NCBI RefSeq assembly: GCF_033568475.1
Contig: NC_133121.1
Location: forward strand, 133,952,375 to 134,016,374
Reading direction: 5' to 3'
Source of the DNA: Henckelia pumila
Lineage: Eukaryota; Streptophyta; Magnoliopsida; Lamiales; Gesneriaceae
DNA: 64,000 nt
Part shown: piece after piece, positions 1 to 64,000 of the stretch
Position numbering within the stretch: position 1 is the stretch's first letter
How the letters are laid out: every line of letters starts with the position of its first letter
The notes under the pieces: model-generated
What the model was told of the DNA's origin: nothing
Databases searched by the model: none
Seen by the model: the letters and a program-made list of their open reading frames with translations, nothing else
Made by a program: the position numbers and the translations under genes

Positions 1-21
1 TTCAGTATTCTGGTGCATGAC

Positions 22-2487
22 CTGTTTTGCTATAAAATTCTTGACCTCTTCTTCGGTGAGTGAATTGATAAATGATGGGACAACATAGGCAATGGGGACC
101 TCACCAGCTTCAGCATCTGCTAACCTTCAAAATTATTGCAATCTTCATTCAGTCTAAACTAAAATTGTTTCAAGTTACAAATTTTGGGTAGCTAATAATG
201 GAAGTGTACAAATTGATATTATATTATATAATTATCTATTCATCTTTAACTATTCTATTCTACGTTGAACGTCGTTAATGTCCCACGTCGACTGGATTAA
301 GTTTTTGGAAATTGTATATATTGACTTGGACAATCCTACTCCTTCTAGCATTGGGGTAGAGTTATGTTCAAATTCATCATCTTAACATGATATCAGATCT
401 CAAATCCATCGTAATTATGTGTTGGACTCCCCTTCCTTTAGCTAGCATTGGGGTGGAGTTAGGAGTTAGGTTCGTCCATTATGTGAACCGGAAATATATA
501 TTGTTCATATTATTGAAGAAGCCAGCCCACTCAAACAAACTTATAGACCTGAAGAAAGAAATAAATACTTACCCAATAACAGCAGCATCTTTTATTTTAG
601 GATGGCTAAGAAGCAACTCTTCTAGCTCTGCTGGTGCAACCTTCAGCACCAGAATATAATTTACATCATGTTCCAACCAATTGATAGCATGTTCCAACCA
701 ATTGATAGATTAAAAAGTCCATTTTATTGATGATATTTCATGCAATTCAGAAAATATCAAGTACCATCAATTTGAAAATGATGCTGCTGACGAAGATCAA
801 GTTACCTGAAATCCTTTACATTTAATAAGCTCTTTTATACGGTCCACCACAAATAGTTGTCCTTCCTCATCAAAATAACCGAGATCTCCCGTATGTAACC
901 AACCTTGATCATCTATAGTTTCGTTTGTCGCCTTTTCGTTCTTGAAATAACCTGCAAAAACAACAAGTACTTCAGCTCTAGCTCATGGTATTGATTAGAA
1001 TCCTTTAATGGAAACTTCACCCGCCTTGCATCACATTCGACCCACGAATATGAATTTCCCCTGTCTTGGAAGGTGGGAGAGGTTTCATTGTGTGTGTATC
1101 GATTATCCGAGCTTCAACTCCTGGATCAAGAACTCCGGTGGAACCGGAGGGGCGAGAAGTCTTGGCTTTTCGGCTCTCTATTGAAATAGCCCCACATGTT
1201 TCTGTCATGCCATAGCCCTGCCCCAAGACACAACAGAACAATTAGTTTGTGACTCTTCATTGAGAAATTGAGAATGTTACGTTTATCTTATAATGGCATC
1301 TGTGTAAGGTCCATACAACTAGCCCTCTCCCCTCTTCATTTCTTAGTTATATGAAATAGTTCCAAAAGTTTTGTTCAAAGGCATAAGCAGCCTAATATTA
1401 GTGAAAAAAAGTGCAATTTTCGAGAGGGTATATCATGCTTCACCTGATATACAGCGGCTTGTGGGAAAACTTTAGCACACTCTTCCATCACATCCTTTCC
1501 CAAAGGTGCAGCACCTATACCGATCTCTCTTAAGCACGAAACGTCGTGCATCTTCACGATCTCACTCTGTTTAACAAAAGCTACAATCACCGGGGGCGCA
1601 ACATACAAGTGTGTCACCTTATATGTCTCTATAGCCATCAACACTTTCTCGATTTCATAACGTGCCATAACCACCACCGTATTACCTCTCTGCAGCTGTG
1701 CATATAGTATAGTCGACAAGCCAAACACGTGAAACATAGGGAGAAAGCACAAAAACACGTTCTTTGGATCGTTAAACGTATCTTGATCTGATGTACTCAT
1801 CAAGGCCGAGGAGATGAAGTTCCTGTGTGTTAGAACGACACCTTTGCTCGATCCTGTGGTGCCGGACGAAAACAAGATGGCTGCAGCATCGGTTTGTAAA
1901 ACCAAAGGCCATGTTAGTACTTCTGGTGTATCATCAGATTTGATCAGCTCTTGGTAATACCAGATTGGGCTATTAGCTTTCCTGTCAACGAAAGTTGAAG
2001 TCTTGGGACTTAAGATAACACAAGGAAGCCCGAAATTCTTGATCTTATCATAGTGTTCATGAATTGTGATGATAAGTCTCGGGTTCACGTCAAGGACTTG
2101 TTTGGCGAGCTCATTGACTGTGTACTGTGGATTAGCAGTGGCTGCTATGGCACCAATGTTCACGATTGCGAAGAAACAGACGGGGAATAGGATCGAATTT
2201 GGGGACAATATTAGAACTACATCATTCTTGGAGATGTTGAGATTCAGAAGGGCTTGTGAGAGCTTGAAAACTTGTGTTCTGAGATCAGAAAATGTCAAAG
2301 TATAGCCTGTTTCAGCATCAACAAGTGCCGGTATTTTCGAAATCGCAGCTATATCTCTGAAGAGGAATGAGATCATGGACACTGTGGGATCTTTGGGTAG
2401 GGAAATGGGATCCCTTGGGGATGTGTAAATTCCATCTTTGCCATGGATCAAAGGTGTTGACATATTGAATGGCTTACTTTTGTGCAT
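22..2487 (-). CDS. 4-coumarate:CoA ligase-like acyl-CoA synthetase (4CL-like), 3' end outside the window
   Basis: ATP-dependent acyl-CoA ligase of the ANL/AMP-binding superfamily. It resembles the plant 4CL-like clade that includes peroxisomal OPC-8/fatty-acyl ligases (At4g05160-like). Five exons fit in phase: 1444-2487, 1025-1217, 806-951, 573-640 and 22-124, giving 518 residues; the last short exon must lie left of the window. Exon 1 holds the N-terminus and the P-loop-like box [17 protein letters not shown]. Exon 2 begins with GYGMTETCG and holds [12 protein letters not shown]. Exon 3 encodes [15 protein letters not shown] and [13 protein letters not shown], and exon 4 [13 protein letters not shown]. 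The usual family length is about 540-560 residues, so only some 25-40 are missing. The start at 2487 gives MHKSKPFN; a second Met lies at residue 9. Intron 2 appears to use a GC donor (separate entry). A peroxisomal C-terminal signal, common in this clade, cannot be checked. Substrate is unknown: the clade uses varied fatty or jasmonate-precursor acids rather than only coumarate. Confidence 0.93.
1018..1025 (-). other. Probable non-canonical GC splice donor of the 4CL-like gene
   Basis: Exon 2 must end in phase 1 after ATG CAA G to join exon 3 (GT TAT TTC) and give the conserved MQGYFKN. That places the cut at CAAG|GCGGGTG, a GC donor. A GT lies only 4 bases downstream (CAAGGCGG|GTGAAG), but using it shifts the frame into exon 3. 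The AG acceptor at 952-953 is normal. GC-AG introns are a known minor class of plant introns. Confidence 0.7.
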
Positions 2488-2569
2488 GGCTAAGTTTTTT
2501 GTTTTTCTTTTTATGTTGGGATACTTGTTAATTTTATAGATTGCACTAATGTTAGAGATGATCGAGGAG

Positions 2570-3196
2570 CGTGGGATTGACGTTCAAATTGAGATTATAA
2601 GTTTTGTGACGGATTTTCGATTCAACTCGGTTCATAAAAAAAATTTATTTTTTAAGCCAAAATTATATTTTTTTTACTGTAAATATGGATTGGTTTGACA
2701 TATCTAACACATTTAGATATGTGTTAGATAGGTGAGACCGTCTCACTGAAGATTTAATATGCATAATATTTATTTGTTATTTTATGTTGTTTATTTATTT
2801 ATTTTTTTGAAGGCATGTTGTTTGATGGTTGTCAAGTTTAAAAAATGAATAGTGGTTAAATTATTGTTAAGCATCATCGATAGTTGTTCCGATAAGTTAA
2901 GTGATTAATTATTTCCGTTATATCTGACGCATCAACAACCATTAAAGTATGATTAATTATTGTTAATAACTTAATACTCCGGAGTAGTTTTTTATTAGTA
3001 GGAAAGTAAAATGGAATGGATGTCATACGAATTTGGGCAAATATCATGGAAAGGCTCTGATTTCTAATTTTGTCAATTTTGTGAGACAGATATTTGGGTC
3101 ATTAATAAAAAAATTATTTTTTATGCAAAAAATATTACTTTTTATTGTAAATATGAGTTGAATTAACTCGTCGCATGGATAAAGATCTGTGAGACC

Positions 3197-3205
<9 letters not shown>
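2570..3205. repeat. Two diverged copies of a dispersed repeat with gtgagaccgtct
   Basis: Two stretches, about 2590-2750 and 3070-3203, share the order: a line of A/T, then tactgtaaatatg or tattgtaaatatg, then a few dozen bases, then gtgagaccgtct. A third relative lies near 28415-28545 (ttgtgagattggttgatctc ... gacatgagtt). Sequences of this kind are scattered through many eudicot genomes and probably descend from a non-autonomous transposon. No clear ends or target duplication are visible. Confidence 0.4.
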
Positions 3206-3231
<26 letters not shown>

Positions 3232-4060
3232 CGATGGACAAAATTTTGCATTGTGTATTTACTACCCGAAACTATGAATGATTCGTATTAATTATATGAG
3301 CATTGGGTGAAAATGATGTAAAATTTAGAGTCAAATTTGAGATATTAAATTTGTGAAAAATTGTGTAAAATTTAGGGTCAAATTTGTGATATTAAATTTG
3401 TGGATATCAATGTGTTCTTATTCATTTAATTGATGCATTTATTTTTTTATTTTTACTCATTCAATGCAACATTTTAATGGTTTTCTTCATATTTCAAAAT
3501 TCATTCTTAAGAAAATAATAATGAGAATAAAATTATAAATATATATAAAAACATTTCTACCATATATTTTTTCTTATAAACTATTGTTGAAAGTTCTAAG
3601 TGAATAATTCTCATTTTTATTAATTATTATGAGTATTATTGGTGATGATTATTTTCTTGAAAAATTTAGAAGTATATATGAGATAAATTAAGAGGCAAAA
3701 AAAACTCTTGTGATTTTGTTCTAAGTAAATCATTCTTAGTTTTAATATTAATGAGTTATGATGATGATTTTTTGTCTTGAAGGTAAATGAAGAAGCAAAA
3801 AAACTATTGTGATTATGATAATATAATAATAAGATATTGAATAAAAATAAAATTATTTTTAGTATGAATTGATCATATTAAAATTGATAATTAATGAGCT
3901 ACATGTAAATTGTTGCAAATATAGCCACGGAAAGAAATGCACATTCGTTTTGCACAATATATCACAGTAAAAATAACTAAACATTTAAAGATTTTTAGCA
4001 ATATTTACACTTTTACAAAATTTGTGTTTAATATAATATATATATATATATATATATAGA

Positions 4061-4200
4061 GTTTCTTTCAAGTGCCCACCTACCATGCCCACCAATGATG
4101 TGGCACTATTCTATTGGACCTACAATTTATCACATCTTTATCACATCCAATAGAATAGTGTCACATCATTGGTGGGCATGGTAGGTGGGCACTTGAAAGA

Positions 4201-4203
<3 letters not shown>
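4061..4203. mobile_element. 143-bp hairpin MITE with 58-bp terminal inverted repeats
   Basis: Left arm 4061-4118 and right arm 4146-4203 are inverted repeats differing at one base (tgtggcac versus tgtgacac), leaving a loop of only 27 bases. The ends are gtttctttcaagtgccc and its complement. The element sits in a TA microsatellite, so a TA target duplication is likely but cannot be delimited. Arms this similar mean a recent insertion or continuing hairpin correction. No coding capacity. The superfamily is uncertain; a TA target would suit Tc1/mariner (Stowaway). Confidence 0.8.
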
Positions 4204-4262
<59 letters not shown>

Positions 4263-4275
4263 ATGTGTGTGTAAT
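4204..4275. repeat. Compound (TA)n-(GT)n microsatellite
   Basis: About 20 TA units run into about 10 GT units directly right of the hairpin MITE. A second TA run (4032-4059) lies directly left of it, so the MITE appears to have landed in an existing microsatellite. Confidence 0.85.
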
Positions 4276-5360
4276 GAACATCACCATAAATATTATTATG
4301 AATAAGTTTTATAATTTAATATATTAATATAAACACGCTATATTAGAAAAATAAAATAAAAATAATATACATTTTTTTTGAACTCATTAAACACAACATT
4401 TTAATAGGTTTTTCAAATATCATATTACATTTATAAAAGTGCAATCAATGAATAAACTATTATAGCTTTTTATAATTAAAAATGTAATGTGATACTTCGC
4501 CTCTTATTTAATTATACAAATTTACTTTCATTAATGAATTGATTTGGTGTATTCCTATGAGTTTAAGTAAAACAGAATCAAAATACATGAGTACATCAAA
4601 GTAATGTTTTTTCTAAAAACAAATCTAATATAAAATAACATGTTTACAACATAGTTATAAGAAGATTTGAAAACAATGATATGTCAACATAGAATAGATA
4701 TTTGATAATAAAAATACAGGTATAACATTTTTAAAAACATAATTCTTAAAAAAATATAAAAAAAAACATAAAAATGATTAGATGCTGGATAATAAAAATA
4801 TATTTTCTCTAAAATTATTAAAAGAGAATATTTATTTATTTATTATTATTATTATATCTATATATATATATATATCTATAAAAGTGTAAATAAAATGAAA
4901 ATGGTTCTGTGAATTTTCTATTTTACCCTTAGATTATGTATTTTTTTCGATTAATTGAATGGAAATTTTCTACACAATGCTTTGGAAATCTAAAAAATGA
5001 TACATGAAGCGAATATATGTTTCAAAAAAAAAAGTCTGAAATTACTAAAAGAGAATCATGTATATTTAATCTATTCTATCTATAAATTAAATTGTGAATA
5101 TTAGGGGAAACAAATTCATTAGATAAATAATATTTTGTTGATGCATAATTGCATGAACGCTTGATGGAAAATGAGTATAAAAATTTAAGAAAAAATAGAA
5201 CACCAAATCTATGGATATATAATTTGGAATTTTAATCAAATTATTAATTATTATAAACTAAATTCATCGATATAAATAATTTAAAAAGATAAGTACTGAA
5301 AAATAAATTCCGAAATGTAATCCATGTTAAATTGTAAAAATAATATATAGATCTCATTAA

Positions 5361-5943
5361 ATGTCAGTTTTCTTTTATCAAAAGTTTTGGAATATAGTGG
5401 GTAATGAGGTAACAGCCGCAATTCTTAAATTTCTCAACGATGACTCTAGCATCAAGGAGTTGAATGATACGGTAGTCACTCTGATTCCTAAAATCAAGAA
5501 TCCCATGACAATGCGAGATTTCCGCCCCATCAGTTTATGTAATGTCTGCTACAAAATAATTGCGAGAATTCTGACAAATCGCTTGAGACCGATTCTCATG
5601 CAGACGGTGAATGAGTTCCAGAGCGCTTTCATCCTAGGAAGGTTGATCTCGGATAATATTATTGTGAGTTTTGAGGTGTTGCACTGGATCAGGAGCAGAA
5701 AAAAGGGAATGAAGGGCTATGCCACTTTAAAGTTGGATATGAGTAAAGCCTATGATAGGGTGGAGTGGAGCTTTCTGGAAGACATCATGAGGAAATTGGG
5801 ATTTGCAATCTCCTGGATTGAGAAGGTGATGTCATGTGTACGTTCAGTTAAGTACTCTTTTTGTTTGAATGGTGAGATTATTGGAGATGTGACTCCTAGG
5901 CGTGGCATTCGACAAGGGGATCCCCTATCTCCGTATTTATTTG
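5361..5943 (+). pseudogene. LINE (L1-type) reverse transcriptase, 5'-truncated, left half of a split copy
   Basis: Non-LTR retrotransposon ORF2 fragment. The frame opens abruptly at [10 protein letters not shown], which is internal to the usual ORF2, so the copy is 5'-truncated as is normal for LINEs (endonuclease and ORF1 absent). Visible motifs are [34 protein letters not shown], the catalytic-block [12 protein letters not shown], and [15 protein letters not shown]. The reading frame is broken at 5943 by the Ty3/gypsy insertion and resumes at 15808. The end of the left part (PYLFV) and the start of the right part (LCAHGL) fit together once one target duplication is removed. Confidence 0.9.
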
Positions 5944-8801
5944 TGAAACGACCCTAACTCTATAATTAATAAATAAATATACGAAATTTTTTTTTTCTTT
6001 ATACTTACTAAATAAAATATGTACATATATGCCCATACATATATGCACAGAATAAAAAGATTTAAAAATAAATAAATAAATAAACAATTAAATACTTAAA
6101 TAAAAATGCATTCTTTAAAATAAAATAAATATCTGAGTCAAACATTTAATTAAAAATACTGCATAAATAAAATGATTAAAATTTGCATGCACTGACAATA
6201 TTCAATAAAATATTCAAAACTCACAACCACTGAAAAATAATATAAAATGTGTAACGTGCTGACATAATCAAAAACATGCATGTGACTCAGACATCTATCA
6301 CGGTCAAGGGGTCACTGCATGTCCGCTCATACATCCTCGCCTCCGGTGGGTACAACCTCATCCTCAACGTACTCACCTGCACCATACCAGTGTAGTGAGC
6401 CTAGAGGCCCAACATGCTAACATAACAAGGGTTTAAAATAATTTAAATCAATTTAATACTAATACATACATATACATGAATGAGCATGCTTAAAAATATC
6501 ATGACATAAACATAACTTAAATTAACATAGACATACATAATACATAACATTGTTGAGCAAGGTAATTTTCTAACATCGCATGGTTGTATCCGTAGTGTAA
6601 CCTTAAATCATACATTAAATAGTGATCAGCGTGGAAACCAACGTACGTGGCGGTGACAAATCACCTCTTAAATTGGCAGTAAACTGCCCTTCAATAGTTC
6701 ACATATGGGGACGAATCCCCCTTAAATTGTCACACTACTTCAACTTCCAACATAAAATATTTTATTATTGCTCAACCTTAAACATTTAATTATGCATAAA
6801 ATTATTTCATGAATGCATGTATTTAAATAAAAATGTGTGTCCTTCATATATATTTAATTTAATTTCTTACTAACATATAAATATTAAAATAACTTCAATG
6901 CATAAAAATAATTAAATATATATTCAGGACACATGCAAATTTCTCATGGATTGTACTGGACTGCTGGCCCTAACACTCAAGCCCATTTTCTTAAATTCTG
7001 GCCCATTAACATTGAGACTGGCTCATTAACATACTTAAACCCATTAACACCTTTCTAAGCCCAATAAATCAATTAAAGCCCATTAGCACATACTTGGCCC
7101 AATAACAACTTAATCTGGCCCAATGGGCCTAAAAGCCCAAAGACTGGCCCAATAATTTCCGTGGGCTCCAAAGCCCATAAAAATTATTGGACTAACTTAA
7201 AATAATTATTCAAGCACATTAAGAAACTTAAATGTAGCCCATTAATTTAATTAATCTTATTAACCCAATTAAAACACTTTAAATTAATAATTAACTTAAA
7301 AATAAAATACCCGAGCCCGACTAACTTAACCCGGACCCGGACCCACTAGACTTGACCCATGACTTACTGAAACCGACCCGGACCCATGAACCGACCCGGA
7401 AAGCACCTAGAACCCTAAAACCCGAAACTCTATCTCCCCTTGTGCAGCGGCCGTGAGCAGCCCTGAGCGGCTTTAGAAAAACTAACCGTGTCGCCTGCTC
7501 CGGCCACCTTTGGCCGTGAAACTACCGCCCATACTTAACAACATCAAGACGGTTCTAACCCCACAAATTTTACCTCAAACAAATCTCTGTAGAGGGAGAA
7601 CGAACCAAAACAATCTACCCCTAGTTTCTGCTCACGCGCAGAACGCGACCAGAGGCTTCAGGCCGTTTGACCGCTTATCTCCGGCAACCACCGGCCGGAA
7701 AAATTACTTGTACTACCTTCCCCAAGATCTTGGGGTTCTAACCCAATTGGAATCACCCTCAAACTCGTATTCAACAGTGCACACGAACCATTCTCCTAAA
7801 ACCGCTCAAACTGCAACCTGTTGCGCATCAAAAATAGATGGCTTCGGTTCCAGCCTATTACACCCATAAAACCTGACCAATCTCGACCCTAGGGACCCTA
7901 ACACACCCAGCTAGACATGCACCAGCAGTTGGTCGTACCATGTTGAAAGAAAACGTGAGTCATGATCAAACAAATGCATAAACATGTCATGAACATCAAA
8001 ATCAATCCTTAATTCTGAAAATTTGAAGAAAAATCGATGCTACACAATACACACTCTATAATATCTGATAGGTACAAAAATTTGGAAGAAAAACATGCCT
8101 TGCACCATTAAAAGAAGAGGTAGGAGCGTGTAGAACAAATCCGGGACGACGGGACGAAAAACGATCAACTTTGGAGCTTCAAAGATTATGGCTATGGAGT
8201 TGAAGTTTTTTGTCAAAACTGTGGTGGAGGCTGATGAAGAAGGGTGGGAGGCGGCTAGGAAGAGTTAGATCGGTTAAAGATTTAGTTTAGGGTTAAATAT
8301 TAGATAATTACTTAAAATACAAAACCTATTTAGATAATATACTATAAAATAATAATTAAACTATTACTAATAATAAAAAAATCTGATGTAAAAGCATAAA
8401 TCTAGAAATTATAATTTAAGGGATTTTTAAAATTTAATAAAAGTCATTAAAATGACTTATTTTGGCTAAAAATAAATCCTTAAATAAATATATAAATAAA
8501 TACTAAATTTTTTTTGATAAAATACCTTAAAATATTATTTTAAGGCTCATATAGCTCATAATTTATTTTTGGCTAAATATTTTGGTATCTCGTCCGTCCA
8601 CGGTCCCGTCTACGCGATCAAAACAATTAAATACTAAAAATCATAAAAATCTCAAATTATGAGTTAAATGCTTGAAAATAAATCTTAAAACATGCACAAA
8701 TAATTCACATCATAATTTAATCCATAAATCTAAAATTTTAAATAAATAAATTTTCCTAATTATGCATGCGAATTTACGTACTAAAAATACTGGGTGTTAC
8801 A
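5944..8801 (-). repeat. 3' LTR of the Ty3/gypsy element
   Basis: 2858 bp, in element orientation starting TGTAACACCCAG and ending GTCGTTTCA. The left boundary is set by the 5-bp duplication atttg, the right boundary by the polypurine tract at 8802. It contains no real gene; an open frame at 7510-7869 is not conserved between the two LTRs (the copy at 14525-14885 has a 1-base deletion). Confidence 0.92.
6966..7420. promoter_or_regulatory. Cluster of site II (TGGGCC/T-type) motifs next to a telo-box in the LTR
   Basis: About a dozen GCCCA/TGGGC cores lie in 6985-7250 (for example tggcccaataa, aagcccattag, tggcccaatgggcct). They are followed by repeated acccg/gacccgg units at 7310-7400 and a telo-box (aaccctaaa) at 7411-7420. 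The same block recurs in the other LTR (about 13970-14430). In plant promoters, TCP-bound site II elements with a telo-box are typical of ribosomal-protein and proliferation genes. A promoter role here is inference; no transcription start is visible. Confidence 0.4.
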
Positions 8802-8831
8802 ATTCTCTCCCCCCCCCCCCCCCTTAATTTG
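8802..8831 (-). other. Polypurine tract of the Ty3/gypsy element
   Basis: On the minus strand the sequence immediately before the 3' LTR is a purine run: AAG, about 16 G residues, then AGAGAAT, followed directly by TGTAACACCC. Position and composition are those of the plus-strand primer of LTR retrotransposons. The long G homopolymer is longer than usual and prone to length error. Confidence 0.85.
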
Positions 8832-8856
8832 AATTTCGTCCTCGAAATTAAAGTAC

Positions 8857-10440
8857 TTACCCGAACAACTCCGGGTAGCGAGTCCTCATGTCCGCCTCGG
8901 TCTCCCAAGTAGCTTCTTCCTCCGAGTGATTCAGCCACTGGACTCTGACCATCGGTATGACCCGCGTCCTCAATCTGCGCTCCTCCCTAGCCAAGATCCG
9001 TATAGGCCTCTCCTCAAATGCCAACTCCGGTGTCAACTGAAGAGGCTCAAAATCCAACACATGTGACGGGTTGGAGACATATCTCCGAAGCATGGATACA
9101 TGGAAAACGTTGTGCACTGCTGCAAGCCCTGGTGGTAGAGCTAAACGGTAGGCCAACGTGCCAACTCTCTTCAAGATCTCGAATGGCCCTATATACCTCG
9201 GATTAAGCTTCCCTCTCCGGCCAAATCGTACCACTCCCTTCATAGGTGACACTCTCAGAAACACGTGATCACCTACTGCGAACTCCAAATCTCGTCGTCG
9301 AGTATCTGCATAACTCTTCTGACGACTCTGAGCAGTCCTCATGCGATCCCGAATCTGAGTCACAATGTCAGCTGTCTGCTGTACGATCTCAAGACCAAGT
9401 AAGATCCTCTCGCCAACCTCATCCCAATGCACAGGAGATCTGCATCTCCTCCCGTACAATGCTGCATGAGGAGCCATACCTATAGACGACTGAAAACTGT
9501 TGTTATAGATAAACTCCACTAATGGCAGTCTAGTCTCCCACGAGCCCTGAAAATCGATGACATATGCTCTCAGTAAGTCCTCAAGAATCTGTATCACCCT
9601 CTCAGACTGACCATCTGTCTGGGGATGAAAAGCTGTGCTGAACAGTAATCGAGTCCCCAATGCTGTATGTAGACTCTTCCAGAACGCGGATGTGAATCTC
9701 GGATCTCTATCGGATACGATAGACACTGGTATGCCATGCAGTCTAACAATCTCCTTGATGTAAAGCTCTGCATACTGTGTCAAGGAGTAGGTAGTCCTCA
9801 CCGGCAAGAAATGAGCTGACTTGGTGAGTCTATCCACGATTATCCAAATAGCGGTACACCCTCTAGTACTCCTCGGAAGGCCAACTACAAAGTCCATCGT
9901 AATGTTCTCCCATTTTCATTCCGGAATAGGAAGAGGTCTAAGAAGTCCTGCTGGACGCTGATGCTCAGCCTTGACCTGCTGACAAGTCAAGCACTCTGAC
10001 ACAACTCTCCCAATGTCTCTCTTCATCCTGGGCCACCAATACAATAGCTGCAAATCTCGGTACATCTTCGTACTTTCGGGGTGAATGGAGTACGGAGATG
10101 TGTGAGCCTCTGCTAGAATCTCAGCTCTCACCTGATCGACGTTCGGTACCCACATCCTATCACGGTACTGAACAATGCCATCCACAACTGTATACAAGAG
10201 GTTACCCCTAGCCTCATCCCTCTGTCTCCATCGCTGCAACTCCTCATCAATAGACTGTCCCTCCCTAATCCGATCTCGCAGAACTGGCTGCACCGTCAAC
10301 ACTGACAAGCTCGGTGCATGGCCACTCGGATAACACTCCAAGCCAAATCTCTGAATCTCGCTCTGTAGTGGTAACTGTACGGTCAAACATGATACCACTG
10401 ACAACTTTCGACTCAAAGCATCGGCCACTACATTAGCTTT
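8857..10440 (-). pseudogene. Integrase and C-terminal chromo-like tail of gypsy pol
   Basis: Frame 9916-10566 gives the RNase H end (YHPSKANVVADALSRK) and then the HHCC integrase zinc domain (SIHPESTKMYRDLQLLYWW ... CLTCQQVKAEHQRP). After LPIPE the codon expected to be TGG is TGA, a premature stop. The same frame resumes in 8857-9897 with MDFVVGLPRSTRG, IWIIVDRLTKSAHFLPV, VSDRDPRFTSAFWKSL and HPQTDGQSERVIQ, which carry the DDE catalytic core. The end, VQWLNHSEEEATWETE ... RYPELFG, is the chromo-like tail of chromoviruses, thought to guide integration to heterochromatin. The stop makes this copy defective for integrase. Confidence 0.88.
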
Positions 10441-11577
10441 ACTCGGATGGTAGCTAATGTCACAGTCATAGTCCTCACCAACTCCAACCATCTGCGCTGT
10501 CTCATGTTCAACTCCTTCTATGTGAAGAAGTACTTGAGACTCTTGTGGTCTGTGAAAATCTTGCACTTCTCTCCATACAGATAGTGCCTCCAGATTTTCA
10601 AAGCGAAAACCACTGCTGCTAACTCCAAGTCATGCGTCGGATAATTCTGCTCATGAATCTTCAGCTGTCTCGACGCATACGCAATAACCTTACCACACTG
10701 CATAAGCACTGCGCCTAAACCTAGCTTAGACGCGTCGGTGTACACCACTAACTCCTCGTGTGGTACTGTCATCGCTAACACTGGTGCAGTAGTGAGTGCT
10801 TCCTTCAGCCGATCGAAGCTCCTCTGACAGTCTGAAATCCAGATAAACTTCGCGTTCTTCTTGGTTAAGGAAGTCAAGGGTACTGCAATAGAGGAAAAAC
10901 CCTTGATGAACTTCCTATAATATCCTGCCAAACCCAAGAAACTGCGAATCTCCGAAGCATTCTTCAGAATACCCCAATTCTGCACTGCCTCAACCTTCGA
11001 CTGATCCACTGCAATCTCATCTCTCGAAATAACGTGGCCAAGAAACGCCATCTGCTCGAGCCAAAACTCGCACTTGCTGAACTTGGCATACAAACGATGC
11101 TCCCTCAAAGTCTGCAAGGCTGTCTGTAGGTGCTGTCTCTGCTCCTCAATGCTCTTAGAGTAGATCAAGATATCATCAATGAAGACTATGATGAACTGAT
11201 CTAGATACGGCTGAAAAACTCGATTCATGAGATCCATGAAAACCGCTGGAGCATTGGTCATCCCAAATGGCATCACTAAGAACTCGTAATTCCCATAACG
11301 TGTTCGGAAAGCAGTCTTGGACACATCTGCCTCTCTAACTTGTAGCTGATGGTAACCAGATCGCAGGTCGATCTTGGAGAACACCGAAGCTCCCTGCAAC
11401 TGATCAAATAAGTCCTCTATCCTCGGCAGTGGGTACTTATTCTTCACTGTGACCCTATTGAGCTCTCGATAATCGATGCACAGTCTCATACTGACATCCT
11501 TCTTCTTCACAAATAACACTGGAGCTCTCCATGGAGAAAAGCTAGGACGAACAAAGTCTTTCTCTAATAATTCCTGT
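10400..11577 (-). pseudogene. Reverse transcriptase-RNase H of gypsy pol, broken
   Basis: RT motifs run in order: [51 protein letters not shown] and the catalytic [11 protein letters not shown]. RNase H follows ([17 protein letters not shown], then [10 protein letters not shown]). A stop lies just upstream at about 11580 (KELKE stop IQELL). A CAG-to-TAG stop follows KYFFT, and shortly after it a 1-base deletion shifts the frame so that the rest (DYDCDISYHPS) continues in the frame of the integrase. RT catalytic residues look intact, but the polyprotein is interrupted at least twice in this part. Confidence 0.9.
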
Positions 11578-11579
11578 AT

Positions 11580-12368
11580 CTACTCCTTCAACTCTTTCAT
11601 CTCGGTAGGAGCAAGTCTGTATGGTGCCTTGGAGATAGGCACGGTGTCTGGCACTAAGTCGATGCTGAACTCCACATCTCTCACTGGTGGAATTCCTGCA
11701 ACATCCTCCGGAAAGACATCCGGAAAGTCACGAACCACCTCTATCTCTGATAATGATCTGCTAGATGGCTCTGAAGTCGTGACGATATCGCTAGAAAACC
11801 TCGAAAACCCCGTCTCAACAACTTTCTCGCCTGAATAAGAGATATCACCTGAGGTGTACAACTGCTCTGAGATGCATAGAAAATAAACAGGTCGCCTTCT
11901 GATGGTTTCACTGACACTGTCCTTCGACGAAAATCAATCGAAGCTCCATTGACTGTCAACCAGTCCATACCCAATATCAAATCAAACCTGCTCAACGGCA
12001 AAACCACTACATCTGCGCGAATGGAGTGCCCCTGTAGCTCCAACTCCAGTTCTCGAATGACACTAGAGGTATAAATAATATGTCCTGACGGCATAGTGAC
12101 ATCATAACCACTGTCAGCAAATCTCAGGTGTGATGCCTATCCGTGTGATAAACTCTAGGGAGATAAACGAATGCGTAGCCCCTGAATCTAGCAACGCAAA
12201 TGTGGAGTTTCCTCCTACTAGAATTCTCCCGATGATTAAGGAGGTATCTGGGTCTGCCTCCTCAGCCTGCATGACAAACACCCGCCCAGTGGTGTTATTC
12301 TTCCTTGAGCAGTTGTATGCCCCATTCCCTAGCTCCTTGCAGTGGTAGCAAACGTTGGAACCGATCAA
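11580..12368 (-). pseudogene. Zinc knuckle and aspartic protease of gypsy gag-pol, frameshifted
   Basis: Frame 12114-12368 holds a degenerate CCHC knuckle (CYHCKELGNGAYNC, with Asn where His is expected) and the protease active site ALLDSGATHSFIS. It stops near residue 84. Another frame (11741-12094) carries the protease C-terminus (PLSRFDLILGMDWL), and a third (11580-11861) the spacer before RT (DFPDVFPEDVAGIPP). At least two breaks therefore separate the protease from RT. The altered knuckle suggests decay of nucleic-acid packaging as well. Confidence 0.82.
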
Positions 12369-12409
12369 ACACTGACCTGAGTGAGGCCTCTGACACTATG
12401 GGCACAAAG

Positions 12410-12833
12410 GAACTACTCCTGTCTTAGGGGCCCCGCCCCTCTGCTGCTGCTGCGGCTGGCGCCCCTAAGGCCTCTGCTGCTGTCCCTGATGATTCGGGCC
12501 CTTAGACGGCCCAGTAAACTGCTTCTTCGCAGAAGGCTGCAAAGATGGTCGATAAGCTCCTGGCTGGAACTGCCTCTTGCCTTGCTGTTACCTCTGCATC
12601 TCTCGTCTCCCTTCCTCAGAACGCAATGCTCTGCTAACTGCCGCCTCGTAAGTAGTGACATCCAACATGCGAACGTCATGCTTGATGTCAGCCCGCAATC
12701 CACAAACTGTCCGAACTTGTCTGGTGCACTCAGCAAAAGAGGCACGAAGCGACACCCTCTCTCGAACTGGGTAATGTAATCCACCACATGTTTCTTTACG
12801 TAAATCGCCATGCATAACTAAGTGTTTTAACAT
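12410..12833 (-). pseudogene. Remnant of gypsy gag (capsid C-terminal part)
   Basis: Only the C-terminal part of the gag retrotrans domain remains. One frame (12413-12811) gives VVDYITQFERGCRFVPLL and the overlapping one (12588-12833) LRADIKHDVRMLDVTTYE and AVSRALRSEEGRREMQR, so the domain is split by a frameshift near 12700. Only about 130 bases separate it from the primer-binding site, whereas an intact gag would need several hundred more. The N-terminal half has been deleted, which explains the short 4.16-kb internal region. Confidence 0.8.
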
Positions 12834-12946
12834 TAATGCTAACTTAAATTCTTAAAAGTGATTCATGCTATAAACACTTAAAACATACAGACCGGTAGCG
12901 TGAATTTCTGAGTTCGCATAGCAGTAATGACCCCTCCAAGGACCGT

Positions 12947-12958
12947 GCTTTGATACCA
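12947..12958 (-). other. Primer-binding site (initiator-Met tRNA type) of the gypsy element
   Basis: On the minus strand TGGTATCAAAGC begins two bases after the 5' LTR end. It differs by one base from TGGTATCAGAGC, the complement of the plant initiator tRNA-Met 3' end. Confidence 0.82.
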
Positions 12959-12960
12959 AC

Positions 12961-15807
12961 TGAAACGACCCTAACTCTATAATTAATAAATAAATATGCG
13001 GAATTTTTTTTTTTCTTTATACTTACTAAATAAAATATGTACATATATGCCCATACATATATGCACAGAATAAAAAGATTTAAAAATAAATAAATAAATA
13101 AACAATTAAATACTTAAATAAAAATGCATTCTTTAAAATAAAATAAATATCTGAGTCAAACATTTAATTAAAAATACTGCATAAATAAAATGATTAAAAT
13201 TTGCATGCACTGACAATATTCAATAAAATATTCAAAACTCACAACCACTGAAAAATAATATAAAATGTGTAACGTGCTGACATAATCAAAAACATGCATG
13301 TGACTCAGACATGCGGGGTCACTGCATGTCCGCTCATACATCCTTGCCTCCGGTGGGTACAACCTCATCCTCAATGTACTCACCTGCACCATACCAGTGT
13401 AGTGAGCCTAGAGGCCCAACATGCTAACATAACAAGGGTTTAAAATAATTTAAATCAATTTAATACTAATACATACATATACATGAATGAGCATGCTTAA
13501 AAATATCATGACATAAACATAACTTAAATTAACATAGACATACATAATACATAACATTGTTGAGCAAGGTAATTTTCTAACATCGCATGGTTGTATCCGT
13601 AGTGTAACCTTAAATCATACATTAAATACTGATCAGCGTGGAAACCAACGTACATGGCGGTGACGAATCACCTCTTAAATTGGCAGTAAACTGCCCTTCA
13701 ATAGTTCACATATGGGGACGAATCCCCCTTAAATTGTCACACTACTTCAACTTCCAACATAAAATATTTTATTATTGCTCAACCTTAAACATTTAATTAT
13801 GCATAAAATTATTTCATGAATGCATGTATTTAAATAAAAATGTGTGTCCTTCATATATATTTAATTTAATTTCTTACTAACATATAAATATTAAAATAAC
13901 TTCAATGCATAAAAATAATTAAATATATATTCATGACACATGCAAATTTCTCATGGATTGTACTGGGCTGCTGGCCCTAACACTCAAACCCATTTTCTTA
14001 AATTCTGGCCCATTAACATTGAGACTGGCCCATTAACATACTTAAACCCATTAACACCTTTCTAAGCCCAATAAATCAATTAAAGCCCATTAGCACATAC
14101 TTGGCCCAATAACAACTTAATCTGGCCCAATGGGCCTAAAAGTCCAAAGACTGGCCCAATAATTTCCGTGGGCTCCAAAGCCCATAAAAATTATTGGGCT
14201 AACTTAAAATAGTTATTCAAGCCCATTAAGAAACTTAAATGTAGCCCATTAATTTAATTAATCTAATTAGCCCAATTAAAACATTTTAACTTAATAATTA
14301 ACTTAAAAATAAAATACCCGAGCCCGACTAACTTAACCCGGAACTGGACCCACTAGACTTGACCCATGACTTACTGAAACCGACCCGGACCCATGAACCG
14401 ACCCGAAAAGCACCTAGAACCCTAAAACCCAAAACTCTATCTCCCCTTGTGCAGCGGCCGTGAGCAGCCCTGAGCGGCTTTAGAAAAACTAACCGTGCCG
14501 CCTGCTCTGGCCACCTTTGGCCGTGAAACTACCGCCCATACTTAACAACATCAAGACGGTTCTAACCCCACAAATTTTACCTCAAACGAATCTCTGTAGA
14601 GGGATAACGAACCAAAACAATCTACCCTAGTTTCTGCTCACGCGCAAAACGCGACCAGAGGCTTCAGGCCGTTTGACCGCTCATCTCCGGCAACCACCAG
14701 CCGGAAAAATTACTTGTACTACCTTCCCCAAGGTCTTGGGGTTCTAACCCAATTGGAATCACCCTCAAACTCGTCTTCAACAGTGCACACGAACCATTCT
14801 CCTAAAACCGCTCAAACTGCAACCTGTTGCGCATCAAAAATAGATGGCTTCGGTTCCATCCTGTTACACCCATAAAACCTGACCAATCTCGACCCTAGGG
14901 ACCCTAACACACCCAGCTAGACATGCACCAGCAGTTGGTCGTACCATGTTGAAAGAAAACGTGAGTCATGATCAAACAAATTCATAAACATGTCATGAAC
15001 ATCAAAACCAATCCTTAATTCTGAAAATTTGAAGAAAAATCGATGCTACACAATACACACTCTATAATATCTTATAGGTACAAAAATTTGAAAGAAAAAC
15101 ATGCCTTGCACCATTAAAAGAAGAGGTAGGAGCGTGTAGAACAAATCCAGGACGACGGGACGAAAAACGATCAACTTTGGAGCTTCAAAGATTATGGTTA
15201 TGGAGTTGAAGTTTTTTGTCAAAACTGTGGTGGAGGCTGATGAAGAAGGGTGGGAAGCGGCTAGGAAGAGTTAGATCGGTTAAAGATTTAGTTTAGGGTT
15301 AAATATTAGATAATTACTTAAAATACAAAACCTATTTAGATAATATACTATAAAATAATAATTAAACTATTACTAATAATAAAAAAATCTGATGTAAAAG
15401 CATAAATCCCGAAATTATAATTTAAGGGATTTTTAAAATTTAATAAAAGTCATTAAAATGACTTATTTTGGCTAAAAATAAATCCTTAAATAAATATATA
15501 AATAAATACTAAAATTTTCTTGACAAAATACCTTAAAATATTATTTTAAGGCTCATATAGCTCATAATTTATTTTTGGCTAAATATTTTGGTATCTCGTC
15601 CGTCCACGGTTCCGTCTACGCGATCAAAACAATTAAATACTAAAAATCATAAAAATCTCAAATTATGGGTTAAATGCTTGAAAATAAATCTTAAAACATG
15701 AACAAATAATTCACATCATAATTTAACCCATAAATCTAAAATTTTAAATAAATAAATTTTTCTAATTATGCATGCGAATTTACGTACTAAAAATACTGGG
15801 TGTTACA
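12961..15807 (-). repeat. 5' LTR of the Ty3/gypsy element
   Basis: 2847 bp, nearly identical to 5944-8801. Bounded on the right by the target duplication atttg (15808-15812) and on the left by the primer-binding site. As the upstream LTR in element orientation it would drive transcription leftwards through gag-pol. Confidence 0.92.
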
Positions 15808-17958
15808 ATTTGTATTATGCGCTCATGGATTGTCTTCGTCTTTATTACAACTGGAAGATCGGAAATTGTTACATGGGGTGCGGATTGCCAATTCCAGCCC
15901 TCCCATCACACATCTCTATTTTGCCGATGACAGTCTTATGTTCTTCAGGGCTTCGATTAAGGACTGCCAGGCGATTTGCAACTGTCTGAAAGCATATGAA
16001 CGGGCATCTGGCCAGCTTATTAATTTTGACAAATCTTCTCTGTTTTTAGTCCAAACACAAATGCAAATCTTGTTGAAAACATAAAGAATATGCTGGCAAT
16101 TCCGGTGGTTCAAGGACATGAGGTTTATTTGGGATTACCTGTCTTTACCATGAAGAGTAAAAGGTTGCAATTTAGATACTTGGTCGATAGAGTTGTCAAC
16201 ATGACTCAGGGCTGGAGCAATAAAACATTTTCTATGGGGGGGCAAGGAGATAATGATCAAATATGTGCTTCAATCGATTCCCACATACGCTATGTCATGT
16301 TTTCGCATTCCTAAATCTATTTGTGTAGAGATAGAGCAAGAGTGCTCTAATTTTTTGTGGGGTATGAATGCAGGGAAAAAACGAATGCATTGGAAAACAT
16401 GGAGAGCCCTCAGTATGCCCAACTGTATGGGGGTCTAGGGTTTCGTCAATTGGAGGCTTTTAATAAGGCTCTTTTGGGTAAACAAGTTTGGCGTATTATC
16501 ACTAACCCGGATACCTTTCTGGCTCGAGTCCTCAAATCTAGGTATTTTTGACATCAGGACATTATGGATGCGGGCCTTGGGAGTAACCCATCTTTCATCT
16601 GGCATTCGATATTATGGAGCAAATCATTATTAGAGAAGGGTTTACGCTGGAGAGTGGGTAATGAAAATAATATTTCTACCTTTGTAGATTGATGGGTTCC
16701 GGGAGTAAAGGAATGCGTGGTGGCAAATGTGGATCCCTCCTTGTATAGAAATGTTAGCACTCTTTTGGAGAATGAGAGGTGGAACGAGCCATTAATACAT
16801 CAGATTTTTCCTACTCATATTGCATCCAATATAATTGCTATACCTCGGCCAGCTTCAATGAGGGATGACACTAGGTTCTGGGAGTTTGACATGAAGGGAA
16901 GATATTCTGTCAGAGATGGTTACAAGACAGAAATTGGCTTCTTTGACTCACCGGTCTCATGCTCAAGTACTCATCCAAAAAGCTGGTGGAAATTTCTTTG
17001 GGCTCTCTACATCCCTCCGAAGGTGAGGATATTCTTGTGGCGAGTGCTTCATAATTTAATTCCCAATGGGGAAAATCTTCAGAAACATCACGTTCCGGTT
17101 TTTGACTTCTGCCCGTTGTGTCATATTCAAGGTGACTCAACTGGTCATGCTCTATTCTTTTGCCCGGTTGTCAAGCGGTGGTGGAAGACTACTATATTTT
17201 GGCTGCCTCCTAAATTTGCCAAACAACTAGATATGGTAGATCTTTTTAGTTGGATGAAAGATTCAGTTAGTAAAGCTGAGTTTGAATTATTTGCAGTTTA
17301 CACATGGGCATTATGGAGTGAAAGACTCAATCTAAAGCACAATTTTCCAGCTCAACAACATGGTTTTAATCTTCAATGGTGTGAGGTAATGCTACGTGAA
17401 TTCAGGAATGTTTTTGGTACTGCTTTGAATCTCTCTTTGCATTTATCATGCAACTCACCGGAAGTTTGGATTGCGCCTAATATTGGTGAATTAAGGCTAG
17501 ATGTTGATGCCGCCTACTGTGAAAGTATAGACAAATTTGCAATTGGAGGAGTTATTCGAAACCATGATGGACAGCCAATTATTGCATTTGGAAGAAAAAT
17601 AGACAAGCCTCACTCTGTCTTGCATGCAGAACTTCTTGCTATCTTTGGAGGTTTGAACTATGCTCGAGCAAACAATTTCAGAATTCAACAACTCTCTTCG
17701 GACTTTCTCTTAGCCGTGCAAGCAGTCAATGGCCTAGAGGAGGATTTCAGCTATGGTGGTGCTCTTTTAAATGATATTCGTTGTTTATTAGCTACAGACA
17801 ACACCACTTCTATTAGCCACATTCGTAGGAAAGCGAATGGTGTGGCTCATTCTCTAGCATCTTTTGCAATTTCCTCCCCATTTCCTTTTGTTTGGGAACG
17901 TGGGAGCTTTCCGTTTTGGTTGATTGATCTTGTAATTCAAGATATTCTTCGTTATTAA
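15808..17958 (+). pseudogene. LINE (L1-type) ORF2, right half of the split copy: RT, zf-RVT, RNase H
   Basis: Continuation of the LINE at 5361-5943. First comes the RT catalytic motif THLYFADDSLMFF (15800-16084 frame), then thumb/connection sequence spread over several frames (16090-16551) with at least three frameshifts or stops. A long frame 16717-17958 (413 codons) follows. It contains the zf-RVT domain (WWKFLWALYIPPKVRIFLWR, FDFCPLCHIQGDSTGHALFFC) and an RVT_3 RNase H domain (LRLDVDAAYC, HAELLAIFGGL, SHIRRKANGVAHSLASFA). The frame ends at a TAA near a short A-run at 17980-17988, probably the poly(A) tail. Damage in the RT part makes the copy inactive. Confidence 0.9.
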
Positions 17959-18489
17959 TAAATTCAAGATCTCTCTTTAAAAAAAAACATGTTCAAATAT
18001 AAAAGAAACATAATTTGAAATTGAAATGATAGAAATTCATGGGCCGAACTGGTTCAAGTCCAGTGTCATAGTGTGTGCACTTGCCTACATTCATCCCAAA
18101 AAAAAGGAATATATAGGCCTAATTATTAATTAAATACAAGCTCATTAATTTTTTTTATAAACATTGTTGATCCCATGACCGGCTAAATCGGTGTGAAATA
18201 AATCTACTGGCAAGCGTACCAGGTCAAGTAATAGTAAAGTGGACAGAGAGTTCAAGTATCGATCCCACAGGGACTGTTGTCAATTCTCAAGAATTAATTA
18301 TTTTACTTAATCTAGACAAAATAATAAAGAGCAATTTGAATTAAATAAAATAAGAATATAAAATAAAAACTGCTTAAGAAATAAGAATAAAAATAACTGA
18401 AGATAAAAATAATTAAAACGAGACAACCAAGACACACGTAGGTACCAAACAAATCATGTAACATGTAGTTGATTCAGAACTCAGATTTA

Positions 18490-18686
18490 GGCCCCGTTTG
18501 GATTTGGTAGACATTTTAAAAAAAAAGTACTTTTTTAAGCTATAATTTTTTGCTTTTGAAAAAACTCTAATTTTGACTTAAAAAAGTGCTTATTTAAGCA
18601 CTTTTTTGGTCAACCAAACACTTTATTAAATGAAAAGCACTTAAAAAAGTGCTTTTTTGGCCTAGCTTTTGAAACCAAACGGGCCC
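18490..18686. mobile_element. 197-bp Tourist-like MITE with TTA target duplication
   Basis: Absent from LTR B at the same place, which gives exact borders. Ends are ggccccgtttgg and the complement of gggcccgtttgg; the target duplication is tta (18487-18489 and 18687-18689). The interior is A/T-rich with inverted aaaaaagtgctt motifs. A 3-bp TTA duplication is typical of PIF/Harbinger (Tourist) elements. It inserted after the LTR copies were made. Confidence 0.85.
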
Positions 18687-19310
18687 TTAATCTTAGATCA
18701 CAGGAATTCTCCTAATTTGTTCGAAGGACTATTTCTAGAACAATCAAACATATTCAAATATTGATGAACTAATCTTTCGTAATTCTAATCAAATTTGAAT
18801 GCATTAAATATTTGTGAAAATTCAGTTTACACCCAAACCACACAATGAAACCAAATTCTATTTCTAGTCGGTTTTACAATATGTTGATTATCAAAGTGAT
18901 CAAAATCGAACCTCCTCTGTCGACTTGGAATCAATTAACATGCAAGCAAATAGTTGATCAGACTATTCACAAGACAAATATAAATCTGACAATCAATAAA
19001 ATAAAATCAACTCTGAAAAATTTCAAACAAACATCCAAGTTTTCTACATGAATTTGTTTGGCGCAATCACGCCGTCTTGGTTGAAAACAAACTACTCAAT
19101 AATTATAATTTAATAAATAAAAATAAAGAAGAAAAGAAGAAGAAAAAATGTAGAAATCTTCTCCCAAGCTTTGAAGCCGCCCTCTGCGTTCTTTGCGTGT
19201 TCGGAACCCTTAATCTGATGAATAGATCGGTATTTAAGTGTCCAAGAATCTCTAAAAGATAGCATCCTTTTCGACCAAGAGTTTTCAAATATACGGAATC
19301 TGCACGCCAG

Positions 19311-19418
19311 GCTCGCTCGAGCGAGCACAGGTCTCACTCGAGCGAGCAACTCTCTGTCCCGGAAGATTTTTGGCAAGTCTGGCTCGCTCGAGCGAGCATC
19401 GACTCTCGCTCGAGCGAG
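19311..19418. repeat. Cluster of four gctcgctcgagcgagc palindromes in LTR A
   Basis: Perfect 16-bp palindromes at 19311-19326 and 19382-19397, a one-mismatch copy at about 19333-19348 and a 14-bp palindrome at 19405-19418. LTR C has the same four, intact (27202-27217, about 27224-27238, 27273-27288, 27296-27309). LTR B keeps one perfect copy (21640-21655) and two decayed ones. As RNA each can fold to a 6-bp GC stem with a self-complementary UCGA loop. Function unknown. Confidence 0.85.
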
Positions 19419-19745
19419 TGGATTTTTCTGCTCTGTGCGACAATTTTAAAACATTCATATCTTAAGTTCTAGTCGTCGGATCAGGCTGAAATTTTGACAG
19501 CAGCTTTAAAACATCTTAAACTTCATTGTGAATGGAAAAGATCGGAGTTTAATCTCTCTAAAATTAAATATGATTTTTCGATCAAGGCTGCTCCGTAATT
19601 CACTATTCAAAAATCAATTTTCCTACAAAATTAACCCGGAGAGTGTAATATACGCACAAGAACTAAAACACATAAAAGCAATATGAATGCACATAAAATA
19701 GACATAAAAATAACATGAATAAATGCACACAAAATGCACTTATCA

Positions 19746-20694
19746 ACACCCTCCTACTTAAACTTTGCTCGCCCTCGAGCAAGACATGCAAAAACAATAT
19801 GCAAACAAAAACATAAGTGAGGACGAATCATGAATGTGCACAGCCTCCAAGAAGTTCAATCACAAAACAAAATCACACACAGCTCTCAATTTTTCATAAT
19901 ACACCTTCGATTTAACGTGAACGTGTGTGTGTGAACTGTCATTCCAGTATCATACAACTTAGACCGAATTCGTTTTAAAACTGCTTAGCGACCTATGACA
20001 AATCAGTGCAAGTTTCACTTTTCAAGTGCTCATTCCTTCCAATGATCTCTAGAAAAAAAAACCCACCTCTTGAAATAATGAATTACACACCTCCGGATTT
20101 TGCACCAGGTATTTCTTTTGCCCCAATAATTACCCGCTGACTTAGCTATAACTGGCTAGGATACAAAAAATCTTTCTTTTTTTTTTCTAATCCCCTCGTC
20201 TATAGCCCGGATGGAGCATCAACCCCATTTTACCCGCTAACTTAGCTATGGAACATTGATTAGGATTTCAATCATTGTCCAAGCCCGGATGGAGTTGTAA
20301 AAATATTTTTTTTTCTAGGTGCGCCCAAGATCATAAGTGTAAACTAGAGCCTCATCAAAATTCATAGAACACAATCAAGATCCACAAACCACGTGCAATG
20401 GTCAAACAGACAGAAACTTCATCAAATCTTTCGTTACAGTCCACTGGTCTAACACAAGTGCTAATAAATATTCACGGTTCAACCTACAGTTTCTCATGTC
20501 AAGTCAAGAGCAAATTTTTTTAAAAAAACCAATTTTTCAAATAAACTTCATCATCATTGGCTATTATGACTCATCTTACTCATGCAAAACTAAACAAACA
20601 ACAACAACAACAAACTAGATGTAAACAAGCACAAAACATGACAGATGCAACACAAACATAACAAACAATGCAATAAACTAGTGTACCAAAAACT
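19746..20694 (-). other. Internal region of the non-autonomous LTR element (first copy)
   Basis: 949 bp, matched by 22060-23007. In element orientation it starts AGTTTTTGG (primer-site position, degenerate) and ends in a purine tract before LTR A. It contains two copies of a block acccgct(g/a)acttagctat plus agcccggatgga (about 20125-20230 and 20225-20295). No gag or pol motif is visible. Confidence 0.7.
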
Positions 20695-22059
20695 TGACCG
20701 GCTAAATCGGTATGAAATAAATCTACTGGCAAGTGTACCAGGTCAAGTAATAGTAAAGTGGACAGAGAGTCCAAGTATCGATCCCACAAAGACTGTTGTC
20801 AATTCTTAAAAATTAATTATTTTACTTAATCTAGATAAAATAATAAAGAGCAATTTGAATTAAATAAAATAAGAATATAAAATAAAAACTTCTTAAGAAA
20901 TAAGAATAAAAATAACTGAAGATAAAAATAATTAAAACGAGACAACCAAGACACACGTAGGTACCAAACAAATCATGTAACATGTAGTTGATTCAGGACT
21001 CAGATTTAATCTTAGATCACGGGAATTTTCCTAATTTGTTCAAAGGACTATTTCTAGAACAATCAAACCTATTCAAATATTGATGAACTAATCTTTCGTA
21101 ATTCTAATCAAATTTGAATGCATTAAATATTTGTGAAAATTCAGTTTATACCCAAACCGCACAATGAAACCGAATTCTATTTTTAGTCGGTTTTACAATA
21201 TGTTGATTATCAAAGTGATCAAAATCGAAACCTCCTCTGTCGACTTGGAATCAATTAACATGCAAGCAAATAGTTGATCAGACTATTCACAAGACAAATA
21301 TAAATCTGACAATCAATAAAATAAAATCAACTCTGAAAAATTCCAAACAAACATCCAAGTTTTCTACATGAATTTGTTCGGCCCAATCACGCCGTCTTGG
21401 TTGAAAACAAACTATTCAATAATTGAAATTATAAATCAATAAATAAAAATAAAGAAGAAAAGAAGAAAAAAAAGTGTAGAAATCTTCTCCCAAGCTTTGA
21501 AGTCGCCCTCTGCGTTCTCTGTGTATTCGGAACCCTTAATTGATGAATAGATCGGTATTTAAGTGTCCAAGGATCTTTAAAAGATAGCATCTTTTTCGAC
21601 CAAGAGTTTCCAAATATATGGAATCTGCATGCCAGGCATGCTCGCTCGAGCGAGCAACTCTCTGTCCCGGAAGATTTTTGGCAAGTCTGGCTCGCCCGAG
21701 CGAGCATCGACTCTCGCGCGAGTGGATTTTTCTGCTCCGTGCGACAATTTTGAAAAATTCATATCTTAAGTTCTAGCTGTCGGATCAAGCTGAAATTTTG
21801 ACAGAAGCTTTAAAACATCTTAAAATTCATTGTGAACAGTGGAGATCGGAGTTTGATCTCTCTAAATTTAAATATGATTTTCCGATCAAGGCTGCTCCGT
21901 AATTCACTATTCAAAAATCCATTTTCCTACAAAATTAACCCGGAGAGTGTAATACACACACAAGAACTAAAACACATAAAAACACATAAAATCAATATGA
22001 ATGCACATAAAATAGACATAAAAATAACATGAATAAATGCACACAAAATGCAGTTATCA
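20695..22059 (-). repeat. LTR B (middle LTR)
   Basis: 1365 bp, clearly homologous to LTR A and LTR C along its length, without the MITE. The palindrome cluster has lost about 25 bases and is partly mutated. It is preceded and followed by the same internal sequence, so it is shared by two tandem element units. Confidence 0.8.
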
Positions 22060-23007
22060 ACACCCCCATACTTAAACATTGCTCGCCCTCGAACAAGACA
22101 TTCAAAAACAATATGCAAACAAAAACATAAGTGATGACGAATCATGAATGTGCACAGCCTCCGAGAAGTTCAATCACAAAACAAAATCACACACGCTCTC
22201 AACTTTTCATAATACACCTTTGGTTTAACGTGAACGTGTGTGTGTGAACTGTCATTCCAGTTTCATACAACTTAGACCGAATTCGTTTCAAAACTGCTTA
22301 GCGACCTATGACAAATCAGTGCAAGTTTCACTCTTCAAGTGCTCATTCCTTCCAATGACCTCTAGAAAAAAAACTCACCTCCCTTGAGATAATGAATTAT
22401 ACACCTCTGGATTTTGCACCCAGTATTTATTTTGCCCCAATAATTACCCGCTGACTTAGCTATAACTGGCTAGGATACAAAAAATCTTTCTCTCTTTTTT
22501 TTTTCTAATCCCCTCGTCTATAGCCCGGATGGAGCATCAACCCCATTTTACCCGCTAACTTAGCTATGGAACAATGATTAGGATTTCAATCATTGTCCAA
22601 GCCCGGATGGAGTTGTAAAAATATTTTTTTTTCTATGTGCGCCCAAGATCATAAGTGTAAACTAGAGCTTCATCAAAATTCATAGAACACAATCAAGATC
22701 CACAAACCAGCTATTATCGTGCAATGGTCAAACGGACAAAAACTTCATCAAATCTTTCGTTACAGTCCACTGGTCTAACACAAGTGCTTATAAATATTCA
22801 CGGTTCAACCTACAGTTTCTCATGTCAAGTCAAGAGTAAAGTTTTTTAAAAAAAACAATTTTTCAAATAAACTTCATCATCATTGGCTATTATGACTCAT
22901 CTTACTCATGCAAAACTAAACAAACAACAACAACAACAAACTAGATGCAAACAAACACAAAACATGACAGATGCAACACTCATAACAAATAATGCAATAA
23001 ACTAGTC
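22060..23007 (-). other. Internal region, second copy, cut short at the RDR2 junction
   Basis: Near copy of 19746-20694. It ends at actagt (23001-23006), 12 bases before the LTR would be expected; the RDR2 fragment begins within two bases. Confidence 0.75.
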
Positions 23008-24243
23008 TAAAATCTTAGATTGATTATGGTTTTTCCAACATAAATAAAAAAAAAAGGGAGACTCGTTATCATGGAAATTTCCATATTAGTCCATCATTAT
23101 CAGGTTATCAGGTACATAATGGGGCCATAGATGCTGGGTGAGTTATTAAACAGGATGTTCATTGGCAAAAGATGTGGCACCAAACTATTACATGCTTAGC
23201 AAGTTGAGAGACAACTCGAAACACCTTAGTCATATTTTCAGAAGTCCACACCAATTCCAAACATTTCTGTTTGTACTTACCATAAGCCTTGGTACAGTGA
23301 AATATGGTTTTATGCTGGATAATTCTCAAGGTTTAACAGTGGTCAACAAACAGATCTGATTGGTCAGTTCGAAGCCTTTGTACATCCATACACAGAACAC
23401 AACCTAGCCCCTATATTAATATTAACATTATGTGAGTTTCAACCTCAGGTTCTTGCCCTCATCTCCACTTCTAGAACAGTTGAAATCTAAAAGAACAGGG
23501 AATCAGGGTCATACACAACCAACAGAGGAAAGTGTATAAAACCTTAGGGTTCCCAGCCTAAAAACTGTAGGTGTTGTTAACTGCATATGAAGGTGGAATA
23601 ATGGAATTTCCATGAAATGATAAATTGAAGATTCACTGTGGAGAAGATCCGAAATTCTGTAATAGACGGAATAGAGAAATGGTGTTGAGAAAATGTATTG
23701 AAGATAGGCAATGTCACTGTTCTGTAAAAACATAATTCCATGGAAGCACAACCTTCTCTTTTATATATTTCTAATCTTCTCTATATCTACTTAACTGCAT
23801 TAACTACGCAAACTGCTATTAACTAATTAGTAATTAACTTATTACTGTATAGCAATCAACAACTCAAACAATCCAATCGCAACAGCCGAAACTTCTGTAA
23901 CTGCACTATAAGCTAAATAGATATAAACAGGAGTAAGGTGGATGCCCGTGAACCACTATCATAATAAAACGAATCAACGCAAGACAAAGCTTCTAAACAA
24001 AACTAATTTGTTTGCGGGGAATGCAGGAGTAGACCACCTCAAAATCTCTGTCCTTCTGCTACTTGTTTAACTTTAAACAAATGTTCTTCGCAAGTATCAG
24101 TCCAAAGTTCATTTTGACCATCATAGAAAACAATCTCTCCAATATGAATCCCACCAATTTTTTTTTTTTATTTTTTTTTTTTTTGTCTCTCTAGATGAAT
24201 AACCTAGATTAAGAGAGAGAGAAACAATACGAAAAAACAATAC

Positions 24244-24801
24244 CTTCAAAAGAATGGCATCAGCATTCTGTTCGTTACCACCAAAACAACATCCCTGGGT
24301 CTCTAGCACATCCCCAAATCCCACCTCCAACTTATAGCACTCCCCGTTTTGTTTCAAAAAGAACTCAAGCCTCCTCTTCTCAGGCGAAACCCACAATTTG
24401 ACCTCATCCCAAGACTCCAAAATCCCCATGCAATCCCTCCTGGACATGATCCCAGCAAGCAAAACAAGCCCTCCAGCATTTTCCACCCGGTTATTCGGGT
24501 CCACGGGACGAATTATTATGTCTTCGAAGGAATGTGACAGGGTGAGATGGGCCCCCCTGAAGTACAGTTTCCTTTGCTGGGAAAGCGATAAAGCTTTGAT
24601 ATTTGTTTCTGGGGTGTCGAACTGAACTCTGCCATGGCCTCTAGACTTCCAGTTCTTGTGCTCTGTGGAGATGTCGATGGCAAAAATTTCGCCTTTTCCT
24701 AACAAAGATTCGAGGAAAGTGAAGAGTTCTTGGGCTATTGCTGAGTGAGGAATGTTGGTCACTCTCGCAGTGAGCGTAGGTCTCTTCTCTTCCGTACCCA
24801 T
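24244..24801 (-). pseudogene. Duplicate of RDR2 exon 1 (N-terminal RRM-like domain only)
   Basis: The 558-bp coding exon from the ATG at 24801 to the splice donor AAG|GTATTG is intact and encodes the same 186 residues as the complete gene (MGTEEKRPTLTARV ... CCFGGNEQNADAILLK). Its promoter region is also copied. Exons 2-4 are absent: intron 1 is cut at 23008 and the DNA beyond is retroelement sequence. Read through the donor, the frame ends after about 40 more residues, so translation would give only the N-terminal domain. It could be expressed because promoter and exon are preserved, or be spliced to cryptic acceptors in the LTR DNA. It cannot encode a polymerase, since the catalytic DLDGD is missing. 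Confidence 0.93.
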
Positions 24802-25549
24802 GGCGCAGATGGAGAAGAGAGATACAGGGGTTTCGTTTTCGTGGGCTCTTATTATATTCTTGACCACAATTTATGGGGTTTTTGTTTTTTAATAATAAAT
24901 AATGTAATGTAATGTAATTGTAATAGAAAAGAGAAAAAATACACGATTAGTCCTCATACTTTCCCACTAAAATATTTTTGATCCTTAAACATTTCATCTC
25001 AACATTTTTAGTCCCTAAACTTTAAAAAGTATTACTCCTTACTGTTAATTTTATGTTTAAATATAATGTTAAAAATTCAATTGTGATATTTATTATATTT
25101 TATGGACAAATATTAGAAAATAAAATTTAATTTGGTAAATATAAAGAAGGTAAATCATAACATATCTACAATATAATATATATTATTAGATTTTTATTAT
25201 ATATATGAACAAAAGTTTATAAGAATTTTGTATATAAATTATTAGCAATAAGAAAACTTAGATAAAAAAAATCAAAATTGATTAAAATTTGTAGTTAAAA
25301 ACTTATACAATAAATTTTTTTAAATAAATTATTTATAAATGATGGATTTTTTATCAAAAAATTTCATAACTATAAATTTTGTTCGTTCATATTCTAAATT
25401 ATGATATATATTTTTATAAATATAAATTTATGTTTTTCTTAAATGTTGATGTAAGAATATTATTATTATTTTTTTTATATTGTATTTGAAAATAAGAGTT
25501 CTGAAACTTTCAAACTTATTAAAATTACGACGTTATTATTTGATTTATT

Positions 25550-25835
25550 TATTTATTTTTTTAACAGAAAAAACTTGTATTTTTATTAACCAAAAATTTC
25601 ATCCATTACAAAATTCTCCAACTTAAATGGAAGAGTACTCTTGTGGAAATCGAAAAACTAGCAAAAGCATGAGCAACCGCATTCGTAGTACGTAGTACGT
25701 AGTACGTGATTTAATTTCATGTTGGTGGAACCATAAAAAAAATTCGTACGTCTGTTTCAATTGCACCAATGTATTCAAAATTCTCAACTGGGTAGGTGAC
25801 TACTTGCACTGCAAACAAAGAATCAACAATAACTT
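25550..25835 (-). pseudogene. LINE RNase H relic (copy in the left arm)
   Basis: Mirror copy of the relic at 36405-36690. Read on the minus strand it gives DSLFAVQVVTYPVENFEYIG and, after stops, VAHAFASFSIS, similar to the RNase H end of the LINE at 17700-17880. It ends in an A-rich tail (ttatttatttattt on the plus strand). Confidence 0.6.
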
Positions 25836-26455
25836 CAATAATGAAGACTGCTTTTAAAGTAAAAGATTAGTTCATTTTTACGTATACAGTGTAACGAATT
25901 CAAACATTCTTTTACTAAAAAAATAAAGTTAAAGAAAATTTAAAAAGTAAATAAAAGTTTTTATAATAAAGAACAAAAGCCACAACAATAGTATAGATAG
26001 ATACCACATATTCATATTTGATGATATGTTAAGAAAATAAAAATTATACCTAAGTCGTATAATAATGTTAAATTAAATTAAATTAGATAGATTTGGTTTC
26101 GGATCCACTTAATTAGTATCAAATATATTGAATACATTTTTTTTATTTTAAAAAATTATTAGAAGACTCATCATAATTAAGAAATATGCACATTAAATTA
26201 TTCAATGATATTTTTGATATTGAAAACGTACTCGACTAATGTTCCAAAACAAAACATATTCGACTATTTTTTATGTAAAAAAACTCAAGGTATAAAAGTA
26301 GATATTTTTTTAAATAAAAATTTAATAATATTATTAAAAAATAAGTATGTTCACGTTGTAGATATGTTATTATTTATTATTTATGGTTCTATATTTTCAT
26401 AATATTTTTAATTGTTAATTTTTATTCATTTTTTGTCCCTATAACTTTATAAACA

Positions 26456-27645
26456 TCTTAAGAAATAAGAATTAAAATAACTGAAGATAAAAATAATTAA
26501 AACGAGACAACCAAGACACATGTAGATACCAAACAAATCATGTAACATGTAGTTGATTCAGGACTCAGATTTAATCTTAGATCACGGGAATTCTCCTAAT
26601 TTGTTCAAATGACTATTTCTAGAACAATCAAACCTATTCAAATATTGATGAACTAATCTTTTGTAATTCTAATCAAATTTGAATGCATTAAATATTTGTG
26701 AAAATTCAGTTTACACCCAAACCGCATAATAAAATCGAATTATATTTCTAGTCGGTTTTACAATATGTTGATTATCAAAGTGATCAAAATCGAAACCTCC
26801 TCTGTCGACTTGGAATCAATTAACATGCAAGCAAATAGTTGATCAGACTATTCACAAGACAAATATAAATCTGACAATCAATAAAATAAAATCAACTCTG
26901 AAAAATTCCAAACAAACATCCAAGTTTTCTACATGAATTTGTTCGGCTCAATCACGCCGTCTTGGTTGAAAACAAACTACTCAATAAGTGAAATTATAAT
27001 TCAATAAATAAAAATAAAGAAGAAAAGAAGAAGAAAAAGTGTAGAAATCTTCTCCCAAGCTTTGAAGCCGCCCTCTGCGTTCTCTGCGTGTTCGAAACCC
27101 TTAATCTGATGAATCGATCGGTATTTAAGTGTCCAAGGATCTCTAAAAGATAGCATCCTTTTCGACCAAGAGTTTCCAAATATATGGAATCTGCACGCCA
27201 GGCTCGCTCGAGCGAGCACAGGTCTCGCTCGAGCGAGCAACTCTCTGTCCCGGAAGATTTTTGGCAAGTCTGGCTCGCTCGAGCGAGCATCGACTCTCGC
27301 TCGAGCGAGTGGATTTTTCTGCTCCGTGCGACAATTTTGAAAAATTCATATCTTAAGTTCTAGCCATCGGATCAAGCTGAAATTTTGACAGCAGCTTTAA
27401 AACATCTTAACTTTGTTGTGAACGATGGAGATTGGAGTTTGATCTCTCTAAAATTAAATATGATTTTTCGATCAAGGCTGCTCCGTAATTCACTATTCAA
27501 AAATCCATTTTTCTACAAAATTAACCCGAAGAGTGTAATACACACACAAGAACTAAAACACATAAAAACACATAAAAGCAATATGAATGCACATAAAATA
27601 AACATAAAAATAACATGAATAAATGCACACAAAATGCACTTATCA
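26456..27645 (-). repeat. LTR C, truncated by the RDR2 fragment
   Basis: Matches LTR B from its position 20891 onward; the first 196 bp (in plus-strand order) are missing. The right end is the LTR terminus tatca. It keeps the four palindromes. The junction shares tcttaa between the RDR2 fragment and the LTR, a possible microhomology. Confidence 0.82.
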
Positions 27646-29000
27646 GCCCACTACACATTAGGCCTAATTATTAGTTAAATACAAGCTCATTAATTATTTA
27701 GTTTCATCAAATTGAACTTATTTATTGTTTAATTGACATTTTAATTATATGTAAATTATATATTAAACTTACAAAAATATGTGAATAAAAAAATGAAAAT
27801 GAATGAAGATTACGTGAGGGTCATTGACAATCTAACTTTCTTGTTTTTATTTTTGGATACAATTGTTTTTTTTTTATTTTAAATTTTGATGCGTAATTAT
27901 TGGGTTTGTTTGTTGAAAAATTATAGGTTTTTAGTACATGATGTAGATCAAATATAAATTGTTTTGTGATGGTTTTATTCTTAATTATTTTTTTGCATTG
28001 ACCTAGAATTTGTATAATTTCATTGTATTGATTCTTAGTATATCGAACAACTATAGTATGTCATCGCCTACACTGAAAATAATTTCTAGCTCCGCCCCTA
28101 GATAGAATTGACTGTAACATAAGAGATATAACTCACCCCTTTCACAAGAAGTCGGGAAGATTGACTCACTGAACGGAGCAGTTGATTAAATGACGTATTT
28201 TGGAATATTGGTGCTACATATTATAATTATTTTTATTGTTAAAAAAGAAGCAATAAATCAAATATTAAATCAATATTATGTTTATTTACACATTAGTTAT
28301 ATAAAATAAAATGAATTTCAAATGACATTATTAACATAAAATATTTTATAAACATGAAAGTGGTGGATTGAAGTTTATGACCTTATTTTTGTAACACAAA
28401 AACTATTATGAGGCGGTTCATGGGTTAATTTTGTGAGATTGGTTGATCTCTTATTTGACCTGATCCATGAAAAATATCAGTTTTATGTCAAAATTTTAAT
28501 TTTCATTATAGACATGAGTTCATCGACGAATACATATATATATAGTATTTCATGTTAATTAAAATTAAGTATGATAAATTTAATGTTCACCAAATAATGA
28601 TGTCATTTAAAATTCATTTACTTTGTAATGCTAGTGTGTAAATAAATAAAGTGTTAAATTCGTTCACATTAAACAATAAAATTATAATTAAAATCTATAT
28701 ATTTCTCCAAATGCAATCTAAGAAATCAATAAATAGATAATTTTTCATGTTTCAAAGGGAGCGTTCATTATAACTATTAAATGTTTTCTTTAATCTATCT
28801 GTCTTTAGGTAACGTTGACTTGAGCATCGAAGCGTTTGCAACGGAAAGCTTCGGCACCTTTAACATTCTGTTTATGGCTCAAACGGCGATCTAATATCTT
28901 TTTCTTAGGTCCGTAGGTGCGATGTCTACGTACTCGGATACGACATTGCTATGTTATAACTCTGAGTTTTCCTAAATAAGTGACTAGTTTATAGGCTATA
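27646..29000. other. Spacer between the LTR array and the copia element
   Basis: No gene seen. A 38-bp stretch at 27659-27696 (aggcctaattattagttaaa and onward) also occurs at 18115-18152, on the other side of the LTR array. Around 28415-28545 lies a relative of the gtgagaccgtct dispersed repeat. About 28795-28995 looks like the end of an old LTR (gacttgagcatcgaagcg, ggaaagcttcggcacc), into which the copia element inserted. Confidence 0.5.
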
Positions 29001-29267
29001 AGTTAGAGAACACTAGAAGATGATAAATGATTTCATTTAATCACTTGAGAGAATAACTTTTTACAAACATCTATATTTAAGGATTCTTGCATCTAATAAG
29101 CCAATGACAGGTGGCTAAGAAATCGTAACAACCTAACAATCAAATATTCCCTTCTTGCGTAATAAGAAATCTATTCCACTAAGCTTTAAGTGACGCTATA
29201 CACTTTTGGGCTAAAATTGATATGGGCTTTTGAATTATTTGTTGGGCCTTCTATTATTTCCTTAACT
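29001..29267 (-). repeat. 3' LTR of the copia element
   Basis: 267 bp, delimited on the left by the duplication ctata and on the right by the polypurine tract (TTGAGGGGGCA on the minus strand, 29268-29278). Confidence 0.9.
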
Positions 29268-30739
29268 TGCCCCCTCAAGCTAAGTGTGGGGTAAAGAACA
29301 ACACTGAGCTTGTTTCGTAGACGCAAGAAGGCAGCAGCAGATAACGGTTTGGTGAGAACATCCCCAATTTGATCAAAGGACGGCACATATTGAACACATA
29401 GTTGTTTGGCCAAGACCTTTTCTCTAACAAAATGAAGATCCAACTCGAGATGTTTGGTTCGAGAATGATGAACGGGTTTTGCACTGAGGGCAATAGTGCT
29501 CATGTTATCACATCAGAGAACAGGAACTTGTTGTTGTGGAATATGAAGTTCCTTTAATAAAGACTGAATCCACAACAAGTCAGAGGCAGCATTGGCCAGG
29601 CTTCGATATTCGGCTTCAGTACTTGAGCGAGATACTACTGATTGTTTCTTTGAGCTCCAGGATATTGGCGATGTACCAAGAAACCAGTAGAAACCAGAAG
29701 TTGAGCGCCTATCATCCGGATCATTTCCCCAATCTGCATCACAATATCCAGAAAGGGAAAGACAAGACGACACTTGTAAATGAATGCCAAAGTCCAAGGT
29801 GCCTTTGATATAGCAAAGAATGCGCTTCACAGCTTTCCAATGTGTATTGAGAGGAGTGTGCATGAATTGACAAACTCGATTTACACTGTAGGCAATGTCT
29901 GGGCGAGTGATGGACAAATATTGTAAAGCTCCAACAGTGCTCCGATATAAGGTGACTTCTTCAAAAGGATCTCCGTCTTTGGAAGAAAGTTTGGCACCCG
30001 TAGACATAGGTGTTGGCAGTGAGTGTGCTTGAGACATCTTTGTTTTCTGAAGTAGCTCCTGAGCATATTTAGACTGAGAGAGAAATAATGAAGAATCAGA
30101 AAATCTCTTTACCTCTATGCCCAAGAAGAAGGACATATCACCAAGATCTTTGAGAGAGAATTGAGTGTCCAAGTCACGGATGATTTGCTGAATATGAGCC
30201 TGATCATTACCTGTTATCATTATATCATCAACATATACAAGAATATAGACAATAGTGGTAGAAGTATGTTGAATGAACAGTGATGAATTAGCACGAGATG
30301 CAATGAATCCCATGATGTGAAGAGCAGAGCGCAATTTATCAATCCAAGCACGGGGGGCTTGTTTGAGATCATAGATAGCCTTGTGTAACTTACAAACAAG
30401 AGGAATATCACCATTTTGAACTTCAAAACCCGGAGTTTGTTGCATGAAGATGACTTCATTGAGTGCTCCATGTAAAAAGGCATTATTAACATCCAATTGC
30501 TTGATAGTCCAATTACAAGAGGCAGCCAGAGTTAGCACAATGCGAATAGTTGTTGGTTTAACAACTGGACTAAACGTTTCATTGTAATCCAGGCCTGGAG
30601 TTTGGGAGTATCCTTTGGCAACTAATCTGGCCTTGTGTCTAGCAATTGAGCCATCGGGATTAGTCTTAAGTTTGAACACTCATTTGCACCCAATAATCGA
30701 AGTATCAACTGAGATTGGAACCAATGACCAAGTTTGATT
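29186..30739 (-). pseudogene. Reverse transcriptase and RNase H of copia pol
   Basis: RT motifs: [48 protein letters not shown] and the catalytic [14 protein letters not shown]. RNase [41 protein letters not shown]. Two stops precede the RT frame (a CAG-type codon now TAG at about 30738, and TGG now TGA at about 30680, just before [10 protein letters not shown]). A third lies within RNase H at about 29510, where TGG before CDNMSTIAL is TGA. The frame then continues into the LTR to 29186. RT itself is uninterrupted for 388 codons. Confidence 0.92.
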
Positions 30740-32713
30740 CTAAATAAGAGCATTATATTCAGATTGCATAGCATTTATCCAATCAGGATGTTGTTGAGCC
30801 TCTTTCACATTGCTTGGTTCAAACAGAGAAGAAACCGATGCTTCAAAGATTCTTGGTTTGACGATCCCAGCCTTGGCCCTGGTAACCATATGATGAGTAT
30901 TCATAGGAGAAGGAAGAGAACTATCCTCTTCATTGGTAAAGGAAGAATTAATGGGAACATTGCCAGAGGATGCAGGTGAACTAGGGGATACAAACGAAGA
31001 GGTCATTCCTGGACAAGTATTGGAAGGACACTGGTGGAGAATGGGAGTTTGTGAAAGAAACAGAGGAGAGGCTGCTGGACTGTCTTTTAAAGGAGAAGGA
31101 GACTGAGTGTGAGAAGAAGAAAAAGGGAACGAAGTTTCATCAAAGGTGACATGCCTTGATACATAAATTCGACCATTTGGACTAAGACATTTGTACCCTT
31201 TGTGTTGAGTACTGTATCCTAGGAAAGTGCATGGAGTAGATCTAAATTCAAGCTTATAATGATTATATGGTCGTAAACACGGAAAACACAAACAACCAAA
31301 GATTTTGAGAGCATTGTAATCAGGATTTTTGTGACACAATTTGAGAAGTGGAATATCTCCAGAAAGAGAAGATGTAGGCAACAGGTTGATAATATAAGTA
31401 GAAGTTAAAAAGGCACATTCCCAGAATCGTAAAGGCATTGAAGCTTGGGCTAAAAGTGTAAGTCCCATGTCGACAATATGTCGATGTTTACGCTCCACTA
31501 CACCATTCTGTTTAGAAGTGTAGGGGCATGAGAAACGATGATTGATCCCATGATGTTGGAGAAAGGATGATAAAGCTTTAAATTCACCCCCAGAGTCCGT
31601 TTGTAAGGATCGAATTGTCTTGTTAAACTGTTTTTCAACATAAGACTTAAATAGAGGAAAAACATGACTGACTTCAGACTTAAGTTTGAGAAAATAAATC
31701 CAGGTAAAGCGACTATAAGCATCAACAAAACTGACATAATATCTAAAACCATTACGAGATTGTGTATGAGATGGACCCCAAATATCAGCATAGATTAATT
31801 CAAGAGGTTCAGTAAATTTTGTTAATGAGGAGGAGAAGGGAAGAGCATGACTTTTGCCCATTGAGCATGCAGAACAAAATGATGGTTTTTCATTACTTGA
31901 AATAGGAACATTACAGTGCTTGAGAACCTGCCTAACAACAGCAACACTAGGATGTCCTAGTCTAAGATGCCAACTAGTTAGAAGAGTAGAGGAAGAGTTG
32001 ACACCGGCCGATCTGCTTGAAGTGTTTATTTCTGGAGATTGAAGATGAAAACAAGTTGCTGACGAACCACAGATAGGAGAGGACTTTCCTAAGCTGAATT
32101 TATATAACCCCTTATGCAAAGTCCCTTTGAGAAGAATTGCATTGGTGGCTTGATCCTTCACAAAACAAAAATCAGGATGAAACTCAAAGAAAACACTGTT
32201 ATCTTGAGAAAACTTACTAACACTTAAGAGATTTTTGGTTATGTTAGGAACACACAACAGATTTTTGAGTAGGAAAGATCGAGATGAAGATAGAAATTTA
32301 GAGCTACCAACATGAGAGATGGACAGACCTTCTCCGTTTCCTATGTGAACCTTACCATTCCCAGTATACTCAGAGCCAAGGGAGAGATTACCAAGATCAC
32401 TAGTAACATGATGTGAAGCACCAGAGTCAGGATACCACCACTCTTCAGGAGAGGAACCAGACGTAGTGGAAGCTACAGCAGCAATAGGATACCGTGGGCG
32501 ATTCTGAGGCAGATGAGCTGGATAATAATTTCCAGGTTGATGCAAGGGAGGTCCAGAGTGATATCCACCATTCTTCCGATGAAAAGGCACAAAATCTTTG
32601 TCAAATCGATAGTGGAATTTTTCAGCAACATGCCCATTGTAGCCACATATTTGGCACACAGGCCTACCAGAGGAGTAGTGCCATCCTCGACCTCTACCTC
32701 GAGGATGTCTCCC
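30740..32713 (-). pseudogene. Zinc knuckle, protease and integrase of copia gag-pol
   Basis: An uninterrupted frame of 639 codons. It begins with a knuckle CQICGYNGHVAEKFHYRF, in which the last Cys is Phe. Then come the protease site WYPDSGASHHVTSDL, the GAG-pre-integrase HHCC domain (WHLRLGHPSVAVVRQV ... CSACSMGKSHALPF) and the integrase DDE core (YADIWGPSHTQSRNG, TDSGGEFKALSSFL, NGVVERKHRHIVD). It ends just before RT at a TAG stop. Integrase catalytic residues look intact. Confidence 0.92.
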
Positions 32714-33495
32714 TCAACCTCTACCACGATGGAATTGTTGAGGTTGAGAGGAAAAGTCATATTTCTTTGGAGAGGGAAACGTAGCAGCATTTACGGTAGG
32801 AGTGTTTTTAGCAGAGGGAAGAGAATATGACTCTATTCTGCCTTCATGAGCCATTAAAAGAGCACCCACATCAGAAATAGTGAGAGAATCGACTCGAGAA
32901 GTAATATGAACTACTACAGAGTCATATTCCAGACCAAGTCCACCCATAATGTACAGAACCTGATCTTCCTCTGAAATGAGATGTCCATAAGCGGCCAGAG
33001 TATCCATTAGAGTTTTCATTTTTCCCAGATAATCCTTCATACTGAGATCTCCTTTTTCAGAGTTTGAAGCTGTAGCTTGTATTGCATTACCTTGGCTCGC
33101 GATCTTGTAGCAAAAAGAGAAGTAACTCTGCCCCATAGCTGTGTGGAGGTTAAGCAACCAATCATTTGGCTTTGAACTCCTTCCGTCATAGATGCAAGAA
33201 GAAATGAAAATAACAATTGGTTCTGTCGACACCAAGAGATAAGCACTGGATTGATCGTCTCAACTCCATGTTCATCGAGTAAAACCTTTGGAGGAACAGG
33301 TGGATCCTCAAGAAGATAGATGTCCAAACCTAAACCACGAATGCCAGCAAGGATCTGGATATTCCAAAGAAGAAAATTGTCGTCACTCAATTTTACAGAG
33401 TTTATCTGATTTGCTGGGTTGATTATCAAAACGGTGGGATTGGTGGTGTTGATAATAGAGGAAGATGGATTTAACGGAGATGTGGTTTTCGCCAT
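32714..33495 (-). pseudogene. gag of the copia element, frameshifted
   Basis: Starts at the ATG at 33495, two bases after the primer-site motif (the site overlaps GCCATGG). The first frame (to 33037) has the copia gag opening (SVKLSDDNFLLWNIQILAGI). The second frame (32714-33235) has the UBN2-type gag domain (LNLHTAMGQSYFSFCYKIAS, MKTLMDTLAAYGHLISEEDQ, YIMGGLGLEYDSVV) and ends in an Arg/Gly-rich tail. The change of frame occurs near 33040-33230, and another before the knuckle. Confidence 0.88.
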
Positions 33496-33496
33496 G

Positions 33497-33508
33497 GCTC
33501 TGATACCA
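33497..33508 (-). other. Primer-binding site of the copia element
   Basis: TGGTATCAGAGC on the minus strand, a perfect match to the standard plant initiator tRNA-Met site, starting at the very end of the 5' LTR (TAACT). Confidence 0.93.
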
Positions 33509-33775
33509 AGTTAGAGAACACTAGAAGATGATAAATGATTTCATTTAATCACTTGAGAGAATAACTTTTTACAAACACCTATATTTAAGGATTCTTGCAT
33601 CTAATAAGCCAATGACAGGTGGCTAAGAAATCGTAACAACCTAACAATCAAATATTCCCTTCTTGCGTAATAAGAAATCTATTCTACTAAGCTTTAAGTG
33701 ACGCTATACACTTTTGGGCTAAAATTGATATGGGCTTTTGAATTATTTGTTGGGCCTTCTATTGTTTCTTTAACT
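33509..33775 (-). repeat. 5' LTR of the copia element
   Basis: 267 bp, about 98-99% identical to 29001-29267, followed on the right by the duplication ctata. Transcription would run leftwards, away from RDR2 and towards the duplicated exon 1. Confidence 0.9.
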
Positions 33776-33780
33776 CTATA

Positions 33781-35776
33781 TAGGCAGACACACAAGACTT
33801 ATAACCTTTTGACACTACCTGATGTTATTGACTAGCACAGTGTGTGGATTAGGCTTATATAAGGTTGCTTTCGAACAAAAAAAATTGAAATCCAAGAGTT
33901 TACATGTATTTTTCTATAAAACTTATACAAAAAAAAATAAAAAATTCAGACTCTACTTATTTACACTATAACTATAGTGTTGACAAAAGATTTCAAATCC
34001 TTGGAATATTCAAGGCATTTAAAAAACCATTGTAATTAGTACAACTAAAGTAGTATATGGATTAATTCAAGTTTTACCTTGTTAACATCGGAAAAAGTTG
34101 GATGGACGTGTCAACTTCTTCCCAATTAAATCTTGCTCTCATTGTAGCCTGAATACGAGGATCAGTCACCTGCACACACTCAACATCTCAAGTCAAAATA
34201 TGCTCATGAGAGGAAAAAGTCGAGAGTAATGTGCAATGTATTTCAATGTAGTTGTTCGAAAAAATAAGCCAAACATGAGTATTTATAAGTGAACATGTCA
34301 GAGTCCTACCTAGCTAAGAAGATTTGCTTCCTCTTTGAATTAAAACTTTCATTCTTATCAAATATTCTTGCCTTATCTCGAGGTATATGAATATGTCTAG
34401 ATAAGAAAACAAGATCTTGATTGATATTTCTCCGGAGCCTCAACACTACATATCTTGGTCTTGGCTCCACCGAGCCTGAGCCACCGCTTCTTTCTTGACT
34501 GTTTCTCAACTCCCTTTGTACCCTTCTCGTCACATTACCCTACTACTGGTCAGCAGTCATAGGTTCTCAGGTTCATGTCTCCATCACCCAACTCTCTTCT
34601 AAAATTTCGGCCTCGGGTCGGACCCATACACTTACCTATATGTCATCCCTATTTAACAATAAAAATAAAATAAAAATCATAGATTTCAAAATAAGGACTC
34701 AAAATCAAAGTTACTTCTACATTACTTAAAAATAAAGACACAAACTCTAGATAATTAATTTAATTTCTGAACACAATACTTTTACGAGCCAAAACATGCG
34801 CAATTTGATTTTCTTTCGCGCTACAATGATGAATTGATGCATCCATCTAGTGGGAACAAAGGTTCATCCCTAGAGGAAGTGGAGAGGGGTTGAATCACTT
34901 CTACTACTTACAGTTCATCCGTCTCGATAATCCAATTACGCACTAAGTTGAAACTGATTTACTTTTAGATTTCCCTTCTTTAGTGCTACCATTTCCGCTA
35001 GGTGTGAATTTTGATGAAAGACATCCGAAAAACATCTGTGATATGCAAGCAAATGGGGCAAGTGTACACCTAATTTAAGAATACAGGGATTAATAAGACA
35101 ATAAATATTACATGGGGGGTTATATTGGGAGAGTTTGAAAAATGACCTTGGTCAACCAAATTTTTTGATTTATGACCTTTTTTCAAAAAAAAATTTACAA
35201 AATGACCTTCAAATACAAAGAAAATGCAAAAACAAAATAAAAAAAAAATTAAAAAGGTTATATTTCCAAATCATGGTCAAATGAAGGTTATTTAATTAAA
35301 TAAATTCGGATTTTTATGTTTTGGGTTATATACTCTTAAGTGACAACACAAAGGGGGGAAATGCAATTGGCCCCCACATCGACATTCACTTTTAGTTATC
35401 CAACACCTTGTGGTTGTCATGTATTATCAGTATTAACATGAGTTACTTCGAAATCAGTGGGGCTTGACGTGTGAGAGTCTCTCACTGTTTAATTCAAATA
35501 TTATAAAGTAGCTACTTTTGTATATATTAATAATATATATTTTGTTAATATATTTTTAAAAATGTATGTAAGAATTTTTTTAAAAATAAAATTAAAAGAA
35601 GGAAGCGGGGGTTTACCATTGAACTTTTGATTTTATTGGGGAAAAATATATTTTTAATCTTCGAAATTTCATACTAAAATATATTATGTTCCTAAACACT
35701 TCAACGCAACACTTTTAGTCATTAAACTTTGAATATTGTAACACAATTAGTCATTCTATGGTTATTAGGGACTAAT
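33781..35776. other. Spacer upstream of RDR2, with one exon-like island
   Basis: Mostly AT-rich without recognisable genes. The one coding-like piece is 34078-34169 (minus, separate entry). Near 35120-35300 there is a repeat-like stretch with recurring atgacctt. The DNA right of 35636 belongs to a probable terminal-inverted-repeat element that reaches into the RDR2 promoter. Confidence 0.5.
34078..34169 (-). pseudogene. Isolated exon-like sequence of an unrecognised gene
   Basis: Between a good acceptor (gtgtgtgcag) and a plausible donor (ACAAG|GTAAAAC) the minus strand reads without stops as VTDPRIQATMRARFNWEEVD and then TSIQLFPMLTR. The composition is protein-like, unlike the AT-rich surroundings. 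I found no neighbouring exon on either side and do not recognise the family. It could be a relic of a gene broken by the retroelement insertions, or chance. Confidence 0.3.
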
Positions 35777-37312
35777 TTAAGATGTTTATAAAGTTATAGG
35801 GACAAAAAATGAATAAAAATTAACAATTAAAAATATTATGAAAATATAGAACCATAAATAATAAATAATAACATATCTACAACGTGAACATACTTATTTT
35901 TTAATAATATTATTAAATTTTTATTTAAAAAAATATCTACTTTTATACCTTGAGTTTTTTTTACATAAAAAATAGTCGAATATGTTTTGTTTTGGAACAT
36001 TAGTCGAATACGTTTTCAATATCAAAAATATCATTGAATAATTTAATGTGCATATTTCTTAATTATGATGAGTCTTCTAATAATTTTTTAAAATAAAAAA
36101 ATGTATTCAATATATTTGATACTAATTAAGTGGATCCGAAACCAAATCTATCTAATTTAATTTAATTTAACATTATTATACGACTTAGGTATAATTTTTA
36201 TTTTCTTAACATATCATCAAATATGAATATGTGGTATCTATCTATACTATTGTTGTGGCTTTTGTTCTTTATTATAAAAACTTTTATTTACTTTTTAAAT
36301 TTTCTTTAACTTTATTTTTTTAGTAAAAGAATGTTTGAATTCGTTACACTGTATACGTAAAAATGAACTAATCTTTTACTTTAAAAGCAGTCTTCATTAT
36401 TGAAGTTATTGTTGATTCTTTGTTTGCAGTGCAAGTAGTCACCTACCCAGTTGAGAATTTTGAATACATTGGTGCAATTGAAACAGACGTACGAATTTTT
36501 TTTATGGTTCCACCAACATGAAATTAAATCACGTACTACGTACTACGTACTACGAATACGGTTGCTCATGCTTTTGCTAGTTTTTCGATTTCCACAAGAG
36601 TACTCTTCCATTTAAGTTGGAGAATTTTGTAATGGATGAAATTTTTGGTTAATAAAATTACAAGTTTTTTCTGTTAAAAAAATAAATAAATAAATCAAAT
36701 AATAACGTCGTAATTTTAATAAGTTTGAAAGTTTCAGAACTCTTATTTTCAAATACAATATAAAAAAAATAATAATAATATTCTTACATCAACATTTAAG
36801 AAAAACATAAATTTATATTTATAAAAATATATATCATAATTTAGAATATGAACGAACAAAATTTATAGTTATGAAATTTTTTGATAAAAAATCCATCATT
36901 TATAAATAATTTATTTAAAAAAATTTATTGTATAAGTTTTTAACTACAAATTTTAATCAATTTTGATTTTTTTTATCTAAGTTTTCTTATTGCTAATAAT
37001 TTATATACAAAATTCTTATAAACTTTTGTTCATATATATAATAAAAATCTAATAATATATATTATATTGTAGATATGTTATGATTTACCTTCTTTATATT
37101 TACCAAATTAAATTTTATTTTCTAATATTTGTCCATAAAATATAATAAATATCACAATTGAATTTTTAACATTATATTTAAACATAAAATTAACAGTAAG
37201 GAGTAATACTTTTTAAAGTTTAGGGACTAAAAATGTTGAGATGAAATGTTTAAGGATCAAAAATATTTTAGTGGGAAAGTATGAGGACTAATCGTGTATT
37301 TTTTCTCTTTTC
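35636..37312. mobile_element. Probable non-autonomous TIR element forming the RDR2 upstream region
   Basis: About 110 bp at 35640-35760 (ttcatactaaaatatatt, cacttttagtcattaaactt) is similar, in inverted orientation, to 37195-37310 (aaaatgttgagatgaaatg, gtatgaggactaatcgtg). Long A/T-rich inverted repeats containing tagtcc are common ends of plant Mutator-like MITEs. The element would be about 1.67 kb, contains a LINE relic, and ends only about 125 bp before the RDR2 ATG. No clear target duplication was found, so the ends are approximate. Confidence 0.45.
36405..36690 (+). pseudogene. LINE RNase H relic upstream of RDR2
   Basis: The frame reads DSLFAVQVVTYPVENFEYIG and AIETDVR, then, after stops, TVAHAFASFSIS, which parallels the RNase H end of plant LINEs (compare GVAHSLASFAIS near 17850). 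It is followed by an A-rich run (aaaaaaataaataaataaat) at about 36675-36695, consistent with a LINE tail. Only the last ~280 bp of the element are present. Confidence 0.6.
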
Positions 37313-37436
37313 TATTACAATTACATTACATTACATTATTTATTATTAAAAAACAAAAACCCCATAAATTGTGGTCAAGAATATAATAAGAGCCCACGAA
37401 AACGAAACCCCTGTATCTCTCTTCTCCATCTGCGCC

Positions 37437-40400
37437 ATGGGTACGGAAGAGAAGAGACCTACGCTCACTGCGAGAGTGACCAACATTCCTCACTCAGCAA
37501 TAGCCCAAGAACTCTTCACTTTCCTCGAATCTTTGTTAGGAAAAGGCGAAATTTTTGCCATCGACATCTCCACAGAGCACAAGAACTGGAAGTCTAGAGG
37601 CCATGGCAGAGTTCAGTTCGACACCCCAGAAACAAATATCAAAGCTTTATCGCTTTCCCAGCAAAGGAAACTGTACTTCAGGGGGGCCCATCTCACCCTG
37701 TCACATTCCTTCGAAGACATAATAATTCGTCCCGTGGACCCGAATAACCGGGTGGAAAATGCTGGAGGGCTTGTTTTGCTTGCTGGGATCATGTCCAGGA
37801 GGGATTGCATGGGGATTTTGGAGTCTTGGGATGAGGTCAAATTGTGGGTTTCGCCTGAGAAGAGGAGGCTTGAGTTCTTTTTGAAACAAAACGGGGAGTG
37901 CTATAAGTTGGAGGTGGGATTTGGGGATGTGCTAGAGACCCAGGGATGTTGTTTTGGTGGTAACGAACAGAATGCTGATGCCATTCTTTTGAAGGTATTG
38001 TTTTTTCGTATTGTTTCTCTCTCTCTTAATCTAGGTTATTCATCTAGAGAGACAAAAAAAAAAAAAAATAAAAAAAAAAAATTGGTGGGATTCATATTGG
38101 AGAGATTGTTTTCTATGATGGTCAAAATGAACTTTGGACTGATACTTGCGAAGAACATTTGTTTAAAGTTAAACAAGTAGCAGAAGGACAGAGATTTTGA
38201 GGTGGTCTACTCCTGCATTCCCCGCAAACAAATTAGTTTTGTTTAGAAGCTTTGTCTTGCGTTGATTCGTTTTATTATGATAGTGGTTCACGGGCATCCA
38301 CCTTACTCCTGTTTATATCTATTTAGCTTATAGTGCAGTTACAGAAGTTTCGGCTGTTGCGATTGGATTGTTTGAGTTGTTGATTGCTATACAGTAATAA
38401 GTTAATTACTAATTAGTTAATAGCAGTTTGCGTAGTTAATGCAGTTAAGTAGATATAGAGAAGATTAGAAATATATAAAAGAGAAGGTTGTGCTTCCATG
38501 GAATTATGTTTTTACAGAACAGTGACATTGCCTATCTTCAATACATTTTCTCAACACCATTTCTCTATTCCGTCTATTACAGAATTTCGGATCTTCTCCA
38601 CAGTGAATCTTCAATTTATCATTTCATGGAAATTCCATTATTCCACCTTCATATGCAGTTAACAACACCTACAGTTTTTAGGCTGGGAACCCTAAGGTTT
38701 TATACACTTTCCTCTGTTGGTTGTGTATGACCCTGATTCCCTGTTCTTTTAGATTTCAACTGTTCTAGAAGTGGAGATGAGGGCAAGAACCTGAGGTTGA
38801 AACTCACATAATGTTAATATTAATATAGGGGCTAGGTTGTGTTCTGTGTATGGATGTACAAAGGCTTCGAACTGACCAATCAGATCTGTTTGTTGACCAC
38901 TGTTAAACCTTGAGAATTATCCAGCATAAAACCATATTTCACTGTACCAAGGCTTATGGTAAGTACAAACAGAAATGTTTGGAATTGGTGTGGACTTCTG
39001 AAAATATGACTAAGGTGTTTCGAGTTGTCTCTCAACTTGCTAAGCATGTAATAGTTTGGTGCCACATCTTTTGCCAATGAACATCCTGTTTAATAACTCA
39101 CCCAGCATCTATGGCCCCATTATGTACCTGATAACCTGATAATGATGGACTAATATGGAAATTTCCATGATAACGAGTCTCCCTTTTTTTTTTATTTATG
39201 TTGGAAAAACCATAATCAATCTAAGATTTTATATTTCACTGTGCTTGTTACTCAGTTTGTTGTGAACAAATTGTAGACTTACAACTAGCTGTGTTATCTT
39301 ACTCTTATTTTTTTCCCCAGCTCAAACATGCACCTAAAATATTTAAAAGGGTCTCTGGACCAAATGTTGCTTCAAGATTTAGCTCGGACCGGTATCACAT
39401 CTGCAAGGAGGACTTTGACTTTCTTTGGGTTCGCACAACTGATTTTTCTAGTGTGAAGTCAATCGGAAATTTATCTTGTCTTTGTTGGAAGATTGAAGAA
39501 AATTTTTCGAGCTTAGACAATTATTCCTGTCTTCCATTCTACAAGAAAGATGTAATCGAATTAGTATTGGAAGAAAGAGAAAAATTCCCTTCGTCTCCAA
39601 ATTTAGTTCCAATTGTGGCTAACAATTCGGATTTCAATTTAGATTACGAGGTCCTTTATCAGCTTAACTCACTTGTACATACCCAAAAGTTGAGTTTTGC
39701 TTCAGTCGACAACGATCTTTTCCATATTCTCAGCACGTTAGATGTAAATACGGCTTTGTTAGTTCTGCAGAAAATGCACAAGTTACCATCCTCGTGTTAT
39801 GAACCTGTGTCTTTCATCAAGAATGAGTCTCACATTATCAGTCAGAATGGTCAAAATCTTACTTCATCAATTTTGAAGAGATTTACAAATCAGAACATGA
39901 TGAATTGTCACAGAGTTCTTGTAACTCCATCGAGGATTTTCTGTATGGGTCCGGAACTCGAAAACTCAAACTACATTGTTAAGCACTATGCTGCATATGG
40001 TTCAGATTTTGTGAGGGTCACCTTCGTTGATGAAGATTGGGGTAGGCTTCCTGCCCATGCTGTTTCCACCAGTACTATGCAAGGTATCTTTGCAAGGCCG
40101 TATCGAACAGATGTTTATTATAGAATTTTATCCATACTCAGAGACGGGATTGTGATTGGAGATAAAAAATTTGAGTTTCTAGCCTTTTCTGCCAGTCAAC
40201 TCCGATCTAATGCTGTTTGGATGTTTGCCTCAAACGAGCATGTCAAAGCGGAAGACATCAGAGAGTGGATGGGATGCTTTACGAAGATACGAAGTGTCTC
40301 GAAATGTGCGGCAAGGATGGGTCAGTTGTTCAGCTCATCAAAGCAAACAGTAGAAGTCCATCCTCGGGATGTTGATGTTATTCCCGACATAGAAGTGATT

Positions 40401-42602
40401 ACAGATGGTGTGAAATATTGCTTCTCAGATGGAATAGGAAAGATTTCTTATCTATTTGCGAAAGATATTTCAAGAAAGCTGGGTTTGTCTCGTGTCCCAT
40501 CAGCGTTTCAAATACGTTACGGTGGCTACAAAGGTGTCATTACCGTTGACCGCCGATGCTTCCGTAAGTTAGCACTAAGGAATAGCATGCTTAAGTTTGA
40601 ATCTGACAACTATATGCTTAATATAACCAAGTGTAGTGAATCCATGCCTTGCTACTTAAACCGGGAGGTTATCACCCTGTTATCAACCTTGGGCGTAGAG
40701 GATGATGCTTTTTTGGCATTGCAAGAAGAGCATCTTCGACTTTTGGGAAGTATATTGACAGATAGAGAGGCTGCAACAAGCGTTTTGGAGGGAATTGGTG
40801 GAACTGAAATCAAAAGCATATTAGGAAAGATGATGTTTTTAGGTTATGAACTGACAAAGGAACCTTATCTTTTTATGATGCTTCAATCACACCTCGATAA
40901 CCAGATATCCGATTTAAGAAGTAGGTGCCGCATTTTTGTCCCAAAGGGCCGTGTGTTAGTGGGGTGCCTGGATGAAACAGGAATTCTGGAGTATGGCCAG
41001 GTTTACGTACGAGTAACCTTGACTAAGACTGAGCTACAGTGCACCGATCAACCATATTTTCATAAAGTTGATGGGACAACATGTGTGGTTAAAGGGAAGG
41101 TTGTGGTAACGAAAAATCCATGTCTCCATCCAGGCGATGTAAGGGTACTTGACGCTGTGTGGGATATTAAATTTGAAGAAAATGGTTTCGTGGATTGCCT
41201 CATTTTCCCTCAGAAAGGAGAAAGGTAAAATTTTTCTCACTTTCCAATAATCCATAATTCGTACGTAAATTGTTTCTTTATGTGGCCTGCGGAAATAATT
41301 TAAAGCTTAAATTGGTATATGTTGATATTATCAGTTGCGGGTATCTGATAGGAATTGTTTATTCTATTTTTATTAAAAAAGGATATTTATATGCCTTAAT
41401 TATTGGGATTTAAATCCCCTTTGTACTCTAGATAATGATTTGTATATTCATTAATAAATCTTTCTTTTCTCTGCTACAACTTTTACATGTGTGGACTCAA
41501 ATGTATGGAAGTTTGTTTTGAGATTTGAGATTTGAATGTTATATTTCAACAGGCCTCATCCAAACGAGTGCTCTGGTGGCGATCTCGACGGAGACCAATA
41601 CTTTATTAGCTGGGATGAAAAGCTCATCCCACCTAGAACAGTGGCGCCAATGGACTACACCGGACGACGAGCGCGTATCATGGATCACGAAGTAACCTTG
41701 GAGGTAACGAGAAATGGCCTTTTTTTATATTTCCATCCCATTCCACGGTAGACTGATAGAAGTAACATTACTCCCTGAATTTTCAGGAAATTCAAAGATT
41801 TTTTGTGGATTACTTGTTTGGTGATACTCTAGGCGCCATCTCTACCGCACACTTGGTGCATGCTGATCGCGAGCCTGACAAGGCATTGAGTTCCAAATGT
41901 CTCGAGCTAGCAACCCTTCACTCAATGGCTGTCGACTTTGCTAAAACGGGAGCACCTGCCGAAATGCCCAGATTCCTGAAACTACGAGAATTTCCTGATT
42001 TCATGGAGAGGTGGGAGAAGCCGATGTATATATCCCAAGGTGCTTTAGGCAAGCTATACAGAGCCACCATCCAGTTTGTTCAACAAACAAAACCAAAAAA
42101 CGAACCCTCCCATAAGATCTTGGCCGATGCTTACGACCCTGATCTCATCGTAGATGGCTACGAAACCTTTCTGGAAACTGCCAAAAGCCACAAAGAACAG
42201 TACATAGATAAAATGAGCACACTGATGAATTACTACGGAGCTGATAGCGAAGTCGAGATATTGACAGGGAACCTTTTCAGGAAGATGTCATATCTGCAGC
42301 GGGACAACCGCAGGTACGGAGAGGTGAAAGACCGAATCTTGGCATCTGTCAAGACTTTGACGAAGGATGTCAAGGAGTGGTTCGAAAGCAGCTGCAGCGA
42401 AGGTGAACGAGAGAAGTTGGCATCTGCGTGGTATCATGTAACGTACCACCCGAGTTATTCGGAGGGCAGCTCATGTTGCCTGGGATTTCCGTGGGTTGTG
42501 GGCGAAATCTTGCTGAACATCAAGTCGACTAGACGATGCATGATCATCGTGTATGCAAGAAGATCATCAGGTACCAATGACGCATCTGGAGACGATATTT
42601 GA
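37437..42602 (+). CDS. RDR2: RNA-dependent RNA polymerase 2 (complete, four exons)
   Basis: Nuclear RNA-dependent RNA polymerase that, in the known plant pathway, copies Pol IV transcripts into double-stranded RNA for DCL3 and so feeds 24-nt siRNAs and RNA-directed DNA methylation. Exons: 37437-37994, 39321-41224, 41553-41703, 41787-42602, all with GT-AG introns and matching phases, giving 1142 residues; Arabidopsis RDR2 has about 1133. Exon 1 is the RRM-like N-terminal domain. Exon 2 holds DYVRVTFVDEDW-like sequence (DFVRVTFVDEDW), WMFASNEHVKAEDIREWMG, CFSDGIGKIS, VPSAFQIRYGGYKGV and PKGRVLVGCLDETGILEYGQ. Exon 3 has the catalytic CSGGDLDGDQ (DLDGD at residues 831-835). Exon 4 has STAHLVHAD, DFAKTGAPAEMP and the helical C-terminus. 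An upstream in-frame GTG exists, but the ATG at 37437 (cgccATGG) matches the family start. The sequence agrees with RDR2 rather than RDR1 or RDR6 throughout. No stops or frameshifts: the gene looks functional. Confidence 0.97.
38340..38690 (+). mobile_element. LTR-like remnant in RDR2 intron 1
   Basis: The stretch resembles a short copia-type LTR: tgttgattgctatacagtaa, then a good TATA-like tatataaaag at 38473-38482, then gagaaggttgtgcttcc, ending near gcagttaacaaca at about 38667. It is copied in the left arm (about 23550-23900). No internal domain or clear target duplication. It might supply an alternative transcription start inside intron 1. Confidence 0.35.
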
Positions 42603-44534
42603 CTGCAAGGAAAACTAGTATGTGTGAAGGAGTGTTGATTACTATTGGTTTTTTTATTGTTGAAACTTGAAATGACTTAAAAAGATCCTGTATTGGATTT
42701 TTATTATGCAGATGATATATTTAACTAGCTATTACAATGGGAAAATATTTTAGTACATGTTTGAAGTAGCTATTTATAAAAGAAGAGTGTATTATTTACA
42801 CTCAAAATAGTGTTAACACTTAATAACACACCATTTTGTCTGATTATTTAATTAAGAGACGATATTACCTTTCTAATATCTTTCTTTATATAATAAAATT
42901 TTAAGGCACCTTGAAAAACTCAAACACAATATTTTTGTATGTTAACAATTAAAAATTTTATTTACAAAAATAAATTTTAATATTTTTAAAAAACGTTCAC
43001 GAAATTTTTATTATATACCTATAAAAAAATACAAATTACAACTAGATTTAATATTATTTATATTTTATTCCAAATTATATGTATATTCAAAATGTGAAAA
43101 TTATTTTTTTTCAAGCGTAAATTAATGGGATGTAAACTTTCGATTGACCAAAATTTTATTAAGTTTGGTATAAAATGCCAAATATTGTAATAGTTTAAAT
43201 TATAGGATTTTTGTTATATATAAATATATATATATGTGTGCTCCAGTAATTATTAACATTATTTTTCTACGATATAATTATATTATTTGAATCTATTTAT
43301 ATTATGCAGATAAACACACACAAAAATAATTTATGACTATTTTTTTAAAATAAAGTTAAAACATAAATGTATTAATTATAAATTTGATGGATAATAGTTG
43401 TTTTAAAAGAACAAATTTTAGTACAGGTCACTTTCAATAAGATATTATGATTAATATAAAAAAAAATTATGATTTTTAAGTTTTTTTTAAAGGAATTTTT
43501 TAGTTATGATAATAATTTTTTTTAAGTTAGTTGTGATAATAAAAATAAGAATACATGTAATGAAAAGATTTAAAATGGGAAATCAAGCATAAATTAGGAT
43601 TAACAAAAGTATAAGTTATTTTTTAATGTTTGATTTGGATATCTTTCTATAATGTGAGTAACAATTAAAAATTTATCTATGTGTTTAATAACAAATTTAA
43701 GAAATAAAAATTTTACCAAAAATCAATATAATCAATTAAAGGTGTTATTGTCAATTTTGAGTACAAAACTTAAATATGTTTAACAAATAGTGGAGTGTGA
43801 ATAACACTCCTCTTTGTAAAAATATAGCTAAAAAAAGGGTGGTACCATTTTAAATTTGATGTGATATGTTAAAAAAATAATGGGTTCATACGAATGTAGA
43901 GAAATTAGGTTTGAAAAATTGACTTGATAAAAAAAAATTATATTAAAATAATCAGAAAATAAAATGGATGTGGATTGAAGAAGAACTTGGACCTGCTGGT
44001 GCTTTAGCTATGGAAATCCAATCGCTGATTCATGATTAGGAATTTTTATCCATCCATCATATGATCGAGATCGGCAAATGGTGCGGTCAATTTGTTAGCC
44101 CGAAACGCGCTTAAGTTTAATCTTAATTCTGCTTGGTTTTTCACCTAGGTTATTAGAAATCGTAAAACTTGATGTAATTTCTACTTAGTAATGGTAATGT
44201 TTGCATGTTAAAAAACAAAAACAAAAACAAAAAAAAACTTCCTTAAATCAATATTTTTTTTACTTGGGCCAACATACTAAATTAATAATTTTGATAAATT
44301 ATCAAGATAATTTTTCGAAAGATTCTTGTACAAAATTATGGTCTCGTCAATATTATAAATTAATAATTTTCTAAAATTTACAAATATAAATAGAGCAATT
44401 CAGTAAAATATGATTCTATTGTTGTTTGTTTTTTTTAAATAAATTTAATTATATTATTTATAAGACGGATTTTATTTGATTATTAAAAATTTTGAATATA
44501 ATTTACTTATTTTTATATAAATATATATGTATAA

Positions 44535-44580
<46 letters not shown>

Positions 44581-47109
44581 TCAAATAATATGATGCAAAT
44601 ATTGGTGAAACACAATAATTTTTTATGTGATTAAATGTATATATTTTTAATAAAATATTACTCTTTAAAATAATAAAGTATTTATTTATGAATTAATTAA
44701 TATCTCTTTAAATTAATAAAATATAATACTACTAACATTAATTTATTGAGATTTTATGTTAAGTAAAAATTATGAAAGACGAAAAGATATTTTAGCTAAT
44801 GATGAGAAACGGCATGCGAACAAAAGTTTGAGAGTTCCAAATTTAGTTAAACATTATTGTGGTTCTGTTTGGATATGTACTTATAAAATGTTTTTATAAA
44901 ATTGTTTTTAAAAAATATTTTTATAAAATATTTTAAAAGTTATTTTAAGAATAAATATATATTTGAACAACTATTGTATAAAAATATTTTAACATTTCAA
45001 ATATAATGTTGTTCATTCTTGTCTTTCATTGTTCCATCTAAAAACATTTAAAAACACATTTCAAGTGTACGTTCTTTAAAAACTATAATTTGAAAACATT
45101 TTTTCAAAAACATTTCACAAAAATTTTATCCAAACATATAATTTAAGTTTTTTTAACTTATAAAACACTTAAAAAATTTCTGAAGCACATGTTTAAACGA
45201 AACTTATATGACTATAAGGTCTCGTTTGGTACACAGTATTTAATCATTGTATAGCTTATCTCATTCAATCTTGCGTTCTTTTCGTCATATTATTTATTCA
45301 TCTTTTAATTATTAATTTTACATCAATCAAATCATTAATAATTTATATGTAAATAAGCATTCAGTCCCTAAACCCATATTTTCAACGCTTTATACGAAAT
45401 TTCATCCGAAAAAATTACGTGGGTCCAAGGAGTTTAAACAATTTTTTTTCTGACAAGGGACTGAGCATGTATTTATGTTTGCGTTTAGGGACTGATAGCT
45501 AATTTACAGATAATTTATCTTACATCAATCAAATCATTGAATTTAAATTACTACATTACTCTTTATAAATAATATTATTTATATTTTATTTAATGTTAAA
45601 AGGATAAAATGATCGTTTAACATTTTTATATAACACTTAATCAATCAAATCAAATAAACTATAATCTATCAATTCAATTCTATATTAACTATAATTTCTT
45701 ATTTATTTTTTTATTATATTATATTACTTATTTATGTATTATTTATCATATCTTAATATATAATTATATTGTTGTTGGCTTATGATATTTTTAAATATGA
45801 ATTAAATGGAAAGATTGATTTGCAGATGGGGTCTAGGGGGTTGTTTTCTTGTGTGTACATGAGACATGTTACGCTGACGCACGCAAGTTCCCAACAAAAT
45901 TACAAAAGGGAAGCAACTGTGGGGGTTTAAAACTTGACCTTATGGACCGTTGATGTAATCTTTGGAGTTTTAAAACAAAACAAAACAAAACAAAAGCTAT
46001 TATCTCGCGAATGGCATGGAATTTAAAGTTGGTTACAAAGGTTTCCAAAAGCGTTGATTTAACTACACTATTTCCAAACTCACCCCCATAAAACAATTCA
46101 AATATCAAGAAAAATCAAACAAAAATTAGAACGAAAAACATCGATTGTTTTAAAAAATCTCACTCACTGCCTCGATGATGCGAAAAAAACGAGTTTCAAC
46201 AGTTCAAACAAAATCACACCATCTTGCCGGCGAAAAAAGGAAAGATAAAAAAAATTGAATTCGAAATTTCGCAACATATTAGATCTAGGAATATTTTCGG
46301 TAAGCCGATTGAGTCGTTGAGGGAAAAATAAATGTTGGTTATTATTCCGTAATAAATATAGTAATTGTAGGGAGTTGCAAAGATAGTTCAAGTGTAAAGT
46401 AAAAAGATTTTTAATTTATTTATTTTTAAAAAGCACTTAAAAATATTATTTTTTTAAAAGTTATAATTTCTGAATTTTTTTTACTTCTGTTTCTACTAGT
46501 ATTTAAAAATTTAAATAAAAGCATTTTACAACAATTATCCAATCGTCAAAATTGTTTCTGCATTTTTTAATAAAAACATTTAAAAAAACTAAGCTTATGT
46601 AAGTGTGTGTGATATGATATGGCTCAAGTTTTCAAGAAAAGGCAGTGGCATTATCATAAAGAGATGGGAACGTTTCAACTTACAGATTTAACCCAATTAA
46701 TCACACCTTCCACATCAACTTTATCTTTTACTCCAACGCCAAAATACAATTTAATTAACATAATCAAATTAAAGCTTTTTTGCATAACTCACACTCCTAC
46801 TCATATATGGTTTATATATTATAAAAACACACGAATGGAATTTTTTTTTTAAAAAAAACACGTGAATCATAACCACATTCCTGAAAACATACCAATCTTT
46901 TTAAAAAAAAAAAAAAAAAATTTATTGCAGTAATTCAAAAGTAAATAATAGTAATTAAAAAAAAAGAAGAAGAAGATAAAACCCCACCACGATGAACTGT
47001 AATCGGCAACAATAAATTACTCCCCAGCCCCGGCGCATGTCAGGCCAAGCATGGCCCATTCTTGCCGGGTTCCGTACCTGCACAACAAATGTATTCCGGC
47101 CCAGCTTTG
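42603..47109. other. AT-rich intergenic DNA between RDR2 and a small gene
   Basis: No gene recognised. Contents: the RDR2 3' flank, a probable ~1-kb inverted-repeat element (42768-43837), a TA microsatellite at about 44538-44576, a MITE-like stretch at about 44866-45139 with tgtttggat/atccaaaca ends, and short frames without coding character. Confidence 0.6.
42768..43837. mobile_element. Possible ~1.07-kb non-autonomous TIR element
   Basis: The left end tagctatttataaaagaaga and following gtgtattatttacactc resemble the complement of the right end (gagtgtgaataacactcctc ... aatatagcta). Inverted similarity spans about 45 bases with several mismatches and indels. The interior is AT-rich and non-coding. 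It lies about 165 bp after the RDR2 stop codon and so may provide the RDR2 3' end. Confidence 0.4.
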
Positions 47110-47586
47110 TTACACGATGCTAGGCCCCACATCCATCCAACCCTTGGCGTACCTTGAGGAGAAGTTCCGCGAGAAGTATCCATCCTCCCCGTCGTCGCCG
47201 AAATGACTGTTCTGCCCCGGCCCCTCGTCGAAATTCATGGCGTAGCTCACCGGGTCGTACCGGAAATCCACGTGCTTGCCGCTGTTTCTGTCCCGGTAAT
47301 TGAAACGGCGGATTAAGGTCTTCCATCTCGGACCCGCCAGGATCTCCGACCACTCCCGGATCCTCTTCAGCGCGTCCAACCCACGTGCCCAGAGGGAGAT
47401 CCCTGCTCGGGTATCCTCCGCCGCCTGCGGAGGCTGTATCTTCTGCCACCATGATGCGCCGACGGCGGGCCGGGATTTGTAGGCGTTCCTTCGGAAGAAG
47501 AAACAGAAGCGGCGCTTCTGGTGGAGGGTTGTGGAAACTTCGTGAATCGGCTCCACATTTTGGCGCGAGAATCCGCCACCCTCCAT
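47110..47586 (-). CDS. Small plant-specific protein of unknown function (SYAMNFDEG/FSSRYA family)
   Basis: Single-exon frame of 158 residues from the ATG at 47586 (MEGGGFSRQNVEPIHEVS) to the TAA at 47110. The frame also stays open a few codons upstream to a GTG. Its conserved parts are WARGLDALKRIREWSEILAG, PRWKTLIRRF, a near-C-terminal RYDPVSYAMNFDEG and FSSRYA. Short plant proteins ending in a YDPLSYALNFD...FSSRF-like pattern are widespread and often stress-responsive, but no biochemical function is established that I can name. The protein is basic in its first half and acidic near the end, with no signal peptide or membrane segment. The region is markedly GC-richer than its surroundings, so the +1 frame on the same strand (47120-47608) is also open by chance. 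A TATA-like run on the minus strand (47619-47630) lies 33-45 bases before the ATG, implying a very short leader. Confidence 0.8.
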   Translation of the reverse strand: MEGGGFSRQNVEPIHEVSTTLHQKRRFCFFFRRNAYKSRPAVGASWWQKIQPPQAAEDTRAGISLWARGLDALKRIREWSEILAGPRWKTLIRRFNYRDRNSGKHVDFRYDPVSYAMNFDEGPGQNSHFGDDGEDGYFSRNFSSRYAKGWMDVGPSIV

Positions 47587-48621
47587 TGCTGATCGCACTC
47601 GAAGGCACTCGCTTTCGCTTATATATATATATGTGTGTATTTATATATTATTATATTATATATATTTGAGGAATTGAATTTGGAAATTAATGTTGTAGAG
47701 TTGGAAAGATTACACTGCAGGAAGTAACGGCTACAGACCCAAAAATAAAATAAAAAAACCACCACCAAAGTCATTTACAGCGGGAGAGATCATGAAAAGC
47801 TGGCCGCCTTAAATAAGACTCCTCTATAAATAATAATTGTGATAGCGAGACAATCTATTTTCGCTATCTTTCGGTGCTATATTGGGTAAACCTCAAAATT
47901 AATGCAATAGCCTGCAAATTAGGTTATTTGGATAAGTTGTACTAAACAAGTTATGTACGACATATTAGTCTAAAAAAGTGTTTGTGGAAAGAATTGAACT
48001 CCTTATCTTGATCAAATACTCATCAATTCTATCAACTAAGATACTCATTTGGGAAGCTGATAATTTGAGCTAGATTCCAACGTAACTCTTGGTCTCAAAC
48101 ACACGTATAATTTGTGTGGTGTAATTAATTATACTGTATTCAATATACAATGCCAGTCCATATGTATAATCGTTGAGTGTGAGTCGAACGATGAATCATG
48201 AGGAAGCAAGTAGCAACGACAAATAGCACTATTCATCTGTGTATATAGGATATATGTCTCGTTCTTTTTGTCAGTCTCGTGAGACTTCTAACGAAGGATG
48301 CAAATAAAAATAATGGAGATGTCCAATTAATTTAAATTAAAAAAAAAATGGAAACTATAAATTGAAATAGAAAAATATGAATGAGTTGGATAAAAGGTAG
48401 TAGGAATACTGGTACAAGACACGCATATGACAGGTTGGCTATATGACATGGAATTGGTAGTTAGGTAGCAGCTGATTAGTGCCCATGGGCCCTACAATTT
48501 ATTTTGTTTTTTACTTTTATTATTTTTGTTTTTAGGTTAATAATCTAAATTTTGAATATAATTCGAATGGAATTTTCAATTTCACTGTATTTGTTGTCTA
48601 AAAAATAGAATAAATTTTAAC
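47587..48621. other. Upstream region of the small gene and MULE flank
   Basis: Contains the TA-rich promoter-like run at 47615-47660 and otherwise AT-rich DNA. I see no further gene or clear repeat. Confidence 0.5.
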
Positions 48622-48729
48622 TTACCATCTCCAATTCATATCCTCTAATTTTCATTCTCTCTCCTCTAAAATAGAAATCTGCGATCTCTATTTTCAAAAA
48701 ACTTTTTCAACCCATATCCTCTAAATATT
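48622..48729. mobile_element. Left part of a MITE split by the MULE
   Basis: Resembles the ~105-bp terminal inverted repeat of the element at 55001-55356 (accatctccaattcatatcc, ttctctctcctctaaaatag, aacccatatcctctaaatatt). The match continues beyond the MULE from 53791 (ctaaatattatcaaatactt ... caactaaattaattcgataa) up to about 53910. After that the similarity stops and the other end is not found. Confidence 0.75.
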
Positions 48730-49008
48730 GGGATAATTGCATTTTGACCCCCTATGAAACACATAAAAATCAAAAAACACCCCGTGTAAATTAAATAGGC
48801 GAAAATCACTCTCTGTTATTCAGAATGAAGCTCATGTGCCCCTAAATCCGGGAAGTGATATTCACGCGCTGCATACGTGAGTATTCTTGAATTTTTGAGG
48901 AGTTTTAAGCACAAAGTACCCTAAATGCCCTTTTACCCTATATTAAATCTTGGCTATTTATCTCATTTTTTACAATAATTGAAACACTCGATTTCTTGAA
49001 GGCTCGTG

Positions 49009-49439
49009 ATGGAATCTTCTTACAAACCCAGAAATCCAACTATTTTGAAGCGCTTGGATTTAAGGTACCCAACTCCTCCAACATGTTCCTGCAATGTTAG
49101 AGCTGATATCAAGGTGGTGGTATCTGAAAAGAAGAAAACAAAGGGTTTGTTATACTACAGCTGCTCGAAGAACCAGTGTGGCTTCTTCCGTTGGTGTCAC
49201 CCCGATGATTATACTCTATTTCCAAATGAAGATGGAGATGAATCTGATGGTGAATTTGGAGGGGTCATAGTTGCAATAGCTATGGTGGTGTGAAGAAAAA
49301 AGATAAAGCTTTCGAAGAAGAGGTTACTTCTACTGTGCGAGGAAGAAATATCGGTGCAATTGAAGCTGGTTATGTCCATGTTTCATGGGTTTCTTGTGTG
49401 TTGCTTCTACTAGTGCTTATTATTCTTGTGTTCAAGTAA
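49009..49439 (+). pseudogene. GRF-type zinc-finger protein with C-terminal membrane segment, second gene of the MULE
   Basis: The ATG at 49009 opens MESSYKPRNPTILKRLDLRY, then TPPTCSCNVRADIKVVVSEK and GLLYYSCSKNQCGFFRWC: a GRF zinc finger (C-x-C ... C ... CGFFRW). After an acidic stretch the frame stops at 49291. From the G-run at 49261-49264, a shift of one base keeps the sequence open to TAA at 49437-49439. The second part reads GGVKKKDKAFEEEV and ends VSCVLLLLVLIILVFK, a transmembrane helix. GRF finger plus C-terminal hydrophobic helix is a known small plant protein layout, so the shift is either a real mutation or a homopolymer error. The gene starts about 165 bp inside the left inverted repeat and is convergent with the transposase. 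Function in transposition is unknown. Confidence 0.7.
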
Positions 49440-49483
49440 TGGGAAAGCAATGTGTCGTAGCCCATTGTTGATGAAGTTTGAGT

Positions 49484-49625
49484 TTGTGTGTTTCAATTGA
49501 GTCTTTGTGTATTTCAATTGAGTTTGTGTGTTTAGTTTGAGTCTGTGTGTGTTTCAATTGAGTCTGTGTATTTCAATTGAGTCTATGTGTGTTTAGTTTA
49601 AATCTGTGTGTGTTTCTTTTGAGTG
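49484..49625. repeat. Imperfect tandem repeat (gtttcaattgagtctgtgt units)
   Basis: About seven units of 18-25 bases alternating tttcaattgagt and tttagtttgagt with gtgtgt spacers. It lies in the 3' region shared by the two convergent MULE genes. Confidence 0.75.
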
Positions 49626-49879
49626 TGTACTGTTGCCCGATGATGAAAGGGAATATGACATTCCAATTTCCTGTGTTTTTTTCAATTCATCAAAGAAGCA
49701 ATTTATTTCGAATAACATGTAACACTCAAATTACACTAGTTGAAAATTAGAACATTTATTGTAGATATTGTGTTTCATACAATCAAAAGATATTAGTAGC
49801 CTACAACCCCATTTTTTCAATTACCAAAAACAATACAAAATGTGACAAAGCAGCAACAAAAACGATTGAACTACAGCCC

Positions 49880-52800
49880 TCATCTTGGCAACCTTCTTGC
49901 CCACCTAGAAGAATTGGTATTTGCATCAAACACACTTGAACTAGAGCTTGTTCCTTGACTCAAAGCAGCAACATTTTCATTTCTAGTTGTATTGACTGTA
50001 GCTCTAGCTCTCGAGTTTGCATTTCTAGTTGCAGTGGCCATGGATGTAGCTCTGAAAGTTGAATCACCAGTGGCAGTAGCTCTAGCTCTTGCAGTTGCAT
50101 TTCCAGTTGCGGTGGCTCTTGCTTTGGCACTTGCACTTGCATCTAGTTTTGCCCTATTCAAATGGCTCATTTGCACCCTTCTTGCAGCACTATCAATATT
50201 CTATCATCATTTATACATGTTAAATTCATAAAATGACACTAAATTACACAATAGAACACACAAAAAAATGTACAGTATACAATAGGCGCAAAATCTATTA
50301 CTTACACTTGAATATAAATTTGGTGCAAATGATGTAGCTCCAATATCATTTTGATTTCCAGAATTTTGAGTATGTATTTCCTGACAACCAACCAAAATTA
50401 TCATTCACTGAAAATGTTATACAAATTGCATTTAGTCTCACCTTTGGCATTGCTTGTGGTGTGCCACTCAATGATTCATAAGTAGTATTAGCAGGTGTGT
50501 TGTTGGAGGGCATAGATCCAATTGTAGCTGTCTCAGCTGCATCTTGATTTCCAGAAGGTCCTTGACCAGTCCTTTACATTAAAATTAATGTCAAAAACAG
50601 TCAACTATGACTTTTTAACTGAAATATGTGTATGTATCTTAAAATATTTTGAACTGGGATGAATTGGATTTTTACAAGTTGCCTTATTGTGTGATTTTCC
50701 CAAGCATCTTGAGCATGTATGTGTAAGACCCTTCCTTGTTGAAACACTACTCCCCTCATCAGCTTGTCTCTTTCTCTTCTTTTGAGGTCTTCCCTTCTTG
50801 CTCTTATAAATTGGTGCATTCAGTTGTTGCCAAGGTGTTTTGCAAAAATCAATTTTCCCAGGAATAACATGTATCATGTACGAGTATACCTTTAAATATT
50901 CATCTTTGGTATAGAATTTGAGAACAAAATCCTCCAAATTTCGTCTACTGTGACCAATAGCAGTGCAAGCATGAGAGCATGGAAAACCACATAATTGAAA
51001 CATCCCACACGTGCAAATATTCTTCATCAAATCAACCACATGCTGAGTTAATACACCATGGACTGACAAGCACTGGACTTGATACTCATTTTCACCTGAA
51101 TAGAGTGCATAAAAGTTTTTAGAAAATTTTTGATTCTTGTTGATCTTTTTCAGTATGTTTGGACAGATCTGGCCAATGTATCTCTCCATGCCAACCTTTC
51201 TCAATTGAATTCTCTTCATCAGCTTGTTTCTTATGCACTCTAGCATTGTTATGATCGGTTTGTCTCTTGCTTCCATAATGTAGCTGTTGAAGGATTCAGA
51301 CAAGTTGTTCACCACAACATCACACAAGCATCCACTAGAGAAATGGCTTCTAGCCCAGTGTACTGCTGGAATTTTTTTGAGCCATTTACATGCTGTCTCT
51401 TGGCTCACGTTCACTTTAGGATCCACAAGTGCAATTTTTTTCATATGCTCCTCAAACTCATTCTTGTTTCCTGTTGTAGCAGCCTTCCAGAACAACTCTT
51501 TCAAATCCAAAGTTTTGAATATTTTCTTGAAGTTCTGATACATATGCCTCAAGCAATATATATGCTCAGAATCAGGAACAAGTTCTTTTAATGCTTCCAC
51601 TAGTCCTTTCTGTCTATCTGATATAAAATTCCATTTATTTTCTCTCATTCCTCCTACATCTTCCAACAGAATTGTGAGAAACAATGTCCAATTCTCTCTG
51701 TTCTCAACTTGTACCACTGCAAAGGCTATAGGCACCATATTGTCATTTCCATCCCTACCAACAGCTGCCAATAGTTGACCACCATGTATTGTTTTCAGAA
51801 AACAACCATCTAACCCAATAATTGGCCTACATGGCATGCAAGCTAAAATAAAGCTTATCAAATGTTGGGGGCTCAAAATCATCTTTTCTTCTGAGAATAA
51901 GTGTACTTCCTGGATTAAAATTTCTCAATGTCTCGCAATAATTCCATAGATGATGGTATTGTACACTGTCAACACCTCTGATCTTCTGAATAGCAGTCTT
52001 TTTAGCCCTTATCACCTTCCATTTACTTACATCAACTTCACATTTTGACTTTATCAAATTTCTTAGCTGATCGATCTTTATATCGGGATTATCTCTAACA
52101 ATCTTATGAATTCTCTTAGCTAAGTACCTAGAGTTGGCTAACTTGTTCTCATTACTTATAGCACAAGTGTGTTTACCCTTGATAGTCTTGATCTGAAATG
52201 TTGGTCCACCCATAACCAAAGATGCATGGATCCTCCAATCACAACCATTTTTGCACTCACATGTTATCATGCTCCTTTCATTTTTCTTCAACACTAGCTC
52301 ATAACCCTTCCTAACACTGTGATCTCTCAAAACCTCCATAAATTCTTGTGCACTCTTGAATTTCATTCCCACAACAAGGGAAATCTTCCATCAGATCCAT
52401 ACATGCTTAAATCATCATCATCATCATCTGCCTCACTTAACCATTCTAAGTTATCTCCAGTTTCAAATTCTTTCCTCTTCTCACCAACTTTCCTTTTATC
52501 TTTTTTCTTATTCCTCTGTGCACTTTCCTTTGGATACACATCACCCTCAACATTCAAATTTTTAGCAGATGTTTCTTCACCACTATTCCCCTCAGTTTCC
52601 TCCAAAAGTTCAGATGGTGCAACTGAATAATTTGCATCAGATGAGTCATCGAATTCACTAGAATCTAAAATGCCTTCATCCTCACTACTTAAAACTTTTT
52701 CAGAATCAAGATTACGGGGATTTGGATTTTGAGCATGAGAAGAAATTGGAATATTTTCGAGAAAATCATCTAAGGTTGGAATATCTTCATTCAAATGTTG

Positions 52801-53315
52801 TTCTTGTCTATCAAATTCAGAAAATGAAGGACCAGAACAATCACCTTTCTCACAAGTACCATCATTATTTTCAGGATTCATTTGGTCACATTCATCCTCA
52901 AGAACTTCATGAGAGGCTGGAATTTTAGGATCATTTATTTCAGAATTTAGTACAGAAGCATTTTTCAATATTGGATCACCTGTAGATGAAGTTTCTTGGT
53001 CATTAACATCTGTTTTATACTCAAGATAACCTATGGGACCAGTATTAATAAATGTTTCAACAGGTACAATGTTCCTAATGGGTCTAACATGATAAGAGGG
53101 TCTACCATTGTCTCTTCTATCCAAATGGTTACCAGTTCTAAATCCTTATATAATGCGTACATATTTGCAATATCACCATCTCCAAAAATTTCTGTCAGAC
53201 CATGTTCAATCATTATACCAGGAATTCGATAAAAGAATATGACATTAAACTTATTTCCACCACACAACCGGTACATATCATGTAAATTCGAATAGTTAAA
53301 CCTGTCGAAGTTCAT
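49880..53315 (-). pseudogene. MULE transposase (MuDR/MURA type), multi-exon, frameshifted
   Basis: Starts at the ATG at 53315 (MNFDRFNYSNLHDMYRLCGG), soon after the right inverted repeat. Pieces in order: a MuDR N-terminal domain (GLTEIFGDGDIANMYALYKD); an acidic linker in another frame (from about 53124); the FAR1/MuDR DNA-binding zinc region (GMKFKSAQEFMEVLRDHSVR, CECKNGCDWRIHAS, from about 52372); and the MULE DDE domain (RPIIGLDGCFLKTIHGGQLL, FISDRQKGLVEALKELVPD, YCLRHMYQNFKKIF). Then a SWIM finger (CTCGMFQLCGFPCSHACTAI) and a CCHC knuckle (CSRCLGKSHNKATC) follow. Small exons continue to 49880 (QDAAETATIGSMPSNN; NSGNQNDIGATSFAPN; then a repetitive Ala-Arg-Thr tail). Frame breaks lie near 53125, 52370 and 51845, the last apparently with loss of several residues. 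Confidence 0.88.
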
Positions 53316-54184
53316 GTTTTTAAATTAATGTTTAATACCTCCAATATACACTATTTTCGGATATGTGCTCTTCGGGTTAAGCTTAGACTTACCTCCATAC
53401 CATACATCAAACTTAATCGATAAATCCATACAATGCAAGAGAAATAGAACCGAAGATGTACCGAATTTGCCAACACCGCCAGAGATTTGCGTACGTTTCT
53501 TCCGCAGTGGCCGATGAGTGAAATGGGGATTAGGGTTTTCTTCACAATCTCCTCAGCAATTATAAGGAACGATGCTATCACAGGGGATGAGTGTATTTTT
53601 CTTATTAGAATTATAAGGGTAAAATAGTCTTAACATAATTTTAAAATCCTTAAAAACTTCAAAAAAATAGGATGGGGAACGTGTGCTTCATTATGAATAA
53701 CAGATGGTGATTTTCGCCTATTTAATTTACACGGGGTGTTTTTATTTTTATTTTTATGTGTTTCATAGGGGGTCAAAATGCAATTATCCCCTAAATATTA
53801 TCAAATACTTTAATTTTCTATTTTTTTCTTTTACAACACACACATATGTAATTAAATAATTACATAATATATCTTTCAACTAAATTAATTCGATAAAATT
53901 CAAATAAAAATCGTGTAATATATTAATAATTATGTATTATATTATTTAACATATTTATTGATGAAATAAATAATTATGTAACATAATATAAAAGCAAACT
54001 CAATTAAATAAGTTCTGGTCGTATTTTTTCAAATAATGAATTTATTTTGTTAATTAATTGCATTTGATTTGATCCAAATATTACAAGTACAATAAATAAT
54101 AAAAAAAGAGAGAACACTCAAATTAATAAAAATTGGAGCAAATAACCAACTAAAATTTAATATAAGGACTGAAAATCAGTGTTT

Positions 54185-54720
54185 TCATAATCGTACCGGT
54201 GATCGAACCGGTCTATCTAGAAAAAAAAGTCCGATCAGTCGGACCGTTTTAACCGGACGGTCGAACCGGAAAACCGTTTATATAATATAATATAACAAAT
54301 AATATATTTTGAATTTTAAAATCTAAAAATATATATAAATAAACAAAAAATATATATTTGTCATAGTTTTAAAGCTAAATAAATATGTAAATATATTCAA
54401 AATATAAATTATAGTTTTAAATTATTTAATTTTTTAAAAAAAACAATAATTATTAAAATAATTTTTTAATGAAGTACAAATTCCAAATAATCATGTATAT
54501 ATATAAAAAAATATTAAATTTAAAGTTTAAAAAATAAAAAAATTGAAAAACCGGTTCAACTGGTTTTTTCGGTTATTGATCGGTCCAACCGGTTCTTGAT
54601 CGGTTTTGACCGTTTCTGACCGTTTGAACCGTTTTTTTGGTTCTTGGTGAAGTTTCAGACCGGACCGACGATCGGTTCCCGGTCGAACCGGCCGGTCCGG
54701 TCCGGTTCTAAAAATACTGC
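54185..54720. mobile_element. ccggtt-rich inverted-repeat element, ~540 bp
   Basis: Both ends are packed with accgg/ccggt motifs: ataatcgtaccggtgatcga and gaccgttttaaccggacggt at the left; accggccggtccggtccggt at the right. The AT-rich middle (54280-54540) has none. The ends are roughly inverted (gtgttttcataatcgtaccg against gcagtatttttagaaccgga). Elements of this look are common in eudicots. No target duplication could be fixed. Confidence 0.5.
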
Positions 54721-54794
54721 TAAAAATAATAAAAAATAATTTGAAACAAGGACCAAAAAATAAATTTTTATTTTAAAAGGTCTATTTAAAAATT

Positions 54795-55000
54795 TTGAAG
54801 GATGACATTTTCGTAAATAAGTCATCCTCTAAAAACATCCTCTATTTCTACAGTGATCTTCCATATTTGGAGGACCACTGTAGCATCCTCTAAAATAGAT
54901 GATGAAAATGGAGACCGGTTGGAGCTCAAACCATCCTCTATTTTGAAAAAAAATTTCAAAATGGAATTTTCCAAAATAGAGGATGTTTGAAGATGCTCTT
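54795..55000. repeat. Fragment related to the 55001-55356 MITE
   Basis: Contains the family motif cctctaaaatagatgatgaa and inverted copies of catcctctatttc / gaggatgtttgaagatgct. It looks like an older copy, directly adjoining the next one. Confidence 0.45.
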
Positions 55001-55356
55001 AGGCCATCTCCAATCCATATCCTCAATTTTCATCATCTATCCTCTAAAATAAAGATATGTGGTCTCTACTTTCAAAAAACTCCTCCAACCCATATCTTCT
55101 AAAAATTGTGTAATGATCGGATTTAGACCTTATTTTTATTTGAATCTTATCGAATTAATTTAGTTGAAAGATATATTATGTAATTATTTAATTATATATA
55201 TATGTGTGTTGTAAAATAAAAAAATAAAAAAAATAGAGTATTTGGTAATATTTAGAGGATATGAGTTGGAGAAGTCTTTTGAAAATAGAGACCACAAATC
55301 TCTATTTTAGAGTATAGATGATCAAAATTAGAGAATATAAGTTAAAAATGACCTTA
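55001..55356. mobile_element. ~356-bp MITE with ~105-bp terminal inverted repeats
   Basis: Left repeat 55001-55107 (aggccatctccaatccatat ... aacccatatcttctaaa) and right repeat 55253-55356 are about 85% similar in inverted orientation. The interior matches, inverted, the right flank of the MULE at 53800-53910, showing this is the same family that the MULE invaded. Long inverted repeats suggest a Mutator-like origin; the target duplication is not clear. Confidence 0.75.
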
Positions 55357-56234
55357 GTTATTTGAAACTTACACACACACACGCAAATCCCCGACTCTTT
55401 GAATCCTAAAATAACCCTAGATAGTCTCAAGAATCATTCACAAAAATTTATATTATTCATGTATATATTTTAATTCTCATTCTGATAATATGGATGGATG
55501 GATATTCACAACCCTCAGAAATATTTTAATTCGTAAATAAATTTTACAGACAATTATCTCACTTTCTCACTGATGGATATATTCATTTATAATTATATAT
55601 ATATATATTATATTTCAATAATTATTAATTATCACGTGACATGATTCGTGTAAAGTGTACGACAAAGAGAGATTTATAAGGTTAAAAAATAATAAATTAG
55701 TGATGAATTGAAGCAATGAAGGTGACATAACTAGCTGCATGTATATCTAAGACGACAAATCACAAACGTGTTCCTACTTCACTTTGCAAATACAAGGACA
55801 CTAATTGTCTAAATCTGATTTATTTTTGGAGCGACGTTTAATTAATTGTATATCATTATTTTTTTAAAAATATATTTTTAAAATTATTATAATGTATATT
55901 TTTGTATTCCTGTCATGAAATATTAAGCATTTTATTTTAAAAAGGGGATCACATGGATATAAAAATCTATAAAGTATTATTATTCGAATGAAAATTTAGT
56001 CAACCACCGGCTAAATTGTCGTTTCAAGAAATCTAGGAAAAATTAGATTTGATCATGCTTAAAATAAATCAATGCCTACACATTGTATGCTCGTGCAATA
56101 TAAAAAAGTGTTTTTTTATTAAAAAATATTACTTAAATTTGGAAAAATTACACATCATATTTTTTATCTCAAAATACAGATATCGAATGAGCAATGTTCA
56201 TGTGATAGATATGATTTTATTGCATAAATAATGT

Positions 56235-56840
56235 AGAGTTTGAGAGCAGTATTCTAAAAAGCACGAAAAAACGTCGCTTAAGTACGATTTAGCGTGAGCA
56301 AAAAGTTTCGCATTGGATAAAAGCGTGAAAAAAGGTTAACCAAGTTAAGAGAAAAAAACGTGATTTTTTTTTAAAAAATAATATTTAAGTTTGATTTTAT
56401 TTTTTAATATTTTTAACTTTTAACTTTTAGTTTAAATGATAAATATTTAATAATATAAGATTTTTTTTTAAAAAAAAACACCTCCTATGCGTCAAAATTA
56501 AATTTGCTTCGTACATTTCTTTTCTTTGCAACTAATAAGAGATAAAACTTGATCTCAAACATTTTATTCTAGATAATTTGTTATTTTAAGACTTACGTTT
56601 TTAATAACTTGAAAATTTATGTATTTATTCTTAAAATCTTTAAGTTTATATGTTAATTATTCTATTAATTAATTAATATAACTAAAATGATTAAAAAAAT
56701 TAAAAAATGATTTTCACGTTTCAGTTTGTTTTAAATTCGCTTAAGTTTGTGAAGCTTCAACAAACTTTGCTTAAGGTTGTGTCTTGTGAAGTTTGACCAC
56801 TGATATTTCGTCATATTTCGCGATTTTTAGAACTTTGATT
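56235..56840. repeat. Possible degraded element with cgaaa/tttcg-bearing ends
   Basis: The left end (gagcagtattctaaaaagca, then cgaaaaaacgtcgc) is roughly the inverse of the right end (cgtcatatttcgcgattttt, agaactttgatt). Internal cttaag and aagcgtgaa motifs recur. Boundaries and class are uncertain. Confidence 0.3.
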
Positions 56841-57187
56841 TAGATTACTATTGATATATGTTTTTAGTCTTTAGATACCTTAAATTATAATATTACATTG
56901 TTTTGTCTACCCTATGCACAACTTTAATATCTTATATAATATAAGATACATGCATAAGCATAAATAACGTAGTGAAATTTTTATTATCAATGTCCATGGT
57001 CCAATGAGCAATGGGATGTTAAAGGTGCACGTCACCTACAAATATTTTTTTTAATTATTGTTTTAAAAATATATTCTTTTCATTAAGAAAAAAATAAATA
57101 AAAATGTTTCAAAAAAATTATCTAACAATTTCATTTAATACACTAGTCCCGGGGATGCCAAAACATTTCTACTATTTTACTTGATTG

Positions 57188-59320
57188 TTAAAGTGGAAGT
57201 TGCTCGGTCGGATCTTGAAACTCCTTTGGTGGTGGATTCATTGAAAGAATGCACAACCAGTAAGGCAAGAAGAAGTAGATGCCAAGAAACACAAGAACTC
57301 CAAGATCAGCCTCTTCCCCGACCGCTGGCCGCGGTGGTCTAACCAGATAAACCTGGATCGCACACCATAGGCAGTACACGATTGCGACTGTGAGGATTAA
57401 CCTCGAGGATCTTTCGGTTCGTTTTCTCAGTGATTCCAATGGCTTCAATCTGCTGGACAATCCCAAATGACAAACTTCAAAACAACGATGTTTGAAACCC
57501 GACGAAGCAATGGCAATATGGTTGTTTTAAGACAGAGTAAGTAAAACCTGTTGATATAAACAAAACCACAGATCAAGATTGTGCACAGAAAGGCGATTAC
57601 AACGACAGCATCAGGGTTGATCGGGGCTCGGCTCTTCCACCAACCAGTGCTTAAGATCCAAGTGTACATTGTAGAATGTCCATTCTCCTGTAAACTAAAC
57701 GAGTCACCACCAACAAGAAAGAAATGTCTGTGCATATGCAGAACGAATATCGGAATCAGGGAAATAACTTTGAGCTATAATGGAAAATAAAATGTCAATG
57801 CTCAATCAATACAGATGCAAATTTACTTAACAATGGTGCCCTTTGTTCAGCATGGACATGAAGTCTATTGATAGGACTCTGGCTCAATTTGACATATTAT
57901 GTTTTGCCTTTAAAGTTTAATTCAACCCACAAAATATTACCCTTCCATCTAATACTTAACCACTATAGAAGCCATGCATGATTGGTGTATATGTTAGAAT
58001 ACCATGCTTCCCCAAATTTGTATAATTAATGACAAGGAATAATAGTCTAAAGACTTTTTAAATTTTAATGGACTATGGTAACCTCACGGTTTTAATCAAT
58101 ACGGCCATTTGAATGGGTGTGAACTATGAAGATAATAATTCCTATTTATAATACTAACATTCAAAATGCAAACTATTCAGAATATCTATTAAAATCAGCC
58201 AAACAATTGGTTGTTGGTCGGATGTCTACTCCCATAGTATATTACCTCAAACAAGTGATCCAAGAAAAAATGCGATGATCCCGCCGATAACAACAAGAAG
58301 CATTGTCTCCTCGTTAGCGGTATCTGCACCATAAAATTCTTGATTAGTAGACTACAAACATCTATCGATGCCCTCAACAAGATTTTGAATTCTCAAATAG
58401 ATGGCTACATATGTCCAAGGGTCTTGTAATGCATTTGCGGTCATTCAATTCAACCACATATGAATCTCTTTCAGACATCCAGATACCTTCTGTATGTAAA
58501 ATAGTTACTAAAGTATGATCCTTACAAAATTACAGCGACCGTGCGGATTGGCGGAGTCGGAGGAAACTGACAAATCGGCCCGTAAACTCGAAAATTTTCC
58601 TACTAACTTACATTTGTATCTGCTATCCACATAATACCACACGATTCCGAATTTCTACCTCCATATTTGCAATTGCAAACATATTTTTAAAAGAGACCAA
58701 GAAGAGTTCGCTAAGATATATATATATGCTGCTGCACGAAGCCAACTATTCTTTCCCCTGTTACTTCATCAGAAATCCCGAGTGCACCCTACCCTAGATC
58801 GATATTTAATTTCTCTATCAAACAACCATGCACAATTCAGAATAATCACACCATAATATATGCTGCAAGATATTCAAAATTTTCTAACTACGGATAATCA
58901 TAAATCAAGAAGCATCCATAATTGAGCTGAATTCAGCTGAAAACTTGTCATAAAAGTGATGATTCTAGATTGATTACGCTTTCCTTTGTTCATATATATA
59001 CTGACCCCGGAGGCGGAATCAAGAAGACCCTTGCGGAGGAGAATTCTCGAAGCCCAACAGTAGAGCAGCGTTAGAGGAAGACCCAGGATCAGAACATAGT
59101 ACAAGGGGTCGTGTATCCACGGCTCGACGGAGGATCCCAAAGCCCGGCCCAAACCCAGCGTGGAAGTTAACCACTCGGCGAAATACCCCATATCCGGCCC
59201 GAAGAAGGAGTTGATCGTGTACACGAGGCAGTGGTGCGGCCCGAACCTCCCGTTAGTTGCATGAAGAAGTGCCTGGCCCGACCCGAGTGTGTATATCATG
59301 TGAGGGCCCGGGCCCGGCAT
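57188..59320 (-). CDS. Conserved plant multi-pass membrane protein of unknown function (four exons)
   Basis: Exons 59006-59320, 58246-58323, 57548-57687 and 57188-57449 join in phase across GT-AG introns to 264 residues, starting MPGPGPHMIYTLGSGQALLH. Conserved-looking points are NGRFGPHHCLVYTINSFFGP, PDMGYFAEW, SHFFLDHLFEENG, MYTWILSTGWWKSRAPINPD and RPPRPAVGEEADLGVLVFLG. I count about five hydrophobic segments (near residues 76-93, 112-128, 161-178, 199-216 and 228-248). His and Asp residues in GPHH and HFFLDH are spaced as in some membrane metal-dependent hydrolases, but I cannot assign a family. There is no cleavable signal peptide; it is probably an endomembrane protein. The N-terminal exon is GC-rich, as in many plant genes. 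The gene is undamaged. Confidence 0.85.
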
Positions 59321-59673
59321 CTTGTGTGGGCGCAGGCTTTGCTCTTTGTCTCAACAAAATGGTGAACCGTGTACTTTTTAACATCGTTGGTGGGGCCCTG
59401 TAGAACGCTGAAAGGAATTAGCCGTCAGAAGAAGAGTACTAATATATTTTATTAATAATAATAATAATAATAAATGATTTTCAATATATAATTAACTTTT
59501 AGCTTAATATTGTAAATATAACGATTATATATTGCACCAAGTAATTGAATTCACATCTTCTTTAGAAAGGTCAATTGCATTAGGGCATTCACAATCATCA
59601 GGACATTTTTTTTCAAATATTTACAATTTATTGTTTTACGTTACTATTCAAATATTTTACATTCCACTATTAA

Positions 59674-59789
59674 GATAGTATTTGGGAGAGCTTCTAGAAA
59701 GTATTTCTCAACTTCTTCTTCACAAAATTTCAAAATTTTGTAAAAAAAAAACTGAGTAATGCTTCTTAAAAGCTCTCCCAAATACTATC
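59674..59789. mobile_element. 116-bp hairpin MITE with TAA target duplication
   Basis: Ends gatagtatttgggagagctt and its inverted copy at 59767-59789, flanked by taa on both sides. The whole element can fold as one hairpin. The 3-bp duplication fits PIF/Harbinger (Tourist). Confidence 0.75.
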
Positions 59790-60360
59790 TAATTATATCT
59801 CATCACCGAAATATTTGTGGACCTCATTTCCACTTTCTTACTATTAATTTATTTCTGATTTAAATAGAATGATGTATTATTTTATTTTGTAAGGCCTAGT
59901 ATAATTAATTTATAATAATAAAATTTTATTTATTAAAAAAAATTGGCACAACATGTCAACACGAAAATTTGAAAAATTGTAAACTAAGCTACATCAAATG
60001 ACACAACTACTACAATTTTCATTCTGTCAAGTTTTAATTGTCACAAGTCATTTATATCAAATTTCTCTTATTTTATTATTTTTTCAAAAAAAACTGCAAG
60101 ACTGCCAAAAGAATCTCTCTCTTAAGAATATAGCAATTAGCAAGGCAAGAAAAAAATCTAACTCATTCTATCGTGTTCCTTGATTCTAAAGACCTAAAAT
60201 TTTTACATTTGATTTAAATTTTTGTATTTTTATATTTTTTTTTACTCGTGTTTGAATTTAAATATAAATAAATATTTATTTATTATATTTTTATTGTGAA
60301 ATTAAATATATTTTAATCATGTAGATTGATTTATTGAATATAATTTTATTAACATATAAT

Positions 60361-60955
60361 TTCTATATCAATTTTGATAGTGATAGATATTAGTTAAGGG
60401 TAACTAAGATATAAATTGGTAATATTAAATAATATCACATGTATTAAGTCCATGTGTTTGAGCTCAAGAGGAGAGTCCATATATTCGGAGGACCATGAAT
60501 TTCTATATCATTTTGATAGTGATAGATATTGAGCCCGTTTGGAAACAAAAGTTATTGGCTTAAAAAAACATTTAAATACGTTCAGCCTTTTAAAGTGCTT
60601 TTATTAAAAAAACATAAGTAGTTTTAGTGTTTAGATGAATGTTAAAAAAGTACTTTTTTAAATTAAAACATAAGTAGAAGCCAAAAAGTCAAAATTTTTG
60701 GCTTTTAAAAAAGCACTTATTTGGGCTTAAATAAGTGATTTTTTTTAAAACGTCTATTGTAACCAAACACGTAACTTTTTAAGAAAAAACATTTTTTTAA
60801 AAAAATAAGTATTTTTTTCAAAATGTCTATTGTTCCCAAACGGGCTCATTAATTAAGGGTAATTAAGATATAAATTGGGTATATTAAATAATATCACATT
60901 TATTAAGCCCATGTGCTTGAGTCCAAGAGGAGAGTCTATATATTTGGAGGACTCA
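60361..60955. repeat. ~140-bp tandem duplication, second copy split by a MITE
   Basis: Module 1 is 60361-60500. Module 2 starts at 60501 with the same ttctatatca(a)ttttgatag, is interrupted at 60530, and resumes at 60848 with aattaagggtaattaagata through gaggagagtctatatatttgg. About 90% similar. The intact module 1 shows the pre-insertion sequence. Confidence 0.75.
60531..60847. mobile_element. 317-bp MITE (gagcccgtttgg ends) nested in the duplication
   Basis: Terminal gagcccgtttgg and ccaaacgggctc are perfect inverse complements. The flanking att on both sides looks like a 3-bp target duplication; comparison with module 1 supports this. The interior is A/T-rich with inverted aaaaagtactttttta motifs, like the smaller MITE at 18490-18686, so both may belong to one superfamily. 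Confidence 0.75.
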
Positions 60956-60959
60956 TGAC

Positions 60960-61260
60960 CCATGCACAAAGAGCTCTATAAATATGGAGACTCCTGCCCA
61001 TTCTTGAGGGTATTCTCTCACTTTCTCTCAATTTATGCTCTAAGAGCTCTCTGGTTTTTGTGAGTGCGTATTTTGGATAGATCGCTTACTTGAGCGTCGG
61101 AGGATTTTCGCCGGGCATCTTTCGGCGCCTCTAATATCATTTTTTGACATTGTTGGATTGTATATGTAAGGAACGCTTGGCTTCCTATATCATATTTTAC
61201 TCAAATTGATTGGAGCACGCGAAAGATCTTCTTCAGATAACAAGGTTTCGTCATTTGTGT
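60960..61260 (+). repeat. LTR-like remnant with TATA box
   Basis: A TATA-like ctctataaatatggagactc is followed by a pyrimidine-rich leader (tattctctcactttctctca) and then cttgagcgtcggaggatttt and gcatctttcggcgcc, an order seen at the 3' part of many plant retroelement LTRs. No internal domain follows, so a solo LTR is likely. Confidence 0.45.
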
Positions 61261-61753
61261 AGCATCGAATTTTTTTTTATAAAAATGATAATAATTTGAT
61301 ATAGATAGAAACATGCATTTTATTATTTATTTATATTTTCAAAATATATTATATTTGAATAAAAATAATTTATTAATGATTAAAATATAAAATATATTAT
61401 TAAAATATTAAAATACGTATTTCTTATAATTTTTAAATAAATATGAATTTATTTTTCATTTTTGATCAATAAAAATTATTTTTAAAAAAATGTGAGTTTA
61501 GTTGAATTTACTGAAATAATTGGACTTAAACAATTTTATAAAGGATAAAATTGAATTTTTTAGTTGAATCATTTATCAATTAAACCATTTTCAATAGATT
61601 ATGTACTAATTTGACATTTTATCAATAATTCGTGTATCAAAATAATTTTTTCTCTTTTATTAATTATTACTTATTAATTATCTATACATTTCATTTCAGC
61701 CATCTATATTTTCCCTAATCTATTCATTATTATCTTAGTGTACCTAATACTTA

Positions 61754-62105
61754 GGGATGCAAACGAGTCAAGTTACTCATGAGCGACTCAAGAGCGACTC
61801 AGTCAAAACTCAAATCTATAATGGAGCTCGAGTATTATATGTATGTGTTCGAGTAGCTTGCGAGCTACTCGATTATATACATATAAATATAATATATATA
61901 ATATCGATATATATATATATATATATATATTTATTTATTTATTTATATATAAGTTTATTTTTCGAGCTCGAGTAGTTCAAAATATACACGAGTCGAGTTT
62001 GAGTTTGAAATTAATTACTCGATCGAACTCGAGATCAAGTAGATAAAATACGAGTCGAGCTCGAACTCGAGTAGTATGTAACTCGACTCGACTCGTTTGC
62101 ACCCC
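61754..62105. mobile_element. ~352-bp inverted-repeat element with gcaaacgagtc ends and TA run
   Basis: Left end gggatgcaaacgagtcaagt, right end complement ggggtgcaaacgagtcgagt. Several ctcgag/gagctcg motifs lie in both halves, with a TA microsatellite at 61908-61930 in the middle. Probably hAT-like, by the look of its ends; target duplication not resolved. Confidence 0.6.
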
Positions 62106-62348
62106 TACTAGCCTACTAGTACCTACGACTACCACGAATCCATACGAAAATTGTCAATTAGTATTGGGCAAAAGTGTAATTTCCCACTCTTAGAGTTCAA
62201 TATGAAATCTAAGAAAACAATCAACATGAGACTCAACTCATTTGCACCCCTTAACACACCTAGGGCTACCAGGGATCCATAAGAAAGTTGCCAATTACTA
62301 TTGGGCAAAAGTGTAATTTCTCACTCCAAGAGTTCCATATGAAATCCA
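62096..62348. repeat. ~110-bp tandem duplication upstream of the DSS1-like gene
   Basis: Units 62096-62210 and 62241-62348 share tttgcacccc, then tattgggcaaaagtgtaatt, and agagttc(a/c)atatgaaatc. The first unit overlaps the end of the preceding MITE. Confidence 0.75.
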
Positions 62349-62474
62349 GGCCAGTGTACATTGCTGATATGCGACGTCGTTTGTACTTTTGTGATCCCAT
62401 TCCTAATCTAATCTACGAATTTCGAGTTCCCGTCTAGGTTAGAGAAGCTATATCCAAATCTGCGGTATCATCTA

Positions 62475-62701
62475 GTAAGTTGATTCCTTTCGTATTTCTC
62501 AGGTTTCTAGTATCCGTGAATCTGCGAACAAGTTGATATTAACCGTAACAAGCTAGGTTTCGAACTGAATTTTGATTTATTCTGTGTATTATGCGTTGAA
62601 TGCATGTGTATGCTGTGAAGATATGTTTCTCTTTTTTCTTAAGAGATATGCTTCAAATGATGTTATGTGATGGGATACTGAGGTTTATATTCGTTACACA
62701 G
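62475..62701 (+). other. Probable 5'-UTR intron of the DSS1-like gene
   Basis: A donor gtaagt at 62475 and an acceptor ttacacag at 62694-62701, five bases before the ATG. The sequence between them is T-rich as in plant introns. Confidence 0.5.
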
Positions 62702-62706
62702 TAGGA

Positions 62707-62800
62707 ATGGCGACTGAACAACCAAAGCCAGCAACAGAAGAAGCAAAAATTGATCTATTTGAAGACGATGACGAGTTTGAGGAGTTTGAGATTGATTATG
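62707..62800 (+). CDS. DSS1: DSS1/SEM1 homologue, first coding exon (gene continues past the window)
   Basis: The ATG at 62707 opens MATEQPKPATEEAKIDLFED, then DDEFEEFEIDY, and a donor follows (TATG|GTAAAAT). The block LFEDDDEFEEFEI is the signature of DSS1/SEM1 (Rpn15), a very small acidic protein of the 26S proteasome lid that also partners BRCA2 and the TREX-2 mRNA-export complex in eukaryotes. Plant DSS1 has about 70-75 residues with a second acidic Trp-rich half (WEDDWDD); that exon is not visible by 64000, so intron 1 is at least 1.2 kb or the rest is lost. The conserved block makes the assignment firm although the gene is partial. Confidence 0.85.
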
Positions 62801-64000
62801 GTAAAATTTCGAAACCTTTTCCCTATATTTTATGTATTCTGGCACTTGAATGGTTTTACTATCTTTTATTTGAATATGGCGTATTTTACAGATGGGTTTG
62901 ACGGTTTTGAATGTTTTCTTTTCAATTTGTTGATGGGCTGGCATTCTTTTGATTGAAACTTGTTGCCTAGTTGAGATTCGTCCAATGTATGCAAAATCAA
63001 GTCCTCTGTAGTCTATCCTCCGCACTTTATTTGATGCTGCCGTTGTTTTATTTAGGTAGTGTTTGGAAATGTTTTAAAAAAACAGAAAATTTTGCAAGCT
63101 TGAGGATCACTTTTTTTGAAGCATTTCCAAACATACCTTAGTTTGCTTGCTTCTGTTTCTGGTAGTTGTGAGTTTTTTTTATTGCATATGGTGAGAAAAT
63201 AGGCTGTTGGATAGGTACTTGTTAGCCTTGAGAATTAGTCTGAGGCTATGTGTAGTCCTTGAGGCATGACTGGCATGTTGAAAATAAAATAAGATTTGTT
63301 GAAGGCACCAAGCGTAATAATGTCGAGCTGCTAGAGCTTCACCAATTAGCATTTAATACATTTTATTTGTAATTAGTGGTTTCGCAGATTTTGTAAACTT
63401 TTTACGGGCTGTAAAGCTTTACTGGTGGCATAAGTTTCAACATTTGTTGTAACTTCAGAATAAATGAAACGGATGCATAGTGACAATTTTAGGTAAAAAG
63501 AAGATGGCAAAAGCAATGATCTGGAGTTGCATCTAATTCTTTTCTTGTCCGACCTCCTTTGTTATACTATTCATTCTAACAGGAGGACATTCATGTTCAT
63601 GATTCAACTCCAACATATGGATGCTCCTGGGCTTTGGACCATCCGGCCAAGTCATTCCCTGCACCCTATCCTTGCCATTATTTTAGCCTTACAACTAATA
63701 GGTCAATCCCTTCATTGGGTTTCACTGTCATTGTCCATTGATGATCAGAATCCATTTACCGCATTGGACGTTTATATGAAATTGTAGGGATGCTTAGCAT
63801 AATAGCAAAAGTTAATGAATATATGGTCATGTATGAAACTATGAATTGCCAGGACATATGTTTTCAGTGGCTTGATTCTTATTTGAATCATTTGACAAAT
63901 AAGACGAATGAATAATGAATCTCCATAATCAACTCATTTTTTTCTTTCTTATTTATGGAAATAGAACAAACATCATTTTTGGATGGTTAGTATTTTTTTT
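62801..64000 (+). other. Intron of the DSS1-like gene (to window edge)
   Basis: Follows the donor at 62801. I searched for the Trp-rich second exon and did not see it. The frame at 63527-63787 has no similarity I recognise. One small MITE is present (63055-63137). Confidence 0.5.
63055..63137. mobile_element. 83-bp Tourist-like MITE in the DSS1 intron
   Basis: Ends ggtagtgtttggaaatg and the complement of gcatttccaaacatacc; tta on both sides (63052-63054, 63138-63140) is the likely target duplication. The size and gtttgga motif fit PIF/Harbinger-type MITEs. Confidence 0.65.

Follow-up and report, generated by a model that had tools for sequence, protein, structure and literature searches.

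The closest described system to the locus reported here is the VIM4–VIM2 pair of the Arabidopsis accession Cvi-0, a structural variant in which two paralogous genes of a DNA methylation pathway lie head-to-head as near-identical inverted copies (99.86 % identity), with the first exon and the first intron included and with a spacer of only 50 bp (PMC13213937). Both siRNAs and antisense 5′ ends were shown at that locus, the latter located inside the first exon. RNA-Seq did not yield a transcript spanning the two copies, but 5′ RACE tags do cross the spacer (PMC13213937). The siRNAs were tied to the loss of a 2.7–2.8 kb intergenic stretch that is kept by accession Col-0, in which the VIM copies stand 2.8 kb apart and share 92 % identity; as the Col-0 copies are only 92 % alike, spacing is not the sole difference from Cvi-0 (PMC13213937).

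Three further systems are relevant. The PAI1–PAI4 locus of Arabidopsis Ws is also a natural inverted gene duplication, there arranged tail-to-tail with a heterologous promoter fused to it; both copies are crossed by a minority of transcripts, and small RNAs and methylation were shown (PMC3203196). In the FOLT1/FOLT2 epiallele of Sha, truncated and rearranged copies situated on another chromosome are linked to silencing of the functional gene, again with small RNAs and methylation shown (PMC5257005). Finally, the ROS1 epigenetic rheostat is an example of an RdDM-linked gene whose expression is adjusted through methylation close to its promoter. In that case a transposable element lies 5′ of the gene and methylation raises expression, and the inverted repeat used there is a transgene rather than a natural inverted duplication (PMC4380477).

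The locus described here lies in a window of 64 000 nt from Henckelia pumila (contig NC_133121.1), which is the whole stretch of DNA analysed. Like VIM4–VIM2, it consists of near-identical inverted copies placed head-to-head, but it pairs one gene, RDR2, with a single 5′ fragment, and its spacer is 9.3 kb long and contains retrotransposons. An inverted duplication of RDR2 appeared in no title or abstract opening among the matches listed from the open-licence literature, which is no proof of absence.

The right-hand side of the locus carries a gene on the plus strand (37437–42602), with exons at 37437–37994, 39321–41224, 41553–41703 and 41787–42602. The exon borders are AG/GT, and the exons join as a single frame of 1142 amino acids. 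The best match among solved structures was RNA-dependent RNA polymerase 2 (7eu0 and 7roz), and three open stretches on the plus strand matched these structures with best E values of 2.4e-43, 2.1e-264 and 1.9e-93. Amongst Pfam families, PH_RDR2 and RdRP exceeded their cut-offs, whilst an RRM match in exon 1 fell slightly below its own. The frame also contains the catalytic motif DLDGD. Judged against solved structures and family models, the gene is RDR2, as it had been named in the earlier note: its best match is RDR2, it has the RdRP domain and its frame is full-length. RDR2 looks intact and appears to keep its own promoter. Neither Rfam, at its gathering thresholds, nor ARAGORN, with the bacterial code, matched anything in the window.

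An inverted duplication of the RDR2 5′ region had been proposed previously, and our alignments confirmed it. By self-BLAST of the window, 35777–39231 aligned to 26461–23008 on the minus strand with 99.826 % identity over 3456 columns. A repeat search recovered the same arms as four inverted blocks, of which one was 99 % and the others 100 % identical, the longest being 1997 nt, and placed the inner arm ends 9315 nt apart. When the region 22000–40500 was shuffled (20 first-order shuffles), the longest exact inverted match was 13–17 nt; set against the 1997 nt of the real sequence, this excludes chance. Near-identical inverted gene arms, one feature of a siRNA-producing gene inverted repeat of the PAI or VIM type, are present. 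The right arm (35777–39231, plus strand; self-BLAST, repeat search and alignment) is the source copy and runs on unbroken into the RDR2 gene. It includes the promoter region, the 5′ UTR, exon 1 and 1237 of the 1326 bp of intron 1 (37995–39320). The earlier description of the arm content thus held for the promoter and exon 1, but not for the whole of intron 1, as the last duplicated base is 39231 and the remaining 89 bp of the intron up to exon 2 were not copied.

The arms differ by three substitutions, at right-arm positions 36008, 36558 and 36658, and by three one-base indels, which lie in homopolymers at 35955, 36094 and 38054. The very high arm identity, and the fact that half of the six differences lie in homopolymer length, where sequencing commonly errs, would be compatible with an assembly or library artefact, in which case the left copy would be absent from the plant or present in one haplotype only. 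Fold-back read artefacts give near-zero spacers. The spacer of 9.3 kb is unlike these, three of the differences are true substitutions, the window contains no N, and both ends of the copy can be followed base by base into the interior of an LTR array that matches on both sides. For these reasons we regard an artefact as unlikely.

The left arm (23008–26461) is the inverted copy, read on the minus strand. Its start codon is at 24801, its exon 1 is identical to that of RDR2 and the splice donor is kept; exon 2 is absent, and with it any known splice acceptor. When the RDR2 protein was compared with the window by tblastn, the four exons and the left-hand exon 1 were matched and nothing else, the match on the left arm being restricted to RDR2 residues 1–187. 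From these features, the left copy would amount to a 5′ stump of the gene together with a promoter. Its transcripts, should it be active, would be leftward, RDR2-sense and truncated, with no known acceptor, and should be unstable or encode at most a 226 aa fragment; the left copy alone would not be expected to yield double-stranded RNA. The corresponding open frame (24121–24801, minus strand) combines 186 exon 1 residues with 40 residues read from intron 1, and covers the RRM-like region (just under Pfam's cut-off) and part of the PH-like domain. The identity and openness of exon 1, together with the presence of this frame, could be read as a sign that the left copy encodes a shortened RDR2 protein with a function of its own, such as competing for Pol IV. 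However, the frame stops within the PH-like domain, and youth alone would account for the identity of exon 1; we consider such a function exceedingly unlikely.

The left copy interrupts an old tandem array of LTRs on the minus strand. On one side the array occupies 18165–23006 (outer LTR borders approximate) in the order LTR1 (about 18165–19745), internal sequence, LTR2 (about 20695–22059) and internal sequence. On the other side lies LTR3 (26462–27645), whose left end is short by about 0.2 kb. A purine-rich tract preceding an LTR is used as a rule to assign strand. On the minus strand, LTR1 and LTR2 each have such a tract ahead of TGATAA, whereas LTR3 has none. A leftward-reading array with LTR3 as its first LTR would be expected to show this pattern. 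LTR3 is oriented like LTR1 and LTR2, showing that the spacer is not at present inverted relative to the array. The copy is flanked by array sequence on both sides, oriented as in undisturbed copies, and from comparison with these copies we infer that approximately 0.2 kb of the array was lost at the insertion site.

Both junctions were resolved at the nucleotide level. At the first (23006–23008), where array internal sequence meets the intron 1 end of the copy, the array ends in AACTAGT and is followed by one C and then by donor sequence; alternatively, the two sides overlap by 2 bp (TA). Microhomology at this junction is consequently 0–2 bp, or there is a 1 nt filler. At the second (26456–26462), between LTR3 and the promoter end of the copy, donor and array have CTTAA in common if array copy 1 is compared and TCTTAA if copy 2 is, giving 5–6 bp. 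Amongst 200 000 random donor/recipient junctions, 5 bp was reached in 0.9 % and 6 bp in 0.3 %, with the pieces for these draws having been picked after the second junction had been seen. Support from microhomology is modest at the second junction and near nil at the first. A 14 bp overlap between arm and array reported by BLAST shrank to 5–6 bp on reading other array copies. The CTAGT at the first junction, considered as a Helitron end, proved to be array sequence that is also found in an undisturbed copy.

The position of the copy between LTR3 and array internal sequence, oriented as the array, raises the alternative that the RDR2 piece was brought in by a transposon, whether an LTR element, a Pack-MULE or a Helitron. 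A captured piece would be enclosed by functional element ends. The inner end of LTR3, the would-be 5′ LTR, is gone, so that reverse transcription of the element in its present form would have been impossible. In addition, the piece includes promoter sequence, which is normally untranscribed. Helitrons end in TC and CTRR. Inspection of the arm ends by eye (TTAAG..., ...TTTTA) revealed neither such ends nor a terminal inverted repeat. With the promoter in the copy, the inner end of LTR3 lost and no element ends at the borders, transposon capture fits poorly, and we judge it very improbable.

We consider it likely that the left copy arose recently, as a templated insertion during break repair, and is probably neutral. 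The arbitrary cut in intron 1, the copying of the promoter together with intron sequence, the intact RDR2 still in place at the donor site and the array sequence on both sides are all consistent with this origin, as are the unequal junctions and the apparent loss of array sequence. In the sequence of events that we propose, repair of a break in the tandem LTR array near 23.0 kb would have used the RDR2 5′ region, situated 9.3 kb beyond the insertion and on the opposite strand, as the template for a copy of about 3.45 kb; this copy would then have been joined via CTTAA or TCTTAA at one end and in a nearly blunt manner at the other, with about 0.2 kb of the array lost. A stretch of 3.45 kb is long for templated filler. 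The locus resembles microhomology-mediated break-induced replication and similar templated repair (PMC2621351), in that nearby sequence was copied, a junction shows microhomology and recipient sequence is missing, but differs in that here we infer the route from two junctions. The neutrality of the copy is no more than probable, a promoter copy within retrotransposon DNA being a plausible target of RdDM.

The spacer contains the truncated LTR and the copia element that had been noted previously. The copia element (29001–33775) is on the minus strand, as are its pol frames; its ends were read by eye, CTATA adjoins it outside both ends, and its LTRs differ by 4 mismatches in 268 bp. CpG ratios were 1.26 in the right promoter (21 % GC), 0.51 in exon 1, 0.37 in the intron part and 0.43 in the copia element, and did not usefully separate the arms from their surroundings. 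AATAAA occurs in the spacer 26 times on the plus strand and 8 times on the minus strand; these are raw counts, to which we give no weight.

The relative age of these components can be estimated from their divergence. The arms carry 3 substitutions in 3452 sites. The copia LTRs, with 4 in 268, are more diverged (Fisher P=0.0008), and array copies differ at 83 in 2000 and 44 in 1070 sites, or approximately 4 % (array lengths rounded). A rate of 7e-9 substitutions per site per year was assumed. At this rate, the duplication would be about 62 000 years old (13 000–181 000), the copia insertion about 1.1 million years (0.3–2.7) and the array copies about 2.9–3.0 million years. As the arms are less diverged than both the copia LTRs and the array copies, the duplication is probably the youngest of these events, and the spacer older. 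Five of the six arm differences lie in the distal 883 columns of the 3456-column alignment, a clustering with a post hoc binomial P of 0.005. It could be explained by gene conversion in the proximal part, in which case the true age would be older.

RDR2 is needed to make 24 nt siRNAs, and trans-silencing of RDR2 by the repeat would therefore amount to negative feedback. Such silencing could operate through a read-through hairpin, or through a left copy that feeds Pol IV and so directs 24 nt siRNAs to the promoter. The arms are long and nearly identical, the left arm is located among retrotransposons, and inverted or rearranged gene copies provide precedents in PAI1–PAI4 (PMC3203196), VIM4–VIM2 (PMC13213937) and FOLT (PMC5257005). 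The layout of the locus, however, does not favour a hairpin or self-silencing. Transcription from either RDR2 promoter would lead away from the spacer, so both copies would give RDR2-sense RNA, and minus-strand read-through from the copia element or LTR3 would likewise be RDR2-sense on the left arm. RDR2-sense RNAs from the two arms are not complementary, and a hairpin would need antisense transcription across the 9.3 kb spacer, compared with 50 bp in Cvi-0; Col-0, with its 2.8 kb gap, lacks these siRNAs, although its copies are only 92 % alike (PMC13213937). The hairpin and autoregulation put forward in the earlier note are thus not supported by the anatomy of the locus.

Complementary RNA would need plus-strand entry at 23008, minus-strand entry at 39231 or antisense initiation within one of the arms. 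The reading frame of a LINE on the plus strand ends at 17958, and a plus-strand transcript from there might conceivably traverse the roughly 5 kb of LTR array and enter the left arm. In T-DNAs, transcription through two terminators can trigger silencing, which indicates that a long spacer does not forbid such a transcript (PMC6196474). The left arm shows no C-to-T decay, with n=3 substitutions in total. Two transitions separate the arms, and in both cases the right arm has A and the left arm G in RDR2 sense; if the right arm is ancestral, methylation-driven C-to-T decay of the left arm would show the opposite pattern, a weak argument with n=2. Overall, we regard silencing of RDR2 in trans as improbable. 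The specific circuit in which the left copy feeds 24 nt siRNAs to the RDR2 promoter, giving less RDR2 and in turn fewer siRNAs, would be a young natural feedback of the RdDM pathway, to which we assign a slim chance.

If the left arm is silent, the locus represents one more recent gene-fragment duplication, of use as a natural case of templated repair in plants to which a date can be given. If siRNAs do arise from the left arm, the locus would serve as a natural test of whether a pathway gene can set its own level via its own pathway, comparable with VIM4–VIM2, but at the step that produces siRNA precursors.

A gypsy-like block seems to have interrupted, as a whole, a LINE on the plus strand. 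The block spans 5944-15810, where pol frames on the minus strand, named as gypsy-like by eye, lie between direct repeats of approximately 2.86 kb each that are 97.8% identical. One part of the LINE, at 16693-17958 (plus strand), carries Pfam matches to zf-RVT and RVT_3, and what looks by eye like a putative reverse transcriptase part of the LINE is located at 5361-5957.

LTR1, a unit of the minus-strand LTR array, carries a 197 bp insert at 18490-18686 that is absent from LTR2. The insert begins with GGCCCCGTTTGG, ends with CCAAACGGGCCC and is flanked on both sides by TTA; it looks like a MITE, presumably of the Harbinger type. Immediately outside each end of the array is one 41 bp sequence (18114-18155 and 27659-27700; 39/41 identical), which is much longer than an ordinary target-site duplication.

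Elsewhere in the window, a transposase frame at 50605-51924 (minus strand) matched MULE, SWIM and Transposase_mut in Pfam, and is adjoined by further minus-strand frames reaching 53145. An AMP-binding frame (Pfam) at 1375-2583, also on the minus strand, is presumably 4-coumarate-CoA-ligase-like.

Within RDR2 intron 1, the stretch at 38355-38556 contains TATATAAAAGAG and, as read by eye, ends in TGTT...AACA. Its counterpart is also present in the left copy, the inverted duplicate of the RDR2 5' region. Judged by eye from its sequence, the stretch resembles a solo LTR, and this putative element could act as an inner promoter.
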